DNA of 64,000 bases from Stentor roeselii. Lineage: Eukaryota; Ciliophora; Heterotrichea; Heterotrichida; Stentoridae. The stretch covers positions 62,001 through 126,000 of the forward strand of contig RSEH01000083.1 of the NCBI GenBank assembly GCA_006503475.1. Direction: 5' to 3'. The translations under genes and the position numbers were made by a program. Each line of letters starts with the position of its first letter. Within the stretch, counting starts at the first letter, position 1. This document shows positions 1 to 64,000 of this stretch, one piece after another. The notes beneath the pieces are model-generated. The model was not told the origin of the DNA and searched no databases. It worked only from the letters and a program-made list of their open reading frames with translations.

Positions 1-1
1 G

Positions 2-1258
2 TCTTTGAAGGCGGATAATAAAGGACTGATTTACTCATCTAGGGTGAATTTTGTTGATTTATCAAATGAAAAAAGCAGGAATTTACAGTCATTAAATTCG
101 GTTTTGACATGTCTGAGTAATAATGTTTCAGTTCCATATCGAGACTCAAATTTAACTAAAATACTTTCAGATACACTTAACCCTGTCTCGAACACAGTGA
201 TTTTTTCCACCTTTACTGATCTGAATCCATACTCTTTAGATGTTCTTTCTTTAATTTCCTCCTGTCGACAAATCCAAGTTTTTCCGAAAAAAAATGAATT
301 TGTGCCGACAGGTTTTCATGTCTTAAAAAAACTTCATAGTGAAATTTCGAAACTTAAGAATAAATTGAAGGCGAAAAAAGGAGGGAAAAGTCTTACTGAT
401 GAAGTGAATTTAATGAAAAAAGAAACTGAAAAGTTGAAAGATATTCTTAATGAACAGACAACAGTTCAAGAAGTTGAAGAATTGATTAAGCATAATAAAT
501 TGCTTAAGTGTCAATTAGAGGATTTGGTTGGAAGGCCAACTGCTGATAATGATGTTGAGTTGCCTGATTCTGTCGTGATGCTTCAACAAGCATTGGTACT
601 TACGGAAGATATGATTAAAAAAAGAAAACTGGTTTTGGCTGATCAAGAAATGAAAGAAAAGCTTAGAATCCAGGGTAGATGTACTATTTGCACTTTGAAG
701 GTTCCTTGTAAACACTCATCAGCAACTTCAACTTCAGTAACAAGTCCAAATAGAAAAGTTAACAGCTCCCAAGAGTTTTTCAATCCAAGACAAAAAAACC
801 GCCCTTTGACCCCAGGTTTGAATGAAAAGTTCATTCAAAGAACAGAAAGAAAAATAAAAGTCCTAAGTCAAATTGAAGCTTATCACGAACAAAAAGTTTT
901 AAAGGAACTTGAACGAGTTGAAAATGAAAAAAAAACAATTCTTGAAATCGAGAAGAAAAAAGCGAAAGATGAAGAAAAAAGGAAAAAATATTTGATGAAA
1001 AATAAGGAAAAACTGAAGGTTTATAAAATTTTTAAGGAAAAAAAAGCGGAAAGTGAAAGGAAACTAGTGAAAAAAATGAAGGTTAAAGGAAAAGATAGGA
1101 CTCCTGTTAGAGGGATCTCGAACTATGAGGAAAAGAGGAAATCGATTTCGGATATACTTAGGGCTCAGTCTAAGTTTTTTAAGGTTAGGCATGTCAGAGC
1201 TAGTAGTGTGTCGTATATTGAATCAGATTATGAGTCTTTTAGTCCTTTGAAAAAATGA
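2..1258 (+). CDS. Kinesin-like protein, C-terminal part (5' truncated by window edge)
   Basis: The reading frame is open from the first bases of the window, so the gene begins upstream; about 418 residues are visible. Residues ~15-95 match the end of a kinesin motor domain: a switch II region (VNFVDLS), the helix equivalent to SLSALGNVISAL, and the VPYRDSNLTKIL motif that corresponds to VPYRxSKLTxLL. The rest is lysine- and glutamate-rich coiled coil (residues ~105-180 and 275-380) with a short Cys/His segment (CTICTLKVPCKH) between. The usual switch II DLAGSE appears shortened to DLSNEK, so ATP hydrolysis may be impaired. It ends in TGA. Family assignment rests on the motor fragment alone; the subfamily cannot be told. 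Confidence 0.8.
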   Translation, partial: SLKADNKGLIYSSRVNFVDLSNEKSRNLQSLNSVLTCLSNNVSVPYRDSNLTKILSDTLNPVSNTVIFSTFTDLNPYSLDVLSLISSCRQIQVFPKKNEFVPTGFHVLKKLHSEISKLKNKLKAKKGGKSLTDEVNLMKKETEKLKDILNEQTTVQEVEELIKHNKLLKCQLEDLVGRPTADNDVELPDSVVMLQQALVLTEDMIKKRKLVLADQEMKEKLRIQGRCTICTLKVPCKHSSATSTSVTSPNRKVNSSQEFFNPRQKNRPLTPGLNEKFIQRTERKIKVLSQIEAYHEQKVLKELERVENEKKTILEIEKKKAKDEEKRKKYLMKNKEKLKVYKIFKEKKAESERKLVKKMKVKGKDRTPVRGISNYEEKRKSISDILRAQSKFFKVRHVRASSVSYIESDYESFSPLKK

Positions 1259-1725
1259 TTTGCTTATTTATAATAATTTAGGTTTTTAGATCGACAATAT
1301 CTTTATGATATGAATTAATATTCAGGTTTCTCGCTAAAGTTTAAGGATTATTTGATTTATTATTTATATAGTTTGAATGATTTTGAAAATTTTAATGAAT
1401 GTAAAATGGTTAATTTTAGAAAATTTTTAAGATGTTGTTGAATGAAACTATTTGAATTAATTTAATAAATATTCAGATGACTGAAAATTAATAAAATAAG
1501 AGATATAAAAAATATTCAGATGTTTATTAATTGCTGGTTTAAATATTAGTAAAATACTACTAATAATTTTTTTGTAAATAATTAGATCTGAATTTCCAAA
1601 CAAACATGATCTATAAATCACAATTATAAAAAAGCTACTTCTATAAAATCTCTTAAATCAATCTCAATCATCAAAAAATAACAATTGATTCAATTAACCA
1701 ACACATTCCTATCAACTTTATTAAT
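1259..1725. other. AT-rich convergent intergenic spacer
   Basis: About 470 bases lie between the 3' ends of two convergent genes. They are very AT-rich and stop-dense in every frame. I see no RNA gene, repeat or fossil in it. Confidence 0.6.
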
Positions 1726-2394
1726 TTATTTAAAAGTATATCCACTGGCTCTTAACCTCTTCAAAAATAATTCCTCTTCATCTAAACTTTCATCATCCTG
1801 CCTCTGCCTGCTATTTTGCGAATCAATCATTTCCTGTCGTCTCCAAATTTCTTCCATTTGATTAACAAGTTCCTTAACCCTTCCCGAGTTAACTTCCCTT
1901 TCACTACAAAACTTTTCATTTTCATTTCTCAACTCAGCGACTTCTCTTTTAAGTCTTTCGATTTCCTTTTCCTTTTGTGTGACACTTCTAGTTAAATCTT
2001 CAATAGTTTCAAACATTTTAAGCATTTTCATATTAAGTTCTTTTTCTAATGCAGCAAGTCTTTCATCAGTATAAAATGAACATTTCAAGTCTTCCAGGTC
2101 ACTTTTTAAGATTGGAATTTGCCTTAAAAGACCGATTTGGTTATCGTGAGATTCGAGCTTGTCGTTTAGATCTAGGACGAAATTTGAAATAGCCTGCTCG
2201 ATTCTTCGAAGGCGATTGTCAAGAGCGTCAAGCCTTCTGTCGACTTCAAACTGTTTCGACTCTTCTTGATCTTTTTTCAACAAAGTGATTTCATCAAAGA
2301 TATTCATAAATTTTTCAATTTTTTCAACCCGTCTTTCAATCCCGGAGAAATTCTCAGAATGTTTAAGACTAGCCTTGACTCTATATTCTTCCAT
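1726..2394 (-). CDS. Coiled-coil protein of unknown function
   Basis: A 222-residue protein, charged and rich in Glu, Lys and Leu. Heptad-like patterns cover nearly the whole length (residues ~15-190), and the end is acidic (DDESLDEEELF). No signal peptide, membrane segment or catalytic motif is visible, so it is probably a structural or adaptor coiled coil. Its ATG lies only 14 bp from the ATG of the divergent ELAPOR-like gene, so the two share a minimal bidirectional promoter. I do not recognise the family. Confidence 0.75.
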   Translation of the reverse strand: MEEYRVKASLKHSENFSGIERRVEKIEKFMNIFDEITLLKKDQEESKQFEVDRRLDALDNRLRRIEQAISNFVLDLNDKLESHDNQIGLLRQIPILKSDLEDLKCSFYTDERLAALEKELNMKMLKMFETIEDLTRSVTQKEKEIERLKREVAELRNENEKFCSEREVNSGRVKELVNQMEEIWRRQEMIDSQNSRQRQDDESLDEEELFLKRLRASGYTFK

Positions 2395-2408
2395 TTTAAA
2401 AAACTATA

Positions 2409-5000
2409 ATGAAATTGTTACTATTCCTTATATCACTCTGCCAAGTACTAAGCTGTAAGTACACCTTTCAGCTCTTAGAATGTAAGGAAAATGAAAGAGC
2501 AGTTCTTATGAAGCCCTTAGATTGTGATGAAAAAATACAAGTAATCGAAGGGCTTCCTTGTGACTTTCCATGTGAAGAAAACAAATACTTGACTTACGAC
2601 AAAGAAAAAAAAACCTTGACATGCCTTTCATGTCCTCCTCATTCTTACACCCTGGGTGGAGGTCAGGAGTACTCCGCTTGGAACTCTCTAAAGTCATTCA
2701 AATCAAACTGCTGGGTCATGTCCTCAGCCGGGTGGCTGCTCAACACAAACTGCACCTCTTGGCATACAAGTTCTAACACCCTGCTAATCTCAGGTTCTAC
2801 AACTGAAGAAAAATGGTACGAATCCGATTTAACTTTCTATTCAAAACTCGTTAAAAAAGGGTACTTAGAAGTCATTTATAGAAAAGATTGCGCTCTTGAT
2901 GGAGCCTCAAGTGAATTCTTTATTTTTGTTAACAATGAAATTAAACACTCTGATTTTTCAAGTGATAATCCAAATTGGCAAACAGTGAAAATTGTTTTAA
3001 ATAAAGGAGTGCAAAAAGTTCAGTTGTCTTTTAACAAATTGAATACAAATTCGATTTCACAGGTTTTTATCAACAAGATTCGCATGTCAGGCACCAGCTT
3101 TTCTGACCTGAAGTGCATCAGCTGCGAAGACCTCGAGTCACATTCTCGATGTTTAGCCTGTGAAATCGGGAGTTACTTAAATGAAAATATTTGCAAGGAA
3201 TGCCCTTCAGGGCATTCTTCACTTCCAGGAAGTAAAAAACTTGAAGATTGTTTTAAAATAGAAAAATGTTCATCTTTTGATTATCATTTTTATTACTCTA
3301 GTTGTTTTGAAGGTTTTCAAGAAAAGATCTATGAATGGAACTACCCGATAATGTGTGACTTTAACCAAAGCCTTCTTCCTGAGAAAGAAGTCGTCAACTG
3401 CACTGCTTGTCCTTCAGGCTCTATCCGAAAATCAGATAAATGTGAAAAATGCCCGACAGGGACCTTCGCTTCTTTTGATGAAACCTGCAAAACATGTCCT
3501 CCTGGCATGTTCGCTGAAAAAGTTCAAGATTTTCACTTCTGGATCCCTTTTCCTGAAGGTTTTGTAGGAAAATGTCTAACTTCTCAGAAAATTCCTTGTA
3601 AATACAGCTGGGAACCTCGAGGGTCACACATCTCAACAGCGAAATTTTTTAATAAAATGTCTAAAATTTCACTTGAAAAAAAAGTGAAAAATATTGGAAG
3701 AACTGGAAGTCTTTCTTTTTCTTTTCAAGTATTTGGAAAATCTGTAGAATTTTCACTTTTTGTTAACAAAATTCGAGTTTTTAACCAACTCGGTGATGCG
3801 AACAAGACGGAAACTGTTGATTTGGATGTTGGAGAGAATAATTTAGAATGGATCTGCGCTCATAGCACGAATGATGATGAGGCTTGTTTGATTTTTCACG
3901 TGAAAATCACTGGGACTGACTCGGGTGGGGCTGAAAAATGTGAAGACTGTCCTAAAGGGCAGGTTTCAGATGGTTTAAGCGATGTCTGTCGAATTTGTGA
4001 CGTCGGAATGACTGCCGATGCAGATCAAAGCAAATGTATTGCTTGTCCTCAAGACAGCTACTCTCCGATTCCAGGATTATGCAAGACTTGCCCAGTTCCT
4101 TTGATTCCGAGTAGGGATAAAGAATCTTGTGTTGTTGACAGCTTCTTGAATATCAACAACTTCATGTTTAATGTGGCCAACTTCACAGGAAGTGAAGATT
4201 ATAAACCTTTGTATTGTCTTGATCAGGGAATCGAATGCTTTCAGTCGTTTTATGGACCCGTTTTTTATGGGTTTCATGTTTTTTACTTGTCGGTTTTGAA
4301 CCCTGGAAAGGTTTTAATGCCTGAATTTTTTCAGATTTCTAATGAAAAAAGTTATGTTTTTGCATTGTTGAATACTTCTGATAAGGATTTTTTTAGTACT
4401 TTTCAAGATAAAAAAGTTAAGAAATGTCAGGGGCAGACTGAAAAGGTTTTAGTTAATCTTGGAAAAGAAGTACTTGATGTTTCAAAGTTTCAGGATCAGG
4501 GTGTTACTGGATTTGATGTCAGGTATTTCAATGGAGATAGATGTATGGAAAACGTAAAATTTCAAAGCTGGGTCAGGTTCATCTGTGATAAAGGTGAAAA
4601 GGAAGGATGGCCTGTACTAAAAAAGTACGAAAATTGCACCTTTTCATTCGAATGGCCTACAATTTACGCTTGCCACATTTGTTCAAAGGATGAACTCAGA
4701 GTTCATCAAGGCGAATGCATTTCTGGCAAACAAAGAATATATTTTTCTGAAACCAATAATTGCATCATGGCAAATCGATCAAACGAAAGTGAACATTATA
4801 AAACCTGCAGCAGTGGAAAGAGTTTTTCTACTTTCAAGTTGATTTTCGCTGTAATCCTACTGGGACTTTTAGTGATTTTAGCGATATTCCTCTGTTTTTA
4901 CCTAAAAAAAGCGAAAGAAATGTATGAAGAACTTATTAAAAATAAATCAGAAACCCTTTCAAGAGAAATTTCAACCAGAAGAGGGACAAGGGCACTTTAA
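2409..5000 (+). CDS. ELAPOR-like cysteine-rich single-pass receptor
   Basis: An 863-residue type I membrane protein. A hydrophobic signal peptide (residues 1-15) precedes a large cysteine-rich ectodomain with repeated GCC2/GCC3-type (ephrin-receptor-like) CxxCPxG modules. A tryptophan-rich stretch following LGGGQEYSAW resembles the N-terminal region of ELAPOR1/2 (EIG121/KIAA1324). A single transmembrane helix lies at ~818-842, followed by a short basic tail. In animals this family sits in endosomes and lysosomes and is linked to autophagy and trafficking; mannose-6-phosphate-receptor-like folds are part of it. Length is close to the ~1000-residue animal members. The last 30 bp overlap the end of the convergent WD40 gene. 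The family call is good; the function in this organism is inferred. Confidence 0.75.
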   Translation: MKLLLFLISLCQVLSCKYTFQLLECKENERAVLMKPLDCDEKIQVIEGLPCDFPCEENKYLTYDKEKKTLTCLSCPPHSYTLGGGQEYSAWNSLKSFKSNCWVMSSAGWLLNTNCTSWHTSSNTLLISGSTTEEKWYESDLTFYSKLVKKGYLEVIYRKDCALDGASSEFFIFVNNEIKHSDFSSDNPNWQTVKIVLNKGVQKVQLSFNKLNTNSISQVFINKIRMSGTSFSDLKCISCEDLESHSRCLACEIGSYLNENICKECPSGHSSLPGSKKLEDCFKIEKCSSFDYHFYYSSCFEGFQEKIYEWNYPIMCDFNQSLLPEKEVVNCTACPSGSIRKSDKCEKCPTGTFASFDETCKTCPPGMFAEKVQDFHFWIPFPEGFVGKCLTSQKIPCKYSWEPRGSHISTAKFFNKMSKISLEKKVKNIGRTGSLSFSFQVFGKSVEFSLFVNKIRVFNQLGDANKTETVDLDVGENNLEWICAHSTNDDEACLIFHVKITGTDSGGAEKCEDCPKGQVSDGLSDVCRICDVGMTADADQSKCIACPQDSYSPIPGLCKTCPVPLIPSRDKESCVVDSFLNINNFMFNVANFTGSEDYKPLYCLDQGIECFQSFYGPVFYGFHVFYLSVLNPGKVLMPEFFQISNEKSYVFALLNTSDKDFFSTFQDKKVKKCQGQTEKVLVNLGKEVLDVSKFQDQGVTGFDVRYFNGDRCMENVKFQSWVRFICDKGEKEGWPVLKKYENCTFSFEWPTIYACHICSKDELRVHQGECISGKQRIYFSETNNCIMANRSNESEHYKTCSSGKSFSTFKLIFAVILLGLLVILAIFLCFYLKKAKEMYEELIKNKSETLSREISTRRGTRAL

Positions 5001-6374
5001 ATCATTAAACTTTAGAATATAGCTGATTTCTTGTAAGGAAATAACTAAATATTTAGATTTCAATGAAAAGCTGCAGATTTTTCCAGGACTTTCCATCATG
5101 ACGACAAATTTACACTTAGAAAAACAGCAGAAAAAGACATGATTTTCATGAGTGACAAAAATCATATAATCCTTACAAAAATAAAAGATTTTCGAAGGCA
5201 CTTTGGGACAACTTAACACAAACGTATGTGTAAATCTTTTCAAGTCCCAGACAGAAACAGCTGGAGCATCAGAGCAATACCCAAGTAAAAGACTAGAAGA
5301 ATCAAAAGAAATGTCAGTGATTTTGCCGTTGTTTTGAGTCACTTTTTCAATCAAGGTCTTCTCCTTCACGTTCCACAAGAAGATGTTCCCAAGACAGTCA
5401 GCAGTGAAGATGACGCTGCCAGGTTCGACCCAAGCACTGAGATGAATCGTTCCTATATGTCCTGGGAAAATAGATGAAGATTCTTCAGCTTTGGCAAGGT
5501 TAAGATACCCGACGAGTCCACTTCTTCCTGCCAAGAGAAGCTCAGAGCTGAACCTGCAAAATTTTATTTGATTCAAACCTGTGAAAAATTTGAAGGTTTT
5601 TAATACTTGATGAGTGACCAGGTCTAAAACTAAGACTGTTCCGTTGAAGTGACTGGCATATATGTGAAGGCTTACATGCTCTAAGTGACTTACTGTTGAC
5701 TTTTCATGGAAAAGCTTAAAAACTGGGTTTTGACCTTCGATCAGCCAGAACTGAATTATGCCGGAATCGTCTCCAGAGACAATTTTCCCCATTTCTTTAA
5801 CATAAACCAAACTAGTAACCATTCCAAAAGTTGAAATCTCTTTAAAAGCCTCTCCATTCATTTCCCAAAACCTTAAACTGTTATCATCAGATGCTGAGAC
5901 AATTATACAATCAAAAAAAATCACAGAATTCACGAAACTTCTATGACCAGTCAGAATTCTTTCCAGGTTTCTTTCAATCAAGTTCCAGACACGTACAGTT
6001 GTATCCCAAGAAGAAGAAACCAGTTTCTCTCCAGGCAAAGCTTTTAAACAAGTGACGTTCATACTATGCCCATTCAAATCAAAAAAATACTCAAATTTCT
6101 CTAAACCAATGACAGAAATCATTCCATTCTTCTGCCCAGAGACAATTTTTTCATCAATCGTCAGCTCCAAGGCAGTGACAGAGTCTTGAAACCCTTCAAA
6201 AGCTCTGATTTTTGACTTGCTTTCCATGCTCCAAACTATAATCGACCTATCAAACGACCCTGAAATCAGAAAAGCGCCGTCTTTAGTCAGACAAAGACTT
6301 GAAACTTGTCTTTTGTGACTGTATAAAAAATTTTCATAGGTTTCGAGTCCTGCTTTGTAAGATTTTCGCTCCAT
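4971..6374 (-). CDS. WD40-repeat protein
   Basis: A 467-residue protein made almost wholly of WD40 repeats. Recognisable blades begin near residue 20 (HKRQVSSLCL to SIIVWS) and continue with GHSMNVTCL to TVRVWNL, GHRSFVNSV to SLRFWEM, GHIGTIHLSAW to NIFLWNV and VSVWDL. At least seven to nine units suggest one or two beta-propellers acting as a protein-binding scaffold. No extra catalytic domain is seen. Its ATG directly follows the TAA of the SLC35-like gene (sequence TAAATG), and its 3' end overlaps the convergent ELAPOR-like gene by 30 bp. The next in-frame Met lies after the first blade, so the annotated start is likely right. The specific family is unknown. Confidence 0.85.
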   Translation of the reverse strand: MERKSYKAGLETYENFLYSHKRQVSSLCLTKDGAFLISGSFDRSIIVWSMESKSKIRAFEGFQDSVTALELTIDEKIVSGQKNGMISVIGLEKFEYFFDLNGHSMNVTCLKALPGEKLVSSSWDTTVRVWNLIERNLERILTGHRSFVNSVIFFDCIIVSASDDNSLRFWEMNGEAFKEISTFGMVTSLVYVKEMGKIVSGDDSGIIQFWLIEGQNPVFKLFHEKSTVSHLEHVSLHIYASHFNGTVLVLDLVTHQVLKTFKFFTGLNQIKFCRFSSELLLAGRSGLVGYLNLAKAEESSSIFPGHIGTIHLSAWVEPGSVIFTADCLGNIFLWNVKEKTLIEKVTQNNGKITDISFDSSSLLLGYCSDAPAVSVWDLKRFTHTFVLSCPKVPSKIFYFCKDYMIFVTHENHVFFCCFSKCKFVVMMESPGKICSFSLKSKYLVISLQEISYILKFNDLKCPCPSSG

Positions 6375-7529
6375 TTAAAAATTATTTAATTCTCGAGTTT
6401 TATTTTGAATGTCGACCAACTCGTCTAACTTGTGGAACCAAGTCCTTTGCTCTGCACGTTTTTGCTTTAATATTTTGTTTTCACTTATGCTGAGTTTCGC
6501 TGATTTGTTCAGACCGCAAAATGGAAGAATGAGGATTTCGTTATAAATGATAAGACCTGTGAAAACGAAAACTACTGAAACTGCCTGAACTGCGATGGAA
6601 CCTTGAAGATTTTTGAAGTTTAAAACACTTAAAATAACAGAAACGGTGATTATCCTTCCTGAATCGATACATTTAAATGAAAGAGCCTCTGTCATCTTGA
6701 CATATTGAATTACACAGATATTATAAAAACAAAGGGCAAGTATCAGACTTATCACAATTAATGGCCCCATGTTTCCTGTAAACATTTTTTGGAATGGTTC
6801 GTTGAGAGAATAAGTTTCGTGATTGTTTTTGCAAATCAAGGCAAGTGGGTAGTAACCCAGTCCACATATCACGAGGCCTGAGACTCCTTTTATAGAATTA
6901 ACTTCAAAGCAGGTGGCATCGTTTTTCCAAGTAAAATATTCAACAAATATTAAATCGATGCTGATAAGCAACTGGGCGATAAGTATCAAACCGATATAAA
7001 ACCCATAAGATTTTCTTTCATGCTTTGAAGTAACGATGATATTTTCTATAACCAGCAGAATTATTCCTATTGAAAAAATAGCGAAGCCTAGATATTGATG
7101 TCTGTAAACTTTCCGCTTTTGCACAAATACTCGATATAAGACTAGGTAGCATATTCCTACCATTTTCAGTGATAAAAAATCAGTAGGATTCATATATTGC
7201 AAGGAGTAGTTCTCAATCCAAGTGCCGAGTAAATCAAAAAGAGCCATTGCTGAGTAGATAAATTTTCCGGTAATTGAGAAAAATTTTGGTCTTTTTTCTT
7301 GGTTTAGGAAAGATGATTGATTAGATTTAGGATTTGAAGACTTAAGTATTGATGATAAAATGAAAAAAGATGCGAGAAATTCTCCGGTGAACATAACGAT
7401 TGCCATGAAAAGAGGGTAATAAGAGTAGGTTTCTAGAAGCAGATTTATTAGAATCGTTGAAGCGGACCCGAAAAAGACACAACTTGCGATTACCCCGTAT
7501 CTCAGTCGATTGAATTTCCTTTCTTCCAT
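6375..7529 (-). CDS. SLC35F6-like nucleotide-sugar/drug-metabolite superfamily transporter
   Basis: A 384-residue multi-pass membrane protein with about ten hydrophobic segments. The segment around residues 95-150 (DLLGTWIENYSLQYMNP, then SLKMVGICYLVLYRVF and HQYLGFAIFSIGIILLV) has the order and spacing of the EamA/SLC35F6 (C2orf18) family: a helix pair with the substrate-site loop, followed by a conserved G-rich helix. Animal SLC35F6 proteins sit in lysosomal or mitochondrial membranes and the substrate is poorly defined. The stop codon abuts the start codon of the downstream WD40 gene with no spacer. Another SLC35F branch is possible. Confidence 0.7.
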   Translation of the reverse strand: MEERKFNRLRYGVIASCVFFGSASTILINLLLETYSYYPLFMAIVMFTGEFLASFFILSSILKSSNPKSNQSSFLNQEKRPKFFSITGKFIYSAMALFDLLGTWIENYSLQYMNPTDFLSLKMVGICYLVLYRVFVQKRKVYRHQYLGFAIFSIGIILLVIENIIVTSKHERKSYGFYIGLILIAQLLISIDLIFVEYFTWKNDATCFEVNSIKGVSGLVICGLGYYPLALICKNNHETYSLNEPFQKMFTGNMGPLIVISLILALCFYNICVIQYVKMTEALSFKCIDSGRIITVSVILSVLNFKNLQGSIAVQAVSVVFVFTGLIIYNEILILPFCGLNKSAKLSISENKILKQKRAEQRTWFHKLDELVDIQNKTRELNNF

Positions 7530-7577
7530 TTATTTGCTAAAGTTAAACTTTAAATTAAAGATATAGAGTTTCCTGGT

Positions 7578-8540
7578 CTAGACTTTCGCTTCATTTTCTT
7601 CTAAAACCGTTGAAATCTTTCCTTCTTTCTTTGAAATTTCTGTTTTTTTCGCTGATTTCAAACTAATTTGATAAATTTTTTCCTCTAATTGCTTTACATG
7701 TTGTTCTTCCCATTCAATCATTTTGTTAGTCTCTTCTTCACTTTTCAGCCTTTTCTTCTGTTCTTCAGCGACTTTCGCACTTAAAACGCAAAGCAACATA
7801 ATAATCTCCTCATTTTTAACATCAAGACAATCAATCCAATGCGGAACTTTTCCTTCAAAATCTTCAACTTTTCTAACAGTTTTCTTACAATTCATACAAA
7901 AATTTTCAACGTCACTTACAAATTTTTTCTCAGCTTTAAACATAGAAAAATAAGTCAAAACACTTTGAACATCAACAGCAGAAGGTTTCAACAATCGAAG
8001 TTGAGGGTTTTCAAGTATTTCTCTAAGTCTTCTGTTTTCATTACAGAGTTCATTTAACTTCTGATCAGTTTTCAAAGCCTCTTCCTTGAAAATTTCGACC
8101 ATTTTATGCAACTTTGCTTTTCCTTTCTTTTCTATTTCTTGAACTCTTTCAAGTAATTCAGGGTTTTCCTCAAGTCTCGCCTTTTGCAGAAGTTTTTCAG
8201 GACTAAGTGTCTGAATAAGGTTAAAAGTTTCTTCAGCGACTTGACTTTCTTTTTCTTTAATTTTTTCCTTCGTTTTTTTTAAAGCTGTTGGAGTTTTGCT
8301 GATTTGAGTTAATGCTTTCGCTTTCGGTATTCTAGAATAATCTAAAGATTCTCTTCCTTTCTTTAAACCCTTTTTCTCGTCTTGACTGGAGATGAAACTT
8401 TGATGCAACAAGGGTGAAGGAGCGTCTCGAGCTGTAGAAATCGGAGAATTCGTCATCGTCCTCAGAGGCTCAGGTTGCTTGATCTTGGCGAACTGGGACT
8501 TAACAAAAAGACTGAGATTTTTTCCTCTGATGGCCGACAT
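7578..8540 (-). CDS. Coiled-coil protein of unknown function
   Basis: A 320-residue protein. The first ~85 residues are basic, Ser/Pro-rich and probably disordered. Residues ~85-180 and 255-300 are charged coiled coil, and between them lies a Cys-containing segment (ENFCMNCKKTVRKVEDF) that could bind metal but lacks a second CxxC. It lies in a run of four minus-strand genes, 18 bp downstream of the MBOAT gene and 48 bp upstream of the transporter gene. I do not recognise it. Confidence 0.7.
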   Translation of the reverse strand: MSAIRGKNLSLFVKSQFAKIKQPEPLRTMTNSPISTARDAPSPLLHQSFISSQDEKKGLKKGRESLDYSRIPKAKALTQISKTPTALKKTKEKIKEKESQVAEETFNLIQTLSPEKLLQKARLEENPELLERVQEIEKKGKAKLHKMVEIFKEEALKTDQKLNELCNENRRLREILENPQLRLLKPSAVDVQSVLTYFSMFKAEKKFVSDVENFCMNCKKTVRKVEDFEGKVPHWIDCLDVKNEEIIMLLCVLSAKVAEEQKKRLKSEEETNKMIEWEEQHVKQLEEKIYQISLKSAKKTEISKKEGKISTVLEENEAKV

Positions 8541-8558
8541 GATTTATCCATTAATCTA

Positions 8559-9791
8559 CTAAAACTTGCAGTAAAGAGTTAAAAGAAGAGCAGGTCCAGT
8601 GACGATTCCAGTCCAAAACAAGTAAACTCCGAAGTCTCTTTGATTAACGATTTTCACAAAAAGAATAAGAGGTATTTGAAACATCATCAGTCCAAAGAGA
8701 TAAGGAGTAATTTTTCGACAGATGAGGGAAACGATTAGTTCATGGCAAAGACCTGAGAAGATAAAAGTCAAATATTTTGCATGTTTTTCACTCATTTGAA
8801 ACTCTTGAATACATTCGAGGTAAACATGTTTGTATAAGAATAAATGAACTGGACGGTTCCATTTCCGGCTGAAGTCTCCGTGACCGTCTGAATTCCACCA
8901 GTCTTGGTAAAATTCACGGTCTCCGAATAGAGAAAGCTCGGCGAAGAGGTTGAGGATGTGCTCGAAGATTATGAAAAATATTAACATGTAGCAGACTACA
9001 CAAGGCCACATTAAACGGATGTATAGATCTAGCATTGAAAGGTTTTTGGATTCTTTTATTGTGGGAATCATCATCTCGCAGATCACCATGTAGATTGAGA
9101 TTATTTGAACTAACATCAGCATTGTCTTTAAAAAGAAGTATCTTGGACGGAAGTTTGAACGGCTTGGATAAGTGGTTTGATAGACAAGAACTGGCCGAAG
9201 TAAATACATAAAATAATCCTTGATACTAATATTTTTCGGGTATTCACTCGACTTACTATCCTTCAAATAAATCCTTCTCAAGTCCCTATTGACAAGTGTA
9301 TACGAGTGCATTTTCATAAAGTGTGTAAAAGCAAGCATCAAGACATACAAAGTCTGTGAAAATCCCCAATTCCTAATCAAAATCAAATAAGTCACTACAA
9401 TAAACATAACACTCTGAGTCAAGTGCTGAAAAACAGTAGCAATCACCGTCGGTAACCCTGCAAGTATCATAAGCTGAAGCAAATAAGCCAGCCAAGTATA
9501 TAAAAACACTCCAGGCCAGACCAAAGCTACAAATTTTCCATCTTCAACCATATTCCAGAAAAACGAGTCCTCGACAAAGTATCCTTCAGTGAAGAACTTG
9601 TGAATGGAAGAAATCAAGATGTGAAAAGAAGTCAGTAAAATAAACAAAATGTAAAAACCTCTCATTCGAGTTGTTTGAATCTCACTGTCACTGTCGCTGA
9701 TGTCGAAGAAAGAGACTCGGGTTTTACTGTAAGTCAATCGGCTTTCGTGGGTCTTTGACATTTTTAATGGATGGGAAAAGAAAGATTTCAA
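8559..9791 (-). CDS. MBOAT sterol/diacylglycerol O-acyltransferase (SOAT/DGAT1-like)
   Basis: A 410-residue multi-pass membrane enzyme. The ACAT/DGAT1 signature FYxDWWN is present near residues 291-297, preceded by ELSLFGDRE and followed by a W-x3-VH motif (WNRPVHLFL). The catalytic histidine is H350 in SGLCHEL. These enzymes esterify sterols or diacylglycerol with acyl-CoA in the ER membrane, storing neutral lipid. FGDREFY and the spacing favour DGAT1 slightly over sterol acyltransferase. About eight hydrophobic helices are visible. The start may be M1 or M11 (MSKTHES). The 5' flank (9792-9930) shows the G-rich plus strand typical of promoters of minus-strand genes here. Confidence 0.85.
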   Translation of the reverse strand: MKSFFSHPLKMSKTHESRLTYSKTRVSFFDISDSDSEIQTTRMRGFYILFILLTSFHILISSIHKFFTEGYFVEDSFFWNMVEDGKFVALVWPGVFLYTWLAYLLQLMILAGLPTVIATVFQHLTQSVMFIVVTYLILIRNWGFSQTLYVLMLAFTHFMKMHSYTLVNRDLRRIYLKDSKSSEYPKNISIKDYFMYLLRPVLVYQTTYPSRSNFRPRYFFLKTMLMLVQIISIYMVICEMMIPTIKESKNLSMLDLYIRLMWPCVVCYMLIFFIIFEHILNLFAELSLFGDREFYQDWWNSDGHGDFSRKWNRPVHLFLYKHVYLECIQEFQMSEKHAKYLTFIFSGLCHELIVSLICRKITPYLFGLMMFQIPLILFVKIVNQRDFGVYLFWTGIVTGPALLLTLYCKF

Positions 9792-9946
9792 GAAAGGAAG
9801 ACGAAAAGTTATTTTTGTAGTGAAAGGATTTTTTGTGAGATTTAAGAGGTAGTTGGAATGGGTTGATTTTTTGGAAAGGATTTGATCGTAGGGTTAATTT
9901 TTGGATTTGGGGTATTTTGTAGCGTGTGACTGGTGTTTAGATAAAT

Positions 9947-10333
9947 ATGAGCATTAATAAACCTGCTCGAAGACAGAGTCTCACTCTTTTTGAACAGCTT
10001 GAACTTCAAAGACTCAGAGATAAGTACCCAGAATTTTTCGAAAAGCTCTCTCTTGAAATCCTTTCACAGACTTACATAAAAGTCCCAAAAATCCCTAAAG
10101 TCCAACAAAAATGTTTCCGATGCGCCTTAGAAATAAAAAATCGTCACTGCAAAAACTGCATTTTTTCAGGTATCCGACTAAGACTCACAAAAAAATGCAG
10201 AAAATGCGAAATTCACGGACATTCCAGCAACGACTGTCTTGTTATAAACGGTAAAATGATTGACTTGGCAGAAGTGACTTGTTTTGTGTGTCGGTCGAAA
10301 GGCCATGTGAATTGTTTTCAGAAAGGAATATAA
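9947..10333 (+). CDS. Small CCHC zinc-knuckle protein
   Basis: A 128-residue basic protein. A Cys cluster (CFRCALEIKNRHCKNC) is followed by a canonical CCHC knuckle (CRKCEIHGHSSNDC) and a shorter third unit (CFVCRSKGHVNC) like the CxxCxxxGHxxC units that accompany knuckles in some RNA-binding proteins. A role in RNA binding is likely from the family. A GT...AG segment of 15 nt sits inside the last knuckle (10307-10321), but it lacks the A at position 10 seen in the firm introns, and removing it would destroy the knuckle, so I treat it as exon. Confidence 0.7.
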   Translation: MSINKPARRQSLTLFEQLELQRLRDKYPEFFEKLSLEILSQTYIKVPKIPKVQQKCFRCALEIKNRHCKNCIFSGIRLRLTKKCRKCEIHGHSSNDCLVINGKMIDLAEVTCFVCRSKGHVNCFQKGI

Positions 10334-10361
10334 ATTATTAGTAAAGCTTTTGCTTATAAAA

Positions 10362-10739
10362 ATGATTACGAGTTTACTTAACAGCTCCATCGAGATGAAA
10401 GAAAAAAATGTTTTGATACTCGCTTTAGAAGAAGTTTCTTTGATTCGATTTGTACAGATCAAGTACTTGAAAACTGTTGATGTTTCTATTCAGTTCGCTT
10501 GTCAGTTGAATGGCAAGTGGGTCAATGCGAATCGGCTTTCAATCGTTGCTCATACTTTGCCAAGGAAAGTCAAAACTGGATCATTGCCTGCCAGGTTTGT
10601 AAGGATTGAGTTTTTTTATGGAGATTTGAGGCATTTGCAAGATGTTTCTTTGATTGGAATCACTCGTAGTGAAGTGAATGAAATGAAGAAACAGGAACGA
10701 GATTTGTACTTGGAAAGACCTTTAGAGATGATTTATTAA
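10362..10739 (+). CDS. Small beta-rich protein of unknown function
   Basis: A 125-residue ORF that begins 28 bp after the zinc-knuckle gene in another frame. The pattern IRFVQIKY, then SIQFACQLNGKW, then ARFVRIEFFYGD and LQDVSLIGI recalls a galactose-binding-like beta sandwich (discoidin/F5-8C, DOC or IFT25 type), but the resemblance is weak and unverified. A short helical, charged tail follows. An in-frame TTG lies four codons upstream; the ATG is the likelier start. A 16-nt intron could in principle join it to the upstream gene, but I find no such GT-AG segment. Confidence 0.55.
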   Translation: MITSLLNSSIEMKEKNVLILALEEVSLIRFVQIKYLKTVDVSIQFACQLNGKWVNANRLSIVAHTLPRKVKTGSLPARFVRIEFFYGDLRHLQDVSLIGITRSEVNEMKKQERDLYLERPLEMIY

Positions 10740-10944
10740 TTAAGTATTCTGAATAATGATTTTAAAAGATAAGAGTTTTATCGATACCTGAAATAAATCT
10801 AAAGATTTTAAGAGATAGTCTTTATCGATGTACATATTCATCTTTAATAAAATTTTCTTAAATCTTTTCATTCAATTGATATCATTTTTATCAATGATAT
10901 CAAGAACTATCAAAAGGAAAAGGAAGATTCAACTAAAAATTATA

Positions 10945-11345
10945 GATCTCTCTTCAATCCAAGAAATTCAAACAGCATCTTGGATATCATTTAAAAGAGT
11001 TAAATAATTGAAATGGTATTGTCATTAGATAAACTATAAGATATAACTCACCAGAATTAAAAATCAAGCATTTACATGCAAGAAATATTAGAAGATGGTA
11101 CTCTTAGAAATTTGAATTTAATTGAAAGTCTTTCAGCTATGTTATAATCAATCTTTGGTCAATGAAATTATCTTAAGTCTTTCATCTTAGAAAATTAAAT
11201 CTTTTAGTAGATGAATTGTTCCTGCAAAGAAAGATGTTTTCAATTTTTATCATTTATGAACTTTGAAGAATAACAGAACTAAAAAAATTATCCAGAGGTT
11301 TATAAAAGAATGAAAATTTGATATTCATTAGTGAGTAATAATTAA
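10945..11345 (+). pseudogene. Decayed copy of the 11833/12671 tandem family
   Basis: The DNA aligns in order with the two intact paralogues downstream. The start (CAAGAAATTCAAACAGCATC near 10960) matches their MQEII region. The centre near 11055-11095 (AATCAAGCATTTACATGCAA) matches their NQAFCMQ region. The end near 11290-11335 (TTTGATATTCAT) matches their NPQEYIRQGRFDIHG region. All frames are broken by stops and indels. It is an old third copy of a host gene family. Confidence 0.7.
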
Positions 11346-11832
11346 AATGATATGAAGAAAATTATGGAAATTAGTATGATAATCATAAAATAAAGGAAGA
11401 GGTAAAAATTAAATGTGATATTTTATACTGGAGATGAAGGAGTACTTTGAAAAAAAAGCTAAAATTACTGATGATGATAAATTCAATTGAAAAGTTAAGT
11501 TGCATTCAGTTGAGTTTAGACTTACTATATTCAATTAATTTAACTACTGGATTTAATAACTAAAGGATTTATACCTTTTAATCAAAAAAATGATAATATA
11601 ATTTAAATTTTATATTTGACTTTCACTTAAATATAAATCTAAACTTTTATGGCTCTATTTTTAAGTATATTTAATCAACTTCCATCAGTAATTTATATCT
11701 ATCTTCAAACATAGTTATAATTATATAGTACTATAAAACGACTTTTACCCGAAATTTGAATAGAATTCCAAATGCATTTAGATTATTTCAAGGTTGTTGA
11801 AAACCTAAAGTTCAATAAGAGAATTTGCGCCT
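11346..11832. other. AT-rich spacer before the first intact tandem copy
   Basis: No gene or repeat recognised. The last ~20 bases before the downstream ATG still read in frame as REFAP, matching the KEFVP that precedes the equivalent Met in the next paralogue, but an in-frame TAA lies just upstream. Confidence 0.5.
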
Positions 11833-12426
11833 ATGCAAGAAATAATAGATAGCATCTTCGATATGCTAAAAAAGGTTTCTAGTTTACCAGAAAATTATGA
11901 GCTCAGTCAAGAGTTTCAAACTTTACTGTTAAGAATAAAAAACCAAGCATTCTGTATGCAAGGCTTACTTGAAGATATAAGACTGCAAAATTCTCAACAG
12001 TTTCAAAATATGGTAAATTCTTTCCTTGACATTCAAAAAGATATTAAAGTGCATGAATTGGTAAAATTAACTATAAGTCTAATAATACCAATAATATTGA
12101 AAGATCAAAAAATAATTGACTCTTTAAAATATCGTCCAGTTAATTGTTCTAATAATATAGTTACCGCGTTTTATAAATCTGAAGAATACATTGATGAAAG
12201 GTTTAGGCTGGCTGAAGAGAATCCTCAAGAATATATCAGACAAGGAAGATTTGACATCCATGGATTACACCCAGGGCAAAAAGGTAACTACAATGAACTC
12301 TATGCAAGAGAATATCAGTCTGATTTGAGAAATCCGGTGAATGAAATTAATCAACGAGGAGGATATCCACCTGAAATTGATGGAGTTAAGTATTTCGATT
12401 CGCTTTTTAAACGAGGGAATAAGTAA
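11833..12426 (+). CDS. Lineage-specific tandem family protein, copy A
   Basis: A 197-residue helical protein, clearly homologous along its length to the 12671 gene. Shared blocks are MQEII(D/E)SI, (K/R)NQAFCMQG, a VxELVK helix, and the best-conserved stretch NPQEYIRQGRFDIHG followed by a Gly-rich, probably disordered tail. No known domain, signal peptide or membrane segment is seen. Its Met corresponds to residue 17 of copy B; upstream codons still encode a similar peptide but run into a stop, so the original start may have been lost or an upstream exon missed. Function unknown. Confidence 0.7.
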   Translation: MQEIIDSIFDMLKKVSSLPENYELSQEFQTLLLRIKNQAFCMQGLLEDIRLQNSQQFQNMVNSFLDIQKDIKVHELVKLTISLIIPIILKDQKIIDSLKYRPVNCSNNIVTAFYKSEEYIDERFRLAEENPQEYIRQGRFDIHGLHPGQKGNYNELYAREYQSDLRNPVNEINQRGGYPPEIDGVKYFDSLFKRGNK

Positions 12427-12670
12427 TGATCGGGATAGTATTAGATATTTTTACTGATTTATTTGTTAAAATAGTTTATTAAGCTATCTATTTAATTTCT
12501 TCATGGATGTTACTATAAGAATTATTTGTACCAAAAGGGTACAAAACTATTTTTATTTGTAGATTTATATATTTTACTAAGGTTTAATCTCTCATCCCGA
12601 TTGCTTCAAAATTATTCAAGGTACCATCTTATCAATTGATCTCTTTTTTTTTCCATTTTTTTATAAAGTA

Positions 12671-13297
12671 ATGCCTCGAAATTCTAAACAGCAAGCTTCG
12701 CTAAAAGAATTTGTTCCTATGCAAGAAATCATAGAAAGCATTTATGAGATGCTGAAACGTGTAGCATCTTTGCAAAAAAACAACATAGAAGATCCTGAAT
12801 TCCAAACTTTACTATCTAGAATCAGAAATCAAGCCTTTTGTATGCAAGGAATTCTTACAGATGAAAGAATGAAGAAATCCTTACAATTTAAAAACATGCT
12901 AAACTATTTTCATGAAATTCAAAATGATGGCAAAGTCAATGAACTGGTCAAAGTTTGCATAAATCAAATAATTCCGATATTCTGCAATCAACATGATATC
13001 AATGAATATATGAAATATTCACCAATACATCCATCAAGCCATATAATATCATCATTTTATAAATCACAGAATTACATTGAGGAAAGACATAGATTAGCTG
13101 AACAGAATCCTCAAGAATATATAAGACAAGGAAGATTTGATATTCATGGTGTAAGTCCAGGACGAAAACCAAACTTTAGTGATTTATATAATGACCAAAA
13201 GATTAATGCAAATGTTAATGATCATTTTAGAGGATCATATAAAGATGATAGATTCTCAACATCAAGTGGTGCTTACGGTAGTCATTACAAAAAGTAG
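12671..13297 (+). CDS. Lineage-specific tandem family protein, copy B
   Basis: A 208-residue paralogue of the gene at 11833, 244 bp downstream on the same strand. It has an extra basic N-terminus (16 residues, with KEFVP) before the shared MQEII block. The conserved core ends with NPQEYIRQGRFDIHG, after which a polar, Gly/Ser/Tyr-rich tail diverges completely from copy A. Conservation of the core with divergence of the tail and the spacer argues that both copies are under selection. Function unknown. Confidence 0.75.
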   Translation: MPRNSKQQASLKEFVPMQEIIESIYEMLKRVASLQKNNIEDPEFQTLLSRIRNQAFCMQGILTDERMKKSLQFKNMLNYFHEIQNDGKVNELVKVCINQIIPIFCNQHDINEYMKYSPIHPSSHIISSFYKSQNYIEERHRLAEQNPQEYIRQGRFDIHGVSPGRKPNFSDLYNDQKINANVNDHFRGSYKDDRFSTSSGAYGSHYKK

Positions 13298-14199
13298 TTT
13301 TAATAAAAATGATTATAATTGGACTTATCATGGTCTTATTAAGTAATAAGTTCTATTTTTTTCTTCAAGAATGGACTCTTTTCTATTCAGTAAAACAGCA
13401 TAGATTAAACTTTTCAATATAAGTGTAATACTTATAAGTATTTTATAATGAAATGATGTCAGGTTCAATCATGGATAATTATAAAATCTATTGCTTTTTC
13501 GGTTTTTTGATATAAAACTTAAAGTAATTATGATAATGATTTGTTTAATTTTTAATTATTAGATGAGAGAGAAATAATCAATCTGTTAAGTAATTTATTT
13601 TCAACATTATCTGATTATTATTTTACCAAAAATTTCAATAAGCAACTTCGGATAATAAGCAACCCATCTCAAATTTTACTTGAACTATTTCACCACATCA
13701 AATTTAAAATTATTGATGATAATAATTTCTCAAAGAAATGAACATCAAATCAGAGCCCGATCATTAATTTCAAGTCCTAAATTAAAAAAATCGATAATTT
13801 TCGATTAATTAAAGGTAAGAATCTCCATTAAAAAATATGCAGAACCCTTAAACCCGAGAATAGATCTATGGCTAGTATCCAGAAACTCATTCAATAGCGG
13901 AAACTCTCTATTAAATCAAATTTAATCGAATCATTCGAGCTTCATTCCCGAATCAAACATAATATTAACATATAATAATGGAAGAAATGCCTTTGTACCC
14001 TTTTAATAATCTTCTATAGGATTTTAGAATTTATAGTAGTGAGTGACAAACTAAATCCATACTTATTAAAACGTGAATCTATAGATCAATAATAAAACAA
14101 ATTCTAACTAACCTTATATTTTGTAAAAAGTGAAATCTTTAAAGTCAATAATAAACAAATTCTAACTAGTATAACCTTGAAATCATCTTAAAAAACAGT
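13298..14199. other. AT-rich intergenic region with a short direct repeat
   Basis: About 900 bases without a supported gene. A direct repeat of ~33 bases (TCAATAATAAA then CAAATTCTAACTA) occurs near 14085-14117 and again near 14145-14177, close to the 3' end of the frameshifted pseudo-astacin gene. Nothing else is recognised. Confidence 0.55.
14085..14177. repeat. Short interrupted direct repeat
   Basis: Two near-identical copies (~33 bases, differing by an A-run length and a few end bases) lie about 60 bases apart just beyond the 3' end of the pseudo-astacin copy at 14200. It may be a local slippage or duplication scar. Confidence 0.6.
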
Positions 14200-15901
14200 T
14201 TAATAACTAAGACAGCATCCAGAAATAGTCAAATTTACTTTTTTCTTCCCATTTAATTCTGAAAAACCACATGAGCACTCTGATGATTTAATATCACTAA
14301 AACTCTCTTTAACATGATCTGAATGACAAATCTCTGAGCACTGATAAAAAACAACAACATTTCCATCATAATCTAACGAATCACTACAAGTAACACATTT
14401 AAAACCCTCAACTTTTTGTCGACTCTTGAAACCCTTGGAGCACTGATTGACATGTTTCAAACTCCCACAAGCGCATTTAACCTCCTTATTTTCCTCAATT
14501 CCAAAATTAACAAACTTAATATGATGTTTTTGATGATGAACCTGACAACAATAAGCACAAATAGGGATCTGACTATTGCCCCAGCAAGTAACACAATAAA
14601 AATGACTCTGAACGAAAGGATCCTTAAAAACATCAGCAGAACATTTTTGATTCCCATAAAAAAACCTTATCTTTTCAATATCAAGTTTAGAGAGTTTCTT
14701 GACATTATTGATAATTATTGCCTTTGAACAATCTCTTATCTTCGAGCAAGCTGGCAGATGCATAACAGAGTTTTTATCATAAGGGCCATAAAAGTTGTTT
14801 TTGATGATAATCAAATTAGATGAAAGAGAATTTTCTTGATATTCTCTCGGAAAATTGTTGGAAAACAGATAACAGTAAAAATCTTTTTTATCTTTTGACA
14901 TGGACTGATGAGTGAAACCGATCACATGCATCAAGATATGCAAAACTGCTGGTTTCGATGTTCGAGATGGAAAAACGACGAGATTTTTCCCTGTACCTTC
15001 CGACAGGGACTTCGACTTCAGCTTCTAACTTTGAGTTGATGTGAAATTCTACAAAATCTTGGTCTTCAGGTTTTGACTCAACAAACCTTATGACTTTGCT
15101 TTTATTGAATATTTTTAATGAACTCGTCAGAGACTCCATAGTGACTCGATCAAGTTTTAACTCAGAAGTGAAAGTAAAAGGAATTTTACCTCCAGGCCAT
15201 CTTGTCGGCAAGTACTCAAAGACCAGGCCTTGATCTAAGGTTTCGAAGGAATCAGGAAATTTATAAGTTTTTAATAAAAAATCTTTATAATCATTCATTA
15301 TTGAATTCACAAAGCCTAGTTTCAAGTTTGTCTTTTTCACTGTGATTTCAATTAAAGTCGGTTTAATTATGATGTTTTGGATTCCTTTTTGAAACTTGTT
15401 TATAAATAGTTCTACAGATTTTCTTGGTTCTATAGGAACTGAGTTTCTAATCTCGTTTTCTTCGACGTTAAAAACGTTTTCTTCTACGTTAAAAACGTTT
15501 TCTTCGTTAGTTAATTGAAATTTGTCGATTGATTGTCTAGATTCTTCAATTATTCTGTTACTTGGAAGGCGATTGATTTGATTTTCAACTGATTCGCATT
15601 TGTTTTCAACAAAATCTTTGGGATTATCTGGGTTTAGGGTTGAAAACATATGATTTTTTTCATATCCTGATGAATGAATGGTTGAATTAAGTGATATTAA
15701 TTCTTTTTTTATCAGAGAATCGAGTCTAGTGAAAAGAAAGTTTTTTGGAATTTCTGGAACTTTGTCTGTGCGATCTGGGCAACTTTTAAATGTTATTTCT
15801 TGGAAATCTTCGGTTTTGAAATGATGTTTTTTTAAGGTTTCCTTGAGTTTTAGTCTTTTTGCAGGAGATCTGATAAGGAAATTTCGCTTTGAAGCATCCA
15901 T
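14200..15901 (-). pseudogene. Pseudo-astacin/UBR-box family member with a frameshift
   Basis: Two overlapping frames together span a full family member. The upstream frame (15901 to ~14990) holds the disordered N-terminus and the first half of the astacin-like domain (RWPGGKIPFTF, then VPVGRY). The downstream frame holds PAVLHILMHVIGFTHQ, the SVMHL Met-turn and both UBR-box fingers to the normal end (SGCCLSY). Against the intact paralogue, where TACCCAGGGG encodes YPG, this copy reads TACAGGG: about two bases are missing near 14990-14993. No 15-nt GT-AG intron explains it. It may be a recent pseudogene, an assembly error or a frameshifted product. As in its relatives, the Glu of HExxH is replaced (here by Ile). 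An imperfect short duplication (NVEENVF twice) lies in the N-terminus. Confidence 0.75.
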
Positions 15902-16197
15902 TTTATTATTCTATATTTTGGGTAATTTTACTGAAAGAGAGTTTAAGTTTAGCTGAAATTTTGATTTCAGTTTAATATAATGGGAAATAGCTATTCAAAT
16001 CTTTTTACAATATTGAAATAAGGTTTAATTTTGAGTAGTATGATAGAAAATAAGAAAGGATTTCTACCTAGAATTTCAGAGTCAATGTACTAACAAAACA
16101 ATTACAAATTTAATGAGATAATGATGCTCTAATCTTAGAAGATTCTTACAGGCTATTAACATAAATAGTAATTTCTTTAAGGTTATTCGATATAAAA

Positions 16198-17607
16198 ATG
16201 TCTGATGATTTTAAAGAATCGATTAGATCACCTATCCAAAATAGGATCATAGGAAATGAAGAGTCTAAAAAACAAAAGCTAGATAAGTTCCAACATCAGC
16301 TAAGCATCATTTCAATTCTCGAAAACTCTACCCTAAACCCTCAAAAATCAAAAATGAAATACGATTCACAACAAAAGTTATCACCTCTCTCTAAAATTAA
16401 TAAATTTAAAAGAAACTCACTAGATCCAATCATACCCGTAGCCTTCCAACCAGACTCCCTGATAAAAAACACGATAATATCAGTGATCCGAAACTCAATC
16501 CTAACAATCACAGTGAAACTTCCAAACGGTACAAACAAAACAATAATAAACACTTTCAGTCCAAACCGAGAAGTTTTAGGTATCTCTTCATTCAGCAGAT
16601 CATTCAAAATCTTCGACAAAGGCGAGTTTTACGAGCTTTTTCCAATGAGATGGATAAGAGGGCAGGTTTTTTTTGAGTTAAGTCCAAGATTCCAAAGCAG
16701 AGAAAATAAAAAGTTGAGTCAAATTTTAAAGGATTGCATGGAAGACCTCAATAAAAGAACTTACGTGAAGTTCATTGAGAAGAAAAAAGAAGTTGATGAT
16801 TTTGTTTTCTTTGACATTGATGATGAAATCAGTGTTTTTATTGGAAGATACCCTGGAAAAAATGAAGTGAAAATATCATCGAAATCTACTAGTGGACATA
16901 TTTATCATAATTTGATGCATATTCTTGGATTTGTTCATGAAACAAAGCCATCAAATTCCAGGCCTCTCGGGTATTACTCAATAAATAACATCCCGCCTTA
17001 TTGTCGAGAAGGAGTTGAAATGCTTAAATTTACATGTGAAGATACTTTAGGACCTTATGATGAAGACTCTGTTATCCACTCTAATGCCTGCATTGGTCAG
17101 ACACAAGATCCTTTAAGAAAGTTGAGATTTAAAGAAAAGCCTTCAAAACTAGACATCATGAAAATTAATTTTTTTTATGGAAATAGGCATTGCACTTTCG
17201 ATTATTATAAAATTCCTTATTTTCAAACGCACTTTAATTGCATTGACTGCTGGGGCACTTCAAAGTTTCCCATTTGCATGTTTTGTAAAGAATTTCATCA
17301 TAAAGGTCATCAACTCATAAAAGTTGATTATTCTGTCTCTCCATCTGTTGAATGCTTTTGTGGAAAATATGAACATCAAATGAAATGCTCTTGTTATTTG
17401 AACAAGGGAGTAATGGTCAATGCTGGAAGATGCTTAACTTGCAATCATTCGAAGTGTAATGATGGAAATGCTGATTGGATTGTTTGTTTCAGGTGTGAAG
17501 AAGTTTGTCATAAAGGACATGAGATTGAAAATGTTGGGGAAATTGAAGGGACTGAATGTCTATGTGGAAAAGTTGGAACTTTGGTTAGTTGTTATTTGAA
17601 GAAATAA
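16198..17607 (+). CDS. Pseudo-astacin metallopeptidase-like domain fused to two UBR boxes
   Basis: A 469-residue protein. Residues 1-~110 are polar and probably disordered, without a signal peptide. Residues ~150-335 follow the astacin (M12A) plan: RWIRGQVFFEL (usual RWPxGxIPY), the zinc motif H237-N-L-M-H241-ILGF-V-H247-E, and a Met-turn-like SVIHSN. The general-base Glu after the first His is Asn, so zinc could still bind but peptidase activity is not expected. Residues ~340-405 and ~410-462 are two Cys/His fingers with UBR-box spacing (first: CxxC, CMFC, HHKGH, CFCG; second: CxxC, CFRC, CHKGH, CLCG). UBR boxes read N-terminal residues of proteins. It is the only plus-strand member of the cluster, and the architecture is unfamiliar to me. 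Confidence 0.8.
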   Translation: MSDDFKESIRSPIQNRIIGNEESKKQKLDKFQHQLSIISILENSTLNPQKSKMKYDSQQKLSPLSKINKFKRNSLDPIIPVAFQPDSLIKNTIISVIRNSILTITVKLPNGTNKTIINTFSPNREVLGISSFSRSFKIFDKGEFYELFPMRWIRGQVFFELSPRFQSRENKKLSQILKDCMEDLNKRTYVKFIEKKKEVDDFVFFDIDDEISVFIGRYPGKNEVKISSKSTSGHIYHNLMHILGFVHETKPSNSRPLGYYSINNIPPYCREGVEMLKFTCEDTLGPYDEDSVIHSNACIGQTQDPLRKLRFKEKPSKLDIMKINFFYGNRHCTFDYYKIPYFQTHFNCIDCWGTSKFPICMFCKEFHHKGHQLIKVDYSVSPSVECFCGKYEHQMKCSCYLNKGVMVNAGRCLTCNHSKCNDGNADWIVCFRCEEVCHKGHEIENVGEIEGTECLCGKVGTLVSCYLKK

Positions 17608-17711
17608 CTTAGATAGAATTTTAGCTTTTATTAGGATTATGAAAGTTTTGAGAATTTGAAGATTATTTATAGAGAATTATTATTGTGAAACTAATTATTT
17701 AACGATCTTTA

Positions 17712-19340
17712 TCATGAAGTAAGAAAACATCCAGAAATAGTTAAAATTTTCAGATTTTTCTTTTGTTTTTCTGGAAGTGTGTCACATCCACAACTTTTTG
17801 CATCAATTTCTCCAGCATCCTTAACATTATGATTTGAATGGCATGTTTCCTTACACAGAAAACAAACAATCACATCATTTCCATCAGAAAACTCTTTACA
17901 AGTATCACAGTTAAATCCTCTAATCTTAAAATTTCCTTTTAAAAACTTGGCACATTTAGTAACATGTTTCAAAACACCACATCCACATTTGACTTCTTTA
18001 TTTCCCGCTATTCCAAAATTAACATATTCAAGTTCATGCCCTTGATGATGTATCTCGGCACAATAAACACAAATAGGGACTCCACAGTCATGCCAACAAG
18101 TTTTACAATAATAATGACTTTGAATGAAAGGTTTTTTAAAGAAATCCCCAGTACATTTTTGAGGTCCATAAAAAAACTTAATTTTTTTTATGTCTAAATC
18201 TGAAAGTTTCTTAATATTTTGTATTATTTCCTTATTTGAGCATTCTTTTATCTGTGAACAAGCTGGAAGATGTAAGACTGAGCAAGGGTCATAAGGACCG
18301 TAAAAGTTGCTATTAAGTAATATTGGATCAGATGATTTTGAGTCTTCTTGGGATTCTCTTGGAAAGTTGCTGGGATATAAGTAACAGTAAAAGTTTTTTT
18401 TATCATTTGACATTAACTGGTGGGTGAAACCGAGAATATGCATCAAAATATGTAAAACTGCTGGTTTTGATAAATCTTTTGGAAGTATGACCTGGTTTTC
18501 CCCTGGGTACCTGCCGACAGGCACCAGAACCTGAGAGGAGATATTTAAATCGATATCAAACATGACAAAATCTCTATCATTCAAATATTTATTCTCGATG
18601 CAAAAAAATTCTACAACTTTCAACTTATTGAATACTTCAAAACACTCCTGAAGAGTTTGCAGGGTTTTTTTATTGTTTTTTAGCTCACGTGAGATAAAAC
18701 AAGGAATTTTTCCTCCAATCCATCTGGTAGGCAAGTATTCAAAAATCAATCCTTTATCTAAAATCTCGAAAGTACTTTTAAGCTTAGAAGATCTGAACAA
18801 GGTTTTATTATTTTCGTTCCCAATTAACTCTAGCTTTAATTGTTTTCTCCCCGAGTTTTTGAAGCTTATATTGATTAAAACTGGTTTTATCATGTTACTG
18901 AGACCTGATATGAAATCGTTCCTGAAACCCTTAGGACAGTTTTCATTAAATGAAGCAGCCTCTTTCGATTCCTCTTGATTGATCTTATCTTCATCTTCGT
19001 AATTTTTTAAAGCGATTTCTTGATATTTATCCGGGTTTACTTGAAAATTATTGTATATGCGGTTACTTAAGACACGAGATATCTGGTCTTTGCTTGTTGA
19101 GATTCTTTCTGAGATTTCAATTGGATAATTTTCTTGAATTCGACTAGAATTTGGGAAAATTTTGTTCTTTGGTAGTCCATTGTGCAGTTTTTTTTTTGAT
19201 AGCACAGGCTTGGATCTAGAAGTATTGAGAAACTTATTGTTGAAGGGTTTATCTTTCGTTATTTCGAATTCTCGGAAATTTTCAGTTTTTAAAGCGGTTT
19301 TTCTTGGAAGTATATAAGGTAAGTGGAATGAATCAGACAT
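17712..19340 (-). CDS. Pseudo-astacin/UBR-box protein, intact long copy
   Basis: A 542-residue paralogue of the 16198 gene. The disordered N-terminus is longer (~1-165). The astacin-like core starts about residue 175, with RWIGGKIPCF near 206, VPVGRYPGENQ before the zinc motif, then H297-I-L-M-H301-ILGF-T-H307-Q, and SVLHL in the Met-turn position. The catalytic Glu is Ile, and the Glu after the third His is Gln. Two UBR-box fingers follow (~395-460 and ~470-525), ending in SGCFLTS like the 14200 copy. No secretion signal is seen, so an intracellular role is inferred. Convergent with the 16198 gene (104 bp apart). Confidence 0.8.
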   Translation of the reverse strand: MSDSFHLPYILPRKTALKTENFREFEITKDKPFNNKFLNTSRSKPVLSKKKLHNGLPKNKIFPNSSRIQENYPIEISERISTSKDQISRVLSNRIYNNFQVNPDKYQEIALKNYEDEDKINQEESKEAASFNENCPKGFRNDFISGLSNMIKPVLINISFKNSGRKQLKLELIGNENNKTLFRSSKLKSTFEILDKGLIFEYLPTRWIGGKIPCFISRELKNNKKTLQTLQECFEVFNKLKVVEFFCIENKYLNDRDFVMFDIDLNISSQVLVPVGRYPGENQVILPKDLSKPAVLHILMHILGFTHQLMSNDKKNFYCYLYPSNFPRESQEDSKSSDPILLNSNFYGPYDPCSVLHLPACSQIKECSNKEIIQNIKKLSDLDIKKIKFFYGPQKCTGDFFKKPFIQSHYYCKTCWHDCGVPICVYCAEIHHQGHELEYVNFGIAGNKEVKCGCGVLKHVTKCAKFLKGNFKIRGFNCDTCKEFSDGNDVIVCFLCKETCHSNHNVKDAGEIDAKSCGCDTLPEKQKKNLKILTISGCFLTS

Positions 19341-19489
19341 TTTCTATATTTATTCATTTTTGTGGAAAATTATGCTTGGATTAGTAATATGGTTGTTTAG
19401 GATCTAAATGAATTTTATTTGGATACAATTTATGTGTTTGAGATTTATATTTAGCATTTGCATGAGACAGCAGAGATCAGATCAAATAT

Positions 19490-19775
19490 TTCAAGCTGAT
19501 GATCAATATCCAAAGTTTTATATCACATTGCACAAGCAAAACCTCCTTATTATCCCCACCAATCTTACTACAAGTTTTTTCCCTTAAACGTTTCATTCTT
19601 ATAATTTTTTGGTAAATAAACATAGCACAACTTCAAATGTTAAAATTCCTACAGACGCAAAGCATTTCATTTACATTCAATCCAGCATTGATTTTCCTGA
19701 ACTCATGGCCCTTGTGATGTACTTCAAAGCAAAAGCATATTGCTATCTCCTCAGTAAGAGTTGTAATAAAAGAAT
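19490..19775 (-). pseudogene. Fossil of a fourth pseudo-astacin/UBR gene (UBR-box part only)
   Basis: On the minus strand, ~19765-19645 translates to IAICFCFEVHHKGHEF and then MLCVC, matching VPICVYCAEIHHQGHEL and the CGCG segment of the first UBR box. Lower coordinates (~19590-19490) keep traces of the second finger (CSKIGGDNKEVLLVQCD) but in shifted frames with stops. No astacin part could be traced with confidence. It is a truncated old copy in the same orientation as the 17712 gene. Confidence 0.7.
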
Positions 19776-19987
19776 TGATCATCTCTAGAGATTTATCTAA
19801 GACTTTTCAGGTGATAGCTCTTTTAAGATCAAAAGTTATCCAAATAGGAATTATTCCTCTTATACAACGAGTTTTTTGATAATATAAGGGAATTCTTCTA
19901 AGATTTTGAATGAAGAAGGGGAATTCAGTTCATTAATCACTTCTAACTTCTGATTCCTAAAGGCTTTTTACTCAAGTTATCTGTTAT

Positions 19988-20115
19988 CTTGACCAAAAGG
20001 CAGGCGATTTTCGAGAGATATCAGAAATTTTTCATGAAGAGCTCTACTAATTTGACCAAAAGGCAGGCGATTTTCGAGAGATATCAGAAATTTTTCCATG
20101 AAGAGCTCTACTAAT
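19988..20115. repeat. Tandem duplication, two 63-64 bp units
   Basis: Two adjacent copies of a ~63-base unit (beginning TTGACCAAAAGGCAGGCGAT and ending GAGCTCTACTAAT) differ only by one inserted C in the second copy. This is a very recent tandem duplication within the non-coding zone next to the UBR fossil. Neither copy is in an open frame. Confidence 0.9.
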
Positions 20116-20462
20116 GGTCTCGACTTAAAAACAGTATTTCTTACTTTGATTATCTACTATATTGTAAGGAGTTTTAATTTGATCTTCTACTGTCGGGCTG
20201 ATTTTATTAAAATTAGTTAATATTATCAGTTTTGAAATTAAAATTGAAGGCCGATCATACATCGATAAGTTCTTTTCTAAAAGATTGAGTTTGACCCTCT
20301 TACAGTAAGCTATACTTTCTAATTATCATATAAATAGTTAAATCTTTCTTATTTGATAAGATTTTTAAAGCACTTGAAACCCAAATCTTGAATCATATAA
20401 ATAATCCTAAATCTAGTTTATTCAACTCTAAATTAACTGTAATAATTAAAAGTACTTAAAAC
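20116..20462. other. Non-coding spacer before PIG-P 3' end
   Basis: AT-rich, stop-dense; nothing recognised. Confidence 0.5.
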
Positions 20463-20843
20463 TCATTCTCCATACAGAACTTTATTCACAACATTGATCG
20501 GAATATCACTAATCTCAGGAATACTTCCAGTTTCCTTGAAGTCAGCAGGAAGATGCCTAGAAAACTTATCCTCTAAAGTCGCATAATGATTTTCAGGTTT
20601 AGCACAAAGCATATTAAGTCCTTGATAAATAAACTGAACACTCAATACAAAAACACAAAAGTAACAAGGAAGAGCCACGGCCCAATACTTACTCGGATAA
20701 TAAGTAAATCCAGCTGACTTCAATATATAATCAGGGACAAAAGCCCAGACAATATAAACAACTACTCAAAACTTACCATAAAGTATAAAAGTCAAGATCC
20801 ACCCAATGAATCCATAAATCTCAGCCTTATTCGCTCCTTCCAT
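20463..20843 (-). CDS. PIGP: PIG-P, GPI-GlcNAc transferase subunit P (one 15-nt intron)
   Basis: Spliced product 121 residues. Exon 1 starts at 20843 (MEGANKAEIYGFIGWILTF); removing the 15-nt intron at 20762-20776 joins it in frame to VWAFVPDYILKSAGFTYYP. The two hydrophobic helices and the motif between them (VWAFVP, then YYPSKYWAVALP) are diagnostic of PIG-P, a subunit of the ER-membrane complex that makes the first GPI-anchor intermediate, GlcNAc-PI. Without the intron the ORF lacks its first helix. The C-terminal ~40 residues are soluble. Confidence in the family is high. Confidence 0.9.
20762..20776 (-). other. 15-nt spliceosomal intron in PIG-P
   Basis: Sense sequence GTAAGTTTTGAGTAG; it contains an in-frame TGA in the unspliced frame. 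Removal restores the first transmembrane helix of PIG-P. It is the one intron here with G rather than A at position 10 (A at 11). Confidence 0.9.
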
Positions 20844-20896
20844 ATATAAACCATTTCACCACCCTTTTATCATCTCAAGAATTAAACTATTCTACC

Positions 20897-21877
20897 TTAA
20901 TCCTGAGTGATCTCCGTCTTCAAATTGCAAAACAATAGTTCATGTAAACTAAAATCCAGCAATTTATTCCATTTAATCATGCACAAACCATCATGATTCC
21001 CTAGAAAACAACATTTAAAATCAAATCTTTTCATTAACTCATCCTCATTTCGATTTTCAAATTCACTGAAAACAAATAAGTTAAACGATTCCAAATAAAC
21101 ACTAACAGAAAAAAGCTGAGCAACGAACTTGTTATTAAAAGTATTTTCTATTCCTTGCTTTTTATTATTTTCTCCTCGGTATTGAGCTTCAGTTTTAGGT
21201 CCAGTGGCAGTATCAGCGATTTTTTCAAGTAAAATCCGGTTGTCTTGGTAATGATTTAAAAAATATTTTAAATATGGGTTTCTAGTTGCATCTACAAATT
21301 GAAATTTTTCAGCTTTTCTAAGCAATTTCTTCCAAGCTCGAATGAGTTTAGTTCTGTAATATTCTTTTTTAGGAGAAGACCTTATTTTTTTCTTGGCTTT
21401 TCCATTTTTCGCTTTTTTCATTTTTGAATCAGGATTATCTATAAACTCCAGTAAAGGGTTATGAAGTCTTCGGGTGGACATTTTGGAATTAGTATAAAAG
21501 TTGTGATTGTTAAATGCCTCTCTTGACTCATTTACCCTCATCTCTGGAATCTGGGTATAGAAATAAGGGTTTCCCATGTTTTCCTCTGTTGGCTCGATTT
21601 CGTCGATTCTCTTTTGGAAGTCGTTTAATGGTAAAGGGTCTTGTTCTTCGATTATTCTTAAGTTTTCGTTGGAAATGTCGGGAAGGTTAAAGTCAAAGTC
21701 CTGCTTTTTTTCTTTTTTCGGACTTTCTTCAAAAATATTCAAAGGGTTTTCTTGTGATGAACGCGGAGATGAGGAAAGGCTGTTGAAGGTCTCTTGGTAT
21801 AAAAAATTGTTGTCTTGGTCGCTGGAAGACTGGAATTCGAAGATTGGATGAGGTGGGTTTTGGCTTGGGAATAGCAT
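20897..21877 (-). CDS. Unknown protein with disordered N-terminus and basic core
   Basis: A 326-residue protein. Residues 1-~150 are polar and Ser/Pro/Glu-rich; a strongly basic segment (~153-190; KKAKNGKAKKKIRSSPKK) could be a nuclear localisation or nucleic-acid-binding signal. The C-terminal ~140 residues look folded, with helices such as TKLIRAWKKLLRKAEKF and a hydrophobic end. No known domain recognised. The ATG is 53 bp from the PIG-P start's upstream side on the same strand. The 5' flank (21900-21990) is G-rich on the plus strand, like other minus-strand promoters here. Confidence 0.7.
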   Translation of the reverse strand: MLFPSQNPPHPIFEFQSSSDQDNNFLYQETFNSLSSSPRSSQENPLNIFEESPKKEKKQDFDFNLPDISNENLRIIEEQDPLPLNDFQKRIDEIEPTEENMGNPYFYTQIPEMRVNESREAFNNHNFYTNSKMSTRRLHNPLLEFIDNPDSKMKKAKNGKAKKKIRSSPKKEYYRTKLIRAWKKLLRKAEKFQFVDATRNPYLKYFLNHYQDNRILLEKIADTATGPKTEAQYRGENNKKQGIENTFNNKFVAQLFSVSVYLESFNLFVFSEFENRNEDELMKRFDFKCCFLGNHDGLCMIKWNKLLDFSLHELLFCNLKTEITQD

Positions 21878-22435
21878 TTTTATATGGAAGAAAGAATCAT
21901 GTTATTCTTTTAAGTAGATTATGATTTTTAGAGGATTTGATAGATTAGGGTTTGGAAAGTTTAGGATTTTAAGGATTTATTATAAGTAATGGAATATTAT
22001 TTAGAGTGGTAATTGGATGTTTGGTATTTATGGTATTTTAGAGTTGTTTGAGATTCTAAGAGACTAGAAGATGATAAAAGTGATTTATACTCAAAAATTA
22101 TATATTTTAAGTGATTGCATTAGAGTCATTACTAACTTCTATTGGAATTATTATCGATTTCATAGTTGCATATCTCTGAATCCAGTAACTAACCAAATCT
22201 ACTTAAATCAACAGTCTTGAAAATATCAATAGCTCAATAAACCCCACGATATATAAATAAAAAAACAACGAAAATCAAAACCCAAAATAAAATCATCAAA
22301 ATTCCTAACCTCTAAAAATCCCAAAAAAACTCTAAAATCATCCTAAACCCACAATAAACCCTCTTCCAAAACCCACCTAACATTAACTCCTCCTCTTCTC
22401 AACCAAATGAAATTTTCCATTTCTAAACTCAAATA
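21878..22435. promoter_or_regulatory. Divergent 5' flank of the unknown gene and the tetraspanin
   Basis: The ~560-bp divergent spacer has opposite strand skew at its two ends. Near the minus-strand gene (21900-21990) the plus strand is G/T-rich (TTAGGGTTTGG); near the tetraspanin (22255-22435) it is C/A-rich and G-poor (CCTAAACCCAC, AACCCTCTTCC). Each gene thus has a G-poor, C/A-rich sense strand upstream of its ATG. The middle is plain AT-rich. Confidence 0.45.
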
Positions 22436-23506
22436 ATGTGCTGTTGTTTTCCAGCCAAGTGTTTGAAGTTTTTCATCTTCATCGCCTGCATCCTAATTCT
22501 CGGTGTAGGAGCAGTACTGATCTGGGGTGGTTACCAGGTCCTTAACCTTGCCTTCTTAAAGTCTCTAGAATACAGTTTTATCGGCTACATCATCATCGCC
22601 TGTGGAGCGGTTTTGATAGTCAATGCGTTTCTAGGCTTTTTAGGAGCCTGGAAAGAGAAAAAACTATTTCTCTCGATTTTCATCTTTTTCGGTTTACTCA
22701 TCGGAATCGTTCTTATCGCTGTTGGAGCTGGGATGATCTACGCTCGAGGCATGGCTGATGATTACTTAAAAACTGAAAAAGATTGCATTGATAACTTCAA
22801 AGATGCTGAAAAAGGCTATAACTATGCAGGAGATGCGATGTGTCGATTGTACTGTCCTTGCAAAGCTGACAATGATTACATTGACCAATTAAGGGAATTA
22901 TACAAGGATTCTTCAGTTGATAAGAAAATTTATGCCTATTCTGATATAGGAGCGAAAACTATCGTTGACTGTGACCCTTGCATTGAAGTAGAAAAGTACA
23001 ATGATAACGATTCTTCAGCCATTGATAAAGACACTTACAATAACCTTGTTGCATGGGTTAAAGATAAACTCGATATCGACATTAGCAAAAAATGCTCAGT
23101 CACTACCAGCGAGTACAAAAACAAGTACTTCACCAGTTCCATGAGGAAGTTCTTCCCTCTACTTCGATGGGTTGAAAACTCATTCGACTGCTCAGGTCTC
23201 TGCACGGCTCAGTTAGTTTTCATGTTCAGCGACGCCGACAACGGTAAACCAAGTGGCAGTTGTCGAAAAGAGTTAAATGACTGGGTGCAAGAAAACTTCT
23301 TAACCTTCGGCATTGTCGGGATTATCTTCGGCGTTTACCTTTTGTTAGTCGTAATGTTTTCATGCACAATCTGCTGTTGCAAGAAAAAGCCATTGAGACT
23401 CGTAGACGGTGATGAAAAGAAGAGCCATGAGAAGAGTAAATCAAAAGAAAAAAGCAGAGTAGAAGACGATAACGATCCAAATTTGTTCCATCATACGAAT
23501 AAGTAA
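22436..23506 (+). CDS. Tetraspanin-family membrane protein
   Basis: A 356-residue protein with four hydrophobic helices (~8-32, 46-68, 78-100, 289-312). The large Cys-rich loop between TM3 and TM4 spans ~100-285, with several paired cysteines (CRLYCPCK, CDPC, FDCSGLC), taking the place of the CCG and PxSC motifs of classical tetraspanins. Membrane-proximal cysteines at both ends (MCCCF, CTICCC) are probable palmitoylation sites. The tail is Lys/Ser/Glu-rich. Tetraspanins organise membrane microdomains. The stop is 7 bp from the convergent HECT gene's stop. Confidence 0.8.
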   Translation: MCCCFPAKCLKFFIFIACILILGVGAVLIWGGYQVLNLAFLKSLEYSFIGYIIIACGAVLIVNAFLGFLGAWKEKKLFLSIFIFFGLLIGIVLIAVGAGMIYARGMADDYLKTEKDCIDNFKDAEKGYNYAGDAMCRLYCPCKADNDYIDQLRELYKDSSVDKKIYAYSDIGAKTIVDCDPCIEVEKYNDNDSSAIDKDTYNNLVAWVKDKLDIDISKKCSVTTSEYKNKYFTSSMRKFFPLLRWVENSFDCSGLCTAQLVFMFSDADNGKPSGSCRKELNDWVQENFLTFGIVGIIFGVYLLLVVMFSCTICCCKKKPLRLVDGDEKKSHEKSKSKEKSRVEDDNDPNLFHHTNK

Positions 23507-23513
23507 AAATTAG

Positions 23514-26500
23514 CTAATCATTCTCTTCCCATCCAGCACCAGCGGAGCCATCAAGGTCGATTGCTGTGCAATGAGTGATCGCGTAAGTCAACTTCTGCCT
23601 CATTGCTTCCTTGCTGGTATACGCGGGTAAGTCCAGTGTGAAAAAGCAGGTATGACTGATCGGCATGTAGTTGTTAACAGGGCCAGAAGGATTATACCTC
23701 GTCACCTTCATATGTCTCCAGTCTTTCCCTGAAGGAAGTCTCTTACGTCCCCAAACGAACTTCAAGAATAAAGACCTTTCAATTTGACTAAATTCTTTCA
23801 AAACTTCCCAAAAGTACTGAATATGTTGATCAGAAAGTCCACATCCTTCATAATCAGTATTTTCTTTCAAGATATCAACATCTACATCAGCTGTTCCACA
23901 AACCAAGGTCTCCACCTGTCTCCAAGAAAACAAGTTCAACAAGTCAATCTGAACAACTACGCTGATCCCTTCACGAATTCGAGCTATTGCCTTGTCACAT
24001 TCACCAAGACGAGCTTTTAACATCAAGTCTGCATATTTTCCACAGTTCTCAAAAGTAACACTTAAATCTTTCCCTCCAGGTACTAACTCAACATCTTTAC
24101 CTGAAGAGTCTTTTGTGACGAATTTTTCATCATAAGCCATTGAAAAGTTCTCAGCAGTTAACTCATGTGCTGCAGGATTTTTCAACATTTCAATTATTTG
24201 CACAGTGCACACGTCAACTCCTCTTAAATCCGCGGCACTTACCGGCTCATGGACTAATTTTTTCCAAAACAACGGGGCGAAGCTAAGGCCGAGGTTGTTC
24301 TGAGTACGAATAGCGGCGCCCATCAATTTTCCAAGAAAAGTAAAAAGTTCGAAATCAGTTTGAGAAGTCGCTGAAGGGTTGATGGTCCAAGCCTCTCTGT
24401 TCTCGCCCATGTTTCCAGCGTGGTTGGCAGTAGGAAGCAGAAGATGCAAGAAAGAAGACTGAAGTTCATCAACTATGTTTGACATGGACTCGTTGTAAGG
24501 TCCTCCCGCGTCGATCGAGGCTTCGCCTCGATAGTTAATTTTATAAATCCTTTCCGAGTTGCGGTACCCGTTGTTGGTGACAGCTGACATTGCCCGGAAG
24601 ATCTGCCCAGTGATCGAGAACTGAGCTTCTGTGTCGACTTCTTTGCGGTTTCGATGTCTTGCAGCTTTTGGCCTGTCAATAGTGAATTCAGTTCTTATTT
24701 CTGACTTTGAGGTTTCCAGAGCTTTTTTAAGCATTGAGTTCTTGTAAGAGAAAAAGATGAAATTTCTACAGGATAAGAGAACTTTCTGCATGTCTGTTAA
24801 TTGGTCAGAAATTTTCAGGTCGAACAGGTAAAGCACTTCTTCTACTCGCTTGTTGAAGTCTTGTAGAACTGAAAATAAGGATTTTATTGAGTCTTTGCTC
24901 ATTTTTTCAAGTTCTGGGTAAAAGACCAGCTCTGATTCTGTTGGGTCTACTTCTTCTACTGGTAATGTCAGAGGGTCTTTTGACTTTGAAGCTGCTAATC
25001 GGTCGATGTAAGTCACTAGCTCTTCACTTGCTGATGATTTAAATGCCCCGACCATCTTATCGCGAAAAGCAAGCCATTCTGCTTTGAAGTCTTCTGGAGA
25101 GGTTGAAAGAAAAGTTGTCACTGCTTCGAAGGACCTGCCTTTGAAATGTGGAGTGACTTTTAATTTGAAACCTGTTTCAGTTGATGAGTCTTCTGAGTCT
25201 ATTGTCAGCAGGTCGAGATCTGACGGTTTTCCTGGGACTAGTGTCATGGAACTGGTGTTTTCATGCAAAATTACAACGAATTTTAAGGGAAAAACTGAGA
25301 GTTTTTCTGAGAGTTTTTGTGATTCTTTGTCGTTTATTGAAAAAGTAATGGAGTTTTGAACTGTGTCGACGAGACAACCGATTAGGTCTCCTTCAGTCCA
25401 GAGAGATGAGGAGAAGAGGATCCAGGAGTCATTTATGTTCTTTTCGAGGACTGAAGCACTGGGAGCGACTCCGAAGTCACATCGGCCCTTGACCCACCTG
25501 ACCTGAGTATAAAACCTTCCACTATTGATCAAGTTAGTCAAAGGAACAATGACTGTCTGCTCAGTCTTATTACTTGCAGTGAGCCGGTCAGCACTAACCG
25601 ACTCATCAACAGCACTATCAAAGAAGTACTGATTCTTCGCAGAGGCATTAACAGGGAACCTCAAATAAGCAGTATCTCCAGCAACATTCACAATTTTATC
25701 CTCAATCTTCCCTCCCTTTACCCTCTCAACTCTTCTCAACACAACAAACTGATTACTTCCTCCAAAGCTAGCTCCCATAAGAACACTTTCCGCAATATTT
25801 CTAAAAGTCCATACCTCGAGGTTATTCTTAAAGCAAACAATAGTTTTATTGTAAGTATTAACAACAAAGTTCAAAACATCTCCATTTTCATAAGGAACAT
25901 TTCCATTATCTGATCCTTTTTCATTAAATTCTCCAGATTTTTTCCAGGTCCAGACCCTTTGACTATGAGAATTATTAAGACAAGCCGACAGGTCATAGTT
26001 GTTATTTTCATTAGACTCAATGAACCCTATATACAAATAAGCCGAGTCTCCAACACTTTCAACGAAGACAGTCACTGAAAAAATCCCTTTTTCCAGACGA
26101 AGATTTGAAAAAGTATTCCCCCAGCTTGAAGAACTTGTTCGAGTCACTCTTACTCCAGAGGCATCGACATTAACATCAGGGCCTTTTTGGTCCCAAGCTG
26201 CAAGAAGCGTGTTTTGCCCTTCTTCTTGTTCAGCGTCTTGCTCACCTTTCTCATCTTTCGAGATGTGAACTGTGTGACGTTCTTCAGCCCTTGAGTCTTT
26301 TGAGAACTCTAAAGTTAAAGAATGAGCACCTTGCACGTTTATTTTAGAAAGATTTGTTTTTAACTTGTAAGGATGTTCTGATTCAAGATCTTTTTCTAGA
26401 ACGTTTTTCGCCTTTTTCTTGAAAGTTTCGAATAGAAATAGGTCGAGATTCTCGTTTTTAAAGGCAAGGCCGTGCATATCATGCAAAAGGTCTGAAAGGT

Positions 26501-29500
26501 CTAAAAACCAGTTCTCGTCAACTGAGAGCTTTCCACAGGAATGTGCTTTAGACAGCAGTAAAACTAAAGACTGAAGAATATTCGAGCTTTTTCTTTCTGG
26601 CTTCGTCAGTTTAAACAACTTTCCAGCAGTTTTCACGAAACTTTGAAGTACTCGAGAATGCAAAGGAGAAGAACCTTGTTCAAAGAGATTTTTCATAACT
26701 TCTAAAAGTTTAGTTTTTTCATCATTTTTCTGAGAAATTTGTAAAAAGAGGTAAAAAGGAGCTAAGACCTTGGAAGATGAAACTTTTCCATTTTTGTCTA
26801 CTTTTTGAAGTACTTTTGTGAGAACTTCAAATAAAGAGTTGCTGTCGATTGAATATTCTGAATCTGAAGCTTTTGAAGCGTTTGTTGGGGTTACTGTGAA
26901 CTTGTATCCCCAGTAGTTTACTGAACCGTCACTGTGGAAGTAAGTGTAAACTGTGTCTCCTGGAACCTCGAAACTTACCCAGGAACTCTCGCCTTGGCCT
27001 GAGAAACATTTCAGTTCTCCTGAACGTCCTGAAGATGAGTAGAATCTTAAAGTGTCGCAACCTGACTCTGTGTAGCATTGACTGTCGAAGTCTATCTTTA
27101 AACCTTTGGCCCCAGGTATCTGAATAACATCATCAATATCCTGACTATTATCATAAGGATGTTTACTTTCAACAAACACCGGTTTCAACCCACGTCCAGC
27201 CGAGCATTCCGAGACATAATCAAGCATCAAAGCCAAGACCTGTACAAAAAACTCATCACTAACTTCCTTATCCTTCAAATAATCCATCCAAGTTTTCAAA
27301 GGTATCAAGTTCAAAACCGTGCGAATAGGTGTCTCAATCACAATTCTTTCCAACAATGCAGGATACCGATTTAAAACCATTGAAAGTAAACCTTTACTTG
27401 AATTCGCTCTCAAACTTTTCTCCATTAAAAACAATTCCTGATACAATTCCATAATTTTCATACTCGAGTACCTTGCGTCAAAGTCGACCTTCGCAGATCC
27501 CAAAGACGACACCTCAACAAGACCATAGTTCGAAGTATGAATAGGAACTTTTTCCAACGGGTAAAAAGTTCCTCCCAGCAGCGAGATTGACTTACTGACA
27601 GCTAAAAACACGTAAAAGTCTTTTTCGTTTTTCCCTGCCAGGTTTATTGCTCGACCTTCCTTATCACAGATCAACTCGAAGCTATTTGGGACTTTTAAGT
27701 TAAACAATGAGCAAGTTTTAATGAAAACAAGGTCTCTTATCGAAGTCTCTTTCCCTGAGTATTGACAGGACTTGGTGAAAAATTCATTTGCTCGCTCCGC
27801 TTCGCCTATTGAAAGGTTCCCGATTGACTCACCTCCTGAGTTTTCAACGATAAACAACTCTTGAATGATTTTTTTGTCTTTTTCAGTTGAAGTTGTCTTA
27901 AAAGCAAGGATTTTCGAGTTGGGTAAGGAAAAGTCGACTTTTGAAAGGTTTTCGAGGAAGGGAACGACTGTGAAATCTGTGGGAACTGATGAAAGTGACT
28001 CGAACATTGATACTTCTGAAATGCTTTGGTCGGGGAAGTCGAAAGCGGTCTCTGGAAGTTCTGGGTCGAAGTGGGTGAAAGAGTAGTTTATTGCTTCTGG
28101 AAGGGTTTTCGTTGATTTCAGACAGGATTCTGCTTGTTCTTCTGAAATTCCAAGAAGACGTAATTTTGATTTTTCAATATTTTCCGCGGTTATCTTTACT
28201 TTTACTGACCTTTCTCCGCCTTCCATCTTGGCAGGGGGGTCGACTTTACCTGAAAACTTGTCAGAAACGACCCCATCAAAGACATCCAAAGAAACCAGGC
28301 TTAAAAATGTCCCTTTTTCCAAATACAAAGAACAGTCTTCAATAGAAATTCCATTAAACAGGTCCACCCCTTCAACCACAACATTTTCATTACTACTCTC
28401 TGAAAAAACAGTCACTTTTCCACCAGCTTCAGCAAGAATCCTCAAAACAACGAGTTCAAAGTTAGCAAAATTCAAATTTCCTTCATTATTCACCCTGATC
28501 TGGTTTTCTTCAGCTTCAAGATGCAAGTTTCCGACTTTAAACCCGAAGTGAGTCGCTTTGGATTGAAGGACTAGTCTTAAAGTGACTTGATTCACAAAAC
28601 GATTTGATTGACTGAAAAGATTTGATGGGAAGTTGAAAGAAAAAGACTTGAATGAGTTGGTTGAGTCTTTTATGACGAGATGTGAAGAACTGTTTTGGTA
28701 GATCTCGGCTGAACCATGCACGTCTGTTATTTTAAGAGATGATTCATCTAGTGAGAAAAGTTTGAAGACTTGTGTCACGACGGGTTCTTCTATGTAATTA
28801 ACGACTTCCTCGTAGGTTTTCATGTTTTTCAAGAAACATTTGTAAGTCCAGATCTCCCCAGCGCCTTTTTCAATAATTTCATGATATTTCAACTTATCTT
28901 CTTCGCTGAAACTCTCTACTTTTCCCTTAACTTCTTCGATTTTCAGCTCTTCATTGTCCTCTACAAGTTGTTTCAAAGATTTTTCAATGAATTCCGCACA
29001 TTTCAGGTACCCTTGTTTAGAAACCTCTCCAGAGCCTTTAGTAAGAGGTGAGAGAATCTTGCATAAAACATCAGCTTTTTCCAAAGAAAGTTCAGTAAAC
29101 TCCAGAAACTTCCGAAGACTTTCAAGCACCGAAGTCTGTAACGACAAGTAAAGAGTTTTCAACGTCGCAGCACTTTCCATAGCCTTAAAAAATCGAGTTC
29201 TTGCAAGAGCATCAAAAACATCGACTAAAAAATTGAGAACTTTTTCATTTTCATTCTCAAACCACAGCTTCAAGTTAATTTTACTTAAAGGAACCGAGTT
29301 GACAATTTTATCAATTTCAACAGTGATGACAGTATCATCTAAAATAGAATAAACCTTGAAACTCGTCTTACTTACCTCACAAGTGACAACTCCAACAGAA
29401 AAACTGCAGTCTTTCAACTCGACAACAGCCAAGACAAAAGGAGGAACTCCGAAACTTTCACTAAACGAGAGAAGTCTCAAAGTTCCAGCATGAGCGGCTT

Positions 29501-32500
29501 TGATTGTTAAACCTTTTGACAGAAATTCTAAAGTTTCAGTTAAATTTTCCTGAAGTTTCTTTACCACCTCTCCTCTCCACCTTTCAGAAGCCAGAAGTTC
29601 AGTTAATAGATTTTGACTTTCATAGCTTAAAACGTGTTCTTCACTTGACCATACAGTTTTTCCAATGTTTTTTAATAACTGGTCGCTAATCGATGCACAA
29701 AACTGGGAACCATCCATGAAATCCTTCCAAATCTGCTCAAAGGACTGAGGAGAATGCTGTGCAGGAAGGATTTTACTTAAAAGTCTCATTGAAATCGTTT
29801 GAATCGCAAGAGAATCACTAGAAAAAGCGAATTTCAGCAGAAGTTTCACCTTTGCCTCAGAAGCCAGAGCTGAGGATGACTGGTACTGAGTGAAAGCTCC
29901 GTATAAGGTCCATAAAAGAGATGCTGTGAAGTCTCTTCTGCTTTTTTTTATTTCGGTCAGGCCTGATAGACTTTGTGGAATTTCTTCGAAATGCTTGAAA
30001 AAATCGTAGAGTTCTTTTTTATATGACTCGAAACGATCCACTGAACGAATCGCGTTTAAGGCTATGTAAAGGTCGAGATTCTCGCTTGGGTCTTTGAACT
30101 CAGCTGGAATTGTTTCAGGAAGTTTTGATTTTGGAATTAGACCTGATGTGCCTTGGAATAGAGAAAGAATGTCTTTGAATGAATTTTCGCTTTCAGGGAT
30201 TAGGTACTTTTCGAGATTGGATATCAAGGTTTCTGCGTTTAGAGGGTCAGAATAGCTGACATCGGGTAATGAGAAAAGGTCTGGATTTGAGGATAAGAAG
30301 GAGTCTAGAGACTCGGATTTTGAGGGGAGTGAACCGACTTGCCTCATAAACACAGGAAGACTAACACTTCGATCTTCAGCAATATCTCCAAACTTTTCAA
30401 GCATTTCCGCATCCAACTTTCCACTTCCCACCAAAAGCGGGTCAACTTTTTCCTGATACATCTGAGCAACAACAACCACTTCATTAGGCGCATTCAAATC
30501 ATTCAAATTAGCAAACCACAATTCAGCAGGATTCATCTTAAAATACGAAAACCTGAATTTATCAATCCAACTTTCACCAACACTCAAATTCTGCAAAACA
30601 AGTTGATGCAAGTCAAGTCCCTGAGCGCATTCAAATTTTTCCAATTCACTAAAAATCACATTTAAAACCCCTTCCTGAACACATAAAGTCTGATTTCTAT
30701 TACTTTCTTCATTTTCCCCAAGAACATAAAAAACGAGTTGTTTATACAAATTCCAGCATTTTTGACTAAGTTTTTGTTTAAGTTTAGCAAGCTGGTCCTT
30801 TTCAGTCTGACTAGGAGGTGCCAGTAGTTGAGAGTAAGACGTGAAAGTAGGAACCAGGTCATTCGCGATGCCAGTCAAGTACTTCTGCCCTTCTTTCACC
30901 TCCTCTCTTCTGATCGCAATCCACTTATTTGCCCCGTTGAACGAGAACTGCCCTAAAGCGTCTTCAAGTTCTCCGACATCGGCTTCATTATCAAGGACTT
31001 TAAACTCAACAATAGGCAGCTCTTCGCCGCCCTTATCAAAGACTAGATGCTGTGAAGGTTGCCCTTCAAGTGCTTCTAAGACAAGACTTTCTTTGTAGTT
31101 AGAGAGCAGCTCTTGAGTTACTTTTCCAAGACGAGTGATGCAGTTTTCTTTTAAGAATTTACGGGAAAGAGGCTTTTGCTTTATCTGCCCTTTGGACCAG
31201 TCGAGAAGGACTTTAAGTGCAGGAAGAAGGGGCTGGTCTAGCAACATGTGAGTGTCTGGACTGTGAAGAGGAATGCTTAGGGCTTCGATTACTGATAAAA
31301 AGTGGATGTAGGTCGAGTATGAAAACTCTTTTCGGTGGAAACGAGTCAAGTTTCGTTGAAGGTTTGAGTAGACTTGGAAATAAGAACTTTGAACTACTTG
31401 CATTAGACTTGGGTCTACTCCTTCTAGACCTTCACTGTAGTGCTTTTTGGAATCTTGAGATGAAAATTCTTCCATGAAGGAAGATACCATGAAGGTGTTT
31501 AGACCTGTTGAACTGCTTAGGAGGTTGGATATTGTTATTAAACCTGCTGCTCTTGACACCGCTCGAGCCCTATTAATCTCAAGAGCTTCAACAACTTTCT
31601 CAAGTGTCAAACCCTGTTCAAGAAATCCATTAACAAGTTCAGCCACCCTACTAAATTCTTTCCCATCTTCATTAACAGGTTGACTATTTAATTTTTTGAC
31701 ACTAACCAAATTCTTCAATCTTCCAACATTTTTAACAGCACTCTGCACAGCTTTCCATTTACTTCCAATTTTCAAGCTTTTTTTCTCAGTCTGTGCAATA
31801 TTGCTCAATAAATTTTTCATAGTTCTAGCGATTCCAATATCCTGCAAGCTTTGTTTATATCCAGTTCCAAGTAAAAACCAACATTTTCTAACAACATCCT
31901 CCGCGATTCCCTTATAAGTGATATCATTATTCCCAGCATCCATCTGTTGTTGTTTATGTTTTTGAGCCCAGACTCGAATATTGCAACTTTGTTTAACAAT
32001 CATCTTGACAGTCGGTCCAGCATTGTTAAGATTTCCGAAAATGTCTTTCATCGTTTCAACCACTTCAAAAAACGCGGTATAAACAGCGAAAATCGCTCTT
32101 TCAGCCTGGTCCAGGTCTTTTCCGCCGATAGAACTTGCGGCACCGACAACAGCACTTTTTTTCTTGAGCATTGTCCAAGATTCACAGATTTTTTCGTTTC
32201 CTTCGATGAGCTGTGTTAAAAAAGAACTATCTGGCAGGTGAGGTTCGAGACTAGAGAAGTTTTTAATGTAGTTCACTAAAGATGCACTTTCAGGAGACTT
32301 ATTGATGAACTTTAAAAGGTCTTTATCAGGTGAGTCTTCATTTTTCACGAAGCAGTCAATGATCGTCATCAAGTTTGGATCTATCGGCGGCAGGGGCTTG
32401 ACAATTAAAGAAGACCGATCAGTGACTCCATATTTAAACAACGGATTTTTCAGCAATTTCGTGACATCTTCATTAACCTCTCCACAAAACCCTCCATTTA

Positions 32501-35336
32501 CCAGTTTTCTCGCACATATTCCAAAAAAGTGCTCAATCGTATCACAAAGCGTTCCCGGCCACTGCTTCTGAAAAAAAGAATTCTGCACAATAGCCTTAAT
32601 AGTGATTTTCCATCCCCAGTAATTAACAGAGCCATCACTTCTAAAAGTAAAATGCAAAATGCTATTATTTACCTCAACTGGCTCTTTTGGAAAGTTTTCT
32701 CCTTCCCACCTTGCGAAATGTTTACTCGCTGCTTCATCAAGCCAAAGTTCGAGATAATCGCATCCGTTTTCAGTTTTGCATTGAGGGTCGAAGGTCAGGC
32801 TGTACTTAAGAGCTCCTGGAGTTTTGACTGTATGGGTCAAGTTTGCCGAGTCTGGGTAGTTGTGAGGACTTTCATAAATTGACTCGATTACGCCCATTCC
32901 CAGGACCAGCTGGGAAGGGGGACACGGCAACTGGTTCAAGGTTTTGAAGAGACCTGCAACTCGAGAGATGACTGGAGAGATCAGGTCGAGGGTCAGAGGA
33001 CTCAGGACTAGAGAGTCGAGAAGGTACTGAAGGGGACGGGACACTAGTGAGTTGTCGATTGATTTTAGAAGATTCTCGTTTATGTCTGATGAGTGGTTTT
33101 TTTGAATGTAGTTCACAAGTCTTTCACAGGCGGAGAGGTAGTAAGATATGTAGTCTTTTAAGATTTCTTCCCATTTTTCTTTGAATAAAGATTTTCCACT
33201 TTGAGCTAGAAGAGCGGATTGCACGGATTCAAAAAGCTTGACAACTGACTGGTTTGAATTCCCAGATTGAAAAGCATTTAAAGAGACTTCTTCTGATAAG
33301 TCAATCAGCAAGGAATACAACTTTTTCACAATTTCTTCATCTTCAGGTGATGTTAAAGTAATTGCAGGGAAGATTTTATCTGCTCTGGCCATTTCTGAGT
33401 AAATGTTTAATTCCATTTCAGAGAGAATCGGGAGAGTTTCTTCATGATTTTTCATTCTTTGTAAAGAATTAAGAATATAGTTCATTTTTTCTTTAGGGCC
33501 CTTGTAAAAGACCTCGAAAGATGAGCTGACGATTTGACCAGCGAGTGCCGTGATGTCCTCTGAGAACTCAGTAAGAATGCTGCAGGTTAATTCAAGGATC
33601 CTCTGTTTTAACTCAAAGTCAAGAGACCAGTCATCCAAATCTTTCGCGATCCTCAAATGAAAGTTCAGCAGTTTTAAAGTGATCTTTAAAGCTTGACAAG
33701 TCACTTCTTTCGGAACTTTTGGGTGTTCTGCTTTGAACTCCTCGACTAGAAGCTTTTCCATTTCATAAAGACTGGAAACTGTTGCTTTGTTGAACTGAAC
33801 TCCGAGGAATGGTCTTTCTTTGTCGAACCTGAAGCTGCTGGTCAGTAAGTACTCGAAAGGACTTATCATTTCTTCCATTTTTTGAAGAATAAACAGGCCT
33901 AGTTCTGCAGAGGTTAATGAGCTGAGGTCTGAGTTTTCTATTAATTCTTGGGTTTTTGGCTTTTCTATTCCATGGCTCATTGAAGATAAGTCTGCAGGGT
34001 ATTCAGGATTTGTGTTGATTTCGAATTTACTCTCACCTGAAAGCACCATAAAAGCAGTAAGTGACTCAGAAGTAAAAGAAATTTCATTTGCTGTCATTTT
34101 TACTCCGTTTTTATAGAAAACTATCTTTTTCTGGTTGACGTCAACGAAGACTCCAACTGAATCTCCATTTTTCCAAGCTTCGAACTTTTCCTTGGTTTCA
34201 CTTTTGTTATAAATCTCTGAACTGGATTTGAAACTAACAGAAAATCCGCTTCCAGCGTGACCACTCAATGAATTAAATGTAGAATCAGCGACTCCTAAAA
34301 AGCAGTTATCATTAGTCTGCAGAACTTTAACCTCAAAGTAAAACCTATCAGTTAAAAACACGAAATCACTGTAAACATTCGCAATTCCATCTTCATTCTT
34401 CATAACTCTCGTCCTTTCCTCATTCAACTTCAAACTATCCCCTTTTTTCTTCTCGCTCCAAACAAACATCAAATTTTTCGGTTTTAATTTCGCGAGATCC
34501 TGCAAAGCAGGAGTTAAATCATGAAGAAAACTCTCTGAAACAGGTCCAGTCATTAAAAGTCTTGCAGAAGTATTAACAAATAAGTCAGTATTTCCTGTAG
34601 CCAAGGCAAGTTGCACTAAAGGTCCAAAGCTTTTAAGTCTTTTTTCATGTTCAATCGACGGAAGACTTCCTGCGACGACCCCTTCAAAGAACTTGGCAAT
34701 ATCAGCAAAAGCGGAAATCAATGCGATATCAGAGGTGACCATAGAAAGTGAGCCAATTTCCTTTAAAATGCCAGTCGTGTCCTTTACTACAAAGTCGTAA
34801 ATCTCAGGACTCATAACAGCGACACATTCAACAAGACAAAGCAAAGTGTTCAGTCCGAATTTAATCGCTGACCTTGCCGTCGGAGGCAGTTTAGACGATG
34901 AATTTTCTTCCTTTATCTGAGAATCTTTCCTAGTTTTCACCTCAGAAGACCGGAGGACTGCTTCGAAGACCCTGCAAAAGGCTTGAAGACGTTTGCTGAA
35001 CTCTTCTGATGCGATGTCAAGTTCTTTATTTCGTGAGATGTTCTTTGTCAGGGTTTGCAAGACTTGCTCTCGACGTTCTTTCAGAGAACCTGAAGAGCTT
35101 TGGCTTATCACCAACGCTTGCTCGTCGTCTGTCGGCAGAAAGGCCTTTTCTTCAGATTTCGCCTGCATGTGGGGCACGGAATACTTTGCCAGGTCGGTCC
35201 GAAGAGAGAGTTTGCTGGAGGTATAAACGAATTTCGCGTCTTGCAGAAGCTCGATGTCTTGGTTGAGAAGATTTTGGAGTTCTTCAGTTGTTGATGAAGT
35301 CACCTTTGAGATGATCTCACTTGCGGAATTTCCCAT
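23514..35336 (-). CDS. Giant HECT E3 ubiquitin ligase with SPRY, CUB-like and UBA modules
   Basis: A single open frame of 3940 residues without an evident intron. Modules: helical repeats (~100-300); SPRY1 (~305-445, YFEVKVL to VFYKNGVK); CUB-like 1 (~835-930, CDYLELW to SDGSVNYWGWK); long helical repeats; a UBA-like helix triplet (~2380-2425, LRLLGISEEQAESCLK); CUB-like 2 (~2720-2815, CDTLRFY to SDGSVNYWGYK); a CUB-like 3 starting ~2987 that seems interrupted by SPRY2 (~3059-3197); SPRY3 (~3279-3360); HECT (~3560-3935). The catalytic cysteine is C3897 in SHTCFF, at the usual distance from the C-terminus. HECT ligases pass ubiquitin through this Cys to substrates; the SPRY and CUB-like parts probably select them. 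The call as a HECT ligase is firm; orthology to a named ligase is not. Confidence 0.9.
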   Translation of the reverse strand: MGNSASEIISKVTSSTTEELQNLLNQDIELLQDAKFVYTSSKLSLRTDLAKYSVPHMQAKSEEKAFLPTDDEQALVISQSSSGSLKERREQVLQTLTKNISRNKELDIASEEFSKRLQAFCRVFEAVLRSSEVKTRKDSQIKEENSSSKLPPTARSAIKFGLNTLLCLVECVAVMSPEIYDFVVKDTTGILKEIGSLSMVTSDIALISAFADIAKFFEGVVAGSLPSIEHEKRLKSFGPLVQLALATGNTDLFVNTSARLLMTGPVSESFLHDLTPALQDLAKLKPKNLMFVWSEKKKGDSLKLNEERTRVMKNEDGIANVYSDFVFLTDRFYFEVKVLQTNDNCFLGVADSTFNSLSGHAGSGFSVSFKSSSEIYNKSETKEKFEAWKNGDSVGVFVDVNQKKIVFYKNGVKMTANEISFTSESLTAFMVLSGESKFEINTNPEYPADLSSMSHGIEKPKTQELIENSDLSSLTSAELGLFILQKMEEMISPFEYLLTSSFRFDKERPFLGVQFNKATVSSLYEMEKLLVEEFKAEHPKVPKEVTCQALKITLKLLNFHLRIAKDLDDWSLDFELKQRILELTCSILTEFSEDITALAGQIVSSSFEVFYKGPKEKMNYILNSLQRMKNHEETLPILSEMELNIYSEMARADKIFPAITLTSPEDEEIVKKLYSLLIDLSEEVSLNAFQSGNSNQSVVKLFESVQSALLAQSGKSLFKEKWEEILKDYISYYLSACERLVNYIQKNHSSDINENLLKSIDNSLVSRPLQYLLDSLVLSPLTLDLISPVISRVAGLFKTLNQLPCPPSQLVLGMGVIESIYESPHNYPDSANLTHTVKTPGALKYSLTFDPQCKTENGCDYLELWLDEAASKHFARWEGENFPKEPVEVNNSILHFTFRSDGSVNYWGWKITIKAIVQNSFFQKQWPGTLCDTIEHFFGICARKLVNGGFCGEVNEDVTKLLKNPLFKYGVTDRSSLIVKPLPPIDPNLMTIIDCFVKNEDSPDKDLLKFINKSPESASLVNYIKNFSSLEPHLPDSSFLTQLIEGNEKICESWTMLKKKSAVVGAASSIGGKDLDQAERAIFAVYTAFFEVVETMKDIFGNLNNAGPTVKMIVKQSCNIRVWAQKHKQQQMDAGNNDITYKGIAEDVVRKCWFLLGTGYKQSLQDIGIARTMKNLLSNIAQTEKKSLKIGSKWKAVQSAVKNVGRLKNLVSVKKLNSQPVNEDGKEFSRVAELVNGFLEQGLTLEKVVEALEINRARAVSRAAGLITISNLLSSSTGLNTFMVSSFMEEFSSQDSKKHYSEGLEGVDPSLMQVVQSSYFQVYSNLQRNLTRFHRKEFSYSTYIHFLSVIEALSIPLHSPDTHMLLDQPLLPALKVLLDWSKGQIKQKPLSRKFLKENCITRLGKVTQELLSNYKESLVLEALEGQPSQHLVFDKGGEELPIVEFKVLDNEADVGELEDALGQFSFNGANKWIAIRREEVKEGQKYLTGIANDLVPTFTSYSQLLAPPSQTEKDQLAKLKQKLSQKCWNLYKQLVFYVLGENEESNRNQTLCVQEGVLNVIFSELEKFECAQGLDLHQLVLQNLSVGESWIDKFRFSYFKMNPAELWFANLNDLNAPNEVVVVAQMYQEKVDPLLVGSGKLDAEMLEKFGDIAEDRSVSLPVFMRQVGSLPSKSESLDSFLSSNPDLFSLPDVSYSDPLNAETLISNLEKYLIPESENSFKDILSLFQGTSGLIPKSKLPETIPAEFKDPSENLDLYIALNAIRSVDRFESYKKELYDFFKHFEEIPQSLSGLTEIKKSRRDFTASLLWTLYGAFTQYQSSSALASEAKVKLLLKFAFSSDSLAIQTISMRLLSKILPAQHSPQSFEQIWKDFMDGSQFCASISDQLLKNIGKTVWSSEEHVLSYESQNLLTELLASERWRGEVVKKLQENLTETLEFLSKGLTIKAAHAGTLRLLSFSESFGVPPFVLAVVELKDCSFSVGVVTCEVSKTSFKVYSILDDTVITVEIDKIVNSVPLSKINLKLWFENENEKVLNFLVDVFDALARTRFFKAMESAATLKTLYLSLQTSVLESLRKFLEFTELSLEKADVLCKILSPLTKGSGEVSKQGYLKCAEFIEKSLKQLVEDNEELKIEEVKGKVESFSEEDKLKYHEIIEKGAGEIWTYKCFLKNMKTYEEVVNYIEEPVVTQVFKLFSLDESSLKITDVHGSAEIYQNSSSHLVIKDSTNSFKSFSFNFPSNLFSQSNRFVNQVTLRLVLQSKATHFGFKVGNLHLEAEENQIRVNNEGNLNFANFELVVLRILAEAGGKVTVFSESSNENVVVEGVDLFNGISIEDCSLYLEKGTFLSLVSLDVFDGVVSDKFSGKVDPPAKMEGGERSVKVKITAENIEKSKLRLLGISEEQAESCLKSTKTLPEAINYSFTHFDPELPETAFDFPDQSISEVSMFESLSSVPTDFTVVPFLENLSKVDFSLPNSKILAFKTTSTEKDKKIIQELFIVENSGGESIGNLSIGEAERANEFFTKSCQYSGKETSIRDLVFIKTCSLFNLKVPNSFELICDKEGRAINLAGKNEKDFYVFLAVSKSISLLGGTFYPLEKVPIHTSNYGLVEVSSLGSAKVDFDARYSSMKIMELYQELFLMEKSLRANSSKGLLSMVLNRYPALLERIVIETPIRTVLNLIPLKTWMDYLKDKEVSDEFFVQVLALMLDYVSECSAGRGLKPVFVESKHPYDNSQDIDDVIQIPGAKGLKIDFDSQCYTESGCDTLRFYSSSGRSGELKCFSGQGESSWVSFEVPGDTVYTYFHSDGSVNYWGYKFTVTPTNASKASDSEYSIDSNSLFEVLTKVLQKVDKNGKVSSSKVLAPFYLFLQISQKNDEKTKLLEVMKNLFEQGSSPLHSRVLQSFVKTAGKLFKLTKPERKSSNILQSLVLLLSKAHSCGKLSVDENWFLDLSDLLHDMHGLAFKNENLDLFLFETFKKKAKNVLEKDLESEHPYKLKTNLSKINVQGAHSLTLEFSKDSRAEERHTVHISKDEKGEQDAEQEEGQNTLLAAWDQKGPDVNVDASGVRVTRTSSSSWGNTFSNLRLEKGIFSVTVFVESVGDSAYLYIGFIESNENNNYDLSACLNNSHSQRVWTWKKSGEFNEKGSDNGNVPYENGDVLNFVVNTYNKTIVCFKNNLEVWTFRNIAESVLMGASFGGSNQFVVLRRVERVKGGKIEDKIVNVAGDTAYLRFPVNASAKNQYFFDSAVDESVSADRLTASNKTEQTVIVPLTNLINSGRFYTQVRWVKGRCDFGVAPSASVLEKNINDSWILFSSSLWTEGDLIGCLVDTVQNSITFSINDKESQKLSEKLSVFPLKFVVILHENTSSMTLVPGKPSDLDLLTIDSEDSSTETGFKLKVTPHFKGRSFEAVTTFLSTSPEDFKAEWLAFRDKMVGAFKSSASEELVTYIDRLAASKSKDPLTLPVEEVDPTESELVFYPELEKMSKDSIKSLFSVLQDFNKRVEEVLYLFDLKISDQLTDMQKVLLSCRNFIFFSYKNSMLKKALETSKSEIRTEFTIDRPKAARHRNRKEVDTEAQFSITGQIFRAMSAVTNNGYRNSERIYKINYRGEASIDAGGPYNESMSNIVDELQSSFLHLLLPTANHAGNMGENREAWTINPSATSQTDFELFTFLGKLMGAAIRTQNNLGLSFAPLFWKKLVHEPVSAADLRGVDVCTVQIIEMLKNPAAHELTAENFSMAYDEKFVTKDSSGKDVELVPGGKDLSVTFENCGKYADLMLKARLGECDKAIARIREGISVVVQIDLLNLFSWRQVETLVCGTADVDVDILKENTDYEGCGLSDQHIQYFWEVLKEFSQIERSLFLKFVWGRKRLPSGKDWRHMKVTRYNPSGPVNNYMPISHTCFFTLDLPAYTSKEAMRQKLTYAITHCTAIDLDGSAGAGWEEND

Positions 35337-35582
35337 TTTTATAAGCCATTCATATGGGATGATGATTTATCTAGTTTAGGGATTTAGTTTGGGCAAGTCG
35401 GAATGGTTTTGATTTATTCAGGGTGTTAATTGGGGTTTAGATTTATGGAGATTTTGTGGGGATTATTAGCGGAAAATGGAGAGATTGATGGAAATTGTTT
35501 TTTGGAAGTGAGGTGGTCAAGGTTTGATTTAAAGGATGGATAAAAGGGAATTTTTTATTTAAGATACTAAATCTATTATATT
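35337..35582. promoter_or_regulatory. Divergent promoter region between HECT ligase and MAP3K-like kinase
   Basis: A 246-bp divergent spacer. The half next to the HECT ATG is G/T-rich on the plus strand (TTTAGGGATTTAG, TTGGGGTTTAG), so its sense strand is C/A-rich and G-poor with CCCTAAA-like words, as upstream of many genes here. The half next to the kinase is less skewed. Confidence 0.4.
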
Positions 35583-37712
35583 ATGTCAAAAACACTTCCT
35601 AAACTCATTGGAAATTATGTAAAGATTACTTAGCAAATCGGAGACTGCATCGGCAAAGGCGCATTTGGTAAGGTGTTCAAAGCACTCAACACAGAAACAG
35701 GTCAAATCGTGGCAATCAAGCAGATCTCGATTAGCGACATTTCAAAAGACCAGCTGAAAGTAATTCAACAAGAAATCAACTTGATGAAAAAGCTTTCTCA
35801 TAAAAACATCGTCAAGTACATCGGTAAAAACTACTCAGATGTGATGACTACTGAAAAATATTTGAACATTGTCTTGGAGTACATTGAAAACGGGTCTTTG
35901 GCGGGAATCATCAAAAAGTTCAATACTTTTCAAGAGGCCCTCGTCGCTTTCTTCACTCGGCAAGTCTTGCAGGGACTCAAGTATCTTCATCATGAAGGAC
36001 TTGTCCATCGGGATATCAAAGGAGCTAATCTTTTGACTACTAAGGACGGCACTGTCAAACTCGCTGACTTTGGTGTTGCTATGAAATTGAGTGAAAGTAT
36101 CAAAAGTATGTCTATTGTTGGAACTCCTTATTGGATGGCTCCTGAAATTGTTGAACAAAGTGGACGGTGCACTACTTCTTGTGATATTTGGAGTGTTGGG
36201 TGTACAGTCATAGAACTGATTAGTGGAAGACCACCCTATTACGACATGGAACCAATGAGCGCTCTCTACAGAATAGTCCGAGACGACTACCCTCCCCTTC
36301 CAACAGGAATTTCTCCGGACCTAAAAGACTTCCTCTTAAAATGTTTCCAAAAAGAGCCTCTTCTAAGAAAAAGTGCCTCAGAACTTCTAAAACATTCATG
36401 GATCCTTAAAAACTCAACCCTAAGAGCAAGTGAATTAGAAATGAAAGAAAACCTTTACTCATCATTCACTGAAAGCCAATCCTGCAAATCCTCCACATCA
36501 AACCTTCCATCAAGTTCTCGTCACTCCTCAGTTTCCGTGATTTCCTTTCACCAAAGTCTAAACCAAAGCCTAAACAATTCCTCAAAAGACCTTCAAGACG
36601 ATTACCTTTCATTAATCTCAGATCTGGACAAGTTCCAAACAGCGAAAGTTCTTCACCTGTGCCTTCAACTACTGACCGAAAACTCATCCTTAAAAAAATC
36701 AAGTAAAACTTTAATCCCCATTCTCCGTCAAATTTTAGAAGAATCAGAAGAATTCGAACTTCTTCACCTGACCCTTCAACTGACCAACTCCCTCTGCAGT
36801 GACCCGGACCTGCTGGTGACCTGTGCAAGTGTCGGTCTTCTTTCATCTGCCTTGAAGTACATCGGGGAAGACTTCTGCAAAGAACTTCGAATTGAAGCAG
36901 CTTTTCTAATCGGTTCTCTTTTTTCACATCAAGACTCAAATTTTCATCTTTTTCTTGCGTCAGGTGGAGTCGAAGCCACTGTCAAACTACTTGACCCGAA
37001 CTTTTCAGAGAATAAGGAACTTGTAGTCATTGGAGTTGATTGCTTGCTTAACTTGTTTGAAACTGGCGGAAATGAATTTTTAAGGCTTTGCGCTGACTTC
37101 GGAGTCGTTGAAAGACTTGCCCTGGCCTTGGACAACACGTCTTCAGACGGGACTTGTGAAAGTTATGCTGAAAAAGTTGCTGATTTGTTAATGATTTTTT
37201 CAACTGTAAATGAAAAATAGGGACCTGAAAGCGTTTTGATTAAATTTTGTGAAGAAGATGTTTTGTCTATCATCGTCGCTGCTTTTCCTTTAGTCAATCA
37301 GACAGCTAAATTGCAGGTTTTGAATGTTTTGCAAAACTTAGCTGAACATAAAGAACTTAGTTTTAAGTTGGAAAATGCAGGATTTGTTGTAGATGTTGTT
37401 AAAATCCTGAAAAATGAAGAAAGTTTGGACTTGATTCTTGCAGTTTGCCTTGTTTTGAACTCGCTTTGTGAGGATAGTCCTCCTCGACAAGAACAGGCTG
37501 TTTTGGCTGGAGCGGTTCCTGTTGTTTTGAAGTATTTGAATAACACTGGAAGACTTGGACAGATTTGTTATAGTTTGATGTATTCTTTTGCTAGAGCTTC
37601 AAATGCTTGTAGAGGAATTTTGAATAAACATAAAGTTTTTGATGTTTTGTTGAAGAAGGACTCGAATTCTTTTCAGGGTTTTGCAAGAGCAAGTTTTTTT
37701 ATGAAAAATTAA
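35583..37712 (+). CDS. MAP3K-epsilon/Cdc7-like protein kinase with armadillo repeats (two 15-nt introns)
   Basis: Removing the introns at 35619-35633 and 37206-37220 gives 699 residues. The kinase domain begins [17 protein letters not shown] (~11-27) with [17 protein letters not shown] and GTPYWMAPE, all intact, and ends ~265 (HSWIL). The sequence is typical of the Cdc7 (fission yeast)/MAP3K-epsilon (plant) STE group that acts in septation and mitotic-exit signalling. A Ser-rich linker (~270-320) leads to armadillo-like helical repeats to the end, as in plant MAP3K-epsilon. Without intron 1 the glycine-rich loop would be detached from the ATG; without intron 2 the last ~160 residues of the repeats would be lost. 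Divergent from the HECT gene. Confidence 0.9.
35619..35633 (+). other. 15-nt intron 1 of the MAP3K-like kinase
   Basis: GTAAAGATTACTTAG, with in-frame TAG and A at position 10. Splicing joins LIGNY to QIGDCIGKG, the exact form of the nucleotide-binding loop in this kinase family. Confidence 0.95.
37206..37220 (+). other. 15-nt intron 2 of the MAP3K-like kinase
   Basis: GTAAATGAAAAATAG, with in-frame TAG and A at position 10. The armadillo-like frame continues in the same phase downstream. Confidence 0.9.
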
Positions 37713-37810
37713 GATTTGGAAGAGTTAAGTAGAGGAATTTGAATATTGGAAGTTGTGGAATTTTAGATTTATGAGTTAATAGAAAATATTTTTGAATACG
37801 TAACTATCTA

Positions 37811-38545
37811 TTAACTAATACTTGCAAGAATCTCAGCAACCCTTGTAGAAGCAAGACTTTGGTACTTCTTCCCCTCGATTGAAACAACAGCGATTTCTAC
37901 GTTAACTGGAGTGATGGCTTCTTCCATTACCTGCTTGAGTATCTTGGCAGCGAGTTTGATTGCCTGATCTAAATCGAGGTCCTCATTCCACTCATCTTCC
38001 AAGATAGTCTGTGCCCCTTCAGCGGCACTTCCAATAGCTTTAGCCTTATACTTAAACAAAGTGCCAGAAGGGTCAGTAGTAAACAATCCAGGTCCATTTT
38101 TATCAACCCCTGCAATAAGCAGGGCGACACCATAAGGCCTAGCCATGGGTTTCTGTTTAGACCCGTCGCCTTCACCAAAGTTAAGTGCCATATCACAGAC
38201 GATCTGTGCAACGCTTTGAGTTCTCATCGGTTCCGTGAATGTAAATCTGTGACTTTGAGCCTCTGACCTTGCATGGTCGACTAAAGTCCTCGCGTCAGCT
38301 AAAATGCCTGACATGGCGCAGCCTATGTGGGAGTCAATCTCGAAGAGCTTCTCAATGCTCGACGGCTCGATCAGTGGACTCGTCACTCTTCGCTCTACTG
38401 CAAGGACTACCCCTTGTTTGCAGGTTATTCCTATTGCTGTCGAACCTAGCTTTATTGCTTCTATCGCATATTCTACTTGGAACAGACGGCCCTCGGGGGA
38501 GAAGGTGTTGACTCCTCGGTCATATTCGCTTCGAGTAAGGAACAT
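37811..38545 (-). CDS. PSMA5: 20S proteasome subunit alpha5
   Basis: A 244-residue protein. It starts with the alpha-subunit N-terminal signature (YDRGVNTFSPEGRLFQVEYA) and continues with IEAIKLGSTAIGI, then the alpha5-typical acidic/lysine loop FGEGDGSKQKPMARPYGVAL and GPGLFTTDPSGTLF. Length and loop identify alpha5 (human PSMA5 has 241 residues). It is a structural subunit of the outer ring of the 20S core and has no catalytic Thr. The 5' flank (38560-38630) is strongly G-rich on the plus strand (GGGTTTAGGGG), the promoter-type skew seen elsewhere. Confidence 0.97.
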   Translation of the reverse strand: MFLTRSEYDRGVNTFSPEGRLFQVEYAIEAIKLGSTAIGITCKQGVVLAVERRVTSPLIEPSSIEKLFEIDSHIGCAMSGILADARTLVDHARSEAQSHRFTFTEPMRTQSVAQIVCDMALNFGEGDGSKQKPMARPYGVALLIAGVDKNGPGLFTTDPSGTLFKYKAKAIGSAAEGAQTILEDEWNEDLDLDQAIKLAAKILKQVMEEAITPVNVEIAVVSIEGKKYQSLASTRVAEILASIS

Positions 38546-38636
38546 TTATAGAGATTTTAAAGTAGTTGGAAAATTCTGGGTTTAGGGGTTTTCGGGTTTA
38601 GTTTTGGATTGGAGAGAGGGTTTTTATTTTAGAGAT

Positions 38637-39167
38637 TTATAAGTTATACTTAGCTTTCATTTCTTCTCGACGCTTGTCGGTCTTTGGTGTCACCTCAGGC
38701 ATACTAATAAATTTGCGTTTAGGGTCATTATCATGTTCAAAAGTTCTAAGTTTAAGCGAGTTCCTATAAAAAACCCCCATGAAAAAAGTACAAACCATAA
38801 TGATCGAAGAACACAACAAGCTATACCTAACAGCATTAGCATTTGAAGTTCCTAATTTATTCGAAAGTGACGAGTAGCTAATAATAGCAATAGAAAAAGA
38901 AATCATTGCAGCAGAAATCAACAACAAACACCCACAATAAAAAGTCATTCCTCCAAGCGAGTACTTGCTCTTATGCCCAATAAAGGCGATAATAATAGTA
39001 GCAAGTCCCATGCCAATAAAACTTCCATTGTACCAGCTAAACGAATGGTCCGTGGCCGAGACATAAATCCCAGTGATCATCGTTCCTAGTCCGACTGGGA
39101 TGAGAAAAAGATTAAGAAACCTGAAGAGACAGCTCAAACAACTGTTGCCGTGCACTCGTTCATCCAT
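38637..39167 (-). CDS. Small four-TM membrane protein, copy A
   Basis: A 176-residue protein starting MDERVHGNS; an upstream TTG codon in frame is not needed. Four hydrophobic helices: ~18-42 (FLNLFLIPVGLGTMITGIYV), ~48-70, ~76-102 and ~115-140, followed by a basic 36-residue tail. The layout (short first loop, TM2-TM3 hairpin, short second loop) is reminiscent of tetraspanin-like or claudin-like proteins, but there is no diagnostic motif. It has a closely similar paralogue at 43900, within a duplicated block. Function unknown. Confidence 0.75.
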   Translation of the reverse strand: MDERVHGNSCLSCLFRFLNLFLIPVGLGTMITGIYVSATDHSFSWYNGSFIGMGLATIIIAFIGHKSKYSLGGMTFYCGCLLLISAAMISFSIAIISYSSLSNKLGTSNANAVRYSLLCSSIIMVCTFFMGVFYRNSLKLRTFEHDNDPKRKFISMPEVTPKTDKRREEMKAKYNL

Positions 39168-39193
39168 TTTTACTACAAGATTAGATCCTACAT

Positions 39194-39574
39194 TCAAAAT
39201 ATCCGGGACTTTGGAGGAATTATCAACTCTTCTGATGAACTTTCTATTGACTCTGAAGGAGATTTTAAAAATTCTTCTCGCTTTGGCTCGAAGTAACCGA
39301 TAAACGTCACTTCTTCACCTTCGTTTAAGTAAAATTGAAGGTCTTGGAAAGTACTGAAGAAAAGGTCAAGCTCTTGACTTGGAATTGATTTACTTAGTCT
39401 TGAAAGGAGAAGGTTTTGGTCTTGGAATTTTAGAAAGACTTTGGTTTCCAGCAGGCTTGGTGATGGGGGTAGGGAGGATAGAAGAACTTGGCTTAGTTTT
39501 AGGTAATCTCCTGATGGTCTTAATGTTCGTAAGTCGAGGCACTGGAAAGGGCTGAGGGTGAAAGCGCAGAACAT
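39194..39574 (-). CDS. Free-standing nucleoplasmin-like (NPL) domain protein
   Basis: A 126-residue protein. The pattern MFCAFTLSPFQ, DYLKLSQVLL, TKVFLKFQDQNLLLSRL, LQFYLNEGEEVTFIGYFEP matches the N-terminal nucleoplasmin-like domain of fungal and insect FKBP histone chaperones and of plant HD2 proteins (FWG/FxxxLxPG, LHISQAxL, LCxL, LDLxFxEGEEVxF, GxxxLTGY). A short acidic/Ser-rich tail follows (SESIESSSEELI), without the FKBP domain. Such domains form pentamers that bind histones, so a nuclear chaperone role is inferred. The gene lies 26 bp upstream of the four-TM gene on the same strand. Confidence 0.6.
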   Translation of the reverse strand: MFCAFTLSPFQCLDLRTLRPSGDYLKLSQVLLSSLPPSPSLLETKVFLKFQDQNLLLSRLSKSIPSQELDLFFSTFQDLQFYLNEGEEVTFIGYFEPKREEFLKSPSESIESSSEELIIPPKSRIF

Positions 39575-39721
39575 GAAAAATTTAGAGAAAAGGGTTTATA
39601 ATGATTAGAGAAAAGGGATTTTATGGGGTTAGATATAAATATTAGTATTTTTTAGAGTTAGGAATTTAGAGTCTTAGAATGGTTTGGGTGTCGATGGAGA
39701 TTATTTGAAACTATGATTATT

Positions 39722-41314
39722 TCAGTCTTTATTTACTGGCTCAATGCTTATACTTCGATCACCTACTTTTGCGATTTCTTCGTAAATCACGGAATCCTCA
39801 TCAGCAGGTCTAACTTCACAAGTAGCTCTTCCTTTCTCATCCAAATTGCAGCACATATTAAAACAATTTTGAAAGCAATTTTTCTCTTCACGTTCATAAC
39901 TAACAAGACTTTCTCCATGCGATACTTTTCCATGTCTACTAAACCTTTCATTAGTAGTTAAATTGAACGCGAAGTTCGTAATTTGAATGAAAACCAACAA
40001 ACTCAGCGGGACTTCAAATAGAAAAGCAGTGAACCCAATGACAACAGCGACAAGTTTAGAAGTTTCAAGTGAAAACGAAATAGTTCCAGGATGATCATTT
40101 TCAGCTCTAATAGTTTCTTCACAAATAAACACTTTAAAAGCAAGAGAAATCCAAGTGGCAACGATAAAAACAAGAAACCATCCCAAATTTTTCCCACCAA
40201 TACAATTATTAACCCAAGGACAATGATGATCATATTTTTCAACACATCGATCACAACACAAGCAATGTCGAGATCGAGCAGGACGATAAATTTTGCAATC
40301 AGGACAAATGAAGTGACTTTCATATTTCTCATAAAGCCTTGCAACACTGACAGGACTAGATTCGATATACCCTGGATTTTTCATACACACGATGATAAAC
40401 AACACAAAAGACAGGACAACAACTGCGAAATAACCCAAACGTGGAAGATGAGAGATATATTGAGACAAACTTCCAACAACCAAGACAGAGCCTCCTCCAT
40501 ACAACAGCAAATAAGTGATAACTGGAAGGTAGTTACTTCGAGGTGGTCTTAAAGGAGCTTTAAACCCGAATTCAGTAAAAATCGAAACAGGTTTCAACAA
40601 TCTCGCAGTTTTTTCATCTCCTTTATCCAAAGCTATATCAACTGGTTTTTTCCCTTTACGGTCTTCAACTGACCTGGAGGCTCCTTTGATCAGCAGAGTT
40701 TTGATTATCTTCGAACACCCAGCAGATGCCGCCAGGTGAAGCGCGGTTTGACCTTCATTATCACCGACGTTCAACAACGACAGGTCCCATCCAAGAAGAA
40801 GTGAAGCGCAAATCTCACTTCCTTGATTCGCTGCCCAATGAAGAGGAGTCCCTCCTTTCAAGTCTTGCACAGTGATACTCACTCCTAAGTCGTAAAAGTA
40901 AGACAAGAGCAAGGCTTGGTTTGATTGAGCAGCGACGTGCATCACTGTCAAACCTTGATTGTTTTTTATGTTTATGTTGCAACCTAACTCTAATAACTTT
41001 TTCGCTATTTTCTATGTAATCGTTACCAACTTTCCTCGGTATGATGCGAAGTGAAGAGCTGTGAATCCGTCGTTGTTGATCTCGTTTACCCAGTCTTGGA
41101 GGAGCGATAACCAAGACTTGTTATTTCGCTTTGTGTAGGTTATTAAAAACTCGAATAGTGAGTAGGATCCTCGAAGACTGGCTGCGTGAAGTGCTGTGTA
41201 ACCTTTGGAGTCTTTGTAGGTGTGAGGTGAAGAATTTTGATGACGGAGGAATTTGTAAATTTCTATTATTTCACTTTTGTATACAAGTTGGATGAAATCC
41301 TGCTCTTCTTGCAT
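39722..41314 (-). CDS. Ankyrin-repeat DHHC palmitoyltransferase (one 15-nt intron)
   Basis: Removing the intron at 41012-41026 joins two frames into 525 residues. Residues ~35-235 hold about five ankyrin repeats (GYTALHAAS, GFTALHFAS, GLTVMHVAA, GGTPLHWAA, GQTALHLAA). Two TM helices (~265-310) precede the zinc-binding cysteine-rich domain, with D357-H-H-C360 as the active site (CPDC, RHCLCC and CPWVNNCIG around it), and two further TMs follow. This is the HIP14/ZDHHC17-type and plant TIP1/yeast Akr1 architecture: S-acylation of cytosolic proteins at Golgi or vesicle membranes. It is the upstream member of a three-gene block that has been duplicated to 43.9-46.4 kb. Confidence 0.92.
41012..41026 (-). 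other. 15-nt intron in the ankyrin-DHHC gene
   Basis: Sense GTAACGATTACATAG, in-frame TAG, A at position 10. Splicing restores an ankyrin repeat (ASYRGKL joined to KIAKKLLELG). Confidence 0.95.
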
Positions 41315-41477
41315 TTTTAATTAGATTATCACACTCTTGCATATTAATCCTAAATTTAAAAGTTTCAGCATGGGCCATTTTATAGTCCTTCCTCAGAAGT
41401 TTCAAGAATAATTGACAAAAACTGAATGAATCAAATATTTCTAAATAATTAATATGTAAGAAAGATAGTAATTGCAA

Positions 41478-42094
41478 TACTGAGATTTCTCTTTTCTCAT
41501 CTATCCAGCTGTGTTCTATAGAATTTTTTGTAATTCCTGCTGCTCCTTCTGCAGTTCTCTATATCGAAATCAAATTAATAGGTGAAGAAATCTCTAGCCT
41601 AGAATCTTTATAATCTAAATGATTCACTCCTTTACTCATTGCATCTCTTGGTATACTAATTAATATTCAAGCCAATAAACTAATAAATTTTACACCTCTT
41701 ATTAAATTTTAGGATATATGTTTGGAATATGAAAGTATAAAAATTGAAAAATTTCTAAATATCATTAAATGTTAGTCTGATTCTAAAAAACTCTCTAAAC
41801 CAGCTGTTGGAGATTTCTCAAAAGATAATTACTTCTTCAAAATGTTTTATTAACTTTTCTAATCTATTGATCAATTTGGTTTCTTTGCTCCTTCAATATT
41901 ATTATGGACATTTATGCTCTTTTTTAAATATTGCATAATTTGTCTTCATTTGTGATGTTTTGAATTTATTGATGAAGATTATTATTTCTAGATTAATTAT
42001 TATGAAATATTTTATAAAAAATTCAATTATTTATAAATTCAGACCTTATAATAGTGCTTATTATATTCTTATATCGCCTATTTTTCAAAGAACT
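41478..42094. other. Spacer with a possible coiled-coil gene remnant
   Basis: AT-rich apart from ~41500-41590. There the minus strand can encode RYRELQKEQQELQKIL, then stops. This may be a scrap of a coiled-coil gene or chance; no parent was identified. Confidence 0.3.
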
Positions 42095-42520
42095 ATAAAA
42101 CTTTTAATGAAGGATTTGCGATTTTAATATTGCTCTCAAATAATAGACAGCCACATGAATAATAATCGCATTTCCCAAAAGTGATTTTCAGGTTTACTCC
42201 CTTCAAATTTAGTTTCCAAGCGAAAAACCAATACATCATTAAGATTTTTCCATGACTCTCGCTTTCATAGAGTATCAAAAATTACCTTCACATCGGCTAA
42301 AGACTAGTAAAAGTTTATGTAAAACATCATTGAATGAAAATTTTGACTTTAGGTGAGATATCACGAAGAAAACGTTTTTAATGAATTATTTTCTTATTTT
42401 TTCATATTTTAATAGCTTTTGCTAATGAGTCAAGATTGAATTAAGACTTAATAGAGTTCAAGATGCTTAAATAAAAAATTAATATAGGATTTATGGAATT
42501 AAAAATTAATTGTTTGCAAG
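42095..42520 (-). pseudogene. Fossil of a Kelch-repeat gene related to the gene at 47280
   Basis: Read on the minus strand, the DNA aligns with the Kelch gene in order. ~42440-42400 matches its ADSRAKSS region (GACTCATTAGCAAAAGCT). ~42335-42290 matches GHSMVSYKNLLLVFGGCEGG (TTACTAGTCTTTAGCCGATG). It then jumps to ESYGKTLNDVWVFCLETKTW at ~42265-42200 (AGTCATGGAAAAATCTTAAT). The repeats in between are missing, so a large internal deletion has occurred, and the frame is broken throughout. It lies in the opposite orientation to the intact gene. Confidence 0.75.
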
Positions 42521-43899
42521 TGGTTAACTTCTGCTTCAGGTTCCTTAGTCCCTTCAAAAAAAATTAATAAAATATTGAAAATTTAATAAAATAGTTAGAA
42601 AATTATTGATATGAAAAGAATATAGTAAAGATCATTTTCATTACAATATCGGTGACTTTTAATTAATAAAATTATTTTGAATTAATTTGGGTTCACATTT
42701 TACTAGTCAAAAGTTCTCAATCATTTTGTAAAGCCAGCAATTTTATATTAATAATCCTATAATAGATCTTAAATTAACTTGCATATAAAAGATCTCTATC
42801 ATTTTAAGTTAATAACCTCAAATAGCATGATATATATTTTCAATATGATCATTATAGATTTGTTTTACAATTAGTAATTTGCGAGCATCAATACCATGAT
42901 ATTTACCACCTTCAATAAACAATATATCCATCTTTACAAGTTATATTCGTTATGCATTAATTTATCTCTTCTGGTCGATATATGAACTTATTAAGAACTA
43001 AAATCTCCAAAAAAAGGATCTCTTTTCTTTCATAGACACTTCAAAAGAAAAAATTTATTATCAGTATTAAAGTTTTACTTTTGAATAGTTAACTATAAGT
43101 TCACTCTTTAAATTATCAATATCCTTTAAAATTTAAAAATAAAACCCCAATATCTTTGAACTATACACTGTGATTATTCAAATTACTGAATAGTTTATAT
43201 TTATTTTCATCTAAAAGAAAATAATATAAAATCATTCGCTATCATTTTAATTCTAATAAAGTCTGATTTATAGGGTAAGATAAGGTTGTATAATAGTTGA
43301 TATACCTTATAATGAATTATGCTAAATCATTCACAACAAAATATTTAAGTTATCACCAATTATCATGGTACTTAATTCTATAAATTTTTTTTTCATATCA
43401 GATTTAATTACTTCAGACAATCTTATTGCATTTCAGTTGATATTTGTTCAGATATTACAGTGTCAATCTTCTAAATAATTTATCAAGTAAAACCATTTTA
43501 AATCCAAAAGTGATAATTTTTTTAATTTTAGGTTTGATCTCTTTTAATAGAATAGTAAGGTAGATAGATCGGCTTTGTTTTGTTTAGCTACTATTTATAT
43601 TTTATATATGTTTTGTAATTATTAGATTTAATACTATCATCATTTCTCTATATTGATTCCATCTAAGTCATAAATACTTGACTAATGTATTCATGTTAGA
43701 ACCGAATATTGGTATACTAAAAGTATTTATGATTTGCCTAGCTGAAATTGTTTTCATTGAGATATAAAACAACAAAAAATTAAAAATATTTTTAATAATA
43801 GTTTAGATAATTTAACCCAAACTAGTTTAAATAAATGACGATTACATATATAACTGTGAATATCTTTAAGTTGAAACAAATGATGATTTTATATAAATT
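42521..43899. other. AT-rich gene desert between the two duplicated blocks
   Basis: About 1.4 kb, extremely AT-rich and stop-dense in all frames. I see no gene, RNA or clear repeat in it; further fossils too decayed to read by eye are possible. Confidence 0.5.
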
Positions 43900-44355
43900 T
43901 TAACTATCAACCAATATAGAATAATCAAAAGTTCTAGGTTTCAGCAATTTTCTGTACAAAACCCCAAAAAAAAAAGTAATAACCATAAAAACCGAAAAAC
44001 ATAGCAAGCTATACTTGACAGCATTAGCATTTGAAATTCCTAATTTATTCGAAAGTGACGAGTAGCTAAAAATCGCGATAGAAAAAAAAATCATTGAAAC
44101 AGAAATTAACAACAAGTATAAACAGTAAAAATTCATACCTTTAATCGAGTACCTACTCCTATGCCCAATAAAGGCGACGATAATCGTAGCAAGTCCAATC
44201 CCAATAAAACTTCCGTTATACCAGCTAAAGGACTGGTACATACCCGACAAATAAATACCAGTGATTATCGTTCCTAGTCCTACTGGGATAAGAAAAAGAT
44301 TAAGGAACTTGAATAGAAAGCTCAAGCGGCTGCTGTTTTGAACAAGTTCATCCAT
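43900..44355 (-). CDS. Small four-TM membrane protein, copy B (shortened tail)
   Basis: A 151-residue paralogue of the 38637 gene, still open over all four helices (for example LNLFLIPVGLGTIITGIYLS and SYSSLSNKLG). The last ~25 basic residues of copy A are replaced by a short unrelated end (SILVDS) and an early stop. Its two neighbours in the duplicated block are broken, so this frame may be surviving under selection or may simply not have broken yet. Base substitutions are scattered. Confidence 0.6.
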   Translation of the reverse strand: MDELVQNSSRLSFLFKFLNLFLIPVGLGTIITGIYLSGMYQSFSWYNGSFIGIGLATIIVAFIGHRSRYSIKGMNFYCLYLLLISVSMIFFSIAIFSYSSLSNKLGISNANAVKYSLLCFSVFMVITFFFGVLYRKLLKPRTFDYSILVDS

Positions 44356-44379
44356 TTTTACTACAAGATTAGATCCTAC

Positions 44380-44700
44380 ATCATCATGTCCGAGACTTTG
44401 GAGAAATTATCAACTCCTAGGATGAACTTTCTATTGACTCTAGAGATAATTTTTAGTCATCTACTCGCTTTGGATTAAAGTAACTGATAAACGTCGACCT
44501 TTATTTACTTAGTATTGAAAGCAGAAGGTTTTGATGGGTATCTTGTGTTCGAAAGCTTTCTGATAAATCTAAGATGATAGTCACTTGGGTTATTTTAAGG
44601 AATTTACTGAGGTTCTAAAAGTTCGCAAGTCGAGGCACTGGAAATGGAGAAGTCTGAAAGCGCATAAAAAAATATTAGAGCCGAAAGGATTTATAATTAT
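44380..44700 (-). pseudogene. Decayed copy of the nucleoplasmin-like gene
   Basis: The DNA aligns with 39200-39600: GGAGAAATTATCAACTC near 44400, GTAACTGATAAACGTC near 44485, GCAAGTCGAGGCACTGGAAA near 44625, and the 5' flank up to ~44740. Several indels break the frame, so no NPL protein is encoded. Confidence 0.8.
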
Positions 44701-44819
44701 TAAAGAAAGGGTAAAATTTATGAGCTAGATATAAAATATTAGCTTTAATTGAATTTAGAGTTTTATTCACTTCATATTAATAGTTTTTTGAATATCAAAT
44801 GCAGGTTTTTTTAATAAAA

Positions 44820-46302
44820 ATATTCAATCTTCAACTCTAATTAAATGCTTACACTTTGATCACTTAAATTTACGAGATTTTAGTAAATCATGAAATCCTT
44901 GTCTGTAAAGTGATATATGATCCAATTCCATTTAAATTATGAAAACATTTCAACACATATTAACACAATTTTGAAAGTAATTCTTATTCAAGTTCAAACA
45001 AACAAAATTTTCTCTATGACAGACCTTTACATACCTATTTAACCTTTTATTATTATTTAAAAAGATTACTATATTATAATTTAATGAACCAGCAAACTCT
45101 AAGGCACCACGAATTTGGAAGCTTCAATTGAAAATATCTTTAGTATTAATAATTCCAGTAAGTTTTCTTAAAAAACTCAAACTTTAAAAGCAAGTGAAAT
45201 CCAGTTGGTAATAGGAAAATAAGAAGCAATCCAACTATTTCACGCTATACATTTGTTCACTGAATGACAGAGATATTCTCCTTTTTCAAACACTGCTAAA
45301 ACACACTTTATCATCAACTTCAAGCCGATACTTTTAAAATCATAAGAAACAAAGTATCTTAAATACTTTCCATAAATCCTGTTAACCCCAACAGGATTTA
45401 TTTCAATAACCCTAAATTGTTCATACACCTGATGATAAACAACAAAAAATCCAGCTAAACAACTGCGAAATAAGCCAGTCGCTTCAAATGAGAGATATTT
45501 AAAGACAAGCCTTGCGACGACGAATACAGAGCCACCAACATACACCAGTGAATAGTGAAGACTATCAGGTACTTAATTTCAGGCGGTCTCAAATCAGCTT
45601 CAAGCCCTTATTCCTTAAAATCAAGAAAGTCTTCAACAGTCTGACAGTCATTTCATCCCCTTTATCCAGATAAAAATCATCTTCCCTTCTTCCACTGACA
45701 TGGAGACTCCTTTGATCAGAAGAGTTTTGATATCTTCAAACATCAAACGATGGGCAAATCCAAAGCGGTTGTCCTTCATTATCAGCAACGTCCAACAACG
45801 ACAGGTCCCTAGTACAGATCTCACTTACTTTATTTCTAGCAAATGTAGAGGAGTGACTTCTTTAGATTTTGCAAAGTTATATTCACTTCTAAGGAGTTAA
45901 AGTTATATAGAGCAATGATTAGTTTGAGTGTGCAACGTGCGTCACTGCCAAGCAATTGTATTCTTGCTTTTTATGTTGCAGACAAGCTGTAAGAATTTTT
46001 TTGATATTTTCTTTGTAGGAAATAATACTTACAACTGCACGATGAGATGTGAAGGGCTGTGAATTTGTCGAGGTTTTTTGTTTACAGTATTGGATTAAGG
46101 ACAGCCAAGACTTGTTATTACATCGGGTGTATTTTATTAAGCATCAGAATTGTGATGGAAACTTGAAATCTTGATGTGTTTAGAATCTTATCGCCTTTTG
46201 AGTCGTTGTAGGTGTTAGGCGAAGAACTTTACTGACTGAGGAATTGAAAATTCTATTATCTCGCTTTTGTATAAGTTGTATTAAATCCTGTTGTACTTGC
46301 AT
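44820..46302 (-). pseudogene. Decayed copy of the ankyrin-DHHC gene
   Basis: It lies in the same order and orientation as the parent at 39722-41314. The start near 46302 reads MQVQQDLIQLIQK (parent MQEEQDFIQLVYK). Ankyrin remnants lie at 45690-46100. ~45545-45240 keeps the first TM pair (MYVGGSVFVVARL) and part of the region before the active site (GKYLRYFVSYDFK), but the DHHC cysteine-rich core is unrecognisable. Many stops and indels; a dead copy. Confidence 0.8.
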
Positions 46303-46431
46303 TTTTAATAAATTATCACACTTTTGCATATTAGACCTGAATTTTATAGTTTCAGAATGGTTCATATATTCCCATTCTTCCTCAGTCAATTTAAGGATAA
46401 TTCTCGAAAAACTAAATGTAAAGAATACCAC

Positions 46432-47014
46432 AGAATTAACTGAAGTAGTGGCTAGGATTGAGTGATAATAGTGAATAGATTATCTTGAATACAATATATA
46501 ACAAAACTGCCTTATTTTGAACTAGATGAATGAAAGATCTCTTCGTAAAATCAAAATATTTAAATCGTTAACCACTCAGCCCAAACTATTAAAAAATCCA
46601 TGATTTAATCAAAAATCCAACAAATTCTCAAAGCAATAATCAAATGAAAAGATCCTAGAAATTAATTAAAAACCCAAGCTATAAATCTAAATCAATCCAC
46701 TTAAAACTAAAAAAATTCAGTTTTTACATCACTCCAACCTTTAAATTCCTCCCAATAACTACCCTGAATGCAATCAGTCTACTCAAGATCTTTTCCATTA
46801 GCATCTATAAAACACATCTAAATCTTATCCCCATAAACTCTTTAAACGTTTCACAAAACCTTAAGAAAATCGATCCTAACCCATATCAATCAAATCCTCT
46901 AAAAAAATACCCATCACATGTAATTCATGTCTAAATTTCCAGAAAACCTTAAAACTTTCATCACCTATTCAAAAATTTTTTTCCCAGTCTAAAAAGCCAT
47001 ATACATGTAAAAAT
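46432..47014. promoter_or_regulatory. G-poor, C/A-rich 5' flank upstream of the Kelch gene
   Basis: From about 46560 to 47010 the plus strand is A/C/T-rich with very little G (runs such as CCAACCTTTAAATTCCTCCC), the skew found upstream of other plus-strand genes here. No supported gene. Confidence 0.4.
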
Positions 47015-47227
47015 TTAAAGTCCATCTTCAAAGAAATCCTGTAAATCTCTCAACCAAGTAAAAACCATAAAAAAATAACACCATATTGACGATCCCCACA
47101 CAAATCGCAACCGTAAAACCACCTCATCCGGCAGTCTCAACCACTGAAAATTTTCCCTTTCACACCAGTTAGCGACTACTGCCTCACAAGTCTCTCTTGA
47201 GCAGCTAGTTTTCCTTTTCCGATCCAA
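47015..47227 (-). CDS. Doubtful small ORF divergent to the Kelch gene
   Basis: A minus-strand ORF of ~70 codons with a Cys/Trp-rich, partly hydrophobic product (FVWGSSIWCYFFMVFTWL could be one TM helix). The listed first codon is TTG, and there is no in-frame ATG before a stop upstream. No 15-nt intron could be found to supply a start. It may be chance within a G-poor promoter region. Low confidence. Confidence 0.2.
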   Translation of the reverse strand: MDRKRKTSCSRETCEAVVANWCERENFQWLRLPDEVVLRLRFVWGSSIWCYFFMVFTWLRDLQDFFEDGL

Positions 47228-47279
47228 GGTACTTTAAACCTTGCATTGAAATGTCCTTCCCATCCATTCAAATAAAAAT

Positions 47280-49655
47280 ATGTCTGACAACAATCTCTTA
47301 AACAAGAAGTCAGCTGTTTCTTTATCCTCATCAGAACGTTCAAAAGTATTAGAAAGGCAGTTCAAGTCTCTATTAAAAGACTTACTAACTCAAAAGTGCA
47401 AATTGAGAGATCTTTATATGCCACTCCAAATCTCATCCAGTCGTTCTCAGAACACGACTTACACAGATGAATACTGGGAATGCAAGTGGATCACTTCTCC
47501 AATCATTGGTAAAAAACATTTAGTCAGCAGTAGAAACTTGTCTCGATGGGGTGCTTCAGCTGCCTGCATCGACAAAAGACTTTACATATTCGGAGGCCGG
47601 GGAGCAGACTCACGAGCGAAAAGCTCTCTTCACATGATGGAATTAGAAAATAATTCAGTTACAGCCCTTCGCTGGTTAAACCTCTCTTCAGGTCGAGAAG
47701 GCCATTCGATGGTCTCTTACAAGAACCTCTTACTAGTCTTCGGCGGATGCGAAGGCGGTAAAGACGACGATGAAAGTTTTGATGACGTGTTAATTATTGA
47801 CGTTGAAGGCAAAACTGCCAGCAAAGCCGTAGTTTCTGGTAAAAAGCCGAAAGGTCGAGAAGGTCACAGTGCAGGAGTGATTGAAAATCTGATGATCATC
47901 TATGGAGGCAAAGGACAGGGAAGCTTGTTTGAGGATATTTATGCTCTCAATCTGCAGACTTTTGAATGGAAAGAACTGGAACAACACGGTAACTTGCCAG
48001 GACCACGGGAAAGTATGAGTTCTGCAGTGATTTCTAATGTTTTGTATGTCTTCGGAGGCAATGTATGCACTCAAAGTGAAGAAGATGACGAGTATACCAA
48101 CGATCTTTACTCGATTTCAGTTAAAAATTCTTCAGCTCTTTGTAAAAAAATCGCTTGTTCTGGGAACTTGCCTCCGAAAAGATTAAGTCATTCGATGTCT
48201 AATTTGAATAATCACTTCTTGATACTATGTGGAGGTGAAAGCTATGGAAAAACTCTCAATGATGTCTGGGTTTTTTGCTTGGAGACGAAAACTTGGAAGG
48301 AAATTCAACCGGCTAATCAACTTCGGGGGAGAATGACTCATATTTGCTATTCTTATAAGGATTGTCTTGTGGTTTTTGGAGGAATGACTCATGAAAAGGC
48401 TGTGCTTAATGAACTTGCACTGTTGAATTTTGGAAAGAATAAGAAGCAAAGTAATGGCAATGAAAATACCAGGCAAACGAATTTAGTCAGTAATTCTGAG
48501 AAGTCTAGGTCGAATTCTATCTCTGTGCAGAGACCTGTGTCTCAGTTTGTTTGCTATGAGTGTGGTCATGACTCGAGTAATTGTGACTTTTTTGAGAGGT
48601 ATCCTGAAATTGGTAATCCTTGTCTTAACTTCTTTACTAGAGTTCAAGTCCCTTCATTCACAATGCGAGTTCTTTGTAACTCATTCCAAGACAAATGGAG
48701 TGCCTTACTAAGAGTCTGCGAGCTTCTGGGTTCCCACTCAGTATCAATAAACGTAACAGGTGAAAGTGAACTACTCGGTAACACCTTCTGCAAATTTAAA
48801 GCACCAAACATAGCAATCGACCTCTCCAACCTTCCAATAGACGACAACGACGAGTCAATCGAGCAACGAATGATTCTCCTAACAGGCTGGAAAAGTAATT
48901 CTCCATCAAAAGCCCTAATTCTAGAGATCTACTCTAAAATCGAACTATCTCCAGGAGACCTCAGCAGAAACTGTTCAGGATATTCAAATAAGAACTTTTC
49001 ACCTGCTCTGTTGAAGTTATCAGAAATCGGACTAATCATATCGAAAGGCGAAGAATTTGTGTCCATTTGTTTGATTCACCAAAGCGACTTTTACATACCG
49101 ATGTACTTCGTGGTCTTCAACTGTGACCGACTTCCAATTTTTCCTCATAAAGAAGTTTTTCATGCGAACTTGTCGAATATTTTCAGTCATTCACATCTGA
49201 AGGACTTGAATGATGTTTTTTTCAGGCCGAATGGAACTTTTCTTTATGTTTATGGCTTGGGACTTGAAGTCACTAATTCGGATATTCTTAGTGATGGACT
49301 TAGTTTAAGGGCTTTGTTGGAAAAGGACAGAAGGATGAAGTACTCGTTGTTTGGAGCTGAAGTCAATTTTTTGGAGAATAAGAAAATTGTCATGCAGGAT
49401 AATGTTCATTTTACTTGTAGTAGGACTGAATCTGAAGCGTTCGCTTTGCTGGTTTACTTTAAAAAGAAGGTTATTTATTGGGAGTTTAAGAAAAATGATG
49501 GCAGAAAAAGGGTCAGGGAAGAGTGTCTGGAAATCGAGGTTAAGGATAAAAGTTTGATTAATCAGATGACTGGACATTTGGAATGGAATCAGAAGAGCTT
49601 CAATATTCTGCATGATGTTGCAGGTGGGAGTAGAAAAAAACAAATTGATGAATAG
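47280..49655 (+). CDS. Kelch-repeat protein
   Basis: A 791-residue protein. Residues ~75-385 contain six Kelch units with the GG / Y / W pattern (LYIFGGRG, LLLVFGGCEGG, LMIIYGGKG, LYVFGGN, FLILCGGES, LVVFGGMT), enough for a beta-propeller. A disordered Ser/Asn-rich linker (~388-418) follows, then a Cys-containing segment (CYECGHDSSNC) and a ~350-residue C-terminal region without recognised domains. Probably a scaffold or adaptor; no BTB domain. A fossil of a related gene lies inverted at 42.1-42.5 kb. Confidence 0.85.
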   Translation: MSDNNLLNKKSAVSLSSSERSKVLERQFKSLLKDLLTQKCKLRDLYMPLQISSSRSQNTTYTDEYWECKWITSPIIGKKHLVSSRNLSRWGASAACIDKRLYIFGGRGADSRAKSSLHMMELENNSVTALRWLNLSSGREGHSMVSYKNLLLVFGGCEGGKDDDESFDDVLIIDVEGKTASKAVVSGKKPKGREGHSAGVIENLMIIYGGKGQGSLFEDIYALNLQTFEWKELEQHGNLPGPRESMSSAVISNVLYVFGGNVCTQSEEDDEYTNDLYSISVKNSSALCKKIACSGNLPPKRLSHSMSNLNNHFLILCGGESYGKTLNDVWVFCLETKTWKEIQPANQLRGRMTHICYSYKDCLVVFGGMTHEKAVLNELALLNFGKNKKQSNGNENTRQTNLVSNSEKSRSNSISVQRPVSQFVCYECGHDSSNCDFFERYPEIGNPCLNFFTRVQVPSFTMRVLCNSFQDKWSALLRVCELLGSHSVSINVTGESELLGNTFCKFKAPNIAIDLSNLPIDDNDESIEQRMILLTGWKSNSPSKALILEIYSKIELSPGDLSRNCSGYSNKNFSPALLKLSEIGLIISKGEEFVSICLIHQSDFYIPMYFVVFNCDRLPIFPHKEVFHANLSNIFSHSHLKDLNDVFFRPNGTFLYVYGLGLEVTNSDILSDGLSLRALLEKDRRMKYSLFGAEVNFLENKKIVMQDNVHFTCSRTESEAFALLVYFKKKVIYWEFKKNDGRKRVREECLEIEVKDKSLINQMTGHLEWNQKSFNILHDVAGGSRKKQIDE

Positions 49656-50081
49656 ATTAGAGAAGATAATAAAATAAGTTGGAGGATTAAGTGTGTGTTT
49701 TAGATACAGTTTGCAGTGTCTTAGAGCATTCTAATCAAAAAATCAACCAAAATCTCTCAAGCTAATAATATTCTTATTTTCAATCCTACAAACCAACTTT
49801 CACATTATTAAAAAACAAAACTCCAAATTCAAATAAAAATAATCTCCCATCACACAAATAAATGAAATCCCAAATCTCCTCACTTTCCACCAACCACTCT
49901 AAAATTTCCATCATCACCCTAAAAAAAACTCCCTAAAAAACCAAACCCAAATAATTCAATCACATCCAAGCCCTTCTCTTTAACCCCCCACAAAAATCCT
50001 ACTTTCTTTCCCCCTACTTTCCCTTCCCTCCCTCCAAATCTCTCCAACCCATCAGTAGAAAATAATCATTCTAATAAAACA
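49656..50081. promoter_or_regulatory. Pyrimidine/A-rich G-poor 5' flank of the FYVE-kinase gene
   Basis: From ~49740 to 50050 the plus strand has almost no G and many C runs (CCCTAAAAAAAACTCCC, CTTTAACCCCCCAC, TTCCCTTCCCTCCCTCC). This is the most extreme case of the upstream strand skew in this window and is probably the promoter or 5' flank of the downstream gene. Confidence 0.45.
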
Positions 50082-51428
50082 ATGAAAGTATTCGCAAGTG
50101 TTTTCAACTCTAACGCGAAGTGTCACAAATGCAACGAAAAGTTCAAACTTCACCGTCGAAGACAATGCATAATCTGCAGTATTCCTTAATCAGAAAACCT
50201 ATTTTGCAAGAACTGTAGCGTAAAAGAAACAAACTCGACCCTTGGCTTCTTGGCTCCAAAGCGTTATTGCATTGACTGCCACAGCAACTCTTCAAACCCG
50301 AAGGCTCGAGCGCCTGCTTCATCATCATCGAGTCTTCACGAAGAAAGGAAAGTTCAGACTGCTGACAATACTTTGAGCGAGGCGGATTCAAGTGCTTTGT
50401 TAGCGAAACATCAGACTACCCCCCCGGTGGTCTCGGCCGAAGTGGAATCGCTTTCGAATCAGCTTTCAAGCGTGACCTTTGATGAGCCGAGCTCTGCTGG
50501 AATACTTCCTTCGAAAAGCGAGGTGATTTTTAATTAGATTGAAGAACAGAAGAGAAATATTCGCATCATTGAAGGAAACCCTGAGGTTCATTATGAACTG
50601 GTTAGAAAGATTGGAGAAGGAGGATCGGGAAGTGTTTTTTTAGCCAAAAAAAGAGCGACTAATGAAAACTTTGCCTTGAAGAGAATTATTTTGAAGACTA
50701 AGCAGCAGTATGATCAGATTGTTAATGAGATATCGATGACTGTCATGAGTCAGAATCCTTGTGTTGTTAGTTATTATGAAAGTTATAAGCATAGCACGTG
50801 TCTTTGGATCGTGGTGGAGCTAATGAAAGGTAACCTAACCGACCTAATAATGGACAAAGCAGGTGAAATCCCTGAGAACCTAATGGCCTACATTTCAAGA
50901 GAAGTCCTAATCGGTTTACTTCACCTCCACCGTCAATTCCGTATTCACCGTGACATAAAAAGCGACAACATCCTTCTTTCCCTGGACGGTAGCGTAAAAC
51001 TGGGTGACTTCGGTTACGCTGCTCAACTAACAGCAGAGCAAGACAAGCGAACGACAGTCGTCGGGACTCCGAGTTGGATGGCTCCAGAGCTGATCATCGG
51101 TTCGCGATACGATGAAAAGGTCGACATCTGGTCTTTAGGAATCGTTCTTCTCGAAATGGCTGAAGGCGAGCCTCCAAACTTAAGAGAAAATCCGATGAAG
51201 GCCTTATACATGACGGCCAACGGGCCGCCCCCTTCACTAAGCGACAAAAGTCGATGGTCTCAGGAGTTTAACGAGTTCGTCACCGTCTGCCTCACGAAAG
51301 ACCCGGCCCAGAGACCTGGGGCTGAACTGCTCTTGACTCATCCTTTCATTCAACTTTGCTCTGCTGACGGAAAAGCCCACTTCAGCCAGTACCTTGAATC
51401 CTGGATCAAGAAAAAGAGGAAGAATTAA
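50082..51428 (+). CDS. FYVE-type zinc finger fused to a STE20/PAK-like kinase (two 15-nt introns)
   Basis: Splicing out 50179-50193 and 50523-50537 gives 438 residues. The first ~65 are a compact FYVE-type finger (CHKCNEKFKLHRRRQCIIC then KNLFCKNCS and YCIDC); intron 1 lies exactly inside the RRxxCxxC part, and removal restores the motif. A Ser/Ala-rich linker (~70-145) leads to the kinase domain (~165-425): GEGGSGSVF, ALKR, IHRDIKSDN, LGDFGYA, GTPSWMAPE, all intact and of the STE20/PAK type. There is no CRIB domain. FYVE fingers bind PI3P on endosomes, so endosomal recruitment of a PAK-like kinase is inferred. The WxxD motif of strong PI3P binders is not evident. Confidence 0.9.
50179..50193 (+). 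other. 15-nt intron 1 of the FYVE-kinase gene
   Basis: GTATTCCTTAATCAG, with in-frame TAA and A at position 10; the only firm intron here ending in CAG. Splicing rebuilds the CIICKNLFCKNCS zinc motif. Confidence 0.95.
50523..50537 (+). other. 15-nt intron 2 of the FYVE-kinase gene
   Basis: GTGATTTTTAATTAG, with in-frame TAG and A at position 10; the only firm intron starting GTG. It joins the linker to the kinase domain. Confidence 0.9.
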
Positions 51429-51448
51429 ATTTAGATAGCTTCAAATAA

Positions 51449-52498
51449 ATGGAAAGACAAAACTCACTTGCTTCACCTACAACTCCTGATGACCCTGCTT
51501 TGGAATTAAAGAGAAAAGTCGCTATGCTTAATAAGGCACTTAAGAAAGAACAGGAAGATAAGCAGAAAGAATTTGAGGAACTTGAAGGGTTGAAGAAAAA
51601 ACTTAGTTTACTTGAATTGTCGCTTAATGAAAAAGATGCACAGATTGAAATTTCGAATCAGGAAAGAGAAAGATTGCAGAATGATTTGAATTATTTAATT
51701 GAAAGGTCGCCTAAGAAAGTTGCTCCTGTTGTTGATAGTGTTGCGAATTTAGAAGCGGAAAATAAGACCTTGTTAGAAGAGTTTAATGAACTTACGAAGA
51801 AAAATAAAGAATTGAAAAATAAGTTTGAAGTCCTTTTTTCTTCGAATTCGGAAGTGAAGGGGCAGGTTGAGTTGAAAGAAAAGCATATTCATGGAGTTAT
51901 TGAAGACTTGACCTCCACCCTCGCTGAACTGGAAAGGCAAGAAGAACAGGTTTTAAGAGAACTGGAACAATCAACAAGTTACTACTCTTCACTTTCAGAC
52001 TCTTATAATAAAATGACTAATGAGTTCCATGAAAACCAGTCGCATAAGAAGCAGATTGAAGAGGAAATTATTAGTTTCACGAAAGAACTACAGATTAAGC
52101 AAAATCAACTCTTGAGACTCAATGAAAGACTTCTTAAGCAAAGTGAAAATGAAGCAATTTTATCTGATAAATTGATGCAGTATAAAAATGAACTTGTGGA
52201 AGCTGAGAGTTACTATCAACGACATGAAGTAGTTAAAGTCAACAATTCACTTAATAACCCTGTGGTTCTAATTCTCAAACACGACCACACAGGAGAGTAC
52301 ATCCTTGAAATAGAGGAAAGGAATGATAAAGTTGTTTATGGAGTCACTAGTGTTGACTGCGTTGCAAGACATCCTCATAACGAAAGAAGGTTTTTTATCA
52401 GAATCAATCAAGGATACACTTTGGAATTCGAGTCACCTAACAGTGAAAGTATCGTATCAAAAATGACTTTTTTCTTAGAGAATGCGAAAAATGATTAA
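51449..52498 (+). CDS. Coiled-coil protein with a small C-terminal beta domain
   Basis: A 349-residue protein, 20 bp after the kinase gene on the same strand. Residues ~20-260 form a long coiled coil rich in Glu, Lys and Leu. The last ~85 residues (VVLILKHDHTGEYILEIEE, then FFIRINQGYTLEFESPN) have a beta-strand pattern ending in a helix, suggestive of a PH-like fold, but no specific family is evident. A tether or scaffold role is possible; a link to the neighbouring kinase is only positional. Confidence 0.7.
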   Translation: MERQNSLASPTTPDDPALELKRKVAMLNKALKKEQEDKQKEFEELEGLKKKLSLLELSLNEKDAQIEISNQERERLQNDLNYLIERSPKKVAPVVDSVANLEAENKTLLEEFNELTKKNKELKNKFEVLFSSNSEVKGQVELKEKHIHGVIEDLTSTLAELERQEEQVLRELEQSTSYYSSLSDSYNKMTNEFHENQSHKKQIEEEIISFTKELQIKQNQLLRLNERLLKQSENEAILSDKLMQYKNELVEAESYYQRHEVVKVNNSLNNPVVLILKHDHTGEYILEIEERNDKVVYGVTSVDCVARHPHNERRFFIRINQGYTLEFESPNSESIVSKMTFFLENAKND

Positions 52499-52727
52499 AT
52501 AATGTTTTACTCGAAAAACTTTCAAATTTCTAATTAATACGTTAGATAAATCATTTACTTTTCAACTACCTTGAAACACTTTCATGAAAAGTCTTAGATC
52601 TTGAATCAGATTATCAAACAATTTCTGAAATAAATCTGATCCAAGACCATCTATTTCTCAAGATCTTGAATAAAAAAGCCTATCAAGGAGGATTCAACTT
52701 TTAGCTGAATTAACTACAATAATATCA

Positions 52728-53276
52728 TTACTTAAATTTCCTTAAGATAGTCTTTGATGGAGTTTTGGTCACTATTTTATAGTATCTTGTATTCAGACTT
52801 TGTGACACAAGCTTATTACTTAAGTTCTTTACACTAGAAGTTTGTACAGAGTTGGATATTGTTGAAGAGTTCTTTGAAACTAGTCTTGATTTTAATATGT
52901 GCTTCTTTTCTGCGTATTGATCTACTATTGCTGGAACTGGCTCTGATAAGTTGCGATGTTGAAGGAAGATACTTGTTGAGGGGATTGATAAGTCTGCTGC
53001 AGGCTCTATGAAATCATCTGGGTTTAAAGGAGATGAACCACTTAAAGATACGAATACTTTTATAGGAGGCTTGGGTATGTCTTCACTGTAACAACTTGAT
53101 GCTATTGTCGTTGATGGAGTCATTTTCAAGGGAATTGATCGAGATTTTTCATGATTGGATGATGATATTAACTGGACTTTCACGTTTATTGACTTGCCTA
53201 GTTTGCAGGTATTCACAAGTTTAGAAGGGGAGATTGAGGATCGGGTAGTTCGTTTTACAACCTTGCAATTGTGCAT
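52728..53276 (-). CDS. Ser/Thr-rich unknown protein
   Basis: A 182-residue basic protein rich in Ser, Thr, Lys and Pro, probably largely disordered (TTRSSISPSK, LVSKNSSTISNSVQTSS). No domain, signal or membrane segment. The length of the open frame in AT-rich DNA supports a gene, but no homology is recognised. Confidence 0.5.
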   Translation of the reverse strand: MHNCKVVKRTTRSSISPSKLVNTCKLGKSINVKVQLISSSNHEKSRSIPLKMTPSTTIASSCYSEDIPKPPIKVFVSLSGSSPLNPDDFIEPAADLSIPSTSIFLQHRNLSEPVPAIVDQYAEKKHILKSRLVSKNSSTISNSVQTSSVKNLSNKLVSQSLNTRYYKIVTKTPSKTILRKFK

Positions 53277-53355
53277 TTACATAGTTTAATTGTAAGAATC
53301 TAGTCATTTAGTAATATGAGAAATAGTTGAAAATTCCCATTTATAATCCTAATAA

Positions 53356-53487
53356 ATGAAAAGAACATCATCAGACGAAAAGACTTGCATGATGATCCAA
53401 CTCATCTTAGGTTCCATCCTTTTACTCATCATCGGCTACGTGCTCTGGGGTATCGGTTCAAAAGAACTACAACTGCATCCAAGATAA
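53356..53487 (+). CDS. 43-residue single-pass membrane microprotein
   Basis: ATG at 53356 opens a 43-codon frame: a polar N-terminus (MKRTSSDEKTC), one strong hydrophobic helix (MIQLILGSILLLIIGYVLWG) and a short polar tail. GC content and codon choice resemble nearby coding exons more than the flanks. It lies 10 bp before the roadblock gene's ATG. It may be a small complex subunit, for example of an ER or mitochondrial complex, but the family is not recognised. The alternative is a chance ORF in the roadblock promoter. Confidence 0.5.
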   Translation: MKRTSSDEKTCMMIQLILGSILLLIIGYVLWGIGSKELQLHPR

Positions 53488-53497
53488 TAATTTAAAA

Positions 53498-53806
53498 ATG
53501 GTAAAAACCACTTAGAGTGAGATCGAAGAAGCATTCATGCGAATCAAGACGCACAAGGGCATCAAAGGAATAATAATTTCACATTACAACGGCGTGGCAG
53601 TGAAAAGCACAATGAACTGGAACGACACTTTGACTTACACAAGTCTTTTATCCGGTCTCATCCTGACCGCAAAGTCAAAAGTAAAAGACTTAGACTCTAC
53701 AAATGAGTTAGTTTTTCTCAGAGTCCGAAGCAAAAAATATGAAATAATGGTCGCCCCTGACAAGGAGTACTTCTTAATCGTCATCCAGAACCCAGACGAA
53801 GAATGA
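53498..53806 (+). CDS. DYNLRB: Dynein light chain, roadblock/LC7 type (15-nt intron after ATG)
   Basis: Exon 1 is only the ATG; the intron at 53501-53515 follows at once, then SEIEEAFMRIKTHKGIKGI. The 97-residue product has the full roadblock fold pattern (GIIISHYNGVAVKST, YTSLLSGLILTAKSKVKDL, ELVFLRVRSKKYEIMVAPD, YFLIVIQNP) and the usual family length of ~96. It is a dimeric light chain on dynein intermediate chains, in cytoplasmic, axonemal and IFT dyneins. Without the intron the gene would have to start at an internal Met and lose the first helix. Confidence 0.95.
53501..53515 (+). other. 15-nt intron directly after the roadblock start codon
   Basis: GTAAAAACCACTTAG, with in-frame TAG and A at position 10. 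The upstream coding exon consists of the ATG alone. Confidence 0.92.
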
Positions 53807-53834
53807 TTAGAATAAAATAGTGAAAATTATTAAG

Positions 53835-54323
53835 TTATCCTCCAAAAGTTCGAATCACCAGAAATACTGTCTCGGTTTGAGTAAAGTGATAGTCTTTTAT
53901 CTGGTCTTCATCTTGCATTGCTTTTCCTCTACACAGTAACAACTGTGTTTTTGGACTGATTCCTTCGATTTCCTCGATTTTTCGCTTAAGGGTTTCGATT
54001 GAGTCTTCTGGGGATAAAGTAAATTCAAGCATGCTGCCTTTGAAATTTCGAACTAACAGGTGAACTTTATCGGATTCTTGATTTTCTGTTTTTTCGCCAA
54101 GGCAGGAGAGTAAAATTGCTTCAATTGTTTTGCATTTTTCTAGATTTTCGAAAGTTTTAAATGTTTTTGTGCAGCTTGGGCAGGTTATTCTGTTGGATTT
54201 GCTGTATCTTCTCACACATTCTATGCATATTGTGTGAAAACAGGGAAGTTTCACTGCGTAAGTTTCTTTTATTTGGTAGAGTTTAAAACAAATTGGGCAT
54301 TCCATGTATTTATTAATTTCCAT
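53835..54323 (-). CDS. RING finger-ubiquitin fusion ending in free Gly-Gly
   Basis: A 162-residue protein. Residues ~8-55 form a C3HC4 RING (CPIC, then PCFHTICIEC and CPSC). After a ~30-residue linker, residues ~86-162 are a ubiquitin fold (VHLLVRNFKGSMLEFTLSPE, IETLKRKIEEIEGI, QLLLCRGKAMQDED, DYHFTQTETVFLVIRTFGG), and the stop codon follows the GG directly. RINGs recruit E2 enzymes; the terminal GG would allow activation and conjugation of the whole protein like ubiquitin. Ubl-RING proteins such as parkin have the opposite order. Conjugation is inference. Confidence 0.85.
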   Translation of the reverse strand: MEINKYMECPICFKLYQIKETYAVKLPCFHTICIECVRRYSKSNRITCPSCTKTFKTFENLEKCKTIEAILLSCLGEKTENQESDKVHLLVRNFKGSMLEFTLSPEDSIETLKRKIEEIEGISPKTQLLLCRGKAMQDEDQIKDYHFTQTETVFLVIRTFGG

Positions 54324-54415
54324 ATTTGAAGTAACTTTGTAGAGTAAACTTTTAAAGATACCCAGTGAAGATTTATCTTAAATAACTAAATATTCATTAA
54401 TTCTCTAAACTATTT

Positions 54416-55699
54416 TCATTCAGTTGAAAAGCTACTCATGCAGGTGTTGAACTTTGATAAAGACTGGTTGACTATCTGGCAAAGAAGGACTTGTTTCACG
54501 ATTTCTTCACCTTGAGAGCAGATTTTTTTCCCAAAGATGATTTGACAAGCAAGGGAATCACTTGACTCAGAATCAATCCAAAGCCCGCTGATGCCTTTCA
54601 AGTAGTACCAAAGGTCAACTTTACCTGATTTCAGGTCTTGATAGAGTCTTGTGTCGTTTATTGAGTAACCGTATCTTGAAGTATATGTGAAAGATTTCCA
54701 GTTGCCGGTTATGTTGTAACCATCGATGTTGTATTGCGTGTAGTCTGTGAGATCTGATTTGTAGTAACGGAAACCTGGATTGTTTCCGAAAAATGGGGAA
54801 ATTGAAGGGGTTAGGAACATTGAGGTTGAACCGATTATTTGGAAGGCACCGTTGTGGTAGTGACCTCCGAAAACTGCTGAGATTTTAGAACTGTATTCGT
54901 TTATTATGTCTACTAGGGAATCAGAAAATATTTCTATCATACTCATTTTTCCCCCTCCATAAAGTCCCAAGCCAGGAGGAATATGCATGGTAATTAAATT
55001 CCTATCATTAATCTGCAACTGCGCCCTAAGCCACATCAACTCACTGAACCCATGAATCATGGACCCATCAAAGTTAACACTAAAAAAATCCGAGTTCAAA
55101 GCGATGACATTAAACCCTGAAGCCGTTTTACAGCTGAAGTACCCATCAGTAAAAAAGGTATAAGGAATATTTTTCACCAAAGGGTTCCAAACAGAGTACA
55201 AAAAGTCCAAATACTGAATTTTTATCAGTCCAGTGGGCATTTCATAGTCAACATACCCATCATTATTCCCAATCATCGGAATAATCAAAGTTCCAGGAAA
55301 GTACTTCAAAAGCAAATCAGAAACATCTTCAAACGACTCTTGAACAAGCTGAATATTATAAACAGGGTCAAATTCCTTATTTTCCTTCAGCAAAGCTGAA
55401 GTATAATGAGCGACAATATCTCCAGTTAGTAGAATAAACTCAGGATTCTCATCAATTTGAAACATTTCAGCCACTGCTGACTCCAGAAGTTCCATTGAAG
55501 AGTCACAGAAAGGTCTTGAAAAGTTTTGCACGTCATTTGTTGGGACTGGCCAAATATCTGAAGTGTAGAAGCCGACATTGTGACAGATAAAGGAACTGTT
55601 GTAGTTGCCTTGATAGGCGATGTCGTAGTGCAGGTCTGAAATTACGAAGAAGTTGCTCGTGGCGAGGACCAGGAGAAGATAAAAATGAAAGGATTTCAT
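54416..55699 (-). CDS. Secreted/lysosomal acid sphingomyelinase-like phosphodiesterase (SMPDL3/Ppn1 type)
   Basis: A 427-residue protein with a hydrophobic N-terminus (MKSFHFYLLLVLATSNFFV) as signal peptide or anchor. The calcineurin-like phosphoesterase metal sites are in order: SDLHYD (D22, H24), TGDIV, GNNDGY, MHIPPG and GGHYHNG. The family includes acid sphingomyelinase, SMPDL3A/B and fungal vacuolar endopolyphosphatase Ppn1, which also has GNND. Several NxS/T sites and paired cysteines fit a lumenal or secreted protein. There is no saposin domain, so it is not sphingomyelinase itself. The substrate may be nucleotides, lipids or polyphosphate. Confidence 0.85.
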   Translation of the reverse strand: MKSFHFYLLLVLATSNFFVISDLHYDIAYQGNYNSSFICHNVGFYTSDIWPVPTNDVQNFSRPFCDSSMELLESAVAEMFQIDENPEFILLTGDIVAHYTSALLKENKEFDPVYNIQLVQESFEDVSDLLLKYFPGTLIIPMIGNNDGYVDYEMPTGLIKIQYLDFLYSVWNPLVKNIPYTFFTDGYFSCKTASGFNVIALNSDFFSVNFDGSMIHGFSELMWLRAQLQINDRNLITMHIPPGLGLYGGGKMSMIEIFSDSLVDIINEYSSKISAVFGGHYHNGAFQIIGSTSMFLTPSISPFFGNNPGFRYYKSDLTDYTQYNIDGYNITGNWKSFTYTSRYGYSINDTRLYQDLKSGKVDLWYYLKGISGLWIDSESSDSLACQIIFGKKICSQGEEIVKQVLLCQIVNQSLSKFNTCMSSFSTE

Positions 55700-55748
55700 A
55701 TTTTCATTGGAGAGCTTTAATTGACTTATGAGCCATGCCTAATATTAA

Positions 55749-57017
55749 CTAATCTATCCAAAGAATTTCAGCTGGAGCGAATCCATTGAAGTTAGTGATG
55801 ATACTAGAACTATAGGCTCCTATATTATCCCATATCATCCAGTCCCCGATTTCTAACTCGGGAAGAGGAATGCTTAGAAATACCCAGTCACCTCCGTCAC
55901 AAGTAGGTCCCCAAACAGTCGAGTCAACTGAATTTTCCATATTCTGACTAAATTCAATAATTTTCCCTTTAGTATAAACCGCTCTAGGAGGCGGAGATTT
56001 ATGGTCCCAAAAAACACATGAAAAAGCAGAATAAATCCCTTGATTCACATAATACATAATCCTATCAGGCTGCACATCCCCATCCTCCGACATAATCTGA
56101 GAGTTATTCAAGTACTTTTTCTTGTTAAAGATAGAAACACAAAGCGAATACGCCCTTTGACAAAAGTACCTTCCAGGTTCCGCAACAATCTGAAGTTTCT
56201 CTCCTGAAAACTCATCAGAGGGAAAAAACTTGTCAAGCGCTTCATTAATCGACCTGGCGACTCTTTCAAAAGGCAGTCCAAGGTCAGGAGAGCAGCCTTC
56301 AAAGCAAGAAGAGTACCCGCCTCCTAAGTTAAGTATTGAAAATTCTAAACCCAGCTCATCCCTTGCAAAAGTAAATAATTTTTTGCAGTCTTTAACAGCA
56401 TAATAGTAAGCTTTAGGATTTTTCGCACTGCAACCTACATGAAAACAAAGTCCAATTACTTGCATTCCGAGATTTTTCGCAATTTTCAGAAGTTTCTGAG
56501 AATCAGTCAAATTTACTCCGTATTTATCTTTAAAAGAATACATTGAACCCATTTCTTTTACTGAGATTCGAAGGAGAAGTTGGGCATCGGGGATAATTTT
56601 TTGAATTTTCAGAAGTTCCGACTCAGAATCGAAACTCATCTGTTTTAACCCGTTTTTACCAGCGTAGGTCAGATGGGAGAGTTGTCGACTTGTATTGGAG
56701 TAAATAATTCGGCTTGGATGGACTGACTCTTGAAGAACCATTGATATCTCTGAGATACTTGCACAGTCAAAACCCATTTTTGGGTACTTTGATAGACGCT
56801 GGATAAGGTTTTTGTCTGGGTTGCACTTTACTGCGTAAAATGGATTTACTTGAGGAAGTAACTCGAACCACTTCTTGTAGAGGTAGTCCAATTGACTTGA
56901 GTCGCCCACATAGAAGGCATCTTGAGATTCACTGGATTGCATGAGGTTGGTGATCGTCTCCCATTTCAATGGAGTGGACATAGTCTTATTATAATGGTGG
57001 AAATGTGGATATATCAT
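55749..57017 (-). CDS. ODC1: Ornithine decarboxylase
   Basis: A 422-residue group IV PLP decarboxylase. The PLP lysine is K64 in PFYAVKCN; further motifs are FHVGCSAKN, the LGGGYS phosphate loop, EPGRYF and the active-site WGPTC(373)DGGD. The C-terminal DWMIWDNIGAYSSSI/FNGF segment is typical. It converts ornithine to putrescine, the entry step to polyamines, as a cytosolic dimer with shared active sites. It ends soon after FNGF, without the PEST tail of vertebrate ODC. Translation may start at M1 or M13 (MSTPLKW). Closely related inactive antizyme inhibitors lack key residues that are present here. Confidence 0.93.
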   Translation of the reverse strand: MIYPHFHHYNKTMSTPLKWETITNLMQSSESQDAFYVGDSSQLDYLYKKWFELLPQVNPFYAVKCNPDKNLIQRLSKYPKMGFDCASISEISMVLQESVHPSRIIYSNTSRQLSHLTYAGKNGLKQMSFDSESELLKIQKIIPDAQLLLRISVKEMGSMYSFKDKYGVNLTDSQKLLKIAKNLGMQVIGLCFHVGCSAKNPKAYYYAVKDCKKLFTFARDELGLEFSILNLGGGYSSCFEGCSPDLGLPFERVARSINEALDKFFPSDEFSGEKLQIVAEPGRYFCQRAYSLCVSIFNKKKYLNNSQIMSEDGDVQPDRIMYYVNQGIYSAFSCVFWDHKSPPPRAVYTKGKIIEFSQNMENSVDSTVWGPTCDGGDWVFLSIPLPELEIGDWMIWDNIGAYSSSIITNFNGFAPAEILWID

Positions 57018-57220
57018 TAATGCTATTGGATCAATTTAAATAGTATAATTTTAAGTGTTGTTCACGAGGTTCATAAATAATTATCTAAATTCATTCAAGC
57101 ATTTCAAATTTCTTCTAAATAACTCGAAAATCTCCAAAAATGTAACATCAACCAAATTAATATTATTTTACCTCTAATTCCTCAAAAAGCCAAATCCATT
57201 TAACAACAAAAATACTCCAA

Positions 57221-57976
57221 ATGAAAAACCAAAGCAAATTCCAAAAAGCCTTAAGTCAAATAGACCCAGAGCTTTTATCTCTCTGGGAAAAGTAACTAAA
57301 ACATAGTGAACAGCTCTCTTTAAAAGCCCAGCTAATCGAAGAAGACGTTTTATCCTTCAACTTTTCCGACAACCCATTAAAACTAATAGCAGGAGTCGAC
57401 ATATCCGCAGATAAATCCGATCAGAACCGTGCAGTATCAAGTCTAGTGATTCAGAGTTATCCCGAATTCGACATTCTTTACACAGACACCGAAGAAGTTC
57501 ACTTGGACTACCCTTACGTGCCCGGCTTCCTCGCATTCCGAGAAGTTCCTCATCTAGAGAGACTTATTCAAAGGTCGCCCATCAGGCCTCAGGTCATTCT
57601 CGTCGACGGAAACGGAATTTTTCATAACAGGGGCTTTGGACTTGCCAGTCATTTGGGGGTGAAGACTGGAATTCCGACAATCGGATGTGGAAAAACTGTT
57701 TTCGCTGTTGATGGAATCACGGTTAATAGTGTTAAAAAAATTTCTAAGGACCTTTTGCAGGCTGGTGATAAAAGCTTATTGGTGGGTAAATCTGGAAAGG
57801 TCTGGGGATGTGCTTTGAGAGCTACTGATGAAAGTGTTAATCCTATTATTATTTCTGTTGGACACTTGATTTCTTTGGATAGTGCTATCAAGGTGGTATC
57901 ACAGGCTTGCTTTTATCGTGTGCCTGAACCGATTAGGCAGGCGGATAAACTTTCGAGAAGGCTGGTTGGTAGATAA
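57221..57976 (+). CDS. ENDOV: Endonuclease V (one 15-nt intron)
   Basis: The intron at 57292-57306 is removed to give 246 residues. Motifs in order: GVDIS (first metal Asp), YVPGFLAFRE, the catalytic VILVDGNG, then H-x-RGFGLASHLGV, and GCGKTVFAVDG where most relatives have GVAKK. ENDOV cleaves beside deoxyinosine in DNA or inosine in RNA; eukaryotic forms act mainly on inosine-containing RNA. Splicing joins LLSLWEKN to EQLSLKAQL, the family's N-terminal helix. It is divergent from ODC (203 bp). Confidence 0.93.
57292..57306 (+). other. 15-nt intron in the endonuclease V gene
   Basis: GTAACTAAAACATAG, with in-frame TAA in the unspliced frame and A at position 10. It joins the N-terminal helix to the catalytic core. 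Confidence 0.93.
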
Positions 57977-58428
57977 ATTATTTTGTTCAGCGTGAATTTT
58001 TTTTAATTCAGGAAGGAATATTGGGATTTTGTAGATTTTTTAAGAGTGAGTGATCGAAAATAACTTATTGAAGTTTCTTTATCATGATATGGGAATAGAT
58101 AATATGATAATGTTAATTATTTCTTTATAAGAATATATTAAACTATGTCTCATATATGGAAAAAACTATAAACTCATGAATTAAATATGCAATAATTTTC
58201 AAAGAATATAATCTTATATTGATTCATTCATATTAAACCTACTTGATGGGCTCAGTAATCCACCCAACATTTCCAAATCTCCATATTCAACAATCAACTA
58301 TTTCTCCACCTCAACCTTCCCCACTCCAAACCCAGACATAAATCCCAAAAACCAATTTAAACAAAACATCTAAAAACCCTAAACTCACATCCAAAATATC
58401 CAAAAATCTTAAAAAAACGTCTAAATAA
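57977..58428. promoter_or_regulatory. Intergenic region with C/A-rich 5' flank of the USP gene
   Basis: The first ~270 bp are plain AT-rich. From ~58250 to 58428 the plus strand is C/A-rich and nearly G-free, with words such as AAAACATCTAAAAACCCTAAACT, shortened here as AACCCTAAACT. Probable promoter of the USP gene; no gene inside. Confidence 0.4.
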
Positions 58429-61400
58429 ATGGGAAGTTCATGCACTTCACTAAACAAGAAAAACTCTGTCAACAAAAAGACGAATCCAAAAAATATAAAA
58501 TCCTCAAAAAGTGCTGCATCAAATTCATTGAAACCCAAGGAATTTCCCTCATTAAAGCCTTTGATTCTTCCAGAACCTGACGATTTTCCAGACCCGATCC
58601 AACCCGATGCGACAATAAAGCCGAATATTTTGAGTTCATCTCATCCTGTGATGCCCAAAGTGCCTTCAGCAAAGCCAGGTTTACCAAGACCGCCTATCTC
58701 TGAACATAACCAAAACCACTACCTTAACTTGCTTTCTCCATCTCAAATCACGATTTTAGAAGAAAAATTCAAAAAAAGCCAAAAGTCAAATCTTGGTCTG
58801 GACCTTGCAGCCTTTAAAAACGTGATGCCTTACATTTCTCATATGCCATCCCCAGTGATTGAAAACGCTTTTCAAGTATTTTCAAACCCTTCTAACGGGC
58901 ACATTTCATATCTTGACTTCTGCATGTCAATATCCAAGTACATTTTAGGTACAACAGAAGAAAAATGCAGATTTTTGTATACAATTTTCGAGAACAAGAA
59001 AGAAAAAACGTTAACAAGACAAGAAGCAGCTCAACTAAACCGGTACCTTCAAAGCATTTCTAATAATTCAGAGACAGAAAGGCAATCCTCAAGTATTTTT
59101 TCCCTTTTTCAGTCCTCAAGTCATCTAAATTTCGACAATTTCAAGTCCTGGGCCTTTGAAAACCTAGACCTTCACAAAGCTCTTCAGCCTTTTGAAGTGA
59201 TTCCTTCAGCAGTGACCGAAAGAGAATTTTTCAAAGTCGAAATGTCGAAGTTTCAAAAAATCGGTCTTGAAGTTGGAGAGTTTTATTTTCTTGTCTCTGT
59301 AAATTGGCTGCAGATTTGGAAAGATTTCGTCAAATTTGACCTGGACATGCAAGACTGTTCACCAAGGATCTCATATCGACTGCGGTTTCGCCCTGACAAT
59401 ATCAACAATACCAACCTCATCGACCCAAAAATCCCTGAAAAGCTGAAAACTGGGCTTAAAGAAGGCCAGGACTTTGAAGTTCTTCCGAAAATCGTCTGGA
59501 AAGACTTGCAAAAATGGTACAATGGAGGACCTGAAATACGCCGAAAAGCAATCTTTCTCAATAATCAACCTTTTCTAGAAGTCTATCTTGTACACTTCCA
59601 GGTTTCTATAACAAAAGCTGGGAATGATTCAAAAGTCAATATTTTCGTAAGTCGAAATGATAGAGTTTCAGAGATTTTAGCGAAAATGAGTAAAAATGTG
59701 GAAGAAATGAAAAGTTTAAGATTTTTCTTGAAAGTCGGGTCGAAATTTGAGTATTTCGAGGCAGGGACTGCTGTGAATTCGCTGCCTTTGTCAGAGGTGA
59801 ATGTTAGCAGAGTGAAGAGTATAAATCAAGAAGCGCTTGAAAGTGTTCCTCATGAACTTCAGGACTTGAGGACAGGAGAAACGGTTGAATATTACTACAA
59901 AGGCTATTGGATGCTTGGGGTAGTCGACCGTGTGACTGAAAACGAGATCTTTATAAGAACCAACTGGAGGAAAAAACAAGTACCCATCCCTTTTTCTAAT
60001 TTGAGAAAACTGAGAAAGCCCAGAATGACTACAATTAACGACAAACTCATTAATTCAGCTATTGGACTCGTGAACTTAGGCAATACCTGCTTTTTAAACA
60101 GTACTCTTCAGGCACTTTTTCATACACCGCTGTTTAAAGACTACTTCTCAAGCTCAACTTTTCTTGTTAATCTTGTTGATTCAAAGGTCAAACCTTTGAT
60201 TGAAAGGCTTTTTGAACTGAGAATTGAATATAATACTACTGATCAACAGAAAATTAGACCTGAAGCTTTTTATAGAGAACTGTTGAAACATACCTTTGAG
60301 TTTCAGGAGGGTAAGGAAAATGATTGTCATGAATTACTTCTTGTGCTTTTGAGTATTGTTCATGAAGCACTTGCTGAAAGCGAACTTAATATGCAGATGA
60401 CTGTCAGACTCAATAATTTCAATGAAAATGATGAAAGACTTGCAAGTAAAAAGCAGTGGAAAGAGTACAGAGAAGAAAGAGGATCTATTATTTCAGCTAT
60501 TTTTGCTGGACAGACTAGAAATTGCTTTACTTGTAATAACTGTGGGTGTAAAAAAGTGATTTTTGAGGTTTTTAATGATTTTAGTGTACCTATTCCTAGG
60601 ACTTATGCGATTTTTACTGGATATGTCACGTTTATTCCTATGAAAAATGAGAATGTAGAGAAAATCGCGATTTTTTTGAAACCTGAGGATAATTTTGAGA
60701 AGTTTATTCAGATTGTTGAACAGAAGTCGCAGGTTAAGTCAACGAATTTAGTTTTCGCTTATAATAGGAAAGGACATTGTTTGAACCTTTTTCAGCCTTT
60801 GGAACTTTCAGATTTGTTTCAGAAGAAAACACATGAACTTTGTGTTTTTGAGGTTTTTGCTTATTTATCAGAAGTTGAAAGTGCCAGCAAGTTTTTTTTT
60901 AATGATCGAAAAAGTCCTGCTTGGCGAGACGACCTAAAAAAGCTCCAACTAGTAGACCTATACCACGACAATAAATGGCAAATCGGTCACATCTACAACA
61001 TCGACAAAGACCGAGTAAAGATAAAACTTCACACATCCTCAAGCACAAGAGTAACCTATTCAAAAAAAAGCGAAGATATCCAGCCATTCGGTTCTCAAGT
61101 GACTCTCCTTAAAAAGATAATAAACATTCCAGTGAACCACATAAAACTAGGCTCAAATACTTACTTCGGAACACCTCAAGTCCTAAGCATCGGAAGCTGG
61201 TTCACCTGGCATGAAGTTCTCATCACTCTTCAATCTTTAGTAAACATTTACTGCGCTACCTTCAAATCCACTGAAATGACCCGTTTTTTTCTGTATAACT
61301 CAAAAAATGCTGGATGTGGAATTTGCAGTGATTCTTGCAAAGGATGCGAAATTTTAGACTCATATGGAATCGTTTCAGGACTCGTTGAAAATGTGCAAGA

Positions 61401-61998
61401 TTTGTTTATAAGAGTCTTTTGGAATGATTCTACTTGTTATAAGCTTTGTGAACCTCGGGTTCATAGCAAGTTGGAAGAGTTTAGCATTCATGAGTGTTTT
61501 GACAGGTTTTCTGAGAAAGAAGTGATTGACTTGAAATGTGAGAATTGTGATGAGAGGAACCAAACAAGTCAAATTGAAGTTTGGAGACTTCCTGATATTT
61601 TAGTTGTGCATTTGAAGAGATTTTGCAATGATGGAAATTATTTGAATAAAATTGATTCCCTGATTAAGTTTCCAATAAAAGGTCTTAATATGAGCATTTT
61701 GATGTTGAATAGTAAAAAACGAGCTGGGTGTTATGTGAAGAACAGTGAAAATAACTTTTTGTATGATTTATTCGCTGTTATTAACCATAACGGCAATATT
61801 TCTTCTGGACATTACACTAGTTACTGCTTGAATGAAGATGAAAAGTGGCTGTTTTTCGATGACGATAAGGTCTTTTTGCTGAATAAAGACATAGAAAATG
61901 AGATTATTTCGAATAAAGCTTATATCTTGTTTTACAAAAGACAGAGGTTCAGACCTTCAAACATCCTGCACACTCGAGATATTTTAAATAGGGTATAA
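58429..61998 (+). CDS. USP32-like ubiquitin-specific protease
   Basis: A 1189-residue protein. The N-terminus MGSSCTS fits N-myristoylation plus palmitoylation. Residues ~90-260 look like degenerate EF-hand helices; ~281-378 is a DUSP domain (FYFLVSVNWLQIWKDFV to WYNGGPEIRRKAI). The USP core runs ~543-1175 with C554 in GNTCFLNS and H1128 in SSGHYTSY, then FFDDDKV. Zinc-type CxxC pairs are present (CFTCNNC, CENC). This order (acylated N-terminus, EF hands, DUSP, USP) is that of USP32, a Golgi/endosome deubiquitinase. Three Tudor-like segments (~473-530, ~830-886, ~961-1010: G-x-VEYYYKGYW, LYHDNKWQIGHIY, GLVENVQDLFIRV) appear inserted. Both catalytic residues are intact. Confidence 0.9.
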   Translation: MGSSCTSLNKKNSVNKKTNPKNIKSSKSAASNSLKPKEFPSLKPLILPEPDDFPDPIQPDATIKPNILSSSHPVMPKVPSAKPGLPRPPISEHNQNHYLNLLSPSQITILEEKFKKSQKSNLGLDLAAFKNVMPYISHMPSPVIENAFQVFSNPSNGHISYLDFCMSISKYILGTTEEKCRFLYTIFENKKEKTLTRQEAAQLNRYLQSISNNSETERQSSSIFSLFQSSSHLNFDNFKSWAFENLDLHKALQPFEVIPSAVTEREFFKVEMSKFQKIGLEVGEFYFLVSVNWLQIWKDFVKFDLDMQDCSPRISYRLRFRPDNINNTNLIDPKIPEKLKTGLKEGQDFEVLPKIVWKDLQKWYNGGPEIRRKAIFLNNQPFLEVYLVHFQVSITKAGNDSKVNIFVSRNDRVSEILAKMSKNVEEMKSLRFFLKVGSKFEYFEAGTAVNSLPLSEVNVSRVKSINQEALESVPHELQDLRTGETVEYYYKGYWMLGVVDRVTENEIFIRTNWRKKQVPIPFSNLRKLRKPRMTTINDKLINSAIGLVNLGNTCFLNSTLQALFHTPLFKDYFSSSTFLVNLVDSKVKPLIERLFELRIEYNTTDQQKIRPEAFYRELLKHTFEFQEGKENDCHELLLVLLSIVHEALAESELNMQMTVRLNNFNENDERLASKKQWKEYREERGSIISAIFAGQTRNCFTCNNCGCKKVIFEVFNDFSVPIPRTYAIFTGYVTFIPMKNENVEKIAIFLKPEDNFEKFIQIVEQKSQVKSTNLVFAYNRKGHCLNLFQPLELSDLFQKKTHELCVFEVFAYLSEVESASKFFFNDRKSPAWRDDLKKLQLVDLYHDNKWQIGHIYNIDKDRVKIKLHTSSSTRVTYSKKSEDIQPFGSQVTLLKKIINIPVNHIKLGSNTYFGTPQVLSIGSWFTWHEVLITLQSLVNIYCATFKSTEMTRFFLYNSKNAGCGICSDSCKGCEILDSYGIVSGLVENVQDLFIRVFWNDSTCYKLCEPRVHSKLEEFSIHECFDRFSEKEVIDLKCENCDERNQTSQIEVWRLPDILVVHLKRFCNDGNYLNKIDSLIKFPIKGLNMSILMLNSKKRAGCYVKNSENNFLYDLFAVINHNGNISSGHYTSYCLNEDEKWLFFDDDKVFLLNKDIENEIISNKAYILFYKRQRFRPSNILHTRDILNRV

Positions 61999-62074
61999 GA
62001 TTATCTTAATCTCTATGCAGTATTCTTAAAAAATCCTGAAATCTAATGATTTTAACAATTTTCAGCAGATAATA

Positions 62075-62809
62075 ATGGAAAGATCTTTACGCGTTCACAA
62101 TGGGTCTACACCCAAACCTCCAGACCACATCCGCTTCGTCTGCGTCTCTGACACCCATTCAAGACCTTACCGACCCCCTGAAGGCGATGTGCTTATCCAC
62201 GCCGGGGACTTCACAAAAAGAGGAGCTCAAGAAGAAGTCTTCCAACTTGCGAATCAACTGCGAGGACTGAGTCACAAGTACAAAGTTTTAATTTCAGGTA
62301 ATCACGACTCTCCCTTTGACGTGAAGAACTACGAAAAAATCATCCAAAAACACAGAAATCCAGTGAAAGAAGATCCTTTTGTAGTGAAAAGACTTTTAAA
62401 AGATTTCATTTATCTTGAAGATAGTTTCTGTCAAATCGCTGGATATAGTATCTGGGGAACACCCTGGACCCAGGAGCATTATAAAGGAGCTTTTACTATT
62501 CGGGATAAGGACTTGCTTGCTTCGAAATGGCTTCAAATTCCTCAGGGTGTTAATATTCTTGTGTCTCATTCGCCGCCCTTTGGCATTCTTGACATGTCTA
62601 AAGATGGAAAACATGTCGGGTGTAAAAGTTTAGCTGAAGCAGTTCAAAGAATTCGCCCCTTGGTCCATGTTTTTGGACATATTCATGAAGGACATGGATT
62701 TACCACTGTTGAAGGCGTGACTTATATTAATGCAAGTATTTGTAATAACAGGTATCAACCTATTTATGAACCTTTTGTATTCGATTTACCGGCCATTGAA
62801 GAGTTTTAA
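62075..62809 (+). CDS. MPPED1/2-like metallophosphoesterase
   Basis: A 244-residue calcineurin-like phosphoesterase. Metal motifs in order: CVSDTHS, HAGDFT, SGNHD, VSHSPP, and GHIHEGHG, the last with the extra GHG typical of the MPPED (239AB) family. NxS/C motifs near the end (YINASICNN) also match MPPED. Animal members hydrolyse cyclic nucleotides weakly; the true substrate is unclear. It is soluble, with no signal peptide. The Myb-like gene follows after 30 bp on the same strand. Confidence 0.92.
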   Translation: MERSLRVHNGSTPKPPDHIRFVCVSDTHSRPYRPPEGDVLIHAGDFTKRGAQEEVFQLANQLRGLSHKYKVLISGNHDSPFDVKNYEKIIQKHRNPVKEDPFVVKRLLKDFIYLEDSFCQIAGYSIWGTPWTQEHYKGAFTIRDKDLLASKWLQIPQGVNILVSHSPPFGILDMSKDGKHVGCKSLAEAVQRIRPLVHVFGHIHEGHGFTTVEGVTYINASICNNRYQPIYEPFVFDLPAIEEF

Positions 62810-62839
62810 CAAAGTAAATACCAGGAAATGTAATAAATA

Positions 62840-63793
62840 ATGGATAAACTTCTCCTTTTAAATGAAATCTTTTCTTGTATTCGTGAATCAAGAGCTTATC
62901 AAAACAGTCTGAGAGAAGTAATCATCCAAGTCGAGCAGAAAATTCGTTGGATCAAACTTTCAAAGAGAAAACTCAGCCAATCTCCTAAACTCTTAAAATC
63001 CAAACCAAAAAGAAAAAGAGTTCCTTACCATTCAGTCTACCAACTTCTAAACATCTTAAAAACCAAAATAAAACGTCCAAATTTTTCATCATCTTCAAAT
63101 TTTTCCCCAATCGAGAAGTCAAAACTCGATCATCTTTTCCAAACTCACAGAAACGACTGGGTGTTAATTTCAGAAAAGCTTCAAAAATCCCCTCTTCAAT
63201 GTTTTCAAGAAGTTCAAAGATCAAAGTTAAAAGAATCCTTAAAAAAGACCTGGACATCTAAAGAAGACTTAGAACTTTGTCGAGTTGTTGACTTGATAGG
63301 AACGAAAAACTGGGCAGAAGTCGCGAATTACATTGATGGAAAGACAGGCTCGAGCTGCATGCATCGATATACAAAAATTCTTAACCCTGACATTAGCCGG
63401 GGCAAGTGGGAGGCCAAAGAAGATGCCCAACTCGTCTTAGCCGTCAAGTTGATGGGAAATAATTGGGTCGCTGCTTCGAAGATCATTGGACAACGCACTG
63501 ATATTCAATGTCGAGAAAGATATTGCAATGTTTTATCACCGTCTATCAATTTAAGTGCCTGGACTTTCTTGGAAGATGTGAAAATCGTTGTTTTTTCATT
63601 TCTTTGGGGAAATAGATGGAGCAAAATTGCTAAGTTCTTTAAGGGACGCACTGATAATCAGTGCTGGAGGAGAAGCAAGTTTTTAATTAGGACTAACAAG
63701 GTTATTCCGAGGCTCGCTCTTGCAAGGGCTTTTGGAGTTGAGCTGCCGGAGTATTTGAAGAGATTTGTGAGGGATTTGAGAGTGTTTAATTAA
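62840..63793 (+). CDS. SNAPC4/Myb-like DNA-binding protein
   Basis: A 317-residue protein with a basic N-terminus and tandem SANT/Myb repeats from ~90 to ~290. A degenerate unit (HRNDWVLISEKLQ) is followed by WTSKEDLELCRVVDL/NWAEVANYI, GKWEAKEDAQLVLAVKL/NWVAASKII and SAWTFLEDVKIVVF/RWSKIAKFF. The linker QRTDIQCRERYCNVLSPSI closely resembles SNAP190 (SNAPC4), the DNA-binding subunit of the complex that starts snRNA transcription. A c-Myb/Cdc5-type regulator is the alternative. It is shorter than animal SNAPC4, as in many protists. Confidence 0.75.
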   Translation: MDKLLLLNEIFSCIRESRAYQNSLREVIIQVEQKIRWIKLSKRKLSQSPKLLKSKPKRKRVPYHSVYQLLNILKTKIKRPNFSSSSNFSPIEKSKLDHLFQTHRNDWVLISEKLQKSPLQCFQEVQRSKLKESLKKTWTSKEDLELCRVVDLIGTKNWAEVANYIDGKTGSSCMHRYTKILNPDISRGKWEAKEDAQLVLAVKLMGNNWVAASKIIGQRTDIQCRERYCNVLSPSINLSAWTFLEDVKIVVFSFLWGNRWSKIAKFFKGRTDNQCWRRSKFLIRTNKVIPRLALARAFGVELPEYLKRFVRDLRVFN

Positions 63794-64000
63794 TGGCATT
63801 TTAGATTAGTTTTGGGGTGAATTTTTTACAAGGGTTCATGTTTTCTTGGATTGGGAAAAGAAGTTTTTTACGGGGTTTATTGGTTTTTTTGAAAGATTGA
63901 GGGTTATTGAGATTCTTTTGGAAGGAACTGGCTGGGTCTTTAGATAGATGTTGAATATCATCAAAATAGACTTTAAGAGTGGTATCTATCTAGTTGGTCA

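Follow-up and report, generated by a model that had tools for sequence, protein, structure and literature searches.

Astacin-fold proteins of Stentor roeselii that look like maintained non-cutting relatives of a sister protein with an intact cutting site

In a 64,000-nucleotide stretch of the ciliate Stentor roeselii (assembly GCA_006503475.1, contig RSEH01000083.1, positions 62,001 to 126,000 of the forward strand; hereafter called the window, to which all positions below refer), three clustered genes encode an astacin-type domain without the catalytic Glu, followed by two UBR-type fingers, a zinc-finger class with known roles in protein quality control. Judged from sequence, their products appear to be maintained, non-cutting relatives of a single sister protein with an intact cutting site, which is encoded elsewhere in the assembly.

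The gene cluster and its astacin-type domains

We named the three genes copies A, B, and C. Copy B (16198–17607, plus strand, 469 aa) and the convergent copy C (17712–19340, minus strand, 542 aa) are intact, each with the order astacin-UBR-UBR. Copy A (14200–15901, minus strand) has the same organization but is broken: it is split into a 5′ frame (14888–15901) and a 3′ frame ending at 14200. The first-pass annotation had placed the open reading frames correctly; the break in A is due to a single deletion of 2 bases, as compared with C, near positions 14992–14995. An intron at this site was considered and rejected: introns of Stentor comprise 15–16 bases (PMC9505925), and at the break A falls short of C by 2 bases, which an intron does not explain. 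A scan of intron lengths revealed no excess of lengths 15 or 16 over other lengths.

Upstream of C, a fossil extends over 19450–19881 (minus strand); the segment 19400–19800 is single-copy in the assembly. Its UBR-like piece (19651–19746) is significant in tblastn with C (E 4e-5 for a database of 1,160 bases, 0.003 for the whole window) and is accompanied by further interrupted remains. The weak astacin-start-like stretch just upstream (about 19774–19881) is not significant in the same search (E 0.07), and no zinc motif was found there, so that the fossil member proposed earlier holds for its UBR-like part only. Its position beside A, B, and C indicates that decay does happen to some copies. 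Because the neighbor at 20897–21877 matches the assembly 40 times, counting its own locus, synteny with the C505 paralogue through this neighbor was dropped.

The astacin profile PF01400 exceeds the Pfam cut-off in B (3.3e-12; residues 149–331, 16642–17190, plus strand), C (4e-7; residues 203–396, 18153–18734, minus strand), and the 3′ piece of A (1e-5), while the 5′ piece of A alone gives no match. The pattern HxxxHxxGxxH occurs three times in the six frames of the window, compared with 0.15 on average over 20 single-base shuffles, and HExxHxxGxxH is absent from these frames. The three zinc-site motifs are HILMHVIGFTH in A (14908–14940, minus strand), HNLMHILGFVH in B (16906–16938, plus strand), and HILMHILGFTH in C (18420–18452, minus strand); all three zinc His are present in every copy and the Glu is replaced by Ile, Asn, and Ile, respectively. 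Active astacins, as described in a 2023 review (PMC9848320), continue with ExxRxDRD after the motif and carry a SIMHY Met-turn with a Tyr ligand. RxDR is found in none of the window copies, the family Glu in B only, and the zinc-binding Tyr again in none. The astacin-type core proposed by the first-pass annotation is thus borne out by the profile matches and the three His, but the Met-turn Met is found in A only (Ile in B, Leu in C). With this Met and the Tyr mostly lost, a functional zinc site is not assured, and the fold alone could explain the retained His.

A structure model of residues 135–469 of B, built from a 17-row alignment in which 11 rows are bacterial or viral-contig astacins, has astacins as its best fold matches in both Foldseek and VIA-align; its UBR part is of low confidence and was barely tested by the fold search. 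The model of the 542-residue copy C (seven rows) was poor, with a mean pLDDT of 39.6, and was set aside. The conclusion that A, B, and C share an astacin fold without the catalytic Glu is supported by these fold matches together with the profile and motif data.

Astacins are described as secreted, extracellular enzymes in the same review (PMC9848320). In keeping with the cytosolic location inferred by the first-pass annotation, A, B, and C show no signal-peptide-like start: by a hydropathy measure, which is not a signal-peptide predictor, the maximum over 11 residues near the start ranges from –0.14 to 1.10, below the 2.08 to 3.45 of five controls picked by eye. Active astacins are further characterized by a prodomain for latency and by two or three disulfide bonds. 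Three of the 11 outgroup rows (L032, L034, and L035) have the one Cys pair that we compared; as aligned, A, B, and C lack it.

Paralogues, homologues, and constraint

The assembly contains eight astacin genes with nine domains; five of the genes lie outside the window and likewise exceed the PF01400 cut-off. One of these, C281 (G000:C281:24203-28132), encodes two astacin-UBR modules with one box each, and in both C281 and the window copies a single fixed junction links the astacin domains to the UBR-type fingers. Module 1 of C281 keeps the complete canonical motif for zinc binding and catalysis, HExxHxxGxxHE, as well as the Tyr. Module 2 has lost all three zinc His but retains the Asp of CDCG; its box carries Asn in place of one His ligand and is missing the terminal Cys in the alignment, which makes it a weak candidate for a competent reader of N-termini. 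C281 module 1 is the only one of the nine domains with the catalytic Glu, so the earlier claim that this residue is replaced in every copy is correct for the window but not for the assembly.

The three zinc His are retained in eight of the nine domains, including seven of the eight without Glu. Four kinds of residues (Ile, Asn, Gln, and Leu) occupy the Glu site across the family, suggesting that constraint at this position is released. Four paralogues have frames of 479–552 aa, every one starting with MG. Between paralogues, the regions N-terminal to the astacin domain align poorly. Core-like W, F, and G columns are conserved along with the zinc His, as would be expected if these domains were purely structural, folded around zinc with the former cleft empty and the work being left to the fingers or to the long N-terminal region. 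The poor alignment of the N-terminal regions argues against such a role, which we consider unlikely, though worth keeping in mind.

The sequences could also be neutral leftovers of a formerly active astacin-UBR protease family that is decaying and has no present function. The frame break in A, the fossil, the loss of Met-turn Met and Tyr, and the absence of the three His from C281 module 2 would all fit this explanation, and the first-pass annotation had named a homologue with HExxH in the same genome as a sign of mere decay. C281 module 1 is such a homologue, but the remaining evidence points in the other direction. Between A and C, which both carry Ile at the Glu site, the differences are mostly silent, and dN is well below dS (dN/dS ∼0.27); most pairs are near dS saturation, so that A:C alone is informative, and A itself is broken. 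Together with the retention of all three His in seven of the eight Glu-less domains, whose His columns are invariant, this ratio disfavors simple decay, as do the long frames with MG start in four paralogues and the intact state of B and C in a second sample. Neutral decay of the whole family therefore appears rather improbable to us.

This second sample, a JGI metagenome, contains 98% identical proteins for B and for C. Five of the nine allelic changes in B fall into box 2, which may thus be loosely constrained. Allele differences in C are enriched outside the core (8/201 vs. 2/341, Fisher p 0.007), whereas those in B are not (2/148 outside vs. 7/321 in the core, p 0.73); since the enrichment is confined to C, it is no proof of constraint.

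Apart from near-identical versions of B and C (98%) and of C325 (differing at 5 of 479 residues), searches of a large protein database returned nothing at E ≤ 0.001. C281 module 1 as query scored none of 225 candidates, and ordinary astacins were not reached either, so the silence of this search is hardly informative about other ciliates. A first scan of viral contigs with the astacin part of C281 module 1 gave no relatives among 10 matched stretches, a scan of genome contigs four among 51, and a second viral-contig scan nine among 69. Eleven of these 13 loci entered the structure alignment (the short L042 and L044 were left out) and 10 the tree and motif table, for which L043 was omitted as well. 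All 10 outgroup rows keep the Glu of HExxH, a retention that is partly selected because the patterns of the second viral-contig scan, by which six rows were fetched, name HE or the Met-turn segment and possibly favor HE.

Contrary to the initial impression that the architecture is unknown elsewhere, ZF-UBR is listed among the astacin-associated domains in the legend of Figure 1 of the 2023 review by Gomis-Ruth and Stocker (PMC9848320); the domain pairing is therefore not new. Our searches of openly licensed PMC papers gave no description of a pseudoenzyme branch of astacin-UBR proteins, and no paper pairing astacin with the UBR box by that name or with Stentor.

The UBR-type fingers and the amine-binding position

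Two UBR-type boxes follow the astacin domain in each copy. In A (minus strand), box 1 (14443–14643, limits approximate) reads CACG at the position of CDCG in N-recognins, and box 2 (14254–14445), the top zf-UBR stretch, reads CSCG. The boxes of B (17191–17586, plus strand) show CFCG and CLCG and those of C (17766–18158, minus strand) CGCG and CGCD, again with approximate limits. Within the window, only A exceeds the cut-off of zf-UBR (PF02207; 2.5e-7, two stretches), which is also reached in C281; B and C alone stay below it. Pairwise profile comparison with four canonical boxes speaks for both UBR-type fingers, with values of 4.2e-9 for box 1 (A, B, C, and the two C281 boxes) and 4.9e-7 for box 2 (A, B, and C). 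The best sequence match of the first finger of C is the UBR box of human UBR4 (4.4e-5).

We aligned 13 boxes; three of the eight zf-UBR matches in the assembly (C119, C69, and C107) were below the cut-off and left out. Seven columns are invariant, all of them Cys or His. Box 1 of A, B, and C has His at the position of one UBR4 Cys, and box 2 of A lacks one further Cys. The substrate amine is bound by an Asp, Asp1715 in UBR4 and D150 in UBR1 (for the UBR4 box, PMC10687169). This residue is replaced in all six window boxes, by Ala, Phe, and Gly in box 1 and by Ser, Leu, and Gly in box 2 of A, B, and C, respectively. It is present in human UBR4, C446 (UBR4-like), C34, C38, and C281 module 2 and absent from C281 module 1 and C56, the latter having Asn.

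These replacements weaken the idea, favored by the first-pass annotation, that the proteins are N-degron adaptors or decoys, in which the UBR boxes would capture exposed N-termini and the dead astacin fold would hold on to the fragment. Most UBR-box zinc ligands are retained, and the UBR4 box, the nearest in sequence to box 1 of C, binds N-degrons of both type 1 and type 2 (PMC10687169). But the Asp is missing where C446, C34, and C38 keep it, some UBR boxes do not bind N-degrons (PMC4506424), and a Pfam search with E up to 10 detected no ligase part of the RING, HECT, F-box, or a similar type in B, C, or the two pieces of A. We therefore regard N-degron reading as quite improbable. That the zinc site, with all its His retained, still hydrolyzes substrates by means of another base is highly improbable, given that the Glu is described as necessary for astacin catalysis (PMC9848320), that the Tyr is lost in all window copies, and that the variety of residues at the Glu site points to released constraint.

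A proposed role and comparison with known systems

The explanation we prefer, and to which we give about even chances, is that the window proteins are intracellular pseudoproteases which keep their zinc site, descend from an ancestral astacin-UBR fusion, and serve as non-cutting binding modules. A, B, and C would belong to a ciliate family of astacin-fold proteins, probably located inside the cell, that presumably arose from a single fusion and whose astacin site may still be occupied by zinc. A cleft closed by zinc and lacking a general base could, jointly with the two non-canonical UBR fingers, hold a polypeptide partner, most simply one common to the window proteins and the intact paralogue C281. 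The window proteins would shield, compete for, or present this partner rather than cleave it. The lost Met-turn Met and Tyr, the adjoining fossil, and C281 module 2 without its three His count against a binding module.

More speculatively, the ancestor may have been an intracellular device that cut a cytosolic target with its astacin domain and captured the fresh end with the attached UBR box. C281 seems to divide these tasks, with the cutting motif but no Asp in module 1 and the Asp but no cutting motif in module 2; the window proteins would then be non-cutting derivatives that bind the same targets. We hold this to be doubtful, but if true, it would add an intracellular branch to a family described as extracellular, and the proteins allow one to ask whether a single polypeptide has ever combined a protease with a reader of N-termini. 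Ciliate astacins that lack signal-peptide-like starts and carry a finger type of the ubiquitin system differ from the secreted astacins described in PMC9848320, and one intact plus eight Glu-less domains form a natural series on the use of a metalloprotease fold after cutting ceases.

With astacins (M12A, PF01400; for example crayfish astacin, BMP1, and meprins), the window proteins share the fold, the three zinc His, the G of HxxxHxxGxxH, and the Ser opening the Met-turn segment. They differ by the lack of the catalytic Glu, RxDR, the Tyr ligand, and a signal-peptide-like start, and by their UBR-type fingers. Loss of the Glu with retention of the zinc His is also known from other M12 proteins, pseudopeptidases such as ADAM7 (HQLGH) and ADAM29 (HHLGH) (PMC11266112, Table 2). 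These are transmembrane proteins of another M12 branch; they contain disintegrin domains and retain the Met of the Met-turn. The UBR box of UBR4 (8j9r; PMC10687169) has the same Cys/His pattern as the window boxes, which in turn are arranged in tandem, lack the amine-binding Asp, and have His for one Cys in box 1; no ligase part was found with them. The ZF-UBR astacins of PMC9848320 combine the same pair of domains by name, in a legend whose text gives neither species nor active-site state. C281 has the same domain order and junction but differs in its two modules with one box each, the intact motif of module 1, and the Asp kept in module 2.

The astacin–UBR gene cluster

The cluster at 14200-19775 comprises two convergent intact genes, copy B (16198-17607, + strand, 469 amino acids) and copy C (17712-19340, – strand, 542 amino acids), a copy A (14200-15901, – strand) in which a single deletion, 2 bases long by comparison with C, breaks the frame, and a fossil lying upstream of C. 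The first-pass annotation had counted three near-full-length members and one fossil; B and C are indeed intact, A carries the break, and the fossil is significant in its UBR-like piece only. With C as tblastn query, this piece reached an E value of 4e-5 when 1,160 bases served as the database and 0.003 when the whole window did. Just upstream of it, a resemblance to the start of the astacin core reaches E 0.07 only, and a search of the fossil for the zinc motif found none. A 63-base unit occurs twice, head-to-tail and 84% alike, just upstream of the fossil (19965-20090).

The claimed combination of an astacin core with UBR-type fingers is borne out by Pfam, by solved astacins and by pairwise profile comparison; the fold is assigned by homology and by a model. 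The Pfam cut-off for PF01400 was exceeded by B (3.3e-12), by C (4e-7) and, in A, by the 3′ piece (1e-5); for zf-UBR, only A of the three passed it (2.5e-7). Solved astacins were matched by B's own sequence at 1.1e-6, and at 8.3e-23 by a four-domain family profile of B and two further astacin genes of the assembly, C212 and C281 (modules 1 and 2). The first finger (box 1) of C had the human UBR4 UBR box as its best match (4.4e-5). Compared with four canonical boxes, box 1 (five sequences, two from C281) scored 4.2e-9 at probability 96, and box 2 (three sequences) 4.9e-7 at probability 92.5. Astacin domain and finger meet at the same junction in A, B and C and in the two modules of C281, where YG is followed by three residues and a Cys.

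Frames are open with the standard code, and the window's candidate introns of 15 bases, four in number (37206, 50179 and 50523 on the + strand, 41026 on the – strand), each have an A at position 10, reported as the usual branchpoint position in Stentor introns; both observations fit the assumed Stentor origin. An intron-length scan of the window found no enrichment of 15 over other lengths. Elsewhere in the window, a 326-amino acid gene (20897-21877, – strand) has no Pfam match and 40 matches in the assembly including itself, most confined to its C-terminal half. Similar genes lie in tandem at 11833-12426 and 12671-13297 (+ strand, 59% over 165 amino acids), the first without a match in a Pfam scan, and a duplicated pair at 38640-39314 and 43903-44406 (– strand) shares 74% identity over 154 amino acids. 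One open frame of 3,940 amino acids (23514-35336, – strand) ends in what we take, by eye, to resemble a HECT ubiquitin ligase.

Active sites, N-termini and fingers

Alignment columns confirm that the catalytic Glu is replaced in every window copy (Ile in A, Asn in B, Ile in C) and that the three zinc-binding His are retained in all of them. The Tyr ligand is absent from all three; of the Met-turn-like segment described earlier, the Met is present in A and absent from B and C. Glu and Tyr are kept in 10/10 outgroup astacins, six of which were fetched by patterns naming the HE or Met-turn segment. As the annotation implied, the proteins lack a signal-peptide-like start: no N-terminus is hydrophobic, early hydropathy peaking at –0.14 to 1.10, below all five controls (2.08 to 3.45), of which two are secreted-looking proteins of the window and three are astacins from bacteria.

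The substrate's N-terminal amine is described as bound by Asp1715 in UBR4 (passages of PMC10687169) and by D150 in UBR1 (passages of PMC8346999); in our reading, this residue would be the D of CDCG. Among 13 aligned boxes, it is replaced in all six from the window (Ala and Ser in A, Phe and Leu in B, Gly twice in C), in C281 module 1 (Leu) and in the UBR-box gene C56 (Asn), and retained in human UBR4, the UBR4-like C446, C34, C38 and C281 module 2. These replacements make it unlikely, as judged from sequence, that the window fingers grip N-termini in the known way, and they weaken the earlier proposal of N-degron reading. N-degron binding is not universal among UBR boxes, some of which have been proposed to contact proteins instead (passages of PMC4506424).

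The C281 modules suggest a swap of roles, module 1 being a putative cutter without the Asp and module 2 having the Asp without the cutter. Because the module 2 box has Asn in place of one His ligand and lacks the terminal Cys, we hold this as a speculative case only.

The family in the assembly: decay or maintenance

PF01400 gave nine matches in the assembly containing the window (44.4 Mb, 522 contigs), that is nine domains in eight genes, counts that are lower bounds because the assembly may be incomplete. C281 encodes 1,310 amino acids with two astacin+UBR modules; the motif of module 1 is HEMMHCLGFSHEHQRADR, with Tyr retained and Leu at the Met-turn position, and module 2 has lost all three zinc His. 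C129, C212, C325 and C505 each have a single astacin domain, in which the Glu column holds Gln (Leu in C325), and a Pfam search of these four found no UBR box. Their proteins start with MG(A/N/Q) followed by basic stretches, presumably an N-myristoylation-like start. Near the C281 gene, a 150-amino acid frame (L027:6088-6540, – strand) resembles, by eye, what we take to be a ubiquitin-conjugating enzyme.

In the first-pass annotation, homologues keeping HExxH in the same genome would have pointed to simple decay of enzymes. This applies by half: one homologue, C281 module 1, keeps HExxH, and the catalytic Glu is gone from 8/9 domains. Individual copies do die, as A and the fossil show. Between A and C silent changes are in excess (261 codons, dN 0.321, dS 1.19, ratio ∼0.27; 5′ part, 188 codons, dN 0.541, dS 1.68), dS of the other pairs being near saturation. 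A JGI metagenome holds versions of B and C at 98% identity, each on a 3,420-base contig, with open frames and unchanged zinc His and Glu columns. In the seven Glu-less, His-keeping domains, 22/171 columns are invariant; if columns were alike, three given ones would all be invariant with a probability of 0.0019. Together, the silent excess, the intact metagenome versions and the invariant His lead us to favor maintained pseudoenzymes over simple decay. Allelic changes give no clean signal, because those of C avoid the astacin core and those of B do not; five of nine in B fall within box 2.

In a midpoint-rooted tree with ten outgroup rows, in which only some branches reach the starred level, the nine assembly domains lie on one side of one branch (91/90). 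Both C281 modules pair (93/89); A, B and C form one group (99/94) and the four UBR-less genes another (99/97), these two groups joining at 94/90. The simplest history would be one fusion, one finger loss and at least two Glu losses, with the Ile common to A and C taken as inherited.

Proposed role and known relatives

We see an even chance that A, B and C are non-cutting intracellular binding modules, each combining a zinc-closed astacin cleft with two fingers. Zinc would close the cleft, the two fingers would make protein contact, and the site of action would be inside the cell. The partners would most simply be ones that the intact C281 protein binds too, and the copies may compete with it for them.

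The architecture, which the first-pass annotation could not place elsewhere, has a precedent in its pair of domains: Gomis-Ruth and Stocker name ZF-UBR among the domains accompanying astacin catalytic domains (PMC9848320, Figure 1 legend), the relevant passages naming no species for it. The words "inactive", "ciliat" and "Stentor" are absent from their main text. Passages of the same review put astacin sequences outside Holozoa, Alveolata included, at fewer than 400, suggest horizontal transfer and restrict viral sequences to one reovirus. In contrast to this single reovirus, IMG/VR viral contigs hold nine astacin-like loci (L036-L044), two of them on one 99.9 kb contig. We class A, B and C as pseudoenzymes with an astacin fold, neither active astacins nor N-recognins. 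Glu-less pseudopeptidases are known among the ADAMs, where ADAM7 and ADAM29, according to passages of PMC11266112, have lost the Glu and kept the His, as have the window proteins.
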